From Buxus sempervirens (lineage: Eukaryota; Streptophyta; Magnoliopsida; Buxales; Buxaceae): a stretch of DNA of 64,000 bases. A program made the position numbers and the translations under genes. The DNA lies in NCBI GenBank assembly GCA_947561395.2, contig OX387194.1, positions 10,030,048-10,094,047 of the forward strand, given 5' to 3'. Below the pieces are notes generated by a model. The model had not been told where the DNA came from and ran no database searches. It saw only the letters and a list, made by a program, of their open reading frames with translations. Shown here one piece after another: positions 1-64,000 of this stretch (positions within the stretch are counted from its first letter, which is position 1; each line of letters starts with the position of its first letter).

Positions 1-2120
1 TGAATGGGATTCTACCATCATGTCTAACAAACTTGACTTCCCTTCGTTCTTTTGATCTCTCATATAATCAGTTTGTTGGAAACATTGCCCTATCTCCAAT
101 TACTGATCTCACATCACTAGAGGTTCTCATTCTTTCAGCTAACAACTTTCGAAGCTTAATTCCATTAAGTGCTTTCGCCAATCTTTCCAAGCTTGTGGCC
201 TTTTTCCTCGACTGTGCTCATAATGGTATGGTAGTTGAAACCGAATATTTGACTTGGATTCCAAGTTTCCAGTTAAAGGTCCTTCTTCTGTCAAATTGTG
301 CAGTCAACAATCTAACCCGTACCATTCCTAACTTCCTATACAACCAATATGACTTGAGATCAATTGAACTATCCAGCAATAACTTAGAGGGAAATTTTCC
401 TACTTGGTTGTTAGAGAATAATACCAAATTAGAAGCAATAACGTTAAGGAATAACTCTTTCACAGGTACTTTTGACCTCCCCCATCATCTCAACATGAAA
501 ATATTAGATGTTTCCCAAAATCACTTCCATGGCCAAATTCCAAAGAACATAGGTATGATCTTTCCTAATTTGAAATATTTAAACATATCTAGAAATAAAT
601 TCAGTAGCAACATTCTTCCATCATTTGGTGATCTATGCTTCAACTTGGGGAAGTTAGACATGTCTAACAATAAACTTTCAGGAATATTGCCAGAGCATCT
701 AGGGATGTGTTCCATGTTGGAAGTCCTTAACTTGTCAAATAATAGTTTTCATGGAGAAATATCCCTCACATTTTCGAACCTAGCAAATTTGGGGTTTTTA
801 TATTTGGATAGAAACAAATTCACAGGAAAAATCCCAAATAGCTTGTCTTATTGCTCCAATCTACAAGTCTTAGATATTAGTAATAACCTGTTATCAGGTT
901 CGTTGCCTCAATGGATGGGAAACATGTCTTCTTTGATAGGTTTTGACATGGAAAAAAATTTTCTTGGAGGGCCCATTCCACATGAATTTTGTAAACTTGC
1001 TGACCTTCTATTTCTAAACTTAGCTAACAACAATCTATCTGGCACCATCCCGTCTTGTTTTAGCCCAGAACGTATTGAACAAGTCAATTTTCAGGGAAAT
1101 TTGCTCACAGGAACCATGACACATGCCTTTTCTAAAAGCCTAAACTTAGTGATATTAAATGTTAGAGGCAATTACTTGACTGGAAGTATCCCGAATTGGA
1201 TTGGTAAACTTCCAAGATTGAGCATTCTTCTCTTGAAAGGAAATAGTTTTGAAGGGAGCATTCCAAATAATTTGTGCAACTTGTCAAATCTTATGATAAT
1301 GGACCTTTCAAACAATTCTCTTTCGGGTCCTATACCTTCTTGCTTAAATAACATTACATTTATAACAGCACGTGATAAAATTTTGGTGTTTCGTTCCTTT
1401 GGCGGTGGTTCTGAGTCATATTTGGAGGGTTATAGAATAACAATTCCTACCGAACTTCTTACCTATCAAGTTCAAGGTTTTCAAGTACAAGTGGAGTTCA
1501 CAACAAAAAAGAGGTCCGACACTTACAAGGGTTACATTCTGAATTTCATGTCTGGAATTGACCTCTCTTGCAACCAATTGACAGGTCACATTCCACCTGA
1601 AATTGGAAATCTAAGCCAAATCCGTGCATTGAACTTGTCCCACAATCATTTAACTGGACCAATCCCAATCACCTTCTCAAAACTTTTGCAAGTAGAAAGC
1701 CTAGACCTTTCTTACAATAACTTGACAGGCAAGATCCCTTCTCAACTGACTAAGCTCAATGCTCTGGAGGTCTTCAGCGTGGCTTACAACAACTTATCTG
1801 GGAGAACACCTGACTTGATAGGGCAATTTGGAACATTTGGAGAAAGCAGCTATGATGGCAATCCTCTTCTGTGTGGGCCACTGTTGCAGAACAACTGCTC
1901 CACAAATTCTACTGTTACTGGAGAGACAAAGATGAAAGAAACCGAAGGCCCCATTGACATGATAGCTTTCTATGCAAGCTTCACAGCAGCTTACATAACT
2001 ATTCTTCTGGGAATCTTTTTGGTTTTGTACATTAATCCATATTGGCGCCAGTGGTGGTTTCATCACATTGAGGCGTGCATCACCTCTTCCTACTACTTTA
2101 TCATAGACAATCTTCCATAG
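1..2120 (+). CDS. LRR receptor-like protein, 3' exon only (5' end outside window)
   Basis: This is a cell-surface receptor-like protein without a kinase, of the plant RLP class that perceives extracellular ligands together with a co-receptor. The reading frame is open from base 3, so the exon continues from upstream; the ATG at 33 is internal to the exon. The product shows about 20 tandem plant LRRs (LxxLxLxxNxLxGxIP), an island segment around residues 450-495 ending in the QVEFTTKKRSDTYKG region, four more LRRs, the C-terminal cap CGPLLQNNC, an acidic spacer, one transmembrane helix (about 650-672) and a short cytoplasmic tail. The exon and its downstream flank are a close paralogue of 53707-59443. 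The acceptor and signal-peptide exon lie left of the window, so whether the whole gene is intact cannot be judged; this exon has no lesion. Confidence 0.9.
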   Translation, partial: NGILPSCLTNLTSLRSFDLSYNQFVGNIALSPITDLTSLEVLILSANNFRSLIPLSAFANLSKLVAFFLDCAHNGMVVETEYLTWIPSFQLKVLLLSNCAVNNLTRTIPNFLYNQYDLRSIELSSNNLEGNFPTWLLENNTKLEAITLRNNSFTGTFDLPHHLNMKILDVSQNHFHGQIPKNIGMIFPNLKYLNISRNKFSSNILPSFGDLCFNLGKLDMSNNKLSGILPEHLGMCSMLEVLNLSNNSFHGEISLTFSNLANLGFLYLDRNKFTGKIPNSLSYCSNLQVLDISNNLLSGSLPQWMGNMSSLIGFDMEKNFLGGPIPHEFCKLADLLFLNLANNNLSGTIPSCFSPERIEQVNFQGNLLTGTMTHAFSKSLNLVILNVRGNYLTGSIPNWIGKLPRLSILLLKGNSFEGSIPNNLCNLSNLMIMDLSNNSLSGPIPSCLNNITFITARDKILVFRSFGGGSESYLEGYRITIPTELLTYQVQGFQVQVEFTTKKRSDTYKGYILNFMSGIDLSCNQLTGHIPPEIGNLSQIRALNLSHNHLTGPIPITFSKLLQVESLDLSYNNLTGKIPSQLTKLNALEVFSVAYNNLSGRTPDLIGQFGTFGESSYDGNPLLCGPLLQNNCSTNSTVTGETKMKETEGPIDMIAFYASFTAAYITILLGIFLVLYINPYWRQWWFHHIEACITSSYYFIIDNLP

Positions 2121-3829
2121 ATTAATTTCCTTTATGATAAACTGTGCTATCTTTACTTTGGAGTTATAAGTAAGTTTGGCTTTTGTCATGTTATGAAAAC
2201 GTTTGTAATAAACTATATACCCTCTTTTGTAATGTCATTTTACAAAGATGTTTGTGTAGTTTGTTGTTCAGTAAGACATTTATCAATTGAAACAAATCCT
2301 CGGTTGTTAATAAAAATTTGTGGGTTATCCTAGAGAATTAATGAGAGGATTGAATCTCACACACACACTTATGCCATATGCATAAATGCCCTGTAAGAGT
2401 TGATATTTTCTTCCAACGTGTTATTGTCACTTGTCTTCTATATAGAACTAATCACCTTTTTGGAATCGCACGAAAGTATAATTATTTTTAAGTAAATAAT
2501 AACTATTTATTACTTAAAGAACATTAATATAGGGTATTTTAGAAATATTTTTTTCTAGAACTAATTAAGGTAGATCATAAATCTAACACTCTTCACACAA
2601 CTATTAAGTTGAGATAAAATTTGAACAATAGGTCCTTAAATTAGTAAATTCAGCTCATTTTATAACCTCGTACCTTGTTCTATAACCTTACATCCTCTTT
2701 CCGATTCACATTTTATATCACTTGATTGAGCTTCTACATTATTTCGAAGTTAAGTTTATTATTCAGAAATTAAATTTGGAAATTCAGCTCATTTTATATT
2801 TCCATTTAAAGAAATGAAGCAGTGTGCTATTATTTTGGAGAAGATCTATATTATCATTTCTTAGATATAAGCAAAATGATTTATATGCTTCACGGACTTG
2901 CAAGAAAAACCAAAAAGATAGTCTTTGTTACTTTATCATATATAGTCTTTGTTACTTTATCATATGCTTCAGAAATTACTTTACACCAAATCTATCAGAT
3001 AGTCTTTGTTACTTTATCATATATAAGAACTTCAATTAGATGCAACATTAGCAAATTTTTTAATTAGCACTCAAAATTTTTTTGAAAATAACCCATGCAA
3101 AATAAATGATCCAACTTTATGTAAAGCGAAAAAAAAGTTTTTATTAGTAGGAAAAAAAACATTTAATATGTAAAGATAGTAACACTAATTAAAAGAAAAA
3201 TGAAAATAATAAAAATAATTTTGAATTTTAATTATTTCAAAACATTAACTCAAAAACTTTACACCTTTAAGTTCTTCCCTGTTTCTATCACTTGATCTCC
3301 TTAGTTTCCACTAAAAATGACTACGGAGCGATATCATGCATGAGTTAGAATCTGAATGTCATCACCTCATTGAAATATAAATCTACTAAGAAATGCTATC
3401 CGCATGCATCATTCTAAATTGCTTTAGAATAAGGTAATTTCTTTTGAATTTTTCCAACAAGTATCGGCAAGAAGTAAAGTCGATCCCTTTGTTCTAAACC
3501 GATAATTTTTTCTTAAAATAGAAATTTAAAACCATTCTAACATAATGTTTTTTCTCATTTTTTTTCAAAATCTATTTTTCGTTCTCATACTCGACGATAA
3601 AGGGTAGTTATTTATGGGGATCTTGGATTTTAGATTCAGATTTGAATGATGCTGAAAATCTAGACATAGTTGCTGAATTTTAGAATCGAAAACCTTATTT
3701 ATAATGTATTAGATTTTAGAATATGGTCAACTAGAATTAATCTAAACTTTCATTTCGTTGATTCTGATTATTGAGATAGATTTTATAGTTTTCATTTTAA
3801 TAATTGCACTATAAATAGTAAATTGCATA
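2121..3829. other. RLP downstream flank (duplicated block)
   Basis: This stretch has no gene. It is the 3' UTR and intergenic flank of the RLP unit and matches 55827-57480 almost base for base. More diverged versions follow the RLP pseudogene (29560-31100) and lie inside the long intron (36650-36941 and 51201-51780). Confidence 0.8.
2919..3022 (+). repeat. Triplicated 23-bp motif in the RLP flank
   Basis: The motif TAGTCTTTGTTACTTTATCA plus three bases occurs at 2919, 2943 and 3000. The paralogous flank near 56650 has one copy, so this is a local expansion in unit A. Confidence 0.75.
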
Positions 3830-4720
3830 ATAAACATAAAATTGTATAAAAAATGGATAACATAATAATTACTATTATAATCATTACCATGCTAAAATAT
3901 AAGATCGCTTAATATTATAATATTAGAAATTAGTATTTTCTAATACTATTCTCGTAATATTGTTACAATATATACAATTAGAATATTATAATAGTACAAT
4001 ATTTTTAAGACATTATATTTATTTTATTAATTGATATAATATTTATATATTACGGTATTATAATATAAAATTTATAAGTATGATAATATTATCATAATTC
4101 AGTATCATTTATTAATATATTTTCTGGTAATATAATTCTTTTATAATTATAATATTAATATAACGTCATGCTATGATTATAACACTATCATAATAAATAA
4201 ATTATAAAATTATCATAATATAGAATCCATTATAGTATAATTATTTATTTTATAACATTATTAATTATTTTATTTATAAGTATAATATTGTCACGTTATG
4301 ACGTTGATTATAGTTACTATATTATTATTTTTATTATAATATTATATATTATATATTGTATTTATTATTATATTATGATTTAAATATAATATTTATTTAT
4401 TTATTATTATCTACTTTATTATTCTACAAAATTATAGTATTATTATTGCATAATAGATATTAGAATAATATAATGAAAAAATAATATGATTTTAATAAAA
4501 CAATAATTTATTATATATCATATTTTATACTAATTTAATAGTTATATATAATAATTAATATTATAATTTTATGATGCTTAGTAATATTGCTTGTAATATT
4601 ATCGTATTTTGTTGAATAATATGATAGCAAATACTATTATTGTTACTACATTAAAATTTTATTGAATTATGCTTTTATTTATTTATTTATTATGTTTGTT
4701 ATTTTTTTTTAACAAAAATG
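3830..4720. other. Extremely AT-rich block, about 0.9 kb
   Basis: This block is almost entirely A and T, rich in TATAATAT and ATTATTA words, and has no ORF. The same block is retained at 57480-58440. Shorter relatives lie at 31100-31460 and 51780-52140, always the same distance behind an RLP 3' exon. Confidence 0.8.
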
Positions 4721-5534
4721 TAATGTTTATTAAAATTAAGTTTTCATATAATATCAATATATTAGCTAGTGTCCTAGAGTCCTAATTATTAAGGATTTTA
4801 TTATAAGGCACGGTTTTTCCGGGTAAAAATCCCATAATTCAACTCTAAGAAAATATTTTAAATGATTATAGAATTAATTTCTTTAACCTCGATGATAGTC
4901 ATGAACCAGATGCCTCTCCTTGAATCTAAAATTGAATTATTGCTAGAAACCATAATCCAAAATGCTATCAGATGCCCCCCATGTCGGTTGCATAATATTT
5001 TTCTTTCTGTCTACCAATTTCATAAAGAACTACATGGTTAAAAAAGGGAGCAAATAAGCACAATTAGAAAGCACTCTGCAACAAAAACTTCTATAACGCC
5101 TGTCTAAGGAGGAGGAGGAGTTTACTTTTTCCAAACCTAACTAACGGTATGAAGAAGGAGAAAGCTAAATCTCTCATCGTTGGCGTACCTTCTTTGGGTT
5201 GACAAATGATAACATTGCCAGCTCATCCACAAAACGACAGCAAGGGCAAGGGCCCACTAGTCCTGGTTCATCCTTATCTCATAAGCAGTATCAGTCCATC
5301 CCATCCACCACCAAGTGCATCTCTTTTCTCACAGAGTTGGTTTGGTTATATCGGACGCTGCCCAGGCCCACCGTGTTCAATTTGCTTTCCAGTTATATAA
5401 ATGGATAGGGCCTATGACAGCCCCAAACACCCCATGTTATACTTGTAGGGACCATTCAGTTGCGGTTCTTGGCCTTTTCTCCTCGGCTAGAGCACCCAGA
5501 CCTGTCGTCGGAGTTCAGATTCAAGTAGCGTCTC
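4721..5534. other. RLP-unit distal flank, promoter-proximal type sequence
   Basis: No supported gene. The block matches 58440-59227 closely and 32400-32830 more loosely. In the third copy it lies about 0.7 kb upstream of the RLP start codon at 33560, so it is probably the upstream region of the next RLP of an ancestral array, whose coding exons are missing here. Short ORFs in this stretch do not look like proteins. Confidence 0.55.
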
Positions 5535-5542
5535 TATAGAAA

Positions 5543-5893
5543 GGAAAAGTTTGTTTTTAGTAATGATTTTTCAAAATAATTCAGATTTAGTTACTTATTT
5601 TTGATAATTAATAATTAGTGTTATTTTAAAACATGCTTGACCAACAATGTTATTTTACTATTTAAAAAAAAGTTCCTCCAGAAAAAACCCTCGAAAGACT
5701 TGCAAACCTCATTTATAACAAAATGATCAAAAAAATTTTCAAAATCTTTTGAAGTTATTTTTATAAGAAATTTTTCATAAAATGATAATGATTATAATTA
5801 TTTTAAAAAATATTATTAATTTTTAATTATTTAAAATTAAGTGATTGAATATAAATTATTTTAAAAAATATCACTAAAACCCATTTTCTCCGG
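5543..5893. mobile_element. MITE, 351 bp, with 8-bp target duplication
   Basis: The insertion is flanked by TATAGAAA at 5535-5542 and 5894-5901. Its ends are imperfect terminal inverted repeats of nearly 40 bp (GGAAAAG... against ...TTTTCTCC). The interior is AT-rich and non-coding. Unit E around 59228 has the site without the insertion. The 8-bp duplication suggests a hAT-type origin. Confidence 0.7.
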
Positions 5894-6054
5894 TATAGAA
5901 ATACGTTTCGCAACCCCGTGACTGCAGAGACTGATCCAGTTCAAAGCATCTGCAGTGGCTGGACCCCCAAGAAAAGCAGAACCCAGTTTCTATCTTCATC
6001 TCTTCGTTTTAGGCGGCCACATCAGATATCTCAGACAATCAATGTAACATGGAC

Positions 6055-6262
6055 GGAATGAAATCTTATGCAGTTCTATACTGCATTCTTTATTGATGTG
6101 GCCGTGAGATGCTGCCATGTAGAGCATCTCACGGATTGTGTTTAATCAAGTGGACCCCATGTAAAATAATGAAAAATATGAACCGTGAGATGCTCCACAT
6201 GGCAGCATCTCACGGTCATAGCAGTGACAAATACAGTGTAGCATTGTAGCAGATGTCATTCC
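6055..6262. mobile_element. Mutator-type MITE, 208 bp, with 9-bp target duplication
   Basis: Target duplication AACATGGAC lies at 6046-6054 and 6263-6271. Terminal inverted repeats are GGAATGAAATCT and AGATGTCATTCC. The paralogous locus near 59380 is an empty site with one AACATGGAC. Inside are two hairpins with stems of 12-13 bp based on CCGTGAGATGCT. A 9-bp duplication is characteristic of Mutator-like elements. It has no coding capacity. Confidence 0.88.
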
Positions 6263-6401
6263 AACATGGACAGTTCTAGAGGTACAAATGGTAGGCACAT
6301 CCGGTTGACGCTTGTTACAAGATGGGGACCATTCAACAACATCTCTCCTGAGATAAGCTCCTAGATAGGGACCATGTAATGTGGGGGGATGATGTAACAC
6401 C

Positions 6402-7132
6402 TAGGGCTGTAACTCCGTGCCGTTTGGTTCGGGATAGCCTCAACCCAAGACCAAACCAAAGTTAATGATGGTCGGCCCAAACTCGAACCGAACCGATTAT
6501 TTAAAGAAAACTTGTAACCCAACCCAAACTGAACCGAATTGCAAAATTCGGTTCAGTTCGGTTCAGTTTGGGTCATTTTTTCATATTTAAAACCTATTAT
6601 CAAGAGAGAGATTCCTACTTTTACCAAAAAGAATTTAAAAAATACACACAACAAATTTAAAGGATCATCACTTACATGCTGTCTAATCCCTTAAGTAGTT
6701 CACATACATACATAAGATAGAGCAAAGAGCTTAGAATCCCAACTTATATGTTAATTGTTTTGGATCGCACTTTTGAGCTCATGAATCAATTTAATAATTA
6801 ACTATAAAGATTTATAAAATAATAATCTTATTCATTATTTTATAACTTATAAGTTATATTTTATTATTGCAGCTTTATCTATTATATATTTTATATACAT
6901 TATTATATTTCGGTTTGGTTTTACACTTAGGAAATTCGGTTTGTTTTTCGGTTCGGTTCTGTTATCCCGAGCCTTTAACCCAAAACCAAACCAAAAAAAT
7001 TCGGTTCTCTATTTTTAGAACCAAAACCTACCCAAAGACTATATAACCCAAACCAAACTGACCCAAAGTCAGATTGAATCGGTTTGGTTTCGGTTTCGGT
7101 TTCGGTTTTAACCGACCCAAGTTGCAGCCCCA
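6402..7132. mobile_element. hAT-type MITE, 731 bp, with telomere-like GGTTTGGTTCGG runs
   Basis: Ends are TAGGGCTGTAAC and GTTGCAGCCCCA, which are inverted repeats of each other with two mismatches. The flanks GTAACACC (6394-6401) and CTAACACC (7133-7140) form an 8-bp target duplication with one mismatch. Subterminal regions carry many direct and inverted CGGTTTGGTT words; the middle is AT-rich. No transposase. Confidence 0.8.
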
Positions 7133-7140
7133 CTAACACC

Positions 7141-8240
7141 CCCACCTTCGACCCTTTTCTTCAACTCTCTTTTTCGCCATTTTATGTGCCTTGTTTCTTT
7201 CTTTGAATTTTCGGTCTTTGTGGTACCCACCACGATCCATATCCAAGCAAAAGCTACTTCTTCCTCTTTTCACTCTCTTCATATATATATATATATTTTT
7301 TGCGGTAATATCTGTCTCTTCATATCTTACTTTTCTTCCTTACGCTCCCTTCTTTAATTACTTAATAATTATTTCCGTTTATTAGTAATCTTCTGTATAT
7401 ACAAGGTATTAGGGATTAAAAGGATTCTTGATTCTCAAGTAATTACCATTTCTCCTCTTTGTTGCTGTCTTCGAAGGAAACTTTCGTTAACAATGGACTT
7501 TGGTTTGAATGGTATCTGTTCCTCGTCGCCCACATAGTACGGTACAGAAAGTAATTTAGCATTTAGTATTTTTAACACAAAGTAATTTAGTATTTAGGTA
7601 TTAAAAAATACTTTTATATTACTTTAATTCGTAATTTCCATCACAGGAAGAGAGAGAAGGGAGTGAAACCTGTTTTTTGATGTTAGGGATGACTACACAA
7701 TACAATATTTTCATTTTTTGTACTGGCAAACTTGTAAATAAAATAATCTCTCTCTTTTTTTTTCCATGCATATTTCCACATACCTCAAACCTCAGAGAAA
7801 TTTACCACATGGCAGAAAATTAATCCCTATTTCTATTGTTTTTCTTTCACAGAATTTTGCAATATAATAAAAAATTTTGATGACTTTCATTACAAATGAC
7901 AATATCTCAGCTGGTTGCAGATTTTCTCACCAGCCATGAAACCCATTTATGTTGTTCTTTCTTATGAATGATATGTATTTTTAATTTCAGTGGGAAACCA
8001 TTTACAATTTCCTAATAACTACCTCACACATGAACTCTTCTCTGATGAAGCCAGATTCCTATGTCGGCTGGCATCCAGACCTCGTTTTGGCATTTCTACT
8101 ATTGGCAAGTTTATATGTGCATACATATGTTTCGTGCATGAATGTGAGAGAAATAGGAGAAATAGAATTAGGGGGTTGGTGTGGGGAGAAGGTTTTGGGG
8201 AGAGATATGCCATTGTAACTATGATGTGATACTGGTTCTT
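7141..8240 (+). other. Possible 5' remnant of an unrecognised gene
   Basis: A pyrimidine-rich leader-like stretch (7141-7490) precedes an ATG at 7494 reading MDFGLN, followed by a possible donor GTATCT. A good acceptor (polypyrimidine then CAG at 7988-7990) leads into an open stretch that stays in frame with that start and reads GNHLQFPNNYLTHELFSDEA. I do not recognise the product and see no clear downstream exons. The splice pair could be chance. Confidence 0.2.
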
Positions 8241-9930
8241 CTTTCTTTACGCGCGCGCGCACACACAAATATATATTCATATTAATTGGTAAAGATACGC
8301 TACTGTAACCTTTGCTCTTGCTTAATAATCTTTTTGGTTTGCATTTTGGGGTGCATGCAACCATGCATTTCATCTTCATTGCATCTTGAAATGGGTGAAC
8401 TCACGGATTCCTCAAGCGCAATGCCCCATGTTCCGTAGGGATTGGCAATTCAAAGGATGAAATCCTCATACAATATGGTCATTTTACTTTTAGTCTCTAG
8501 TCTAATTTCAGAAATTCTTGCTTGATGAGAAACTAGGTAATAACTTTTTTGCCAAATCTGTTATTACTATTGCTTCTTCTGGTTACTCTAGGTCATTGAA
8601 GTTTAAGGGTGTTTCCTATTCAGATTTTGTAAATGATTATTCTGCCCAATTTTTTTTTCCCTTTTTTTTATTGTTTTTTTAAGCCGGGTTTAGAGACAGG
8701 TCATGGGCATGAGTCTGTGTTATTTGTCCTCTATGTTAATCCCTTTATAGAGGAAACTCATTTCTTCTCTTCTTTCCTTTTCCCCTGAACACAAACCTGA
8801 AACTGAAACAGGAACGGTGAATAGAGGAAAAAGGAAAGATGAATGGAAAATAAGGCCTAATTCGGATTAAATAATGGGCTTCTGGCCCTAAAAGCACAAT
8901 GCCTGAGAAGATGTGGAGGTATTCAGTTGTCCTGTACGTCTATAATTTTCACCTTTTTCATTTCCTTTTCTATGCTTTGGAGGAGGGGATCATACAGGTC
9001 TCATAACCTATTGCTTCATTTACTGGTTTATGATTTGTTGCAAGTAGGCATTGCTGTCATCGATCAGACTGGGGGATCATGATTTCACATTTCAGCTAGC
9101 AAGTCATTTGGGCACAATATTAGAACTAAAGCTTGATCGTTTATTTGATTAAGTAGTCATAACGATGACGGTAAGATTTTCTTGTCCAAACGAGACAGAA
9201 AAACGTAGATTTAAAGCCAACTAAATCATATCTGAACACAATTTAGTTCTTTGGGGCCTTGTCCTTAAGAACGAAAATCACTCATTAATACGAGTGAAAG
9301 CATGACCAAAAGTGCAATTAACAAAATCCCTCGCATTACCAAAAAAAAAAAAAGAAAATTAACAAAATCCCTCTAATGATGGAAGGGATTCTGCCAAAAG
9401 CCTACAACCCAACCTGTTGATTGGTCTATTTAAATTAAAATTTTCAACAATCTCGAGTGTTAGATTTTTATTAAATTTTTTAACATTCGCAGACCAATCA
9501 CAAGCCTGCTAGAAAGTGGTGGCTGCAAGAATTTCACTGTAGAGAATGAGGGGCGCCTCATGATCCTTCAAATTCTAGCGATCAATGAAAACAATGCTGA
9601 TACTAAGTCAAAGTCTCCCCCATTCAATGAATGTAAGGAGACACTAACATCTCTTGTACTTATTCTTTCATTTTTCCAAATAGGACCAACCAAATGACTA
9701 ATGTATGAAAACTGGGTGCAGATCCTTTCTTTTTCCGGAGTTATTTTAAATGATTTCAAATCCAGTTTTGAATTGACAAGCAATCAACATTGTCTACGCT
9801 TGAATCAACAAAGGAGTGAATGTAAGCTAAACCCAATCCAAGAAAAGAAAAGATAAGACTTTTAAGAAAATTGGGGATGCATCATCTCTGTTTTTCTCGG
9901 GATAAAAAGGTAAAACAGACGAGTCAATGA
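8241..9930. other. Intergenic DNA, nothing recognised
   Basis: It contains a (CG)n/(CA)n dinucleotide tract near 8250, poly-T tracts and no ORF with protein-like composition. It ends at the poly-T that marks the LINE tail. Confidence 0.5.
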
Positions 9931-9970
9931 TTTTTTTTTCTTGGTGGGAAACGAGGAAGCTGAAATTAAA

Positions 9971-12900
9971 TTAATCTGGAATATGATTTGTACAAACATA
10001 TCTAGCAGAGGAGCTTCCCAAAAAATCCGCAAGCACAGCGGCATGGATCTCCTTAGGGTAACTATTTAACCAACAACAAGACCAAAAGTCGAGACCAAAA
10101 TTAGCTAATTGATCAGCACATGCATTTGCTTCCCTATAAGCAAAAGAAAATCTAAAATCTGAGAAACAAGAACATAGCAAAGTGGCTTCATTGAGCAGAG
10201 CAGCAATCTTCCAAGGTTGATTGTGAGGCTTGCCAAAACTTTCAACTAACACCTTGGAGTCACTTTCAATCCAGACTTTACTGCATTCTAGGAAACGAGC
10301 AAGCTTGATACCTTCAACAAGAGCATGAGCTTCTACAATAATCGAATTTGACCAGCCAATCTTTTGTGCTAAAGCTCCCAACACTCTACCATTTTCGTCT
10401 CTAACAATGGCTCCAATTGCAGCTTGTCCAGGGCACCCCTTTGCAGCATTGTCGACATTTAGCTTGATCCATCCCACACTTGGTCTTGCCCATCTGCATA
10501 ACAGCTTTTGTTTGTTTTCTTTGTCATCTTTGTTATAGATGTTTGCCAACTTGATTGTGTCCTCTTGTAACCTGTGGAACAAATCCATGGATGAGTTAAT
10601 AGATGGGGTAGTTCTTTCAAAGATTACCTTATTACGGGATAACCAAGTAGCCCAGCTGATGTTTGACCACGCTGCAGCTATCTGTTCCATAGGGGCCTCT
10701 CCTTTTGCATCCATTTTGAGAGTGTGATTGAACATCCATTCTTTGCATGACAGCCTCAAATCAGAATTTGGCAGATGCCCTCCTGTTGCACCAAACCAAA
10801 GAGCACAAATAAAACTACAATGAAGGAAAAGATGATTATTTGTTTCTTAATAATCATTACACAAAACACATGCTTCTGGGGGGGTTCCTAATCTGCTTTG
10901 AAGCAAATCATTTGTAGCATTAACTCCCTGCAGTTGTTTCCACATGAAGAACATAATCTTCTGTGGACATGGTAGGTGCCACAACTTCAGCCATCGCTTG
11001 TCTTCAGAATGCAAGTTTTGTGGGTTGGTGAACAACCTATATGCTGATGTGACAATGTAAATCCCAGAGGAGGTTTCCGCCCAAACCATTTTATCTTGAG
11101 AAGTACTTCAACCAACTGCTGTCTGAGATCTTGATTGATTCTCCACTAGCAATTATCCATCTTCTCCCCAGTTTTATGAATTCTCTAGTTTGGCACAGCT
11201 GTTTCCATAACCATGAGGCATTCCTTTTCACCTGAACCTGAAAAAAATCTTGACCATGAAAATATTTAGCCTTAAGTAACTTGACCCACAACTTGTCTTC
11301 ATTTGCCACCAAAGCCCAAGAATTTTTTGCAAACATGGCCAGGTTAAATTTCCTACTATCCCTTATATTTAAGCCTCCAAACCTCTTAGGCATACATACT
11401 TTTTCCCAACTAATTGTATGTAAAGTCCTATCCTTATTAGGCTTGTACCAAAAAAAAAATTTCTGGCTTCTTTGTCAATTTTGTCAGTTATGGTATAAGG
11501 GAGTTTCAGGCTAGCCATGTGGTATTGAGAGGTACTGAGCAATGAAGCATTAATAAGGGTCACCCTTCCAGCCTGGGTCAAGGTCTTAGCTTTCCATCCA
11601 GCAAGTTTTTTATTGGTTTTTTCAATGAGGTCTCTAAAATTACTGGTTTTAGGGTGATTTAACAAAGTAGGAATGCCCAAGTACTTGCTTGGCTTTTTAG
11701 TAGGTTTAATACCAAAAAGTCTAGCAATTTTACCTTTCTCTTTACCTGTAATGCTGGGACTTAGAAATAAATCAGATTTGATCAAATTAAGCTTATGACC
11801 TGCACACTCACAAAAACTGTTAATGATTGCATTCAGATTTCGTACATTATTAGCATTTGCTCTACCGAAGACCAAAAGATCATCAGCATAAAGCAGATGA
11901 TTAATTGGCTCGGCCACACGATTAACTCTTATGCCTTGAATAAAGTTATCATGCTCTGCTTTGGCAAGATTGGCCGACAACACTTGTTGGGTGAGGATGA
12001 ATAAATACGGGGATAAAGGATCCCCCTGTCTGATTCCGTGGGATGGGTGGATGAGGCCACAAGGTTTGCCATTAATCAAAATACTATAGGAAACAGTTCG
12101 GATGCAGAACATAATCATGTTGACAAATCTTTCCTTAAAACCAAAGGCTAACAAGGTTCTCTCAATGAAATTCCAATCAAGCCTGTCATAGGCCTTAGTT
12201 AGATCTAATTTAGCAGCAAAGAGACCCATTTTGCTTTTCCTTTTTTTCCCCTTGATGGTATGATATAATTCTTGGGCAATAATGATGTTCTCTTGGATGA
12301 GCCGACCAGGAACATAGGCAGACTGATAGGGGGAGACAAGTCTAGGCATTAAAGGTCTTAGCCTATCTACAATTAGCCTGGTTATGATTTTGTAACAAAA
12401 ATTGCAAAGGCTAATAGGTCTAAATTCATTAAGTCTTCTAGGGTTTTCCACTTTAGGGATGAGGACAATGTGGGTATAATTTAGCTTTCTATCAAAAACA
12501 CCATTCAGAAAAAACCCTTTAACTTGATCACAAACATCTTGACCTATAATGTCCCAGAAGTTCCTGAAAAAAATGCCTTGAAACCCATCAGGGCTAGGAC
12601 TCTTTAGAGCACCAAGCTTGTTCACCGTTTCCCATATTTCTTGATCCGTGACAGGTCTGGTAAGAATATCATTATCAAGATCTGAGACCAAAGGGGTGAT
12701 GTTACTGAGAACAAAAAAGTCTCTATCTTTCCCATCAGCAGAATAAACTCCAGAAAATTAATCAGTGAAGGTGGTTTCAATCTGCTTAGGGTCAATAATT
12801 TCTTCTTGATCATCATTTTTAATAGAGACTATTCTGTTAATGTGCCTTGTTTATGGTAGAGAGGTGAAAAAATTTAGTGTTGAGGTCTCCCTCTCTAAGC

Positions 12901-13267
12901 CACTTTATCCTAGATTTTTGGTGCCAATGCTGCTCTTGAGCTCTTAAAGCAGAAAGATAAGACTTATGAACTTCAGATTCCTTAGAGCTCAAGGCAGGAT
13001 CATCACTAAGTTCAAGAGTTTTTTGGATTTCTTTAAGTTGTTGATATAACTCAAGCACCCTATGGTTTATATCACCCACTTTTTCCCTGTTCCACTTGCT
13101 AATACATCCTCTTAAATGATTGAATTTGTTAGAGAGAGGACCCCTGCTATTATTCCGGCTATCTATGACAATGTTTTGGCATTGAGGCTCATCAAGCCAG
13201 AATTGCTCAAATCTGAAGGGTTTTTTCTTATTTTTGTTTTTTGAACCTTCAATACTTAAACACAGAG
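9971..13267 (-). pseudogene. LINE ORF2, reverse transcriptase to RNase H part, frameshifted
   Basis: This part would copy the LINE RNA at the nicked target. On the minus strand it begins at the nested-LTR junction with CLSIEGSKNKN and the RT N-terminal linker. The RT domain (12691-11369) shows KSPSPDGFQGIFF, RPISLCN, the palm motif LDLTKAYDRLDW, SHGIRQGDPLSPYLF and catalytic LLYADDLLVFG. A zinc-binding RVT segment with ACVLCNDY follows (11089-10847). The terminal RNase H domain (10759-9971) has the acidic residues of LNVDNAAKG, EAHALVEGIKLA and ESDSKVLV plus REANACADQLA. The frame is broken at about 12750, 11390, 11090 and 10840. An RNase H domain is known in many plant L1 elements. Confidence 0.88.
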
Positions 13268-13541
13268 TGTAGCACCCCGGAACCAAGTCCACACATGTTG
13301 GGTTTATACTGGTTCTCGAGCGCTACTTTAGGGCCCAAATTATTGAAACCTAACTTCAGAACTAACCTGATACACAAACATAGCATCCTAAAAATTTTTC
13401 GAAAAAACGGCTATATAACGCCTGTACATACGAGTATGGGCTAAGCCCTCAAACCACAAAACCATCACCTGATAAACACAGTTTATATCTTCATTCAAAA
13501 GAACTAACCATCACATATGTACAGGACAAAATAAAGTTCAC

Positions 13542-13544
<3 letters not shown>

Positions 13545-13620
<76 letters not shown>
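13545..13620. repeat. (CT)n microsatellite
   Basis: An uninterrupted CT dinucleotide run of about 38 units lies inside the nested solo LTR. It may be polymorphic. Confidence 0.95.
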
Positions 13621-13623
<3 letters not shown>

Positions 13624-15949
13624 TTATTTACAATATGTACAATATGGACAGTTTCAAAAATAACTTATATAACTATTCAACAAAAAGTTCCTTCTCGACC
13701 TCTAGTCGGGACGGTAGTAGTCTTCCGGTCTATAATCCGGGTAACCCTCGAACTCGACCCCACTACGCGTCACGCTCGCCGGGTCTGAAAACAAAACCGG
13801 TAAAACAAAACTCGCATGAGACTAATGTCTCAGTAAGTAGCACAATGCATGGGATAAACAGTTTATGCAGTTTCAATAAATAAATTAACATACTACATAT
13901 TATACGATTAATTCCAGCAAATCATGCAAAGAGTAATTCACATATATCAAAGATCAAATCACATAACAAAATAATTTCAGAGAATAAAGTGTGTGCAAAA
14001 TTCATGAATTAGCGTGTCTGTAAATCGGGTTAACCACCCTTAGCCGGTTTGCCACCTCACTACTCGCCTTCGAAGCCGCGCATGGTTATCGTACGAGTGG
14101 AGCACCCACACATGGGCTGGCACGCTGCAGCTCATCGATTCCACACGAAGGCCTCATCGATCCCACACGGTGGTACGCAAGTGGCCCGGGGTATTAACAC
14201 GACAAGCCAAGACTAACGCATGATCTAAACGGACTGTGGATCCACGACTCTCTATACGGCCTAGACTCATATAAGAATTAACTTTGCAAATATTTTACTA
14301 ACTAGAACCTGTAAGGGATCAACTACCTAAGAAAAACTCAATCCAAGTGAACCTCGCTGTTCACTTACCCTTAAAACCAGAGGCCATTCTGCCTTTCAGA
14401 ATACCATAGGCTCATTGCCTTTTTCATTTAACAAGAAGCCTCAGCTTCGATTGCCAATTACAACTCGCGAATCACTTTATCAACCCAAATCATTAACGAC
14501 TAAAGGTATAAAATAATTTTATAAACCAATTTTATAAAATATCCATGGTTGGTTTGAAATTGTCGTTTACTCTGCAGATTGAATTCTAACTAGTGACTTA
14601 TATGCTAAACCTGATTTAAGCTATAAGGAATTGGTACGCGTGCTATACATCATTGGAAAACTCTATGAATCTAGTTTCCAACGCAACAAACGGTGCTAAA
14701 ATCGGAGTTTCCTACAAGAAATTATGGATGTTTTACTACAGGTGGTTATAACCTGCCGCGAAATTAAATGGACGGAAATCATCAAATTCTCATGATTTTT
14801 CTTGCAATACTTCGAGTTCCGATTGGTCCGAAACCAATTCCATTCAACTACAATTATCTTAAACTAAATTTTAGAATGCTAATATGAATTTTTACACGAA
14901 GATTCTTAGCCTTCGCAAGCCACCAAATTCTTATACAAATTTAAGCCCAAATAACAGAATGAGTTTACCTTTAACTTCAAATTGTTAATTGATCTTCTTC
15001 CTACAAATTCCATGTCATTCTTGCCACCAATAACCTCTTTGTCAACCCTCTTATCAAGCTAACAATTCCACGAAAATGTTACAACAAATTGCTCCTGACA
15101 TCCATTCAAACCTTCAACCCCCAAATCAAAGATAGAAACGCTATAAAATGCCCAATTACATAACCTTTACATAACTGTTTTTTTCTTTTAATTTAGATAA
15201 CCACTGTGATACTACAGTACCGCAGCCTATGGGCACTAAGATTACTACTCTCATCACACTAATAACTCATATAAAAATCTGAACCTAGATTGCAACCCTC
15301 ATGGTAAATCAAAACCTGAATTGACTATTTTCTGCTACTTCTTTCTCAATCATAATCTAAAATTTGATTCAACTCATTTAGAATTTGATTTATCAGTTGT
15401 AGGATCTATGAGTAAATCGGCAAAATCAATAGTGGTAACTCAGGTGTGAAAAAAAATCTAAATCTACAAATTTAAACAATCAAAGTCTATTGGTGGTGTT
15501 ACTTTGAAATTGCTGCAAGATTCTGATTTACCTTCTGTGTAGAATCTGATTAACTACTATCACTAACTAAAATAGCCTAACCTCCGATTGGAGAACCTTC
15601 GTTTGCAACAGAGAAAGAATAAACAGAAATCAACAGGAATTGATCAACATAAATTCCTACTCCACCAACAGAAATCCCAACAGTCGTTTATCAAGCAACA
15701 AGAAATCAAAAGGAACGATTAAAGTCATCTGTCGATAGAAATCAACAAACAGTAGAGATCAGAAACTGACCAATAGAGATCAGAACATAGCAAATAGAAA
15801 CTAACCAATCGAAACCCCAACAATAGCAGCTATCGATCAAACAGAAACTGACCAATAGAGATCAGAAAATACAACAATAACAATCGATCAAACCGAGGAT
15901 TTGAAAACATGCTACTTACCGATTTTTGTAGAATCCCACGCCCAACCCT

Positions 15950-16330
15950 CTTTTCTCTGTCTCCTATTTCTTTCTTTTTCTTTCTTCTTTCTTCTTCCTT
16001 CTTCTCTTTTCTCTTCTTCCCCACGTTCTCTTCCTCTCTTATCCTCCTCTCTTCTTCTCCTCTTCCACTCGTTTCTTCCTTCTTCTTTGTTTTTTTTTTT
16101 TCTTGTTAAACCCCAACAGCACAAACAAGGACAACCCTTCCCTCTTCTTCTTCTCTTCCTCCTTTCCACCTTCTCTTCCTCCTTTCTTCTTCTTCTTCTG
16201 CTACGATCTCCCCTTCTCCTTCGTCCCTCTTCTTTTTTTTCTTTCTTCTTCTTCTTCTGCTGCGATCTCCCCTTCTCCTTCGTCCCTCTTCTTTTTTTTC
16301 TTGTTTTGTCTTTCCTTCCTTCTAAACCAA
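15950..16330. repeat. Low-complexity polypyrimidine tract
   Basis: Near-continuous TTC/TCC/TTTC repeats lie inside the solo LTR, including a duplicated stretch around 16195 and 16255 beginning CTTCTTCTTCTGCT. It opens long Ser/Phe/Leu-rich or Lys/Arg/Glu-rich reading frames that are not genes. Confidence 0.8.
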
Positions 16331-16577
16331 CAACCAAAACCCCCAAATGCACAAATGCCTTTTTTTTTTTTTTTAAAACCAATGAACCATGAACCACTTG
16401 AACCCAGTTCACTTAAACTTGAACCAACTCCAAATAAACCACTAAACTAACCAATAGCCCATTAAACGAATAACCAAAGGAATTAGTTAAACCAAATGAA
16501 ATTTTTTTTTCCTCTATTGTTCTTTAATAATTTTAATTAATCTTAATTAAAGTTTCTCAAAATTCCAGAATGTTACA

Positions 16578-17258
16578 CAGAGGGCTATGGTCTGATCCCA
16601 CTATAGGATCTTGCCAAAGAATAGCATTGGGAAATTGCGACATCCACTCGGTACTACAAAGGGTCCTGTCAATTTTTTCACTTATCCTACCCCCACCATT
16701 TCAGCCATTGTTCCAAGAAAACTTCATACCTTTAGAAGGGAGGTCAAAAAGATTGCAGTTATTAATGAAATTGTGAAAAAGTTCAGCTTTCCTTACTTGT
16801 ATACTATTTCCACCTCTTTTCTCATGATTGTAGAGGACAACATTGAAATCCCCTATGGCAGCCCATGGAACTACACTTCTTTCAGCAAAATATCTAAGTT
16901 GATTCCATTGTCTTTCTTGCATTTGGATATGTGAACTTGCATGCACAAAGGATAATTCAAAAGATGAATCTGGTCCTTCATAAATCAGCATGTGTATACA
17001 CCACGGCAAGGTGTGCAGGACATCAGCATTGCACGATTGATCCCATAATAACCAGTAACCTTCAGTTCTATTTACAGCAGGGCACCACCAAAAGTTGGGA
17101 TAACTCATCCTTCTTATTTTCTTTTCTGACCTTCGATCATCCATGAGTGTTTCTGATAAAAGCACTAGATTCGGCCTGTAAGTTCGAATAAGATTGCACA
17201 AATGCAATCTTGTCGGGGTTTGGCCAAGGCCCCGACAGTTCCAAGCCATCAGCTTCAT
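16578..17258 (-). pseudogene. LINE ORF2, AP-type endonuclease domain
   Basis: This N-terminal domain of ORF2 nicks target DNA to start reverse transcription. It starts at the ATG at 17258 with MKLMAWNCRGLGQ. It retains the expected catalytic landmarks: the Asn of NCRGL, the Glu of LLSETLMD, GDFN, and SDHSP at the very end. One TGA near 16700 interrupts the frame after KFSWNNG. The domain is cut at 16577 by the nested solo LTR and resumes at 13267. ORF1 ends about 150 bp upstream, the usual LINE arrangement. Confidence 0.88.
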
Positions 17259-17407
17259 CTCTTGCTCCCCAACCGGGGAGGATCAGACAAGGAGGGGAAA
17301 GAAATAGACAAAGCTGAATAGATATCAGCGGGGCTGGATTGACTACAAATCTGGAGGGTAGTCGACTTCCTTTTCTTAATGAGCTGGTAACCCTCCCCAT
17401 CATTCTG

Positions 17408-18395
17408 CTAGTCTGAGTCAGTGCATTCCCCTTCCTGGTGATCTTGAATAGTAATCGGACGAGCTCTGTTTTTAGGGTGGGAGATACCAATGGGCCGACT
17501 ATTACCAAGGGATGGGTGTTTTCTTCTCAAGGTGTTATGGGTGGTGGGATGGGCCTTTGAAATGGGTTGGTTAAGGAAAGGGTTTGGTTTGATTTGGCAG
17601 AGGGTTAGGTGGGGAGAGGCTTTAAAAGAGAATGAAGGGCTTTGATTTGGATCTTGGGCTTGAAACTGAAAAAGAGGTGAGACAAGAAGATTGGCCCCAT
17701 TGCAATTGGACCCATCAAAGCCACTGGCAGAGGACCCAACTTCCCTAACGGTCATAGAGCCGTTAGACCCGAAAATTTCAAACGAATCTTCAGTGTTTGA
17801 CTCGGCTTCTCCAGGCTGCTTGTCAGAAATTGCAGACCTAAGGTCAGAATTCCTCTGCAGATTAGACACCACACCATCTTCATTTTTGGAGGATTCTGGA
17901 AAGAGTTGACTCGGACCATCCTTCTGAGTTGGACTCACTTTCTTCTCCGGCAGCACAGATAACGGATTTCTTCGCTGCGACAGCAGCACTGATAAAGGCG
18001 TATCATATTTCCTGCAATCTGAAGAAGAGTTGTTGCCTTCCTTTCCCACAAAGGGGTTCTGGCAAGCAAGCACAGAGTGCCCAATACAACCACAAGAGAC
18101 ACAAAACAAAGGAAGGTTCTCAAATTTAAAATCAATCCAGATATTTGAGTTAGAACTAACCTCAAAGTATATCCCCGGTGGGATGGCTTTGTTTAACGGG
18201 AGCTTAATTTTTGCCAAAATAAAAGAAGACTTCTGAGCATCATCATTAAGTTCTAAACTCATAGGATCTCCAAATAGCTTTAGACAATCAGTTATGATCT
18301 TCCTGTCTTGAAATTTTTGAGGGATTCCATGGAGTTGCATCCACAAAATGATAGAGTTGAATCTATGGCTTTTGGCATCGTCCTCGGACTCAATG
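17408..18395 (-). pseudogene. LINE ORF1, gag-like zinc-knuckle protein (DUF4283/zf-CCHC_4 type)
   Basis: This is the nucleic-acid-binding ORF1 protein of plant L1 elements. On the minus strand it shows LWMQLHGIPQKFQDRKII, the end of the DUF4283 domain, then IWIDFKFENLPLFC and the knuckle CVSCGCIGHSVLAC. A Ser/Pro-rich low-complexity C-terminal region follows and ends at 17408. The reading frame can be followed upstream to the nested LTR at 18400 and continues after it (21996 to about 22080), but a stop appears there and the normal N-terminal part is missing or degenerate. Confidence 0.75.
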
Positions 18396-19606
18396 GGATC
18401 TGTGTGCGCGTGGGAAACGCGGCACGGGAAAATTCGGAGTCGCCACCGCCTGATGGGGTGCAGGCGGACACCTGGGTGCCTAATCTTGTCTATTAGGGCT
18501 TTTTGGTCTGCGGCTTTGAGATTCTAAGTAGGGTATCGGTTGCGGTCCGGGGAAGTCTGTAGACACCCCGGTCCACCCCGTCGGGTGACAGGTCCCTTAG
18601 GTTTATCCTGGTTAGAGTCAGCTTATTTTGGTCTCACCCGATTCCTAATCCGATATGCAGCTTGGTTGAGTCTGGCGGGACCACCTAAGTGGTGTGGGTC
18701 CCTTTAATTGCTTTTTATCTTGATTAATTAAGTAATCTGAGTCTGGTTGGGTGGGCCCCGTTGGAAGGCCCACGGTGTCCTTGGTGGGCTTAGTCAAGCC
18801 CGTGTGCCCTTGTGGGCCTCGGTCTATCCTAGGAGGCCCTTTGGGCTTTGGTTAAGTGCATTGATTTTACTTTAGGTTCAGATTTGAAGATTAAGTGTTT
18901 TTTATGCACAGGTGGGCCGGATTGGTTTGTGGGCCCCTTTGGTGGGCCCACATGGTGGCCAAGTAATTTTTATTGGATTTATCTTTTTAATCTGCCAAAG
19001 TGAGTTGGACACTGGGCTTGGGTCCCGTAGTCCAAATCTGGGCTTGTAAGCCCAAGTTACTAGAAGTTAGGGTTTGCACCCTTCCTTGGTTCGGTTGGTG
19101 GGGCCCGGTAGGCCCTTGCCCTGGGTCTCGGCCAAATCACGCATTTCATACATCAATTTCACAAGTCCGGTTCGGGCGGACCGCCTTAGGTTTGGCCCGC
19201 CCGGTTTAATCGGTTAATTTTGCTTATCTTGATTAAGCTGCATGCATACATGTTTATTGGGCTGGGTGGGCCCCGTTGGAAGGCCCACTGGAAATCAAGT
19301 TAGACCGGGGGTCCAAGTCCCATGTCGGGTTTCCGGGTGACTCGGAAACCCTGTTGGTTTATCCGGTTCGGTTCAGAAATAGCACTCACATCCAGCAATG
19401 AACACACGAAAAAACACAAGATTGACACTTTGTCAGAAAAAAAATTGGCTCATTGTGCTGGGTCCAAGGGGAGGTACTTGGGGGCCAAGGTACGAGTTGG
19501 ACGCGCAACGAACAAAGGGGGTGGGGGGTTCGCCCCCCGCGGTACGGTAAAGGGCATTTTTGGAATTTTCAAAAAAATAGGGCAATTCGGCAAGTTTTAG
19601 GGGTAT

Positions 19607-19850
19607 GCGCTCACTTCCTGAAGTGAGCGCCAGTAGGCGCTAAGAACCAGGCAAAATTTGGACCTAGCGCTCACTTGATACTAAGTGAGCGCGAGCTGGG
19701 TGGGAAGTGGGCGCGAGATGGGCGCCAGAATTACGCATGGTTTTAAGTGGGCGCGAGCTGAGCGCCAAGTGGGCGCCAGCTCGGCGGGTAGTGAGATAAA
19801 AGGGGCACCTACTTCCTAAGTGAGCGCCAAGTGGGCGGCTACTCACTGCG
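19607..19850. repeat. GC-rich cluster of short inverted and direct repeats in the LTR
   Basis: Perfect 10-bp stems occur at 19607-19630 (GCGCTCACTT / AAGTGAGCGC, 4-base loop) and 19667-19692 (same stem, 6-base loop). These are followed by many AGTGGGCGC and GAGCGCC direct copies. Confidence 0.85.
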
Positions 19851-21339
19851 ATTTTCAACACTCTGTTATTTTGAGATCTCCATCTCTGGCCGATTTTTTT
19901 CGGTCCGTAATTGTTCCACTGGTCTCCTAATATGCCCAGAACACCTCCCAACTAGTTTTGGATTTAATCTAAACACATTTTATTTCAAGTTTTGAAAACC
20001 CAGAAAACTCACAATACAAACATGCATTCAAAATACTTCACGAATAATATGCCCAGAACCCCTCCCCGGGCTTCGACCACTCCCCATAAGGCACTTAAAC
20101 TTGTATTGAAATTAATCTAAACATGCTTCATGCTACAACCCCAAATCTCTTAAAAGAAGGAAAAAAAACCAAACCCGATAAAAAAACAAACAGGTACAGA
20201 TGCATTAACAGCTTAAAAAGGGGGGGGGGGGGGTGATGGGAGCATGCTCAAGGGTGCACAAGCAGCAAATAGCATGTTAGCAAGTCCAGCAATGTAAAAA
20301 AAACAACAAAAAAACCACATGCAGACATTACATGCACTTTCCTCCCCCGACTGGACCTCCGAGTAGGCACACTAACATCTGAAGAAGGGAGAGAGGAGGG
20401 GGGTTTACAGGGATACATCAGATGAGTTAAATGAGGAGCTGGTTCTTTACAGGAGTGCCAGGTACCTCATGAGCACTCGGTGGATCAACAAAACCCTTGT
20501 CTTCTTCACGGGGTCGTGCATGAGGTCTCCCTTACCCTGGAGACCTCCATGTCACCCAAAATGGGGGAGCAACAAAATGCGTAGCAAGGGAAGGAAACAC
20601 AACAGTTGCGATGACATGCATACGACTCCCATTTTTATATATGTAAACAAGTGCGAAACATTACCTGGAGTTCCTACGTTCTGGTGCAAAGCGGCGGCTT
20701 CTCCTTGAGGTGGCACGAGCGCTGGAACTCTCTTCTCTTGCACCTCCAATAGCAACCGGCCTTCGTTTGGTTGTGCGGGGACGAGGAAGAAGCAAGGATG
20801 GGGGAGGGTTGGATCAAGGTGGGGAGCTTGGGGAGGCCGAAGCCACTGAGACAGGTAGGGTTCGGGTGGGGAAGGGGCTTGGGCACAGCACCTGAGCTAG
20901 CCAAAATTCCCAAACCCAAAAAAAAAACCTCTCTCCAAAAATTTTTCCAACCCTTTGCGCGAGATTTCGCGCGGTTTATATAGACCAAGGAAAAAAAAGA
21001 GGACCCACCCACTTAAAAAAAAAGGGCAGCTCACTTAAAAAAGGGTATCCGCTCAGCTTGAGCTAAGCGCATACCCAGCTGCCACGTCCGCGCGAGCGGC
21101 ATAATGATGAGAAATCATTTAATGCCGCCGCTCGCCGGTCGAAAAATCTAAAAAATTCAGATTTAGTCCCTAACAATTTTTGGTAAAATCCGATATTCTC
21201 GGATTTTTACAGATTTAGTCCCTGGGATATTTCGAATGTTCGGATATTTACGGATTTGATCCCTGAGATATTTTCCTGCGCAACTCGCCACGTGTGCAGC
21301 TTTTCGCCACGTGCGCAGATTGCCGGTTTTGCTGCACGG

Positions 21340-21870
21340 AAACTTCATCAGCTCATATTTTCTTCATCCGGACTCCGATCTGGGCAAACTTAGTTTCATT
21401 AGAATCGTATCGGAGCCCTCCATCCCATGACCTAGGGGTAGGCCTCTGAATCGGATTTTAGCAGAAAGTCAACTTTTGGCTCTGCTCAAGTTTGACCGCC
21501 CGCAGAACCTTTATCCGGACCCCGATTCCTGCAAACTCAGTTGCGTTGGAACCGTGTCGAGATTCTCCATCCAATGACCTAGGGGTAGGCCTCTGGATCG
21601 GATTTTAGCAGAAAGTCAACTTTTGGCTCTGCTCAAGTTTGACCGTCCGTAGAACCTTCATCCGGACCCCGATTCCTGCAAACTCAGCTGCGTTGGAACC
21701 GTGTCAAGATTCTCTATCCAATGACCTAGGGGTAGGCCTCTGGATCGGATTTTAGCAGAAAGTCAACTTTTGGCTCTGCTCAAGTTTGACCGTCCGCAGA
21801 ACCTTCATCCGGACCCCGATTCCTACAAACTCAGTTGCGTTGGAATCGTGTCAAGATTCTCTATCCAATG
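21340..21870. repeat. 147-bp tandem repeat, about 3.6 copies
   Basis: The marker GACCTAGGGGTAGGCCTCTG recurs at 21429, 21576 and 21723, and TTCATCCGGACCCCGATTCC-type words recur with the same 147-base period. The first unit is diverged; the others are nearly identical. The array lies near the U3 end of the LTR on the minus strand. Confidence 0.9.
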
Positions 21871-22980
21871 GTATAAAGCGAGGGGGCCAATTTTCATCTG
21901 GTCAAAAAGTCAAATTTTCACCCCTTAGGGTTTGACTTTCTGTCCAGGGCTTGCATTTCTTGTTTTTCTGAGAGCGCAAAAATGAGGTGCTTACAGGATC
22001 CATAAGCATAATAGAGGAATTTATGGACCACACCAATTTTAGGAACCATGCATATTTTGGGACCAATTTTATCCCGAACCAATGGGCACCATGACACCCC
22101 TATGACATGAAAATAATGCAAAACAGTAGGATTACCTTGTTACCTTGTTTACCTTCAATATGGCATCCGCATTATGCCCTGGTTTGTAAGCCATGCAAAC
22201 GGCCTTCCCAGAATTACAAACCCATATCCTCACGTAATTGTGTACTTTAGCCAAAAACATGTAACTCCACCTTCAAGCGTAGGGGTTTTGGGTTTTGGCT
22301 TAATGGCAACTTAGCACTCAAGCCTAGTGATGACCAGAATCCCAGATCCACGTTATCATCACATCATTGGCCCAAAGTTCTAAGGTGAATGTTTTCACTT
22401 TCGCTTTCCGAAGTATCGACCTCGTTGCGTCAAGCTACACACATTCGAGTTCAACTTCCTATAGGTTAAGGGTAGGCTGTGTAAAATAAAATGTGCACAG
22501 TGCATTATAAAAATAGGGTGCATTCACAACGTCCCAAACCCTTGCCACTCTTTTCGCAGCCATGCATAAACAAACCAAGGCATAATAGGAAAGCATATTT
22601 AAAATAAACAAGTAAATAAAGCAATCATATAGCACCTAAAACATGCTCATAAAAAATCATCTAATTATGCAAACATATGATCATGTTATACACCCCCAAA
22701 AACACATTATGGAGATCATGCTGAAAATTAAAACATGCTATTATAAAAATATAGCAAGAAATAAGCATGGTTTAGCAAAACGAACCTCCCCTACGCATCA
22801 AAATTAAGCATGTTTCTACCCCCATGAATTCTTAAGCAATAAATCAGATTTAAAACATATCCCATATGCTTAAGAACACAAAACAGCAAGCAAAACAAAG
22901 ACATGCTAAAAACACAAAATAGCAAACAAATCCAAAATATCAAAAACATGAACAAACACCAAAAGGCTCAAATCCACAAG

Positions 22981-22998
22981 TCCCCAGCAGAGTCGCCA
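22981..22998 (-). promoter_or_regulatory. Primer-binding site of the truncated element
   Basis: The minus strand reads TGGCGACTCTGCTGGGGA two bases after the LTR end. The first nine bases are complementary to a tRNA 3' end of the GAGTCGCCA kind, which fits a plant tRNA-Arg (from memory). Confidence 0.75.
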
Positions 22999-23000
22999 GT

Positions 23001-24804
23001 TGTGAGACATGGAAAAATCATCTAATGACTTCCTCCAATCATCACACGGGATCAAATAAAACAAAGAGTCGCCACCATTCAATTTAGGTGTGAATGGACA
23101 CCAAAATATCAAATAAGCACAAAAAGGCAAATTTTTAGGGTAAAAATAACCCTCTAAAAAAAAACAAGAGATGGGTAAGGGGATTAAGTTATGAACAGGG
23201 GAAGGTGTTAGGCACCCCTATTCATCCACACAAGGTGGTTGCCAAGTATTTGTTCATGTTAAAATAAAGGAAAAAGGCTTGCTATAAAAATCATGAAAAA
23301 TCACAAAAAGACAAAAATATATGGTTTTTTCATATGAATAGTCTGATTGATCCAAAACTTTCAAATATGATCATACCATTCCTAGGGTTTCATGATCAAA
23401 ACAAAATTGAGATAAAATCAAATAAAATCAATTTAAAGTGAAAAATCCAAAAATCTGGCTTCAAGTCAAAATTCTAGAAATCTAGAAAAATATGATTTTT
23501 ATGAAATATTTCAAAATTGAACTTGAATAGTCCAGGATATAAATAAAACCCAAATTTCACATTAAATCAGAAAATCAAAACCAAAAATACCCACATAGAT
23601 GAAGAACATCAAAAGGGGAGAACTGAGACCGTAGGGTCTTCTCTCAAAAGTGAAAAAGGATTCAAAAACCACATCATGAAACCCTAGAATTTACTTTCAG
23701 GCTTTTGGATTCAGATCTACCATATTAATCATGATAAATCCAAGATCTTAGCCTAATATCACAAAAATCACGAAAACAGTGCTGTAGGTGCAAAAGTGGT
23801 GAAAATCCAAATTTTATCAAAAAGAGAGGATCTCATGCTAGAAACATCATAGATTCATGTTATTCATTCAGATTCATCATAAAAACAATTAAACATGATC
23901 AGGATATCCAAAGCAGCCATATCTCACAGATTTGAGCACATGGGGGTCTACCCTACGGATCCACCTGTTCTCTTTTCCCCTAGTTCTCTCTTCACGTTTT
24001 ACGGCTAGAGAGACTCTTAAGGTACTTGGAGATAGGTTTGGGTACACAAACACAATCAAAGTCTTTATTCTAGAAAAAAGAGAAAAACAGATATGGGGTT
24101 CTATTCTAGGGATCCACTTGTTCCCCTTTCCCCTAGTTCTCTCTTCACGTTTTACGACTAGAGAGACCTTTGAGGTACTTAGAGACAAGTTTGGGAAGAC
24201 AAAAACAGATATGGCCTTATTCTACAGCAATGGAGAAGAATAGATTGCATCTAGAATTGAAGACAGAAAATAAAAAGGGATAGGGGACTTACCTGGATTG
24301 AGCAGACAAGGCAGCGGGAGTTCTTCTCTTCTCTTGGAGCTTCTTAGAATTCCTTGGACTTCAAAATTTCGTGGCCCTTAGCCTGAGGAAAGAGCCTCTA
24401 TTTATAGGCAAGCACAGGGGCAAGGTTGGTCCAGAAGGATATATCCTGATTCTCAGGATAGAGTGAAAATTGGAGATAATGCCCATCCAAGGTGACTTCA
24501 GCGAATAAATGACATAATTGGCTCATTTAAAAGGATATTGGGCTAAAGATAAGGCTCGGAAATCGAAAGAAGAATAAAACTCGCACGTGTCTTTAGTGAC
24601 CATAGATCCTTTACGGTCCAATAGTGCCCGTGTTTCCACTACGGGCGCGCCTGACCGTAGAGCGATCTCGGGCGCGACCGGCCAGTGAATAAAATACGGG
24701 CAAAGCCTGCTTAATCAATTTTTATGCTTTTTTGACCTGTTTTGAGCTCTAATTACATGTTTTTATTATTTTCTCATTTTGTAGTGCAATTTGGGGTGTC
24801 TACA
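23001..24804 (-). repeat. Ogre-like LTR, 1804 bp
   Basis: Termini on the minus strand are TGTAGACACCCC and CATGTCTCACA. A TATA box (CTATTTATAG on the + strand near 24398) lies about 200 bp inside a nested inverted repeat at 24611-24660. The blocks GTGCCTAACACCTTCCCC (RC at 23198-23215) and TGGCGACTCT (RC at 23065-23074) are shared with the other Ogre-like LTRs here, while most of the LTR is diverged. Confidence 0.85.
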
Positions 24805-27200
24805 CCATTATTAATCTCACATATTTTGAGTTTCTCTCTCTTTCAGCTGAAAATTTGAAAGCCTAATTCCATTATGTGGTTTTGCCAATCTTTCCAAGCT
24901 TGAGGCCTTTTTCCTTGAATGTGCTCATAAAGGCATGGTAGTTGAAACCGAATACCCGACCTTGGTTCCAAGTTTCCAGTTAAAGGTCCTTCTTCTATCA
25001 AACTGTATAGTCAACAATCTAACCCATGCCATTTCCAGATTCCTACACAAGCAAATAACTTGAGAGCAATTGACCTATTTGGCAATAACTTAGAGGGAAG
25101 TTTTCCTACTTGGTTGTTAAAAAACAATATCAATTTGGAAACAATAATTCTAAGGAATAACTCCTTCACAAGTATTTTTGAGCTACCCCACAATCTCAAC
25201 ATGAAACGTTTAGATGTTTCCCAAAACCATATACATGGCCCGATTCCAAATAACATGGATAAGCTATTTCTGAATCTGAGTAAATTAAACATATCAAGAA
25301 ATGCATTTGAAGGCAACTTTCCCTCAACAGTTGGTGATCTAAGCTCCTTATGGATGTTAGACATGTCTAACAATAACTTTTCAGGAATAGTGCCAGAGCA
25401 TTTGGTGATGGGTTTTTCCTCGTTGTCTTTCTTTAAATTGTCAAATAATAATCTTCATGGAGAAATATCCCTCAAATTTTCTCACCTAACAAATTTGGTG
25501 TTTCTATATTTCGATGGAAACAAATTCACAAGAAAAATTCCGAATAGCTTGTCTAATTGCGCCAATCTAACGTTATTAGTAATAACCTGTTATCAGGTTC
25601 GTTGCCTCAATGGATGGGAAACATGTTTGATTTGGAAGGCAAGAAAATGACAAAAAAAATCTTGGAGGGCCCATTTCACATGAATTTTGCAAATTAGTTA
25701 AACTTAGGTTTCTAAACTTAGTTGAAAATGATCTATTTGACTCCATGCCATCCTGTTTTTGAAAGGAATCCAACCTGATTCCTACGAATCGCTAAGAGCA
25801 ATAACGAAGAAAAACGAAAAAAAACACACAAATTTTACATGGTTCACCCCAGAATAGGGCTACGTCCATGACCGCCGATTTTCACTATGTCATGAATAGA
25901 ATAATACAATGAATGACTACAAGAACAAGAATATACCCTAATACAAAGTGAAATACCCAAATTGCCCTTTTGCTAAATTTCGCCTCGGGGGTTTTGCCCC
26001 CGAACCCCCATCTTACGGGCAAGGGGGCGCTGCCCCTTGCAACCCCCAGCGAGCTCACCGCTGAGCTCAACCAGAAAAACTGTGGCTGAGTATCCAGTAT
26101 TATCAATCTCTACAAACTCCAACAGTTTTAGCCCACAAGAGATTGAATGCGTCAATTTTCAAGGAAATGTGCTCATAGGAGCAATGACACATGCCGTTTC
26201 TAAAAGCCTAAACTTAGTGACATTAAGTGTTAGAGACAATTACGTGACTGAAAGTATCCCGAATTGGATTGGTAAGCTTCAAAGATTGAGCATTCTTCTC
26301 TTGAAAGGAAATCGTTTTGAAGGAAGCATTCTAAATGATTTGTGCAACTTGTCAAATTTCAATATAATGGATCTTTCAAAAAATTCTCTTTCTCATCCTC
26401 TACCTTCTTGCTTAAATAACATAACATTTACAATAGCCCGTGACAAGAATGTTGTATATGGGTTCTTTAACAGCAAATCTTTGATTTTGTATTTTCGGGG
26501 TTGTGGACACAAACTTTTTGTGGAAGATGTTTCTTTCTATCAATTTCTAGATAAGTAAGTACAAGTGGAGTTCACAACCAAAAAGAGGTCCAACACTTAC
26601 AAGGGTGACATTCTGAATTTCATGTTTGGAATTGATCTCTCCTGCAACCAATTGACAGGTCACATTCCACCTGAAATTGGAAACCTAAGCCAAATCTGTG
26701 CATTGAACCTGTCTCACAATCATTTAATTGGACAAATCCTAGTCCCCTTCTCAAACCTTTTGCAAGTAGAAAGCCTAGACCTTTCTTATAATACTTGATA
26801 ATAAACATCCCTTCTCAACAGACTAAGCTCAACTTTCTAGCGGTCTTTCAGCGTGGCTTATAATAACTTATCTAGGAGAACACCTGACTTGATAAGGCAA
26901 AGTGGAACATTTGGAGAAAGTAGCTATGATGGCAATCCTCTTCTTTGTAGGCCACTGTTGCTGAAAAACTGTTTCACAAATTTTGCTGTCACTGGAGAGA
27001 TAGGGATGAAAGAAACCGAAGGCGCCATTGACATGACAACTTTCTCTGGAAGCTTCACAGCAACTTACATAACTATTCTTTTGGGAATCTTTCTGATTTT
27101 GTACATTAATCTACATTGGTGCTAGTGGTGGTTTTATCACATTGAGGTGTGCATCACATCTTGCTACTACTTTATCATAGACAATCTTCTTACTTCTATA
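24805..27200 (+). pseudogene. LRR receptor-like protein pseudogene (3' exon)
   Basis: The sequence aligns from the second LRR of the 3' exon of the neighbouring RLPs to the stop region, with the transmembrane segment still readable near 27050-27115 (ITILLGIFLILYIN). It begins abruptly at the LTR edge at 24805 and is split by a 365-bp solo LTR. It has many lesions: frameshifts near 25050 and 25640, stops near 25690, 26556 and 26798, and a shift near 26850. It cannot encode a receptor, but its recognisable repeats could act as donor sequence for gene conversion with the intact paralogues. Confidence 0.92.
25760..26124. mobile_element. Solo LTR, 365 bp, in the RLP pseudogene
   Basis: Target duplication GTTTT lies at 25755-25759 and 26125-26129. 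Ends are TGAAAGGAATCC and AACTCCAACA. Removing it restores the paralogous order CCATCCTGTTTTAGCCCA. The body carries ATGGTTCACCCCAGAATAGG, typical of short Ty1/copia LTRs; the family is a guess. Confidence 0.9.
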
Positions 27201-27286
27201 GATGTCCTTTATGGTAAACCGTCTTAGCTTCACTTTGGACTTTTAAATAAATTTGTCTTTTGCCATGCTACGAAAATACTTGTAAT

Positions 27287-29559
27287 TGTGAGACATGGGA
27301 AAAAATCACCGGAGTGATCATCCCTCCGTCAACACACGGGCTCAACGCAAAAATGGGAGAGTCGCCACCATTCATGATTTTGGGATGAGAATGGACACCA
27401 AAGAGTTCAAAATAAGCAAAAATAGCCAAAAGACAAATTCTAGGATAAAAATAACCCTACTTGAAAATCAAATCCAGAGATGGGTAAGGGGATTAGATTA
27501 TGAACGGGGGAAGGTGTTAGGCACCCCCATTCATCCACACGAAGTGGTTGCCAAGTGTATGTTCATGCTAAAAAAATAAGAAGCTTGCTAAAAATCATGA
27601 AAAAGCCTTGAAAAAGGACTAATGTATGATATTTTCACATGAGGATCTAAATGGATTTTAGATCCTCTCTTATGTCAATATCACTTCTGGAATATCTCAA
27701 AAAAAAGGAAATCAAAGCACAAGTTGCTCAAAACCAAGTTAAAACAAATTCAGTCAAAAGTATGCCATTTGCCTTAAAATCATTCAAATACAATTTTAAA
27801 TCAAATCAAACCAAATCCATTTGAAAGATTATAATAAATAAGAGTCTCATGCAAAATTTCACTTCATTCCGACGAAAAATCTAGGAGTTATGCTCCTTTG
27901 AAGTTGCTGCTGGGGATTTTTAAAAGTGGTAAGTGGGCAACTTTGGAAAATTGTCTAGAAAAATCCACTACATAGAAATCCGTGAAATTTGGTGTGATTG
28001 AAGTCTGTATGGCCATCTTTCCAGAGAAACTAGCCTCATACAAAAATCCCTTCGGATGTGCCTTGGGTGGTCTCCCGAACAGGCCCCGAAGATCACAGAT
28101 TTACCCAGAAAAGTACAAATGAGCAGTTCTGAGTAAATCGGCTACCAATAATTCAAATGGAGTCCAAAAATTATGAAACCAACTGGATTTGAAAATAGAC
28201 TCAAAAAGGAGTACTCAGAAATAAAAATCACTCGAATCGGACTTAAAACGAACACATGGCGGTCCGTCGAAGTGACTAGTTCTGTACTTGAACCTGAACT
28301 GTCCACTCAACTTCGACAGAGAGGTGTCAAAAATCCGCTAGATGAAACTTCATGAAATTTGGTGGACATAAACTAAACAGCCTCACCTTTCCCATGGTTC
28401 TGGAATCACCCCAAAATTCATCCGGATGATGAAGTTACGGGCGTCCGAAGTAAGGGTACAGGTGCTGTCCAGTGAAGCCACTTTTGAAGAAAATCAAATC
28501 CGAAATGTGACAAAAAGTGTGTGGTTCGTGCAAAATGAATATAAAACCTTTGAAGAACATTTAAAAACACTCCAAAATTTGATTGAGGCCATTTATTTGA
28601 GATTTATCACAATAAATGCAATAAACCCAAGTATGAGCCTATTCCCCAAAAAAAGTGTAATATGTGTGCAAGAGTGGAAAACCAAGTAAGATTAATACAA
28701 CCACATATCATGCATATAGATTCAACAAAATAGGTTCTAGCATAGCCTAGGGTTCCGTTCCATTATCGTTTCCCTCTGTTCTCTTTAAGATAATCAAGGG
28801 TACTTTGAATATGGAACGGTTTACAATCAATCAAAAAGGCCTTATGCTACATAGGTTCTAGCACTAGGGTCAATCCCCAGTCTCGTTTCTCCTAGATCCG
28901 CCTTCACGTTTTACGGCTAGGGGAGTCTTGAGATACTTTAAACCGGGGAAGGATTTCCACACATACAAACAAGGCTTTACACTACAGAAAGGTAGAAGAA
29001 GAGATCTAGATCTAGGAATGTAAAGACAGAAAATAAAAAGAAGAGTTGAGGCTTACCTGAGTTCTGGAGGCGATTCCACAGCGGTTTTCTTCTTCTCTTG
29101 GAGTTCTTCTTTGCGAGAATTCAAAACAAGAGTTGAGTGCCATTTGCTCAAGGAAGAGGCTCCTATTTATAGGCAAGGGCTAAGGTCATTGGTAGACACA
29201 AATTAATGTCTAGAACCCCTCCAACCTAAACCCTAAGGTTATTTCCGCGATTTCCCCTCATTTAATGAGGGACATGATGGTAAAAGTGAAAAGCTCTCGG
29301 AAAACCCTAATTTTGAGCAAACTTAAGGTATCCGGTATATCAGACCGGATAAAAATGGTTCTTAAGGTATCCGGTACATGGTACCGGATACCCTAAGGCT
29401 CACATGTATCCGGTATGCGTATCCGGATACGGGAAGGAGTACTTGTATCCGGATTGAGTATCCGGATACAGGTAAAAGTTTATTTTCTTCAATTTCTGTG
29501 CTGGCTTTCCAGGAGATAATGATTTTTGATAATTGTTTGTGCAATTTGGGGTGTCTACA
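27287..29559 (-). mobile_element. Solo LTR, 2273 bp, Ogre-like, in the 3' flank of the RLP pseudogene
   Basis: Target duplication GTAAT lies at 27282-27286 and 29560-29564. On the minus strand it starts TGTAGACACCCC and ends CATGTCTCACA. The paralogous flank (about 2207-2215) is uninterrupted. TATA-box sequence is at 29162-29170 (TATTTATAGG on +), with an inverted-repeat cluster 160-300 bp upstream of it on the minus strand. Conserved LTR blocks are at 27507-27524 and 27358-27367. No internal region. Confidence 0.9.
29329..29470. repeat. Array of four GTATCCGG inverted repeats in the solo LTR
   Basis: Stems based on GTATCCGG / CCGGATAC occur at 29329-29351, 29365-29391 (12-bp perfect stem GGTATCCGGTAC), 29406-29430 and 29445-29470. 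All lie upstream of the TATA box on the minus strand, i.e. in U3. Confidence 0.9.
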
Positions 29560-32500
29560 GTAATAAACTATATATATACCTACTTTTCTAATATGATTTT
29601 ACAAAGTTGTTTTTGTAGTTGTTGTTCCATAAGACATTTATCAATTGAGACAAATCATCGGTTGTTAACAAAAATTTGTGGGTAATCATTGAATCTCACA
29701 CACTTACATACACTTATGCTATATGCATTAAATGCCATGTTAGAGTTGATATTTTCTTTCCAACATTTTCCTGTCACGCATCCTCTATATAGCACTAATT
29801 ACCTTTTTGAAATATTACCAAAATCGCCTTTTTCAACAATTTTTTTAATAAACTCAATAACTATTTATTTCTTATTGCACGTTAATATAGGATATTTTAG
29901 AAATATTCTATACTAATTAAGGTAGATTGTAAATCTAACACTCTTCACAACTATTAAGTTGAGATAAAATTTGAACAAGAAGTCCTTAAAAAAGCAATCA
30001 TGATAGACCTCGTATCTTCTTCTATAACCTTACACCTTCTTTCCAATTCACATTTTATATCTGTACTTAATTGAACTTCTACATTATTACAAAGTTAAGT
30101 TTACTATTCAGAAATTAAATTAGTAAATGCAGTCATTTTATATTTCCTTTTAAAGAAATCAAGCAGTCTTGTTATTGGTTGAAGATCAACATTATCATTT
30201 TTTACATATAAATAAAAAGATGTAAATGCTATATGGACAAGTAGAAATTAAAACATTACAAATTATTTTTTTGGCCCACTTCTATTATAGAGTCTTTGTT
30301 GCTTCATCTAGAAAGAGATAACAAGAGCGGTTTCCAAAGAGACTAGATAAAACCAATCAGATCTCCTACATATCTCTTTAAAAAAAAAAAGTACACATAC
30401 ATAAGCATTGAAAGACACAATAACATTTAGATGCAAGTTTAGCAAATTTGTTAATTAGCCCCCATAACTTTTCTTAAGAAATCCCATATAAAACACCTAA
30501 TCCAACTTTATGAATAAAAAAGGGGTTTTTATTATTAGGTCAAATAACATTTTAACTATGTATAGCATGCATAGATGACAATAGTAATTAAAAGAAACGC
30601 AAGAAAATTAAAAATAATAATTTTGAAATTTTGATCATTTGATGTGATGATTAGCAAATTTGTTAATTAGCCCCCAAATTTTTTTTTTGAAAAAATCCCA
30701 TATCAACACCTGATCCAACTTTACGAATAACAAAAGGGTTTTTATCACTACATAAAAAAAATCTAAATTATGTAGAGTGTGCATAGATGATAAAATTAAT
30801 TAAAAGAAATGTGAAAATTATAAAATATTAATTTTGAATTTTAATCTTTCGAAAAAATATAGTTCAAAAACTTAAAGTTCTTCGTATTTCTATCTCTTGA
30901 CCTCATTAGTTTTGAATAAACATGACTATGGAGTGGTATCATCAGTTAGAATATTAATGTCTAATACTCCATTATAATATATAAATCTACTAAGAGACAC
31001 CATCGACATGCGTCTTTCTAATTTTCCTTGGACTAGTGTAATTTCTTTTGAAACTTTCAAACAAATATTGCCAAGAAGCAAAGTCTGCTAATTTTTTTTT
31101 CTTTATATTTCATTTTCATTTTCATTATTTATATTTGATGTAGTATCTTTTATTCAATGGTTATGATTGTTATTATTGTTATTGTTATATTATAATACAC
31201 AACTAATTAATGAAGAATATGATATAATTATAATTTAATACATTTAATAAAATAATATCATATTATATATTGTATATAATATATTTTAAAATAAGACAAT
31301 TCTTTTATCATTGTAATATTATAAGAATATATTTATTATTTTATCATGACTTAAAATGTTATATTATTTCTTATTATGATATTATATTATACTATTACTA
31401 TAATATGAAAGTGATAAATTTTATAATATTATCTTTGCATTATATATACTAGGAACCGTTTTGCAGCTGATCATATAGTTTTTTAAAGATATAGGCAGTT
31501 TTGATTGACTATTGTATCTTTTTATTAATGAATCTTCACAATGATGTCTAAGGACTATTTTTGAAAGCTGCACATTTTTATTGGTGCAATTTCCAAGGAA
31601 TTAGTTTAATTTTATCCTATCAATTGACCTCTAGAGTCTTTTGAGGATTTTTGGTTTTTTTTTTTTTTTATATCAAGCTTGGGAATAATCTTTGCTTGAC
31701 ATAAGAGCTTTGTGAAATTCTGTTCTTTGTTAGTGATGCTCTTCATGACATTCGTCCGTGTTGTTGCTTAGGCTTTTAAGTCGAGAGACCTAAATCACGA
31801 GTTTCAGTGTTTGCTTGCTTTATTCTATCTTCGCTTATTTTTGTATCTCATTCCTGACATCTACAACACCAAGTAAAATAATATAAAAAGTGACTAACTC
31901 TATCATGCATACATCCATGGACTCATCATGAAAGTATATCATAATATATGTCAGGGAAAATTAAGGAAAAAGGTGACTTTTCTTGAGTATTGCTAAAAAC
32001 ATGCCAAGAAAGGTCTTATTGGCAAAGGAATCAATCTTTAAAACAAAACTACCAAAACTCCGAAAATCTCGCCTGCGGGGTTACGTACTTGCGTATATAC
32101 AAAAAACGGCCAACCTTGTGAATTTTATTTGGAGGCTCTGCCTTTACGTCAACAATAAAGCCCAAGCCCATTTTTGTTGTTCTATTTATATAAATTAAAA
32201 TATTAAATTTGTTATTTTGAAAAAATAAAAATAAAGGAAAAAAGGGGATTCTCGAATTGAACCAGGAAGTTATCTTGTGTTGGGGCCAATTTCAAAGTAA
32301 AGATCTATACATAATTTTGATGTTTCCTTCAGTGGAGAGGATTATATTAGTAGATGCATAATTAAGTAGCAGAAAGAAACCAATTGAGAACGGTATGAAG
32401 AAAGAATAAGAGAAATCTCTCATCGCTGGAATCCCTTTGAGTTGACAACATTGCCAGCTCATCCACACAACGACAGCCATCTCATCCTGCATCTCTTTTC

Positions 32501-33559
32501 TCACATTAGGGGACTACACGCGTTACATGCGTAGCAAATCACGTGGGGGTCACTTAGTAAAAACCTGAACAAAAATATAAATAGCATGTGGTTTGGTACA
32601 ATAGAAAGAAGCAGAAGAGATTATCAGGATGTGGCATAAGCAATTTCAGTCCATCTCTTTTCTCATATAATTGGTTTGGTTACATAGGACGCTAGCCCAG
32701 ACGCACCCACCGGTCTTCAATTTCCTTTCCTGTTACAAATGGATAGGGCCTCTGATATCCTAAAACACACCCCATTTTGTATGGACCACTCAGTTGCAGT
32801 TCTTGGGCTTTTCTCCTCGAGTATTGCATCCCGTGATTGGTCCATTTAAATTAAAAAAAAGAAAGAAAAAGAAAATTCAAATGAATTGCTTTTATATGAT
32901 TTTTATTAGATATTGTAATACTTGTAGACTACACGGTCTTTCTTTATGATAATAATGCAGACTTTGAAGTCAAAGTCTCTCCTAGAGGAGACACTAAGAT
33001 CTTGTACATACGTGAAACTTTTCTTCATTTTTGCAATGACTTGACCTGCGGGCTCACATATAAGAGAAAACAAAATGGAAAAATCGACTAATGCATGGAT
33101 GATTGAGGTGCTAGCTTTTGCCAAAATGACTTGACCTGCAGGTTGGCATGGTCCCTCTCTTTATAGCTTTGACCTTACACGGGACAGTTTTCCTTCTTTT
33201 ATTTTCTTTTTTCCAATAATAGTGATTGAGGTGCCAGTCGACTGACCCCATTCAAAGACTTGTATCATCCTCCATCCTCCCATTGAAGAAAGAAATTTAA
33301 TTTTGTGGGCCTACTTGCGTTATATGAGTGCCGGGTGCCTTACATTGAAGATAGAAATTTGTGTTCCGATGTGAGTACATGCGTAATCTTAGTGCCGGGT
33401 GTTTTACGTTTCTTGTTTGCAATGTTGATACAAGTCAATTCTTCTCAAATTTATTAATGCCAACTTTCTCGGTTGTGGAGTACCATATCATGACTCTCCC
33501 ACCCAAATGTTATATTTAGAATGAAGTTGGGGAGTCGCACGGCATAGGCATACTGAATC
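29560..33559. other. RLP downstream flank and upstream region of the next RLP
   Basis: There is no supported gene. 29565-31100 aligns with the 3' flank of units A and E, 31100-31460 is the AT-rich block, and 32400-32830 aligns with 5180-5520. The last 700 bases should hold the promoter of the RLP starting at 33560; a TATATTTA word near 33511 is the only candidate TATA box seen. Confidence 0.6.
30430..30850 (+). repeat. Tandem duplication of about 220 bp
   Basis: Two adjacent diverged copies begin GCAAATTTGTTAATTAGCCC at about 30441 and 30655, and run through GGGTTTTTAT and AATTAAAAGAAA words. The same pair is seen in the displaced fragment (51205 and 51423), but units A and E have only one. 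Confidence 0.75.
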
Positions 33560-34666
33560 ATGGCTTGGAGGCAGTTGTGCATTAGGCTGGTTTTATTACT
33601 TCAGTTTCAGGTTTATGACACTTTAGGCTGCTTGGAGGAAGAGCACATCGCTCTTTCACAACTCAAAGCTTCCTTTAATCATTCTTCAGAGTTTACTAAC
33701 ATTCCAGCATGGGACGCTAAAGACTGTTGTGCTTGGGAAGGAGTGGAGTGCAGCAACAAAACAGGACGAGTGATACATCTTTCACTTACAAGAGCATGGA
33801 ACAGCGAATATTTGAACGCCTCCTTGTTTCTTCCATTCAAAGAGCTAAGGAGCCTTTATTTATCCTCGAATTACCTACTTGGTTGCGTTTGGAATGGAGG
33901 TATGTTATCTCGATCAAGTATTAATTACAAAATTTTTACTGACCCTACGCTTGGTTCGTATGTTCCCAATCTGACTATTGCGTACTAGGTTTTTTGAATC
34001 CATATATTCATATTTCCTTTATTTTTAAAATCATGTTAAATGATTCTTTCTAGGTTTTGAAACATTATCAAGGTTGAGCCACTTAGAGATCCTAGAATTG
34101 GGATCTAATAGCTTCAACAATAGCATTCTTCCATCTTTGAGTACAATCTCAACTCTCAAGAATCTTTCTCTATATCAAAATAGTTTAGAAGGATCAACAC
34201 ATATTCAAGGTAACAATATATGTTCTTCTTCCATATTTTAAATGTGAAACCATATACTATCATTTATGAAAATAAATTATATGTTTCACTCGTTGTATCT
34301 TCCCTTCTTTTTGTTTTATGCAGAATTAGCGGCCTTGACCAACTTAGAGATGTTGGCTTTAGATGGTAATGCTATTAGCAGCTTCATAACCGCTCAAGGT
34401 ATTTTTGGATAGGAAAAATCATAAGAATAATCTTTAGCCAATGTTTTCCCAACTTTCAATTGACTATTCCTCAAAAAAAATATATCCATATGCTCCATGT
34501 TTTGGATTTTCATTCTTAGGCCTCCGAAGAATGAGAAAGCTGCAATATCTAGACCTTAGCTACAATCATTTGGATTCAAGCGTCATGCAAGATCTAAGCG
34601 CAGCCTTATCCCTCAAGCATCTAGATCTAAGTTCCTGTTATTTGGGTCAACAAAAAGCCGTTAAAG
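33560..34666 (+). CDS. RLP 5' exons: signal peptide, LRRNT cap and first LRRs
   Basis: Exon 1 encodes MAWRQLCIRLVLLLQFQ (signal peptide), then GCLEEEHIALSQLKASF and the cap cysteine pair in DCCAWEGVEC. Exons 2, 3 and 4 (34054, 34324 and 34520 starts) each encode LRR units (LEILELGSNSFN, LEMLALDGNAIS, LQYLDLSYNHLD). All exons end on phase 1 with clean donors (GTATGT, GTAACA, GTATTT, GTATGT) and the preceding acceptors TCTAG, TGCAG and CTTAG. No lesion is seen. This small-exon arrangement at the 5' side followed by one large 3' exon is normal for this RLP class. Confidence 0.85.
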
Positions 34667-37600
34667 GTATGTGCTGCATGTGGAATTGCTATTATTCTTT
34701 TGTGCTTTTTGCATATGTATTCCTACATTATAATATGTTTGTATCTTTTTCCTTACTGTTTTTAGTATTTGTATTTATATCCATCCATTTAGCATATTCG
34801 TAGAAGTTATACCCTGACATTAACGTACGTTAACTTTTGTAATTTATTTTTGTTAAGTGACAAAATTAACCTTCTTTAAAATAAAAAATGTTTCACATTT
34901 CTACTTATATATTATCGTCTATTTTCATTTATGTTATATTATTATATTGATTACACTTACATCTTAAGTTATTGATATTAATTTGCTCAATTGATAATTA
35001 TTCATTGAAAATTAAGCTAGCCATACAGTCATTTGGGTATTTAATATTTTTTTTGTCTTATGGAAGGTTACTTTAGTCATTTAATAAAATAGATAACAAA
35101 ACTTAACAGACTTTAACGTCAAGGGTACAATTGTAGTGACCATACTAAATGGAGGGGTATTGTCATAAATATACCGAAAACAAGAGGATTAGATGCAAAT
35201 ATATTATAATATAGGGATATGGAAGCAAAAATCCCTATCCACTTTGTTAACACATATTTCATGTCTGAAATAAAAGACAAGATAAATGTAACAAATAACA
35301 ATTTGTATCTAAATAAATAAAATGAGTACAATCTTCGTGATTCTCCTCTAATTTAATCTCCTTGACAAGTCTTTGCTTCAAGGGCTAAACGAGCTTGATC
35401 ATGAATCAAACTTCAATATTCAATTTGAGGGTTTCAAGAGCTTGATCTCAAACTGGATTTCGATCTTCAATTCAGGGACTGTAAAGCTTGATCTCGAATC
35501 GTATGATCTTCCTTTTTTGTGATGGTGATTTGTCTTCTCTTTTCTCGAAGTATGGATTTGAGAAGATGATGTAGATTTGGCGTAGGCTTGAATGAATTTT
35601 GTCCAAGTCTCTTTGAGTTTCTGCAAAGTGTCTCCAAGTTTTAGGCAAGACTTCTAGAGCTTGAATTTTTCTTTTGATTTCTGCAGAATTTTTCCAAGCT
35701 TTAGGCAAGCTTCTAAAGCTTGGATTTTTTCTTCTTCTTCTCACTGAGGTCCTCTATTTATAGGCAAAGATTATGAGCACTTGCCTTATTTGAGGATTTC
35801 TTTTGATTGAGAGTTTCCCTATAAAGGTGTGTCTTATTTGGCGGCAATTTGAATTAAATGAATCATGCCACACTAAGAGATTCATTTGCTTTGATTTTGG
35901 CATTTTAAATTATTTTTGCCATTTGTGGGGTTGTGACCTTCTTTATTTGGAGTGTCACACCTTGTTATCAATAGGGCTTATTTCTTTTATTTTGGTAATG
36001 TATGTGAACCATGATTTTGGTTTATGAGTTAATAGACTAGATTTGTAGACTTTTTGTGTTGGCCTATATCTTGTAATTTGCGGGTTGAACCATCATTTTT
36101 TTTAACCCAAGCTTCTTCATTCGTAGCTCGGTTAAGCCATAGCTTTGGATTTGGTTTCTTTACCAAAGTCAATTTCTTTGACCCAATCATCCTTTTGACT
36201 TAGGTGACACAAAAAATTTTAGTGTCTACACTCTTATTTTTAATATTTATATTTATACACCCCCCCACCACCAAAAAAAAATTTTGGCATAACCATTGTA
36301 GTTGTATCTCTAATGTTAAAGTCCATTAAATTTTATTGTTTATTTTTATTAAATAAGTAAAGCAACCATCTATAAAATAAAAATATTTTGCATTTATTGT
36401 TCTATATTATAATATATATAATTTTATTTATGTCCTTGTATTATTATATTTATTGCATATAAAATTACCTTAGTCATTTAATAAAATAAACAAAAAAATT
36501 TAATGGAATTTGGCAGTAGGGTATGGTTGCAACAATTATGCTAAACGGAGGGATATAAATACGCATACTAAAAACAAGAGAATATGAATGCAAATATATC
36601 ATAATGTAGGGTATTCATGAAGCCCATTTAATGCAAATATATTTCCATTTATAGAAACCAGGCAGCCTTGTCATTGGTTGAAGATCAACATTATCATTTC
36701 TTACATATAAATAAAAAGATTTAAATGCTACATGGACATGTAGAAATTAAAAAATTCCAAAGTATTTTTTTTTTTTGGCCCACTTTTATTATAGAGTCTT
36801 TGTTGCTTCATCCAGAAAAAGATAACAAGAGAGGTTTCCAAAGAGACTAGATAAAAGCCCATGAGATCTCCTTTATATCTTTAAAAAAAGTACACATACA
36901 TAAACATTGAAAGACACAATGGCATTTAGATGCAAGCTTAGTGTAGACACCCAAAAATTGCACGATTTTTGATAAATCTTGAAGGAGAGAAATATTTTAT
37001 TGAATTTTCAACTCTTAGCATTGGGTTTGAGATCCTTAACCCATTTGAATCCAAAGCCGCAAAGGAAAAGGCCCGAATTCAATCTTTTATGCAAAGTCAA
37101 ACTTTTTCGGGTTGAATTTTGTTGACTTTTGACCCTAGAAAATGAAATATTTTTTAAAGCAAGATTTGAAGATAATTTTTCCCGGTAATTAGGTTTTTAG
37201 CAATGTTATTGCATAAATGAATTTTTTGAGATTTTTAATCTTGATAAATACCTTTGTATCAACATGTTGAATCTTTTTACCGGACCTGAAAAACCGGAAT
37301 TTAGCCTGGAACTGGAAAGTTGACTTTTTATTCACTTGGAATTTGGGTCTGGAAATATTTTTAACGGATTCAAATGGGGGGGTGTTTGCTTATTTACATG
37401 TAATATCTTAAGTAAATGGAGATTAAAAAATACGAGGACATTTACTTAAACGATATTACATGTAAATAAGCCTGGCCTGTGCAGCTAAGGCTCAAAACCA
37501 ACCAAAAATGTGCCAACCGTATTGAGTATACGGTTTTTTATAATTTTGATGTCAACCGCCCTGTATGCACGGTTGCAACCGTATACACAGCACGGTTCAT

Positions 37601-40600
37601 GTCCATGCTCGTTGCGCTGGCGGCCACGTGGCTTCGCGAAGCTTCGGCCGTTGAGCCGCGTGGACAGCACTCAATTAAAGCATAACTGAATTGAACCGTG
37701 CTGTATATGCGGTTCGGTCAACTTTGTAAGAAACCGTACTTTGGGTGACGGTTGTGTAGAAACCGCACTGAGTATACGGTTTTGGCTGTTTCGAGGCTTT
37801 GCGAAATGGCTCGATCTCTGAGCCTTATTTACGCATATTACCTCTCTCTCAGGGACTTGAACTCCCTATTTCACCCTCCGAAACTTGCTGAATTACACCA
37901 ATTCATGCCTTGGAGGAGAATTGGAATAATCTAGAAGGCCTTTTTGGCCTACCCTTGGGACTCTTCTACCCTTGACTTGGCCTATAAATAGAGAGGCCCT
38001 CCTCTTGCAAATGGCTGACAATCTGAAGCTTAGAAGCTCTGCAAGAAGAAGGAGAACCTCTGCTGGATTGGCTACTCAACTGCTCAAGCTACTAAGGTAA
38101 GGCCTATTTGAGTTATTGCTTCCTCTTTAAGTTCTAGCAAATCTCTCATCTTCTACCTTTCTGTAGTATAAGGCCTTTGTGTATTTTTGCAACCCCAAAC
38201 CTCTTCTAAAGTACCTGGGAATCCTCTCTAGCCGTAAAACGTGAAGAGAGAGCCTGGGGAAAAGGAAGGTGGAATGGATCCTCTAGGTTTAGAACCCTCA
38301 AGTGATGAAAAGCATGCTATATGGTTATTTTGAACCCATGAATGCTTCTCTGATTTATTTTTGTATTTGGAGAAGATGTGAATCCATGCTCTCTACAGCC
38401 ATGGATTCTAACTTTCTCATTGAAATGTGATTTTCCACATCTTTGTACCCACTTTTCACTATTTTCATCAAATAGGCTAGATCTTGGGCTTTCCATGTTC
38501 AATATGGAAAATCTGAGGTCCCAGGCCTTAGAATGAACTTCTAGGACTTTATGAGTTTGCTTTTGTTGGATTTTTGAGGTTTTGGTCGAATCCACTTGCA
38601 CACATGCACTGGTTTCCATGTTTCCTCTTCAAAAACTTCAAAACAGGGCAGATCTGTGGCCTGTCTTGGAATGCTTATAACTTCATCCTCCGGATGAATT
38701 TTTGAGTGATTCCAAAGACATGAGATAGATGAGCATGTCTAGTTTATATCTGGAAAATTTCGTCCACTTTTATGTAGCCAATTTTTGACACCATCTCTTC
38801 AAAGTTTGTAAGACAGTTCAGCCCAGATTGCTGAACTTGCCGCTTTGATGGTGCACTATTCGCTCAGTTTTAATCCGTTTCCTATGATTCCAGTTTCTGA
38901 GTTTTCTTTGAGAAGTCTATTTTCATTTCCAACTGGTTTCAGCAGATTTCGATTTGATTTGTGCCTTGGGTACTCAGTTGACTCAGAGATGCTCGCTGGC
39001 ATAGTCCAGAGCTAATCTGTGGTCTTCTAGGCCTGTTCAAGAGAGCACACAAGTCACATCCGGATAGAGTTTGGTGTGAGGTTTATCTCTTTGGAAAGGT
39101 GGCACAACATACTTCTTCCATGCAAATTTTCATGGATTTTTATTGAGCCAAACTCCACGAATAGGACTTTGAAAATGCCTACTCATCACTTTTTCTGAGT
39201 TATAAACAGCAGATTTCAGATATGGATTTCTCTCTCATTTTAAGTCGGATTGAGCTGAATTTTTTACTATATACTCTACTATATACCAGTTTTCAAATGG
39301 CTTTGGTTTCAATGGATTTGAATTTAAATTGAATGAGTTATGGTTAATCGAAGCTTTCAAGCCCTTTTAGCCAGATTTTTCCAAATTTACCTTGAATTGG
39401 TTTTGCTTCAATTTTCACTTTGATTTTTATTCACTCATGAAGTTCTAAGAGGTGATATATCCATGAAGAGAGTTCATATTTATTGGACTACTCATGTGGA
39501 ATAATCACTTACATTTTGCTTACTTTTAAGCAACCTTTGTTTATTTTGATTAGCAAACAATCCTTAGCATAAGCAAACATGTGGTAACCGTCTTAGACGG
39601 ATGAGTGGGGGTGCCTAACACCTTCCCCCGCTCATAAATAATTCCCCGTACCCAATCTCTGGATTTTTCCTCATCTTAGAGCTACTTTGGCTCTATTTGA
39701 CATCTATGAACCTTTTGGTGTCCATTCACACCCTAAGATGAATGGTGGCGACTCTTCACATTTTATTGATCCCCGCGTGACGATATCGGAAGTCATCCGA
39801 GATGACATTTCCATGTCTCACAACTGGCGACTCTGCTGGGGAATTTGTGGAATTGAGCCATGCTTGGATTGCTTGATCATGCTTTGATTGATCTTGTTGA
39901 TTGTTTGCTTTTTTGTTTGTTCATAATAAGTATATTTTGATTTGTGTGCTTCTGTTTGAGAGCATATGAGACCCATGAGAATAGGGTGTGTGATTTCCAT
40001 GCTTGAGTATGTTTAGAACCATGCTTAGGAAGGCCTAACTAGTCTTACCATGCTAGATCACTATGTTTCCATGATAGCATGCTTTGATTTGTGATCAAAT
40101 GTCATGAGCATGAGATCTGAATTCTTTTTGAGAGATGTTTTGAATATGTCAAGCATGCTCACCATAATCAGATGTTATTTTTGTATAACATGATAACATG
40201 CTTTCATGTTTGTATGATTGGGTGAATGCATGTTTAGATTGAGCATGCTAGGTTTTTTTTTATTTACCTTGATGTTTTCATGTTTATCTATCACAAATGA
40301 TCTCTATATCATGCCTTGGTTGTTTTTGGTTTGTGCTTGCATGGCTACGAAAAAAAGAGTGGCAAGGGTGGGACGTTGTGTTGAATGTGACCCATCTTTT
40401 TCAAATGCACTTGTGCACCTTTTTATTTTTTTTACACAGCCTACCTATCACCTATAGGAAGTTGAACAAGAATGTGTGTAGCTTGGCGCACCGAGGTCGT
40501 TACTTCGGAAAGCGAAAGTGAAAACATTCACCTTAGAAGCTTTGAGCCAATGATGTGATGACATGGTGGATCTAGAATTCTGGTCATACACTAGGCTTGA

Positions 40601-43600
40601 GTTCTAAGTTGCCAATAAGCCAAAACCCAAAACCCCTACGCTTGAAGGTGGAGAAACACATTTTTGGCTAAAGTAAACCAAATGCGATGGGAAAAGGGTT
40701 TGTAATGAGGGAAGGCCGTTTTGCATGGCTTAGGTGATCCGAGGTATGATCTAGATACCCATTTTGAAGGTAAACATGAGGCAACAAGGTAATTTCAATT
40801 TCAGTTTTTATGATTGCCTTCATACCATGTAAAGTAATGGTCATGATGTTCATTTGTTGGGATTTTGTTTTTCCCAAAGAATTGCTGTATCCTAGGATTG
40901 GTGTAGCCTATAGGAAGAATTTTAACTCTTCTTAGAGGTCATTCTACCCAAATGTCCATAGGAGGCAACCCAAAGTCCAAATTCCATGCATTGGATGTCC
41001 AATTTTGGTGGGAGCATATTGCCCTCCTTCATGTGAATACTACTAATCCTCTTTTTGCAGGAAAATTGAATGGAAATATCATCCAAGAGGTGCTGGTACG
41101 GAGGCAATCTTTGTAAATAGGATAGGAATTTTGTTTCCTTTTGAAAGCCCAAGAAGGCCAAGTTGTACTTTGGTTTCATGCTCTTGAAGGCAAATTTGTA
41201 TTTCTTTTCTTGTCATTAGTAGGCCTATACTACTGTTGAAGACATGAGAAGGCTCTTTTCTGTACATATTTGTTGTATATTTGTATCAATTGTGCAAGTT
41301 ACATTCAATACATGCATCTTTATAAGCAATTGATGTGTCAAATGCCCAATTTTGGGCAGTCCAGAAGCCACCCAATGGTGAATAATGAGTTTGAACAAGT
41401 AATCAAGCTAATGAAATCAATTGGAAAAGGAAAAAATTCGAAAATCTGATTTCTGGCTTAAAACCGTTCTGAATATGCGGTTTCCTGCATTTTTGTTGCA
41501 ACCGCAGGATATATGCGGTTTGAGCCAAACCGTTCTGAGTGCACGGTTTTAAGCCAAAATTCTGTTTCAGCCTTGCTTATCAAGCATTTCTGGGTCCTTT
41601 CATCCCTAAGTCATACAAGCAAATGGGCAAGGGTTCCAAATAAGATAAATGGCATTTAAACCATTCCAAATTCACCCAAATCAAAGGATTAAGATCATTT
41701 TAAGTAATTTTCACCTAAATTGAACGATTGGCTTAACTAAAAGGTGCAAGTGACGAAGTAAAACTGGTTCAAATCAGAAACCAAGTCAAGCACCTCATTT
41801 TTGGGGTTTTAGTTCATGTAAGGCTTTCTTTACCTAGTTTGAACACTTAACCCATCTTAAGTGAAGTAAATGATTAAAAGAGAATTGGTTCAAATAACCA
41901 ACCTAATCATACTTCAATCTCAAGAATTGAACTTGAAAATCACAATAATTTTCCAAAACATGTTGAGCTTAAAAGTGTAATACAATTCATGAAAGGAAGC
42001 TCAACTCTTTTAAAATGGGGCAAATTCCAATCAAAAATCAATCTTTAAGAAATCTTTAATCATAAAGTGTTCAAACTTTTAAGATTTCTTCCAAAGAGCA
42101 ATTTGTGGGTCACTTGGAAACCTTTGAATTCCAAGCAAATAATCATTCCAAAATTGAATGAAAGAAAAATTTCAAGCAAATCATCTCCTTGAAAGCAATT
42201 TGAGTCTCTTTTTAACTCAAAAACACCAAAGGGGAAACCAAAAATATTTTAGGCATCTGAAAGCCTTGGAATTTCAGAAAATCAAATCATAGGACCCTGG
42301 AAGCCTGAAATTCCAGATTTTTCCAAAAATCTTCATAGGCCTTCTAAAGCCTGAATTTAGAAACTCATAGGACCCTGGAAGCCTGAAATTCCAGAATTTT
42401 TCAAAAATCTTCATAGGCCTTCTAAAGCCTGAATTTAGAAACTCATAGGCCCCTGAAAGCCTGCGTAATTTCAGGAGGTTGTGGAAGCCTTAATTCCAAA
42501 GCATAAGCCATTGGAAGCTTGCGTAATTCCAATTCTTGATTTGTCTATAGGCTTTTACTGTAGGCACATCATCCTTTGTGGGATATGTTGGAAGCCCTAG
42601 AATTTTCCAATATTGGTTAGTCTTTTTCGTACCAACCAATTCATAAGCCATTGGAAACTTGCGTAATTCCAATTCTTGATTTGTCTATAGGCTTTTACTG
42701 TAGGCACATCATCCTTTGTGGGACGTTGGAAGCCCTAGAATATTCCAACAAATCCTTTGGATGGTCTTTTTCATACCAGCCAATTCATAGGCCTCTAGAA
42801 GCCTGAGTAATTCTAGAAACCTTTTTGGGCCGTTTGAAAGCCTCTGAATTTCAAACATCATTTCTTCTAGGCCGTCTATAAGCCTCTGAATTATAGACAC
42901 ATATCTTGGGCCGTCTAAAAGCCTCTGAATTTCAGACACCACCTTTTTGGGCCGTTTGAAAGCCTCTGAATTTCAAACATCATTTCTCTTGGGCCGTCTA
43001 AAAGCCTCTGAATTTTAGACACAACCTTTTTGGGCCGTCTAAAAGCCTCTAAATTTTAGACACCTGCATAAGCCTCTAGAAGCTTGCGTGATTCTAGAAC
43101 CCACTCATAGGATCTCTGAAAGCCTGAAATTTCAGAATTTATCTCTTGGGCCGTCTAAAAGCCTCCGAATTTTAGACACCTCATAGGCCTTCTAAAGCCT
43201 GAATTTAGAAAAATCATAGGACTTCTGAAAGCCTTTAAATTTTGGATCTCGTATCTTGGGCCGTCTAAAAGCCTCTGAATTTTAGACATTTCTCATTCTT
43301 TGGGACCTTTTGGAAGCCCCTAAATTCCATATTCTTTTGGATGGTCATTTGTACCAACCACTTCTTTTTGCAAGGTCAATTTCGACCAAAACAAAACCAA
43401 AAACAAAAAACAAAAAAAAAAAGGGAAAAGAAAGAGTTTAAAAATAAGAAAAAGAAAAGAAAATTTGTAATTCAAACTCATGTTCACCCAAACATGCATA
43501 CATGCATTCTTGAAAGTGTGTGAGTTTAACTTGAAATGTGCACTAATTGTGTTTCTTTTCTTTTCTTTCAAAAGGTTTTCGGCTCCTACCTGCAACCATT

Positions 43601-46600
43601 GCTCCCAGGCGCTCTCAGAGACTAAGATCTGCCACCATGAACCCTATTGAAGAACAATCAATCGTGTCCGCTGAAGCCTTTGCTCAATTACAAGGGCAAG
43701 TGGCAGGGATAACCAAACTACTGGAAAACTTGCTGTCTAATCAAGCAGCCCAAGCCCAGATGCAGGCGCAACAGGCGCAAACCCAAGCCCAGGCTCCAAC
43801 TCAGGTTCACCAAGCCTCATCATCCCACAATGCACCTCCACCCCAGGCCAACATTCTGCCACCAGTTCAACCTATCCCCGAACTTCAACCTGAATTCCAC
43901 CAACCTATCTCAGAGCCCATATTGATTAGGGAGGAGTCAGGGGAATATGAGAAGGAGAAGGAGAAGGAGCGATTGAGGGTGGAAATGGAGAAGAAATTTC
44001 TCGATAGGCTGGAATCAATACATGAAGAGCTGAGAGAAGTCAAGGGGGTCAACACATTTGGGGGCACTAACTTTGAAGATCTGTGCATGTATCCAGATGT
44101 ATGCCTTCCGCCCAAATTCAAGTGCCCAGACTTTGAAAAGTATGATGGCACAGGATGCCCAATGAGCCATCTGAAGCTCTACTGTGGGGCATTATGCCAA
44201 TTTGGGAAGGATGATGGAATCCTAGTCCAACTGTTTCAGAAGAGTCTGACGGGGTCTGCTTTAAGGTGGTTCTCCACTGTGGATCACTCAAGGATTAAGA
44301 AATGGAAAGACTTAGCTGATGCATTCCTGGCACAATACCGGTTTAATTCAGAGATTATTCCTGACCGGTATGATATGATGAGGATGGTGAAGAGAAATGA
44401 TGAAACCATTCGAGAATATGCGAAAAGGTGGAGAGAATCAGCTGCACAAGTGAGGCCACCCATGGGGGAACAAGAAATGATCTCCACTTTTATCACTACA
44501 TTGGGGCAACCTTACTACAATCATTTGGTGGGCCAGACCACCACCAATTTCGCTGCTTTAGTGCAAGTGGCAAACAGGATAGAAGATGGGATCAAGGCTG
44601 GAAGAATAATTGATTACTCTGCAGCGGTGAATCAGCAAGCTTCCACCACTTTTTCTGCACATAAAAAGGAGAATGGTAATGGAAGAAAGAAGAATGAGGA
44701 AAGGAGAGAAACAGAAGTTAATATGGTGCAGCCACCTAGACAACCTTTTCAAATCAATGTCAAGTCCCCCATTCTTACCAAACCCATTCATCCAGCTCCC
44801 TTACCTCCCATTCAAATAAATGTACCTTCAGTACAGCCTGTCAACGAGGAAATGGAAGCAAGGAAGAGAAGGGAGTTTTCAAAACTTCGCATGAAACCAT
44901 CTGAACTCTTACCTACTTTACTTCAGGAGGGGTATGTGACGTTGAAACAGCCAAATCCTCATGCTAGTAAAGGCAAGAACTATGATGAATCGGTGACATG
45001 TGACTTTCACATGGGAACTCCAGGCCATACTACAGATCGTTGTTTGGCTTTAAAGCATGCAATCCAGGATTTGCTGGATAATCATTCTTTATCTTTTAAT
45101 TCAGTCACACCCGCTCCTCACCCCAATGGAAATAATGTGGCAAGCACATCGAATACAGTTGGAGTCATTTCAGTTGAAAGTAGATACTTTGACCCTTCTC
45201 AACTTATTGCTCCTATAGGATCAACTGTCTGGGTTTATTTTGAAAGGGAAGAAGAACAAGAAGCCAATATAGAAAATGGGGCAGAGTCGATTGAGAAAGA
45301 AAGATGGCAGAGAAAGAATGGGGGTGTTTTCAAAGAAAAGAATAAGGCAAAAGTTGAATTCATTTTGCCGCACATTGATTGGGCAGTCATTCAAGTTCCA
45401 AATCAAGTAATGTCGCTTCTTCCAAGGGCTGAGCATGATGTCCTAAATATGAAGACAATTGCTGATCAAAGAAAGGAATTCTTGCCTCAACTAGCAGAAG
45501 GTGAAAATTTTTGCAAAAATGGAGAAAAATCAACTTTTGCCTTTGAGAACAGGGGCAATTTTCGAATTCCCACGTTCTCTGAAAAGAAACCCCCATAAGA
45601 AGAATGCACATTTCCTGAGGATCCTAAGGAGCCTTGTTCTCAGGAAGTGATTTCAATAAAGGCTCTTGAAAAAAATAAATAAATAAATAAATAAGATTTT
45701 TCCCTTAAACATTTTTAGAAGTAAAAAGAAAAAAAAAGTTTTCAACAAGGTCCATTTTACTTATGAGTCATATCTCCCATTAAATTTCATGAAGTTGAAT
45801 ATAACTTCGACATTGGGCTCAATTTCGAGACCAAAATCGAAGAAAGCGACACTCTAAATGAAAATTCAAATCTTTTTAAGTGTCATGAGAAGAATATTTT
45901 GCAAAAATTTTGAAATGACCAATCTTATGGACTTTGGAATCAAAGATGACCCGTAGTTTTCACTTGAAAGCAGCAAGTGCGGAAATTTATTTCATATGGA
46001 TTCAGAGAGGACTGCATCATTTGCTTGTCAAGAAAAAGCAAATGAAGAAGAAACTAAAGGAAGAAATTTTTGACTCTGAAGATGAATCCAACTTTGCACT
46101 CTGCATTGGAAAATATGGAAAGATTTAGTTCCTTGGTTGAGATATGAAGTGCGATTCAGCTACAAAGTCTAATGAAAATGAAGCTTGATTCAAGAGGCTA
46201 ATCTGGTGAGAAGGATGTTTTATGGTTGAGATTTTGTCTTGAAAAAAAAAAAAGAACAAAAAAGAAAAAAAAAAGAAAAGAGAAAAAGGAAAAAAAATCC
46301 TGAGCCAGTCATGTAGTGCAACTCTACCAAGTCTGAAAATTCAGGTTTTTCTTAAAATGATAAGAGGCCTTTTTTTCTTTATCCCCAAAATTTTGAAATC
46401 CCTAGTTAGACCCTTTGAGCTTTATAAATTTTTCCAAATAAACCTAAACTGGGAATTGTAACCCCACACTGGGGCAAATTTATTAAGGCATGAAAGGACA
46501 AATTAAAAAAGAAGGAGGCACTATTGAATTTCAAAATGGATTTTGAGGATATTTTCAGAAAAAAGGGCAAAGAAATAAAGAAAAAGAGAAGAAGAAGAAA

Positions 46601-49600
46601 GATGAAAAAAAAAAGATTATCAAATGCCATGGCATATTTGGAGAATGTCTTCCGAAAGGGGCAATAAAAATTGCAAAGAGAAGAAAAGAAGTTCAATACC
46701 GGGGTGAAAGTTCTAAAGGAAGAAGAACTTCAACACTGGAGACAATTTTGTATTCCAAGGAAAGAAATACCTTAAGAATTACAATCTCAGTTAACCCGTT
46801 TGATCATATGATATTTGAGCCTTTTTATCCCTTTTCTTCTTAAACAAAAACCAAGCCTACATTTCGTCCCATTCATAAGTCCTCTTTGATTAAGAAATTT
46901 TGAATTAAGGCAAATATGACTACATCAGCTTCTGGTAATGAAGGATTAAAAAAAAAATGGAGAAAATGTAGTGAAAACCCGGAAGGGCGCTACATGGCAA
47001 ATGATCAACCATCTGCAAGGAGAAAACCAATGATGTCATATGAGAAGAGAAGTCCCTGATTATCATGAAATATGAGGGAGTTTTCATATCATGGATGCAA
47101 GAAACAACTTTTTCAAGTTGAAGGTCTTTCCAAACCGGGGCAAAATGGTCAGATTGAAAGAGCTGTCATATCTGGAGTATCAATTGACAAGCCAATGGTA
47201 ATGGGAATGATTCTAAAGGTTTCGAAGGCTTATTTTGGTCTTTCTTCATTTTCTGAAATAATCTTCTCATTATTCAACTTGATTTTAATTCTTTTGGACT
47301 ATATGCTAATAAGTGATTGGATCAGTTTTTCAAAAACAAAAGAAAAAACAAAAAAAAAAAAAAAGCAAAAATTATATTTTGGCCTATGATGAGCATCTAT
47401 GTCTTTTCATAAAACAGTGGTTTTACAAGCATTAGAGAATTCTGAGGCCACTAGTATAAAACCTATTTTTTATATGCACTTTTGCATTCTTTTATAAGGA
47501 TTTCTTTTTATAAAATAAAAAAAAAAAAAAAAAAGAAGAGAAGAAAAGAAAAAAGAAAAAAAAAACAAGAAAAAAAAAAAGAGAGAAAAAAATTCATCTT
47601 TGCTGAGGGGTATGTACTTCTTCAAAGCAATCAAGGCCGAAGTATGATCAATTTCCTTTGCTTCTGGGTCCTTAATGAAAGGAGTCATATCATCCTAAAG
47701 ATTGGGCGAGGCCTTCAGATCATAGAAATTTCAAAGCAACAGAATATCTCTTCCTTCAAACAAGAGCCTTTATCTTTCAAATCAAGAAAAGGGCATTCAC
47801 TTGAGCAGTTAAAAAGCATCAAGGCAGGGTATGGGCTACAAAGGCACATACATCATTATTGAGAGAGCAAGAAGAAAAAGCAAAAGCAAATTGCAGAATA
47901 TTCAAGCACAGGATTGGGTATCACATGGCACCCAGGTAAGTCAATAAAAATCAAATCTTGAAAAATTCAATGAAATATTTCCTTCCTTTGTTGAGTTGAA
48001 AAGTGAAAAACATCAAAAGCAATTGAGTTTGCAGAGGTCAATTTTAAATCCACCTTTTTTTTAAAAAAAAATTTGCTTGTCTCAGATTTCTATTCATAGC
48101 CACGAGAGCTCCAAGAAATCTGAGATAAGGAAGAGACGCCACCCCATCAGACTTCTAGCAGGGGTTTCATTGGCTATCTTCAAATCATGTTTTTTTTTTA
48201 TCACTCATTTGTTTGACCAAAGCAAGTTCAACTGATGAGATGTCTTTCAAACGTGCAATTTTTAGTGGTGTCTATTCTTTGCTGTTCATTGTCTTACAAC
48301 TCCAGCAAAGAGGGGCAGTTGTAGACACCCAAAAATTGCACGATTTTTTATAAATCTTGAAGGAGAGAAATATTTTATTGAATTTTCAACTCTTAGCATT
48401 GGGTTTGAGATCCTTAACCCATTTGAATCCAAAGCCGCAAAGGAAAAGGCCCGAATTCAATCTTTTATGCAAAGTCAAACTTTTTCGGGTTGAATTTTGT
48501 TGACTTTTGACCCTAGAAAATGAAATATTTTTTAAAGCAAGATTTGAAGATAATTTTTCCCGGTAATTAGGTTTTTAGCAATGTTATTGCATAAATGAAT
48601 TTTTTGAGATTTTTAATCTTGATAAATACCTTTGTATCAACATGTTGAATCTTTTTACCGGACCTGAAAAACCGGAATTTAGCCTGGAACTGGAAAGTTG
48701 ACTTTTTATTCACTTGGAATTTGGGTCTGGAAATATTTTTAACGGATTCAAATGGGGGGGTGTTTGCTTATTTACATGTAATATCTTAAGTAAATGGAGA
48801 TTAAAAAATACGAGGACATTTACTTAAACGATATTACATGTAAATAAGCCTGGCCTGTGCAGCTAAGGCTCAAAACCAACCAAAAATGTGCCAACCGTAT
48901 TGAGTATACGGTTTTTTATAATTTTGATGTCAACCGCCCTGTATGCACGGTTGCAACCGTATACACAGCACGGTTCATGTCCATGCTCGTTGCGCTGGCG
49001 GCCACGTGGCTTCGCGAAGCTTCGGCCGTTGAGCCGCGTGGACAGCACTCAATTAAAGCATAACTGAATTGAACCGTGCTGTATATGCGGTTCGGTCAAC
49101 TTTGTAAGAAACCGTACTTTGGGTGACGGTTGTGTAGAAACCGCACTGAGTATACGGTTTTGGCTGTTTCGAGGCTTTGCGAAATGGCTCGATCTCTGAG
49201 CCTTATTTACGCATATTACCTCTCTCTCAGGGACTTGAACTCCCTATTTCACCCTCCGAAACTTGCTGAATTACACCAATTCATGCCTTGGAGGAGAATT
49301 GGAATAATCTAGAAGGCCTTTTTGGCCTACCCTTGGGACTCTTCTACCCTTGACTTGGCCTATAAATAGAGAGGCCCTCCTCTTGCAAATGGCTGACAAT
49401 CTGAAGCTTAGAAGCTCTGCAAGAAGAAGGAGAACCTCTGCTGGATTGGCTACTCAACTGCTCAAGCTACTAAGGTAAGGCCTATTTGAGTTATTGCTTC
49501 CTCTTTAAGTTCTAGCAAATCTCTCATCTTCTACCTTTCTGTAGTATAAGGCCTTTGTGTATTTTTGCAACCCCAAACCTCTTCTAAAGTACCTGGGAAT

Positions 49601-52600
49601 CCTCTCTAGCCGTAAAACGTGAAGAGAGAGCCTGGGGAAAAGGAAGGTGGAATGGATCCTCTAGGTTTAGAACCCTCAAGTGATGAAAAGCATGCTATAT
49701 GGTTATTTTGAACCCATGAATGCTTCTCTGATTTATTTTTGTATTTGGAGAAGATGTGAATCCATGCTCTCTACAGCCATGGATTCTAACTTTCTCATTG
49801 AAATGTGATTTTCCACATCTTTGCACCCACTTTTCACTATTTTCATCAAATAGGCTAGATCTTGGGCTTTCCATGTTCAATATGGAAAATCTGAGGTCCC
49901 AGGCCTTAGAATGAACTTCTAGGACTTTATGAGTTTGCTTTTGTTGGATTTTTGAGGTTTTGGTCGAATCCACTTGCACACATGCACTGGTTTCCATGTT
50001 TCCTCTTCAAAAACTTCAAAACAGGGCAGATCTGTGGCCTGTCTTGGAATGCTTATAACTTCATCCTCCGGATGAATTTTTGAGTGATTCCAAAGACATG
50101 AGATAGATGAGCATGTCTAGTTTATATCTGGAAAATTTCGTCCACTTTTATGTAGCCAATTTTTGACACCATCTCTTCAAAGTTTGTAAGACAGTTCAGC
50201 CCAGATTGCTGAACTTGCCGCTTTGATGGTGCACTATTCGCTCAGTTTTAATCCGTTTCCTATGATTCCAGTTTCTGAGTTTTCTTTGAGAAGTCTATTT
50301 TCATTTCCAACTGGTTTCAGCAGATTTCGATTTGATTTGTGCCTTGGGTACTCAGTTGACTCAGAGATGCTCGCTGGCATAGTCCAGAGCTAATCTGTGG
50401 TCTTCTAGGCCTGTTCAAGAGAGCACACAAGTCACATCCGGATAGAGTTTGGTGTAAGGTTTATCTCTTTGGAAAGGTGGCACAACATACTTCTTCCATG
50501 CAAATTTTCATGGATTTTTATTGAGCCAAACTCCACGAATAGGACTTTGAAAATGCCTACTCATCACTTTTTCTGAGTTATAAACAGCAGATTTCAGATA
50601 TGGATTTCTCTCTCATTTTAAGTCGGATTGAGCTGAATTTTTTACTATATACTCTACTATATACCAGTTTTCAAATGGCTTTGGTTTCAATGGATTTGAA
50701 TTTAAATTGAATGAGTTATGGTTAATCGAAGCTTTCAAGCCCTTTTAGCCAGATTTTTCCAAATTTACCTTGAATTGGTTTTGCTTCAATTTTCACTTTG
50801 ATTTTTATTCACTCATGAAGTTCTAAGAGGTGATATATCCATGAAGAGAGTTCATATTTATTGGACTACTCATGTGGAATAATCACTTACATTTTGCTTA
50901 CTTTTAAGCAACCTTTGTTTATTTTGATTAGCAAACAATCCTTAGCATAAGCAAACATGTGGTAACCGTCTTAGACGGATGAGTGGGGGTGTCTAACACC
51001 TTCCCCCGCTCATAAATAATTCCCCGTACCCAATCTCTGGATTTTTCCTCATCTTAGAGCTACTTTGGCTCTATTTGACATCTATGAACCTTTTGGTGTC
51101 CATTCACACCCTAAGATGAATGGTGGCGACTCTTCACATTTTATTGATCCCCGCGTGACGATATCGGAAGTCATCCGAGATGACATTTCCATGTCTCACA
51201 CTTAGCAAATTTGTTAATTAGCCCCCAAAATTTTTCTGAAGAAATCCCATATAAAACACCTAATCCAACTTTATGAAAAAAAAAAAAGGGTTTTTATTAT
51301 TTGGTCAACTAAGATTTAAATTATGTACAGCATGCATAGATCATAACATTAATTAAAAGAAACACATGAAAATTGTAAAATAATAATTTTGAAATTTGAT
51401 CATTTGATGTGATGCAAGCTTAGCAAATTTTGTTAATTAGCCCCCAAAAAAAATTTTTTTTTTTTAAGAAATCCTATATTGATCAACACCTGATCCAACT
51501 TTATTAATTAAAACAGATTTGAAAATTATAAAATAATAATTTTGAATTTTAATCATTTGAAAAACTCTAGTTCAAAAGCTTAAAGTTCTTCCTGTTTCAA
51601 TCTCTTGACCTCATTAGTTTTTACAAAACATGATAATTCATTATAATATATAAATCTACTAATAGACACCATCAACATGCGCCTTTCTAATTTGCCTAAG
51701 AATAGCATAATTTCTTTTGAAACTTTCAAACAAATATTGCTAAGAAGCAAAATCCGTCTATTTTTTTTCCTTATATTCATTTTTACTTTCATTATTTGTA
51801 TTTGATGTAGTATCTTTGTTTCAATGGTTATGATTGTTATTATTGTACGTTACTGTTATATTACAATATTATAATACACAGTAATTAATAAAGGATATAA
51901 TATAATTATAATTTGATATCATTTATTAAAATAATATCATATTATATATTGTATAATATATTTCAACATAAGACAATTCTTTTATCATCGTGATATTATA
52001 ATACTATATATTTATTATTTTATCATGACTTATAATATTATAGTATTTATTAGTATAATATAATAATTATTATATTATATTATACTACTACTATAATATG
52101 AAAATGATAAATATTATAATATTCTTTTTGCATTATAAATCACGAGAGTCTGTGTTTGCTTGCATGTAAATAAGGTACCAACCCATCAGTCTATTGGTTT
52201 TTTAATAAGACACAAACAAAGAAATTTATCAATGAAACACAAACAAAGGAATTAATCTTTAAAACGAAACTACCAAAACTCTGAAAACCTCGCCAGCTGG
52301 GTTACTTACTTATATACAAAGAATGGCCAACCTAGTGAATTTTATTTGGAGGCCCTATCTTTACGTCAACAATAAAGCCCAAGCCCATTGTTGTTGTTCT
52401 ATTTATATAAATTAAAATATTAAATTTTGTTATTTTGAAAAGAAAAAAAGGGGATTCCCGAACTGAACCACGAAGTTATCTTGGGTTGGGGCCAATTGAC
52501 AATGTAAAGATCTATACCATGTTTCCTTCCGTAGAGAGGATCATATTAGCGGATGCATAATTAAGTGGCAGAAAGAAACCAACTGAGAACGATATGAAGA

Positions 52601-55600
52601 CAGAATAAGCTAAATCTCTCACTGGCATACCTTTGATTTGACAACATTGCCAGCTCATCCACACAACGACAACCATGATGAATAATATTTTGTAACCTCC
52701 ACCTTATCGGATGACAGTAAATATTTTGTATTTATTGGTTTATTTTTATTAAATGACTAAATTAATTAAGATTCTATAAAATAAAAATATTTTGCATTTA
52801 TTGAGGCAGATGGGTCTTACTACACTAAACCATTAGGTAGGTTTGCCCAATTCACATATAAGCACATAACTTAACCCTTCACTGACTAATGTGGGATAAG
52901 GGAACGACAGAGTCTCACTGCATCATTTATTCTACTATGTTAACTTAAACTTTTATTTACGTCCATGTTATATTTATTGCTTATATACTTTAAGTCATTA
53001 TTAATTTTCTCAATTGATAATTGTTCTTGAAATTCAACCTAGCCACATCGTCATTTGGCTATTAAATATATATATCCGTATAATTTTTTTTTATCTTATA
53101 GAAGGTTAATTTAGTTATGTATTAAAAAAAGAACCAAATTTTATGAAATTTGATGTTAGGGGTACAGATGCAACAACTATGCTAAATGAAGGGATAAAAA
53201 AAACAAATACTAATATACAAGATGATAATAATGTAAATGTATGATTGTAAAAAGTCCTTTGTATGTAGAGTTTCATTATTTGAGCTATGTGGAAGAATTT
53301 TTTTTTCTTTTTTATTTTTGTATAGCTAGTCTTCCTATTGTATAAGTGTTTTATTTTGGAGGAACTATGTTTGCAAGTACATCAAACAGCCAACTTGATC
53401 TTCAAAATATGGGGAGTTAGACTTCTCTTCAGTTCTTGTACTTGTCCAGGAATGAGTTAAATGTGACCTTCACAAGTCTAGGTAAAATCAATTCCTTCCC
53501 TCCGCACACAATATTATTGATAATCACAAGGAAAGATTATTTAAATTTTCTTTTTATCTCAAATTTTTCCTACAACAATGGTTAGCATTTCTTAAATATT
53601 ATCTTACAATGAAAAAAATTCAAGTTGAACATGCCTTGAATCAAATGTTTTGCAGGCTTGTGCAAATTGAGGAACCTCCAAGAGTTGGACATTAGTCATA
53701 ATAAGTTGAATGGGATTCTACCATCATGTCTAACAAACTTGACTTCCCTTCGTGTTTTTGATCTCTCATATAATCAGTTTGTTGGAAACATTGCCCTATC
53801 TCCAATTACTAATCTCACATCACTAGAGGTTCTCATTCTTTCAGCTAACAACTTTCAAATAATTCCATTAAGTGCTTTCACCAATCTTTCCAAGCTTGAG
53901 GCCTTTTTCCTCGACTGTGCTCATAATGGTATGGTAGTTGAAACCGAATATTTGACTTGGATTCCAAGTTTCCAATTAAAGGTCCTTCTTGTGAAAAACT
54001 GTGTAGTCAACAATCAAACCCATGACATTCCTAGCTTCCTATACAACCAGTATGACTTGAGAGCAATTTACCTATCTGGCAATAACTTAGAGGGAAATTT
54101 TCCTACTTGGTTGTTTGAGAACAATACCAAATTAGAAGCAACAACGTTAAGGAATAACTCTTTCACAGGTACTTTAGACATCCCCCATCATCTCAACATG
54201 AAAATATTAGATGTTTCCCAAAATCACTTTCATGGCCAAATTCCAAAGAACATAGGTATGATCTTTCCTAATTTGATACATTTAAACATATCTAGAAATA
54301 AATTCAATAGCAACATTCTTCCATCATTTGGTGATCTAAGCTCCTTATGGGAGTTAGACATGTCTAACAATAAGTTTTCAGGAATAATACCAAAGCATCT
54401 ATTGATGGGTTGTTCTCAGTTGTATTTCCTTAAATTGTCAAATAATAGTTTTCATGGAGAAATACCCCTCACATTTTCGAACCTAACAAATTTGGAGTTT
54501 TTATATTTGGATGGAAACAAATTCACAGGAAAAATCCCAAATAGCTTGTCTTATTGCTCCGTTCTTAAAGTCTTAGATATTAGTAATAACATGTTATCAG
54601 GTTCGTTGCCTCAATGGATGGGAAACATATCTTATTTGGCAGGCATTGACATGGAAAAAAATTTTCTTGGAGGGCCCATTCCACATGAATTTTGCCAACT
54701 TGCCCAACTTGAATTTCTAAATTTAGCTAAAAACGATCTATCTGGCTCCATCCCGTCCTGTTTTAGCCCAGAAATGATTGAATACGTCAATTTTCAGGGA
54801 AATATGCTCACTGGAACCATGACAAATGCCTTTTCTAAAAGCCTAAACTTAGTGACATTAAATGTTAGAGACAATTACTTGACTGGAAGTATCCCGAATT
54901 GGATTGGTAAGCTTCCAAGATTAAGCATTCTTCTCTTGAAAGGTAATGGTTTTGATGGGAGAATTCCAAATAATTTGTGCAACTTGTCAAATTTCAGTAT
55001 AATGGACCTTTCAAACAATTCTCTTTTTGGTCATATACCTTCTTGCTTAAATAACATAACATTTACAACAGAACGTGATAAAAGTGTATTTTATGGGTCC
55101 TTTGGCGATAATCCCTTGTCATCATATTTGGAGGGTTATGGGATCATAGATGATATGGAACCTGCTCTCTATCCCGTTCTAGATATGCAAGTACAAGTGG
55201 AGTTCACAACCAAAAAGAGGTCCGACACTTACAAGGGTGAAATTCTGAATTTCATGTCCGGAATTGATCTCTCCTGCAACCAATTGACAGGTCATATTCC
55301 ACCTGAAATTGGAAACCTAAGCCAAATCCATGCATTGAACTTGTCCCACAATCATTTAAGTGGACCAATCCCAATCACCTTCTCAAACCTTTTGCAAGTA
55401 AAAAGCCTAGACCTTTCTTACAATAACTTGACAGGCAAGATCCCTTCTCAACTGACTAAGCTCAACACTCTGGAAGTCTTCAGCGTGGCTTACAACAACT
55501 TATCTGGGAGAACACCTGACTTGATAGGGCAATTTAGAACATTTGGAGAAAGCAGCTATGATGGCAATCCTCTTCTTTGTGGGCCACTGTTGCAGAACAA

Positions 55601-55826
55601 CTGCTCCACAAATTCTACTGTTACTGGAGAGACAAAGATGAAAGAAACCGAAGGCCCCATTGACATGATAGCTTTCTATGCAAGCTTCACAGCAGCTTAC
55701 ATAACTATTCTTTTGGGAATCTTTTTGGTTTTGTACATTAATCCATATTGGCGCCAGTGGTGGTTTCATCACATTGAGGTGTGCATCACCTCTTCCTACT
55801 ACTTTATCATAGACAATCTTCCATAG
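33560..55826 (+). CDS. LRR receptor-like protein gene, five exons, about 19-kb last intron (proposed join)
   Basis: Proposed exons are 33560-33899, 34054-34209, 34324-34398, 34520-34666 and 53656-55826. Every intron has GT...AG and phase 1, and the join gives an uninterrupted 962-residue protein, the usual RLP size. The protein has a signal peptide (about 1-24), an LRRNT cap with DCCAWEGVEC, about 26 LRRs, an island region, four final LRRs, an acidic spacer, one transmembrane helix and a short tail. It should sit in the plasma membrane as an immune or developmental co-receptor subunit. The doubt is the last intron: it contains displaced RLP intergenic sequence, a complete 14.3-kb retrotransposon and a broken LRR exon. 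The alternative is two truncated genes that merely abut. Confidence 0.55.
34667..36649 (+). other. RLP intron sequence with repeated intron segments
   Basis: Two diverged copies of one intron segment are present (about 34740-35210 and 36231-36640), and a third lies at about 52740-53260 before the last exon. The words AAAATAAAAATATTTTGCAT and the TTTAGTCATTTAATAAAATA region mark them. An LTR-like piece separates the first two. Confidence 0.6.
35340..36230 (-). mobile_element. Probable Ogre-like LTR fragment in the intron
   Basis: The right edge reads TAGTGTCTACA (ending 36230), the same terminus as the other Ogre-like LTRs on the minus strand, and CTATTTATAGG at 35753-35763 resembles their TATA box. 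The left edge and a target duplication were not found, so the extent is approximate. Confidence 0.4.
36650..36941 (+). other. Displaced RLP intergenic fragment, left part
   Basis: It aligns with 30160-30440, the flank behind the RLP pseudogene, and continues at 51201 on the far side of the retrotransposon. It is non-coding. Confidence 0.7.
37388..37471. repeat. Long palindrome in the LTR
   Basis: A left arm of 30 bases (GCTTATTTACATGTAATATC and ten more) and a right arm of 32 bases (ending ATATTACATGTAAATAAGC) are almost perfectly complementary around a 22-base centre. The same palindrome is in the 3' LTR at 48766-48849. Confidence 0.9.
37515..37782. repeat. Array of six 21-23-bp AACCG...CGGTT inverted repeats in U3
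   Basis: All six units have AACCG as left arm and CGGTT as right arm, with a spacer often containing TGAGTATA or TGTATATG. The array ends about 200 bp before the TATA box. It is repeated in the 3' LTR at 48893-49160, and three further units lie in the leader at 41461-41549. Confidence 0.9.
37983..37990 (+). promoter_or_regulatory. LTR TATA box
   Basis: TATAAATA lies in the context GGCCTATAAATAGAGAGGCC, the best core promoter candidate in the 5' LTR. The 3' LTR copy is at 49361-49368. Confidence 0.65.
39825..39842 (+). promoter_or_regulatory. Primer-binding site
   Basis: TGGCGACTCTGCTGGGGA starts two bases after the 5' LTR. Its first nine bases fit the 3' end of a plant tRNA-Arg, the primer reported for Ogre elements (from memory). 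Confidence 0.8.
39843..41843 (+). other. Retrotransposon leader, first part
   Basis: This is non-coding. The part 39843-40800 aligns with the leader of the truncated minus-strand element (22128-22980), best at 40476-40590. Three AACCG...CGGTT inverted repeats lie at 41461-41549. Short ORFs here are not conserved between the two families. Confidence 0.65.
40476..40590 (+). promoter_or_regulatory. Highly conserved leader block (candidate packaging or dimerisation element)
   Basis: About 110 bases match 22330-22455 (minus strand) with few changes, including GGAAAGCGAAAGTGAAAACA and AGCCAATGATGTGATGA-type words, although the LTRs of the two elements are strongly diverged. The position between primer site and gag is where packaging signals usually lie. 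The function is inferred. Confidence 0.5.
41844..43328 (+). repeat. Array of more than 30 stem-loops in the leader, upstream of gag
   Basis: From 42256 to 43328 about 27 hairpins recur every 35-45 bases. Each has a 5-9-bp stem and a loop of the GCCTCTGAA, GCCTGAA or GCTTGCGTAA kind. Stems differ, yet stay complementary: GTTTGAAA/TTTCAAAC (42833), GTCTATAA/TTATAGAC (42874), GTCTAAAA/TTTTAGAC (42997), CTGGAA/TTCCAG (42297), TTCTAAA/TTTAGAA (42342), ATTGGAA/TTCCAAT (42510), TCTAGAA/TTCTAGA (42793). Upstream, 41844-42135 holds further hairpins with other loops, including a 9-bp stem at 41962/41997 and a 10-bp stem at 42047/42081. It is not a simple tandem repeat, because the arms change in pairs. 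Confidence 0.85.
43547..45598 (+). CDS. Gag polyprotein of the non-autonomous Ogre-like element
   Basis: This is the structural capsid/nucleocapsid protein that packages retrotransposon RNA. The frame opens at ATG 43547 (683 residues), but ATG 43637 in the context GCCACCATGA looks the better start (653 residues). It has a Gln/Ala/Pro-rich N-terminal region, a charged coiled-coil-like stretch (about 128-168) and the retrotransposon gag domain (about 210-330: LTGSALRWFSTVDHSRIKKW, REYAKRWRESAAQV, MISTFITTL). A knuckle-like CDFHMGTPGHTTDRC (about 485-499) is followed by LKHAIQDLLD, which is typical of Ogre Gag. The ORF is undamaged, which agrees with recent mobility. It ends in TAA with no pro-pol ORF after it. 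Confidence 0.9.
   Translation: MCFFSFLSKGFRLLPATIAPRRSQRLRSATMNPIEEQSIVSAEAFAQLQGQVAGITKLLENLLSNQAAQAQMQAQQAQTQAQAPTQVHQASSSHNAPPPQANILPPVQPIPELQPEFHQPISEPILIREESGEYEKEKEKERLRVEMEKKFLDRLESIHEELREVKGVNTFGGTNFEDLCMYPDVCLPPKFKCPDFEKYDGTGCPMSHLKLYCGALCQFGKDDGILVQLFQKSLTGSALRWFSTVDHSRIKKWKDLADAFLAQYRFNSEIIPDRYDMMRMVKRNDETIREYAKRWRESAAQVRPPMGEQEMISTFITTLGQPYYNHLVGQTTTNFAALVQVANRIEDGIKAGRIIDYSAAVNQQASTTFSAHKKENGNGRKKNEERRETEVNMVQPPRQPFQINVKSPILTKPIHPAPLPPIQINVPSVQPVNEEMEARKRREFSKLRMKPSELLPTLLQEGYVTLKQPNPHASKGKNYDESVTCDFHMGTPGHTTDRCLALKHAIQDLLDNHSLSFNSVTPAPHPNGNNVASTSNTVGVISVESRYFDPSQLIAPIGSTVWVYFEREEEQEANIENGAESIEKERWQRKNGGVFKEKNKAKVEFILPHIDWAVIQVPNQVMSLLPRAEHDVLNMKTIADQRKEFLPQLAEGENFCKNGEKSTFAFENRGNFRIPTFSEKKPP
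45599..48306 (+). other. Post-gag non-coding region in place of pol
   Basis: There are 2.7 kb of A-rich sequence with many oligo-A/AAAG runs (46240-46290, 46555-46620, 47340-47365, 47515-47600) and no ORF above about 130 codons. No aspartic protease, RT YxDD or integrase zinc-finger motif can be seen in any frame. Phrases such as CTGGGGCAAATTTATTAAGG are reminiscent of Ogre spacer sequence. Confidence 0.75.
48307..48318 (+). promoter_or_regulatory. Polypurine tract
   Basis: AAAGAGGGGCAG lies immediately before the 3' LTR and is the expected plus-strand primer. Confidence 0.85.
48320..51200 (+). repeat. 3' LTR (2881 bp)
   Basis: It is the same length as the 5' LTR. Differences seen by eye are G/T near 36971 versus 48349, T/C at 38447 versus 49825, G/A near 39078 versus 50456 and C/T at 39614 versus 50992. 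The second primer-site-like TGGCGACTCT is at 51124-51133. Confidence 0.95.
51201..52690 (+). other. Displaced RLP intergenic fragment, right part
   Basis: It aligns with 30440-32480 (with deletions), including the tandem pair at 51205/51423 and an AT-rich block at 51780-52140, and ends near CAACATTGCCAGCTCATCCA. It is non-coding. Together with 36650-36941 it is a piece of between-gene DNA now inside an RLP intron. Confidence 0.65.
52691..53655 (+). other. RLP intron segment with a degenerate LRR exon
   Basis: 52740-53260 aligns with the intron segments at 34740 and 36231. The stretch from about 53390 to 53481 reads as an LRR exon (TSLQFLYLSRNELNVTFTSL) ending in a phase-1 donor CTAG/GTAAAA, but an in-frame TAG precedes it (MGS-stop-TSLQ) and no acceptor in the right phase is seen. 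Skipping it keeps the proposed gene in frame. Confidence 0.55.
53656..55826 (+). CDS. RLP large 3' exon: LRRs, island, transmembrane helix
   Basis: The exon starts after TTTTGCAG with GLCKLRNLQELDISHNKLNG in phase 1 and runs open to TAG at 55824. It encodes about 22 LRRs, the island region (near 55060-55200, VFYGSFGDNPLSS to MQVQVEFTTKK), four LRRs (IDLSCNQLTGHIPPEIGNLS onward), the cap CGPLLQNNC, the acidic spacer, a transmembrane helix (ITILLGIFLVLYI) and a tail with PYWRQWWFHHIE. It is the close paralogue of 1-2120. The two differ mainly in the LRRs around 54340-54430 and in the island, while the last 170 residues are nearly the same. Confidence 0.92.
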
Positions 55827-57479
55827 ATTAATTTGCTTTATGATAAACTGTGCTAGCTTTACTTTGGAGTTATAAGGCTTTCGTCATGTTATGAAAACGT
55901 TTGTAATAAACTATATACCCTCTTTTGTAATGTCATTTTACAAAGATGTTTGTGTAGTTTGTTGTTCAGTAAGACATTTATCAATTGAAACAAATCCTCG
56001 ATTGTTAATAAAAATTTGTGGGTTATCCTAGAGAATTAATGATAGGATTGAATCTCACACACACACACTTATGCCATATGCATAAATGCCCTATTAGAGT
56101 TGATATTTTCTTCCAACGTGTTCTTGTCACACGTCTTCTATATAGAACTAATCACCTTTTTGGAATCTCACGAAAATATAATTATTTTTAATTAAATAAT
56201 AACTATGTATTACTTATTGCACATTAATATAGGGTATTTTAAAAATATTTTTTTTTAGTAGAACTAATTAAGGTAGATCATAAATCTAACACTCTTCACA
56301 CAACTATTAAGTTGAGATAAAATTTGAACAATAAGTCCTTAAATTAGTAAATTCAGCTAATTTTATAACCTCATACCTTGTTCTATAACCTTACATCCTC
56401 TTTCCGATTCACATTTTATATCACTTGATTGAACTTCTACATTATTTCGAAGTTAAGTTTATTATTCAGAAATTAAATTAGTAAATTCAGCTCATTTTAT
56501 ATTTCCATTTAAAGAAATGAAGCAGTGTGCTATTATTTTGCAGAAGATCTATAATATCATTTCTTAGATATAAATAAAATGATTTATATGCTTCACGGAC
56601 TTGCAGGAAAAACCAAAAACGATTTTTTTACCCCAAATCTATCAGATGGTCTTTGTTACTTTATCATATATAAGAACTTCAATTAGATGCAACATTAGCA
56701 AATTTGTTAATTAGCACCCAAAATTTTTTTTGAAAATAACCCATGCAAAATAAATGATGCAACTTTGTGTAAAGTGAAAAAAAAGTTTTTATTATTAGGA
56801 AAAAAAAACATTTAATATGTAAAGATAGTAACATTAATTAAAAGAAAAATGAAAATAATAAAAATAATTTTGAATTTTAATTATTTCAAAACATTAGCTC
56901 AAAAACTTTACACCTTTAAGTTCTTCCCTGTTTCTATCACTTGACCTCCTTGGTTTCCACTAAACATGACTACGAAGCAGTATCATGCATGAGTTAGAAT
57001 CTGAATGTCATCACCTCATTGAAATATAAATCTACTAAGAAACGCTATCCGCATGCATCATTCTAAATTGCTTTAGAATAACGTAATTTCTTTTGAATTT
57101 TTCCAACAAATATTGGCAAGAAGTAAAGTCGATCCCTCTGTTCTAAACCGATCATTTTTTTCTTAAATAGAAATTTAAAACCATTCTAACATAATGTTTT
57201 TTCTCATTTTTCTTCAAAATCTATTTTTTGTTCTCATCCTTGACGATAAAGGGTAGTTATTTATGGGGATCTTGGATTTTAGATTCAGATCTGAATGATG
57301 CTGAAAATCTAGACATAGTTGCTGAATTTTAGAATTGAAAACCTTATTTATAAGTGTATTAGATTTTAGAATATGGTTATACCAACTAGAATCTAAACTT
57401 TCATTTCGTTGATCCTGATTATTGAGATAGATTTTATAGTTTTCATTTTAATAATTGCACTATAAATAGTAAAGTTCAT
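55827..57479. other. RLP downstream flank, copy of 2121-3829
   Basis: It is non-coding and nearly identical to the flank of unit A, with small indels. Confidence 0.8.
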
Positions 57480-58440
57480 AATAAACATAAAATTGTAGAA
57501 AAAATGGATAACATTAAATATAATACATAATAATTACGATTATAATTATTACTATGGTAAAATATAAGATCGCTTAATATTATAATATTAGAAATTAGTA
57601 TTTTCTAATACTATTCTCGTAATATTGTTACAATATATACAATTAGAATATTATAATAGTACAATATTTTTAAGACATTATATTTATTTTATTAATTGAT
57701 ATAATATTTATTTTATAGTTAATTATGATTATTACTAATATATTACAGTATTATAATATAAAATTTATAAGTATTATAATATTATCATAAGTCAGTATCA
57801 TTTATTAATATATTTTCAGGTAATATAATTCTTTTATAATTATAATATTAATATAACGTCATGCTATGATTATAACACTATCATAATAACTAAATTATAA
57901 AATTATCATAATATAGAATCCATTATAGTATAATTATTTATTTTATAACATTATTAATTACTTTATTTATAAGTATAATATTGTCATGTTATGACTTTGA
58001 TTATAATTATTATATTATTATTTTTATTATAATATTATATATTATATATTATATATTATATATTGTATTTATTATTATATTATGATTTAAATATAATATT
58101 TATTTATTATTATTCTACAAAATTATAGTATTATTATTGCATAATAGATATTAGAATCATGTAATATAATGAAAAAGTAATATGATTTTAATAAAACAAT
58201 AATTTATTATATATCATATTTTATACTAATTTAATAGTTATGTATAATAATTAATATTATAATTTTATGATGCTTAGTAATATTGCTTGTAATATTATCG
58301 TATTTGTTGAATAATATGATAGTAAATACTATTATTGTTACTACATTAAAATTTTATTAAATTATGCTTTTATTTATTTATTATGTTTGTTATTTTTTTC
58401 ACAAAAATGTAATTTTTATTAAAATTAAGTTTTCATATAA
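57480..58440. other. AT-rich block, copy of 3830-4720
   Basis: It is almost pure A+T and includes a short ATATATTAT tandem near 58038-58068 that is expanded relative to unit A. Confidence 0.8.
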
Positions 58441-59443
58441 TATTAATATATTAGCTAGTGTCCTAGAATCCTAATTATTAAGGATTTTATTATAAGGCAC
58501 GGTTTTTCCGGGTAAAAATCCCATAACTCAACTCTAAGAAAATATTTTAAATGATTATAGAATTAATTTCTTTAACCTCGATGATAGTCATGAACCAGAT
58601 GCCTCTCCTTGAATCTAAAATTGAATTATTGCTAGAAACCATAGTCCAAAATGCTATCAGATGCTCCCCATGTCGGTTGCATAATATTTTTCTTTCTGTC
58701 TACCAATTTCATAAAGAATTCATGGTTAAAAAAGGGAGCAAATAAGCACAATTAGAAAGCACTCTGCAACAAAAACTTCTGTAATGTCTGTCTTACTAAG
58801 GGGGAGGAGGAGTTTACTTTTTCCAAGCCAAACTAACGGTATGAAGAAGGAGAAAGCTAAATCTCTCATCATTGGCGTACCTTCTTTGGGTTGACAAATG
58901 ATAACATTGCCAGCTCATCCACAAAACGACAGCAAGGGCAAGGGCCCACTAGTCCCGGTTCATCCTTATCTCATAAGCAACATCAGTCTATCCCATCCAC
59001 CACCAAGTGCATCTCGTTCCTCACAGACTTGGTTTGGTTATATCGGACGCTGCCCAGGCCCACCCGTCTTCAATTTGCTTTGCAGTTATATAAATGGATA
59101 GGGCCTATGACAGCCCCAAACACCCCATGTTGTACTTGTTGGGGACCATTCAGTTGCGGTTCTTGGCCTTTTCTCCTCGGGTAGGGCACACAGAGCTGTC
59201 GTTGGACTTTATATTCAAGTAGCGCCTAGATAGAAATGCCTTTCCCAACAGTAAATGCAGACACTGATCCAGTTCAAAGCATCTGCAGTGGCTAGACCCA
59301 CAAGAAAAGCAGAACCCAGTTTCTATCTTGATCTCTTCGTTTTAGGCGGCCATATCAGATATCTCAGACAATCAATGTAACATGGACAGTTCGAGAGGTA
59401 CAGATGGTAGGCATATCCGATTGACGCTTGTTACAAGATGGGC
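58441..59443. other. End of the duplicated RLP unit
   Basis: It matches 4721-6326 minus the two MITEs, and homology stops at ACAAGATGGG (59443; 6326 in unit A). It has no supported gene. It shows empty MITE sites near 59228 and 59380. Confidence 0.75.
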
Positions 59444-59923
59444 CGACCTGACATTTTCCGTGGACCCCCCAACCGACAGATGACTTTCTATGCATCCTCA
59501 ATCTGCGCCCCCGCCGTGAACCCGTGTTGGATGGGCGCCGCGTGTCCACCAAATTTCAAACGCCAAAAATTTGTTTCCACCAAAACGTGCGAAGCTCGTG
59601 GGACCGGGGGAACAGACGAAAACTCGCCCGTTAACGGCGTTTCACCCCGGTCTCTCTCTCTATCTCGTCTTTTTGGCTTCCCTCCAAAACGAAAAATCAG
59701 ATGTAAACCGAGTTTTGGCTTCGTTTTCATTGAACAAAAATCAACCGGCTGCGTCAAGGAGAACCCTGCTTCCTTCCTCTTCATTCGTCTGTCTCAAACC
59801 TGCTTCCTTCCTCTTCCTCTTCGTTGGCGTGAGTTTTTCAAGTTAAACGGCCTCCTCTGTTTTTCCAGTTGAAGGGTAAGTTTCTCTCATTCTTTGTCTC
59901 TCTCAGTGTCGTCGCAGTCGACA
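59444..59923 (+). promoter_or_regulatory. Promoter and 5' UTR region of the ribosomal protein S3a gene
   Basis: This is a GC-richer stretch with pyrimidine-rich runs (TCTCTCTCTCTATCTCG, CTTCCTTCCTCTTC), the usual look of plant ribosomal-protein leaders. No clear TATA box is seen. The start codon follows at 59924. Confidence 0.5.
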
Positions 59924-61173
59924 ATGGCGGTCGGGTATTTCTCTCTTTCCTTGCCTACTCTCTCTGTAGTTTTTGTTGGATGAAGATGCCGTCGTGTTAA
60001 TTTTACAGTAAGAACAAAAGGATTTCGAAGGGAAAGAAGGGAGGAAAGAAGAAAACGTGAGTATGAAACCCTAGATGCTATACTCGAAATATCTCATGCT
60101 CTGTGATTTCTCAATTATTTTCGCGTTTGTGTTTTCGTTTCAGAGTTGATCCTTTTGCCAAGAAGGATTGGTACGATATCAAGGCTCCGTCGATCTTCAA
60201 CGTTCGGAATGTCGGGAAGACCTTGGTTACGAGAACACAGGGAACTAAGGTGTGTACTTTTCTTATTGTCATTTTTTCCGTATTTGATCTGTTTTTCATT
60301 GCTTGTTATTTGGAATTTGTTTTTTTGCTTTTTTCCCATGGTAGCGCCTTGGTTAAGATCAGATCGATTAGAAACCAGAAACCTGTAGATTGCTTCTGAA
60401 GGTCTTAAACACCGAGTGTTTGAGATTTACCTTGCTGACCTTCAAAATGATGAGGATCAGTCTTACAGAAAGATCCGTCCGAGGGCAGAGGATGTACAAG
60501 GGAAGAATGTGCTCACTAACTTCTGGGTGGGGTAACATTAGTATTTTTTTTTTTCCTTCAATTCATTTTACTCATTTTTATTTTAAATTAGCTTTGATTC
60601 ATACTGATAAAATTTTTTTATTCATATCTCCTTTGTTTGAATAATCCAGGGAATGAATTTCACAATAGACAAACTGAGGTCTCTGGTACATAAATGGCAA
60701 ACATTGATTGAGGCTCATGTAGATGTGAAGACAACAGACAACTACGGTTTAAGATTGTTCTGTATTGGATTTACCAAAAGGCGCCCAAACCAGGTTAAGC
60801 GAACCTGTTATGCCCAAACCAGCCAGATACGGCAGGTAGACTTTACATTTACACAACCTTTGGTTACTGAAATACGGCATTTTATGTTCAAAGCAACTAA
60901 GTTATGGAATGAGCTAGTGAAGCATAGGTTTATATATTACAGTCTCTTCTTTGTACATTCACATGCATTTTTAATGTGTTTATCATGCTTTGGGCTCTTT
61001 GTTCTCGGATTCGCTGCAAGATGAGAGAAATCATGATAAACCAAGCAGCATCCTGTGATCTGAAGGAGTTGGTGCAGAAGGCAACCTCAAGTGTCTATCC
61101 TTCGCAGAATGTTTTCATTCGAAAGGTCAAGATATTGAAAGCTCCGAAGTTTGATCTTGGCAAATTAATGGAG
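59924..61173 (+). CDS. RPS3A: 40S ribosomal protein S3a (eS1), shortened copy lacking the last exon
   Basis: This is a small-subunit ribosomal protein. Exons are 59924-59934, 60009-60056, 60144-60249, 60389-60526, 60650-60835 and 61021 (or 61009)-61173, all in frame. Recognisable stretches are [74 protein letters not shown] and [18 protein letters not shown]. Two oddities are seen. The expected acceptor before exon 6 is CGG in place of CAG, so splicing would have to use GCAAG/ATG four codons further on. About 12 residues are also missing between KELVQK and ATSSVYP. The terminal exon is absent, because the sequence leaves the gene at 61331 in the following intron. It is probably a pseudogene or half of a rearranged locus. 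Confidence 0.8.
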
Positions 61174-61331
61174 GTATATATTTCAAGCACTCTTGAGCTC
61201 CATTCTGGTTTTTTCCCACTTTCTAAGTAATTCAAAGCAAGCTTATTCATAAAGATGTATCAGATGCATTGAACTGGTTGTGATATTAGTGTGTCAAATT
61301 TGTTTTGAATGGATTTGTGCTATTACATCAA
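60690..61331 (+). repeat. Inverted duplication, left arm (642 bp)
   Basis: Every stretch compared is the exact reverse complement of 63359-64000 (positions sum to 124690, no indel). It covers RPS3A exons 5 and 6 and introns. Confidence 0.9.
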
Positions 61332-62894
61332 ACGTGATCCGTCCACCTATCGTGAGGCGCACACGCCACACGGTGGAAACATGCAACGGTCCATTTTACT
61401 CTTTATTAACGAAATTCACCCAAAACCTCTTGGACTGGAAAATTCATGCTGTTCTTGCCGTCTCCTCACGTCGAAAGAAGAAACTACTAGTAAAAAGGAA
61501 ATTTTTTTTATTATTGATTTTCATAAAGTTTATGATTGATTTTGGGTATATGAGTCATAAAGTTTAAAATTTTATGATTGATTTTTTCTTTATTATGCTT
61601 ACCCTACACCAATTCACTTTTTTAGCAATCGGCCTCTTATCTAACGCATACAGAAATTTTTTTTCATCCTTGGAGTAACATCACCTATTAACAGGTGAAT
61701 AAGCTTCCATACTCTGAAGGAAAACTTCCTCTGGTACTCTATCAAATTCCCAATAGACGAGTAAGATTCATATACCCAAAATTGACCAACTAGATTCAGT
61801 CATCTTCAGGAAAATGCCACCAAATTGGCATATAACAATAAGATCAGCCAAGAAAAGCAATCGATAATCGTTTTTAGCCAGAACCAGAACCAGCTTGGTT
61901 GGTGGAACAGCAACGAGAAAGGTTTACAGGAGTACAAGAGACATTTCGAACCCCCTACCCCCTAGTGCTGGATCCAAGCAAAGGTATCAATTGACTTCAT
62001 TTTCAATTCCAGTTAAGAAACATAAATTGCGGCCCATATAAGTAGAAAGAATTCCGCAAACGGCTTGAAAACCTACAAATTGTTACCAGTGACATCCATA
62101 ATTATAAGATCCGGTTTTATTGCCTGAAATGGGCACAATCTTAACAGGACACATTGTCTGCACGAAAAAAAAAAACACGCCTGTATAATCATTGGTGCAA
62201 TTACTTATAAAAAATTACCACCAAAATCAACTTGAACCATAATCAACTTGAAAATATTACAATCTAGGCTTTAACCATAATCAACTTGAAAATAGTCACT
62301 ATTAACTCCAAATTACAGAGAAACCAACGGAACATACAAAAGATTCCTGAGGAAAACTTTGGCAAACCTTAATAACCCATACAAATGTCCACATGAACCC
62401 ATTTAATGTGTTGAGACCCAACCCAATCCATGATTGCTACATGGCAAAATCCATCACCAAAATCAATCATTAAATAAATATGTTGGTAACTTAAAAAATA
62501 TTAAAAGATTGAATTGCTGCCAATAAATACGAAGTCTCAGTTGTGTAAAAATTCAGTTTAGTATATTGGATGTCATTAGATCAATGCCATATTCGACCAT
62601 TTGACAGCTCTACTACACAGATCTACAAGGATTCAAGTTAGATGCCAAAAAAAAAAGATGCATAATGTATATGAAATAATAAATCGACAATAACCATGCA
62701 CTCAGACATGGATAATATATAAAGAATGTCTATTACATCAAATCGGGCAAAAATCATGTTACCACTAATGTAACCCTCAAAACTCCACTCTAAGCCGTAA
62801 AAGTAAAGATTAATCCATTAAATGTCTCCTTATAAAATGCACATGAAAATTGCAAAAGTTGAAGCAAATATCTATAGGAGATTATAAACCTTAA
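61332..62894. other. Spacer of the inverted duplication
   Basis: This contains nothing firmly recognised. The right part is the 3' flank of the minus-strand RPS3A copy. On the minus strand 61770-61695 reads YWEFDRVPEEVFLQSMEAY, which looks protein-like but is isolated. Confidence 0.45.
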
Positions 62895-64000
62895 CTATGC
62901 TCCAATCACTTCAGTCTCCCCCTCTGCCACTGGTTCCTCAGCTGGCCTCTCCATCTTCACACCAACATCTTCAGAGTAATCTCCGTGAACCTACACCCAG
63001 AATAATCCAAAAAAAAAAAAAAATTACCAAAACATAAAGTAGAGCCGACAACTTCCCTCTATATTAATGCTCTTCAAATTTTAGCTACAATTATTGGAAT
63101 TGGGTTCTGAAAAAGTTAAAAGCCATTTTTAATATGGATTTTACAAACTTATACAAGCAATTTCATAGATTTTAACTATTTACCTTTCTGATAAGTACCA
63201 ATACTGATCTGTGGAAGTTTTCAGTTATTTGGTAATAAATAAGTTTATCAGCTTCAGAAACTTATTATAAATTTTTATTTCATTAAATTGATATTGTTGA
63301 GGCCTGAAGATGCATGCAAGCAGGCTTTCTGGTTACCCGAAAATATGTTTTACAAATGTTGATGTAATAGCACAAATCCATTCAAAACAAATTTGACACA
63401 CTAATATCACAACCAGTTCAATGCATCTGATACATCTTTATGAATAAGCTTGCTTTGAATTACTTAGAAAGTGGGAAAAAACCAGAATGGAGCTCAAGAG
63501 TGCTTGAAATATATACCTCCATTAATTTGCCAAGATCAAACTTCGGAGCTTTCAATATCTTGACCTTTCGAATGAAAACATTCTGCGAAGGATAGACACT
63601 TGAGGTTGCCTTCTGCACCAACTCCTTCAGATCACAGGATGCTGCTTGGTTTATCATGATTTCTCTCATCTTGCAGCGAATCCGAGAACAAAGAGCCCAA
63701 AGCATGATAAACACATTAAAAATGCATGTGAATGTACAAAGAAGAGACTGTAATATATAAACCTATGCTTCACTAGCTCATTCCATAACTTAGTTGCTTT
63801 GAACATAAAATGCCGTATTTCAGTAACCAAAGGTTGTGTAAATGTAAAGTCTACCTGCCGTATCTGGCTGGTTTGGGCATAACAGGTTCGCTTAACCTGG
63901 TTTGGGCGCCTTTTGGTAAATCCAATACAGAACAATCTTAAACCGTAGTTGTCTGTTGTCTTCACATCTACATGAGCCTCAATCAATGTTTGCCATTTAT
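62895..64000 (-). CDS. RPS3A: 40S ribosomal protein S3a (eS1), minus-strand copy, runs off the window
   Basis: This is the second copy, with exon 5 (63855-64000, partial), exon 6 (63517-63669 or -63681) and the terminal exon 62895-62990. The terminal exon encodes [20 protein letters not shown] and ends ETEVIGA-stop, the expected S3a C-terminus, after a TAG acceptor. It shares the plus copy's lesions (CGG at the exon 6 acceptor, missing 12-residue stretch), so the duplication is younger than they are. This copy has the 3' end that the plus copy lacks; its 5' end lies beyond the window. Confidence 0.8.
63359..64000 (-). repeat. Inverted duplication, right arm (642 bp, cut by the window end)
   Basis: It mirrors 60690-61331. 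The arm reaches the last base of the window, so the true length is unknown. Confidence 0.9.

Follow-up and report, generated by a model that had tools for sequence, protein, structure and literature searches.

Probable tandem H-type pseudoknots upstream of gag in a Ty3-type retrotransposon lineage of Buxus sempervirens

Introduction

Pseudoknots in tandem have been described in untranslated regions of RNA viruses, and leaders with pseudoknots are known from yeast retrotransposons. The 5' UTR of FMDV, an animal RNA virus, contains two to four putative pseudoknots in a row, their number depending on the strain. According to the accessible part of that report, viruses without any pseudoknot were not viable, infectious virus being recovered only when at least one was present, and in competition replicons with at least two prevailed over those with a smaller number; its authors assign the pseudoknots roles in replication and virion assembly (PMC9203018). 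The upstream pseudoknot domain of tobacco mosaic virus is credited, in the text available to us, with roles in replication and translation (PMC4683447). The 5' leaders of the yeast elements Ty1 and Ty3 contain pseudoknots, and the 5' end of Ty1 carries translation, packaging and priming signals (PMC5454406, PMC4974528, PMC11381356).

The leader analysed here resembles that of FMDV in having several tandem, apparently knotted units of variable number in a long 5' leader (PMC9203018). However, FMDV has two to four knots and is an animal virus, whereas the first family of leaders described below has 11-43 units in a plant retrotransposon, and no relation is claimed. With tobacco mosaic virus it would share consecutive pseudoknots in an untranslated region (PMC4683447), but there they are few and lie in the 3' UTR of an RNA virus, while here they would be many and lie in the leader before gag. 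Ty1 and Ty3 are, like the present element, LTR retrotransposons, although the accessible parts of these papers do not describe repeated knots arranged in an array (PMC5454406, PMC4974528, PMC11381356). A further candidate for comparison, enod40, was set aside as unrelated to the array on the text at hand. Searches of the open-licence PMC literature, by title or abstract start, found no description of a pseudoknot array in a retrotransposon leader, and in the same literature no packaging signal of a plant LTR retrotransposon built as such an array was found. To our knowledge, few packaging signals have been mapped in plant LTR retrotransposons at all.

Results

The host element and its surroundings

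The window, that is, the whole stretch of 64,000 nucleotides that was analysed, is part of a 676.5-Mb assembly. It contains an LTR retrotransposon spanning 36942-51200 and located among LRR genes, with the following features:

36937-36941 and 51201-51205, 5-bp target duplication CTTAG, flanking both LTRs
36942..39822, plus strand, 5' LTR, differing from the 3' LTR at 4/2881 positions
39825..39841, plus strand, primer-binding-site-like sequence TGGCGACTCTGCTGGGG, so called from its position directly 3' of the LTR and not from a tRNA match
43388..43470, plus strand, A-rich stretch between the array and gag, from the sequence
43637..45598, plus strand, gag gene of 653 aa (ATG context GCCACCATGA; Pfam PF03732, E 7.5e-13; open frame 43547-45598)
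48307..48318, plus strand, polypurine-tract-like sequence before the 3' LTR, from the sequence
48320..51200, plus strand, 3' LTR, from comparison of the LTR pair

The near identity of the LTRs, together with CTTAG on both sides, indicates a young insertion. Gag is the sole frame of at least 200 aa within the element, and an open-frame search of the 2.7 kb 3' of gag (45598-48319) found no pol frame. TR-GAG elements are defined as having LTRs and a gag ORF without pol. With its LTRs, primer-site-like sequence, gag ORF and missing pol, the host element answers to this non-autonomous description and resembles TR-GAG elements in that respect, but a structured leader is not described for them in the accessible parts of the sources. 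Having no pol frame, it offers no RT of its own on which membership in the Tat clade could be judged, and it would be placed with that clade only through its relatives. A protein search with Gag gave five matches, the best four being 34-43% identical. In viral contigs, where the window's own genome is possibly excluded, no relative was found by gag or by three unit patterns.

Several other features of the surroundings were recorded. The best 120 matches of the LRR neighbour are 43-55% identical and come from many flowering plants. On the minus strand, 9971-18523 contains open frames that encode reverse transcriptase (PF00078), RVT_3 and a CCHC zinc knuckle and that probably belong to a LINE. 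A tandem repeat with a 147-bp period occupies 21362-21870, its copies being 87-92% identical, and two 642-bp stretches, 60690-61331 and 63359-64000, are identical in inverted orientation. No tRNA genes were found.

Units of the array

A preliminary description of this DNA had reported about 27 stem-loops just upstream of gag, with stems that change on both arms. The array is indeed found there and contains about 26 units; these, however, are probably pseudoknots rather than plain stem-loops. With S1 and S2 denoting the two helices of a unit, the features are:

42107..42135, plus strand, first unit, outside the range previously given (S1 GGGT/ACCT, S2 CTTGGAA/TTCCAAG), of a class also present in other leaders
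42251..43330, plus strand, array of 25 pseudoknot-capable units (S1 3-4 bp, S2 5-9 bp)
42542-42566 and 42682-42706, plus strand, two hairpin-only units without the second helix, from the hairpin scan

From start to start, the 25 units at 42251-43330 are mostly spaced by 29-46 nt, with four gaps of 65-75. A loose hairpin rule applied to 42201-43400 gave 26 hairpins, compared with 15.9 +/- 2.8 (maximum 22) when the sequence was dinucleotide-shuffled 100 times. Because this count is not well set apart from the shuffles it is weak alone, and a stricter rule was needed; on 42101-43340 it gave 26 hairpins, compared with 7.4 +/- 2.1 (maximum 14) over 300 such shuffles. Shuffles equalling the hairpin number, which had been named beforehand as the outcome that would speak against the array, were thus not obtained. 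The 25 units contain 15 distinct pairs of arms with pairing kept, as had been claimed, and the loop variants and arm pairs quoted earlier agree with the sequence. Among 180 arm positions, 175 are Watson-Crick, three G-U and two mismatched.

Two units, at 42505-42533 and 42645-42673, both have ATTGGAA/TTCCAAT, while 79 of the 84 units of their class have C-G at the altered pair; this is a two-sided change with pairing kept, later duplicated. Hairpins of the form TTGGT/ACCAA occur between units in the window. Among 4227 Rfam families there were no matches at gathering score in the window, and none of the weak matches in 42050-43420 was to a pseudoknot or exonuclease-resistant family.

A second helix and the pseudoknot plan

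A feature missed in the preliminary description is that the stem is immediately preceded by a G-rich tract (AGGC, GGGC, AAGC or GGG), which is complementary to the conserved start of the loop (GCCT, GCTT or CCC), so that each unit can be a pseudoknot. AGGC or GGGC pairs with GCCT (GGGC/GCCT having G-U at the first S1 pair), AAGC with GCTT, GGG with CCC and GGGT with ACCT. The resulting order, A-B-A'-B', is the plan of an H-type pseudoknot, in which a unit would consist of the S1 5' arm, an L1 usually of 1 nt, the S2 5' arm, the S1 3' arm, L3 and the S2 3' arm. One nucleotide separates S1 from S2 on the 5' side in 19/25 units, and L3 has 3-7 nt, the last base being A in 24/25. All 25 units have sequences for the two interlocked helices, S1 forming three or more pairs in succession if G-U is included and S2 being 5 bp or longer. 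Speaking against S1, its fourth pair is missing in 8/25 units and its first pair is G-U in 7/25. A strict descriptor of both helices retrieved 21 units, while over 300 shuffles it gave 0.36 on average and never more than 3; a looser one gave 120 plus-strand matches in the whole window, about 20 of them in the array.

In a pseudoknot, a single nucleotide is enough to span six or seven base pairs over the deep groove, but not over the shallow one. Given this geometry, the 1-nt L1 makes the unit plan suit the sense RNA and not its complement. By a rough energy rule, the knot is better than the nested fold in 17/25 units and the nested fold is favoured in 8/25. Considering the unit plan as a whole, it is likely that the array represents tandem H-type pseudoknots in the sense RNA transcribed from a lineage of Ty3-type retrotransposons.

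Distribution among relatives in the genome

A first family of 38 leaders comprises the window's own and 37 of 39 other scored places, all found by similarity to the array, so the presence of arrays in them is no test. These leaders have 11-43 units each; the order of the unit classes is broadly common to them, and units have been duplicated in blocks. The preliminary description had offered, as one alternative, a mechanism that rewrites both arms; since duplicated blocks, drawn from a small number of unit classes, account for the differences between arrays, no such mechanism is needed. In 16 leaders (L030-L045), the fetched stretch holds only the first half of the array, and long gag and pol frames follow downstream in both of the two that were examined. 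The pol-type relative L045/L046 encodes RVT_1, RT_RNaseH, RVT_3 and then integrase (Pfam on L046), the integrase matches lying just under the curated cut-off in a piece cut at its end. We infer that RVT_3 of L046 may be the aRH. L045/L046 thereby has a second RNase H between RH and integrase, as in the Tat clade (Ogre or Retand), where the order RT, RH, second RH and integrase is the described arrangement (PMC6317226). The likeness is limited to this order of pol domains, a structured leader not being mentioned in the accessible text of that source (PMC6317226). L046 also has a G-patch domain (PF01585, E 4e-6; 1501-2961) in the gag-side frame.

Leaders chosen by gag similarity bear on whether the array is peculiar to the host element. 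Six copies at 69-73% gag identity (L048-L053) have 5, 0, 2, 26, 13 and 31 template units, and six matches of a distant gag search (L054-L059) have 34, 18, 31, 22, 16 and 21; for three elements of this second set, gag pieces share 81, 65 and 63% identity with the gag of the window. Arrays of 5-34 units were thus present in 10 of the 12 gag-picked leaders, the two others having 0 and 2 units within the stretch fetched. Seven stretches upstream of other gag matches had no array, with 1, 6, 5, 1, 1, 1 and 2 scattered descriptor matches; they were chosen by position upstream of gag and may not all be true leaders. One unit pattern with four open letters matched the genome exactly at 18,372 places, whereas its reversed control matched nowhere. 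The comparison with leaders of relatives, suggested in the preliminary description, shows that several related elements of this genome have the array, and not one copy alone. Being shared in this way, the array is probably a functional signal in the RNA of these elements.

Covariation and conservation of the helices

Covariation of S2 was significant across units and copies with the tree kept, in line with the earlier claim that pairing rather than sequence is preserved in the stems. Under a tree-aware null, the expected chance counts were 0.000, 0.005 and 0.025 for three S2 pairs in the 25 units, and 0.00 and 0.02 for two S2 pairs in 270 distinct units. For 47 units, RNAalifold, which cannot draw pseudoknots, returned the S2 hairpin only.

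S1 was assessed in several ways. Exchanging S1 3' arms among 20 unit classes, treated as independent in this permutation, gave P 1.5e-5 for Watson-Crick pairing and 1.5e-4 with G-U, and after merging similar classes P 3.5e-5 and 2.6e-4, respectively. In 47 distinct ungapped units of six classes, S1 is paired in 98.4% of cells against 93.3% when shuffled (0/500 as high), and in at most 48.9% when the arms are slid. The two-sided change is at just one of the four S1 pairs, position 2, which in these units is A-U in 23, G-C in 19, G-U in four and otherwise in one. The stem TCTAGAA is found both with AGGC/GCCT and with AAGC/GCTT. Over 981 units from the 38 leaders, position 2 is G-C in 843, A-U in 112, G-U in 14 and otherwise in 12, a count that is biased in favour of S1 because the units were picked by similarity to S1-containing templates (up to 27% mismatch). 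In the TCTGAAA class genome-wide, the double change GAGC/GCTT had five matches and the reversed control none, this being one of the four cells that a comparison would require. In tree-aware tests S1 position 2 ranked high but was not significant, with expected chance counts of 2.3 (25 units) and 7.6 (270 units), so that the case for S1 is built on the class permutation, on conservation and on geometry.

Departures from the class majority in the first family amount to 1.8% in the S1 5' arm and 0.8% in the S1 3' arm, the most conserved part of the unit, to 1.7 and 2.7% in the S2 arms, 4.6% in L3 and 6.9% in L1; the 400 nt before the array have 5.6-6.2%, against 1.7-2.7% in the stems. In the pol-type group, S2 (2.8%) and L3 (2.7%) are equal, with S1 at 0.4%, and in other families S2 (3.1%) and L3 (2.9%) are again equal, with S1 at 1.7%. 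Most copies are probably dead and drifting, which would dilute any signal of selection. A strand test comparing G-U with A-C departures gave 30:17 for S1 and 71:62 for S2 in the first family; it was reversed in other families (S2 19:33, S1 position 2 0:5) and was dropped. As G-U departures do not exceed A-C over all families, they give no pointer to RNA.

The leader outside the array

The leader contains 53 ATG in 39823-41100. By eye, CTAATCCTCTTTTTGCAG at 41043-41060 resembles what we take to be a branch point and 3' splice site, and an mRNA may lack the AUG-rich upstream leader through splicing. The stretch 40338-41028 recurs at 74-79% identity in six leaders from other gag families or copies (among them L048, L055, L057, L058 and L059) and in a minus-strand relative at 22131-22578.

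Other repeated structures were seen in the relatives. Five of six leaders have a perfect hairpin, GCCCGTAT, 5 nt and ATACGGGC, on the 5' side of the array, in sense orientation at the following positions, while that of L059 differs (ACGGGCG/CGCCCGT):

L054, position 1, sense, hairpin GCCCGTAT/ATACGGGC
L055, position 717, sense, same hairpin
L056, position 85, sense, same hairpin
L057, position 575, sense, same hairpin
L058, position 824, sense, same hairpin

In L048, L051, L052 and L053, a second repeated motif, AACC-TTTGGTT-GGTT with a downstream AATCAAA, alternates with GGG-CCC units; it resembles the TTGGT/ACCAA hairpins between units of the window.

Discussion

The best overall explanation, which we put forward tentatively as close to an even call, is that the pseudoknot array acts in cis, as a repeated site on genomic RNA that Gag reads. 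It would entail that RNA is made from the element, that both helices of a unit form together, and that the elements' Gag reads the array for packaging or dimerisation of genomic RNA; this last, functional step, taken by itself, is held with some reserve. It is the analogy with FMDV that favours a repeated Gag binding site. The array sits between the primer site and gag both in the gag-only element and in relatives with pol frames (two examined). In a more specific form, possible but on the doubtful side, a multivalent array of short H-type pseudoknots would serve as a recognition platform for genomic RNA, kept by gag-only relatives that are carried along with coding elements. The knot would then be a conserved, amplifiable module, its geometry constant while unit number and stem sequence vary.

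We think that packaging of genomic RNA is the likeliest function and gag translation the next. In the latter case, the same pseudoknot array would let ribosomes enter at, or skip, the AUG-rich upstream leader, a structured, AUG-poor block preceding the A-rich stretch and a strong start context. The array region 42251-43330 has two ATG where 14 are expected from dinucleotides, compared with the many further upstream, but the scarcity of a single triplet in a repeat array is weak evidence. The ATG context of gag and the A-rich stretch at 43388-43470 would fit a role in translation, and the best 100-nt stretch of the window element is 66% A; that of the pol-type leaders examined, however, is mostly 44-58% A. 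Gag-only and pol-type elements would both express gag, and since the gag-only element also has a gag gene, sharing of the array with pol-type elements cannot separate packaging from translation. Overall, we regard a translational role as rather unlikely.

A different question is whether the units are knotted at all. They could be plain hairpins, in which case the S1 complementarity would merely accompany the conservation of a protein-binding sequence, or S1 and S2 could be alternative folds that do not coexist. This would agree with the tree-aware result for S1, with the nested fold favoured in 8/25 units and with the S2-only RNAalifold consensus, although that program must return such a fold. 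The class permutation, the paired changes at S1 position 2 and the constant A-B-A'-B' spacing argue for the knotted plan instead, and make plain hairpins unlikely.

Functionless, satellite-like tandem growth, in which the paired stems all descend from a single ancestral hairpin, would account for the block-wise variation in copy number (11-43 units) and for leaders composed almost wholly of one unit type (L057). It is very unlikely, considering that many different stems are all paired, that covariation holds in the tree-aware test, that stems diverge less than the neighbouring leader and that the array occupies the same place in several gag families. Least probable of all is that the knots halt a 5'-3' exonuclease or shield the RNA from silencing, an idea prompted only by repetition and compactness and opposed, for the exonuclease, by the Rfam results given above.

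The original observation was right and is more interesting than described, as the unit is probably a pseudoknot. The tandem knots of tested importance in FMDV number two to four, according to the accessible part of that report (PMC9203018), and the array here has roughly ten times as many units. Thousands of near-identical units may matter to repeat annotation. The natural variation in knot number and stem sequence across genomic copies provides a comparative set for the function of tandem knots, and for one lineage of plant LTR retrotransposons the array names a short, testable module.
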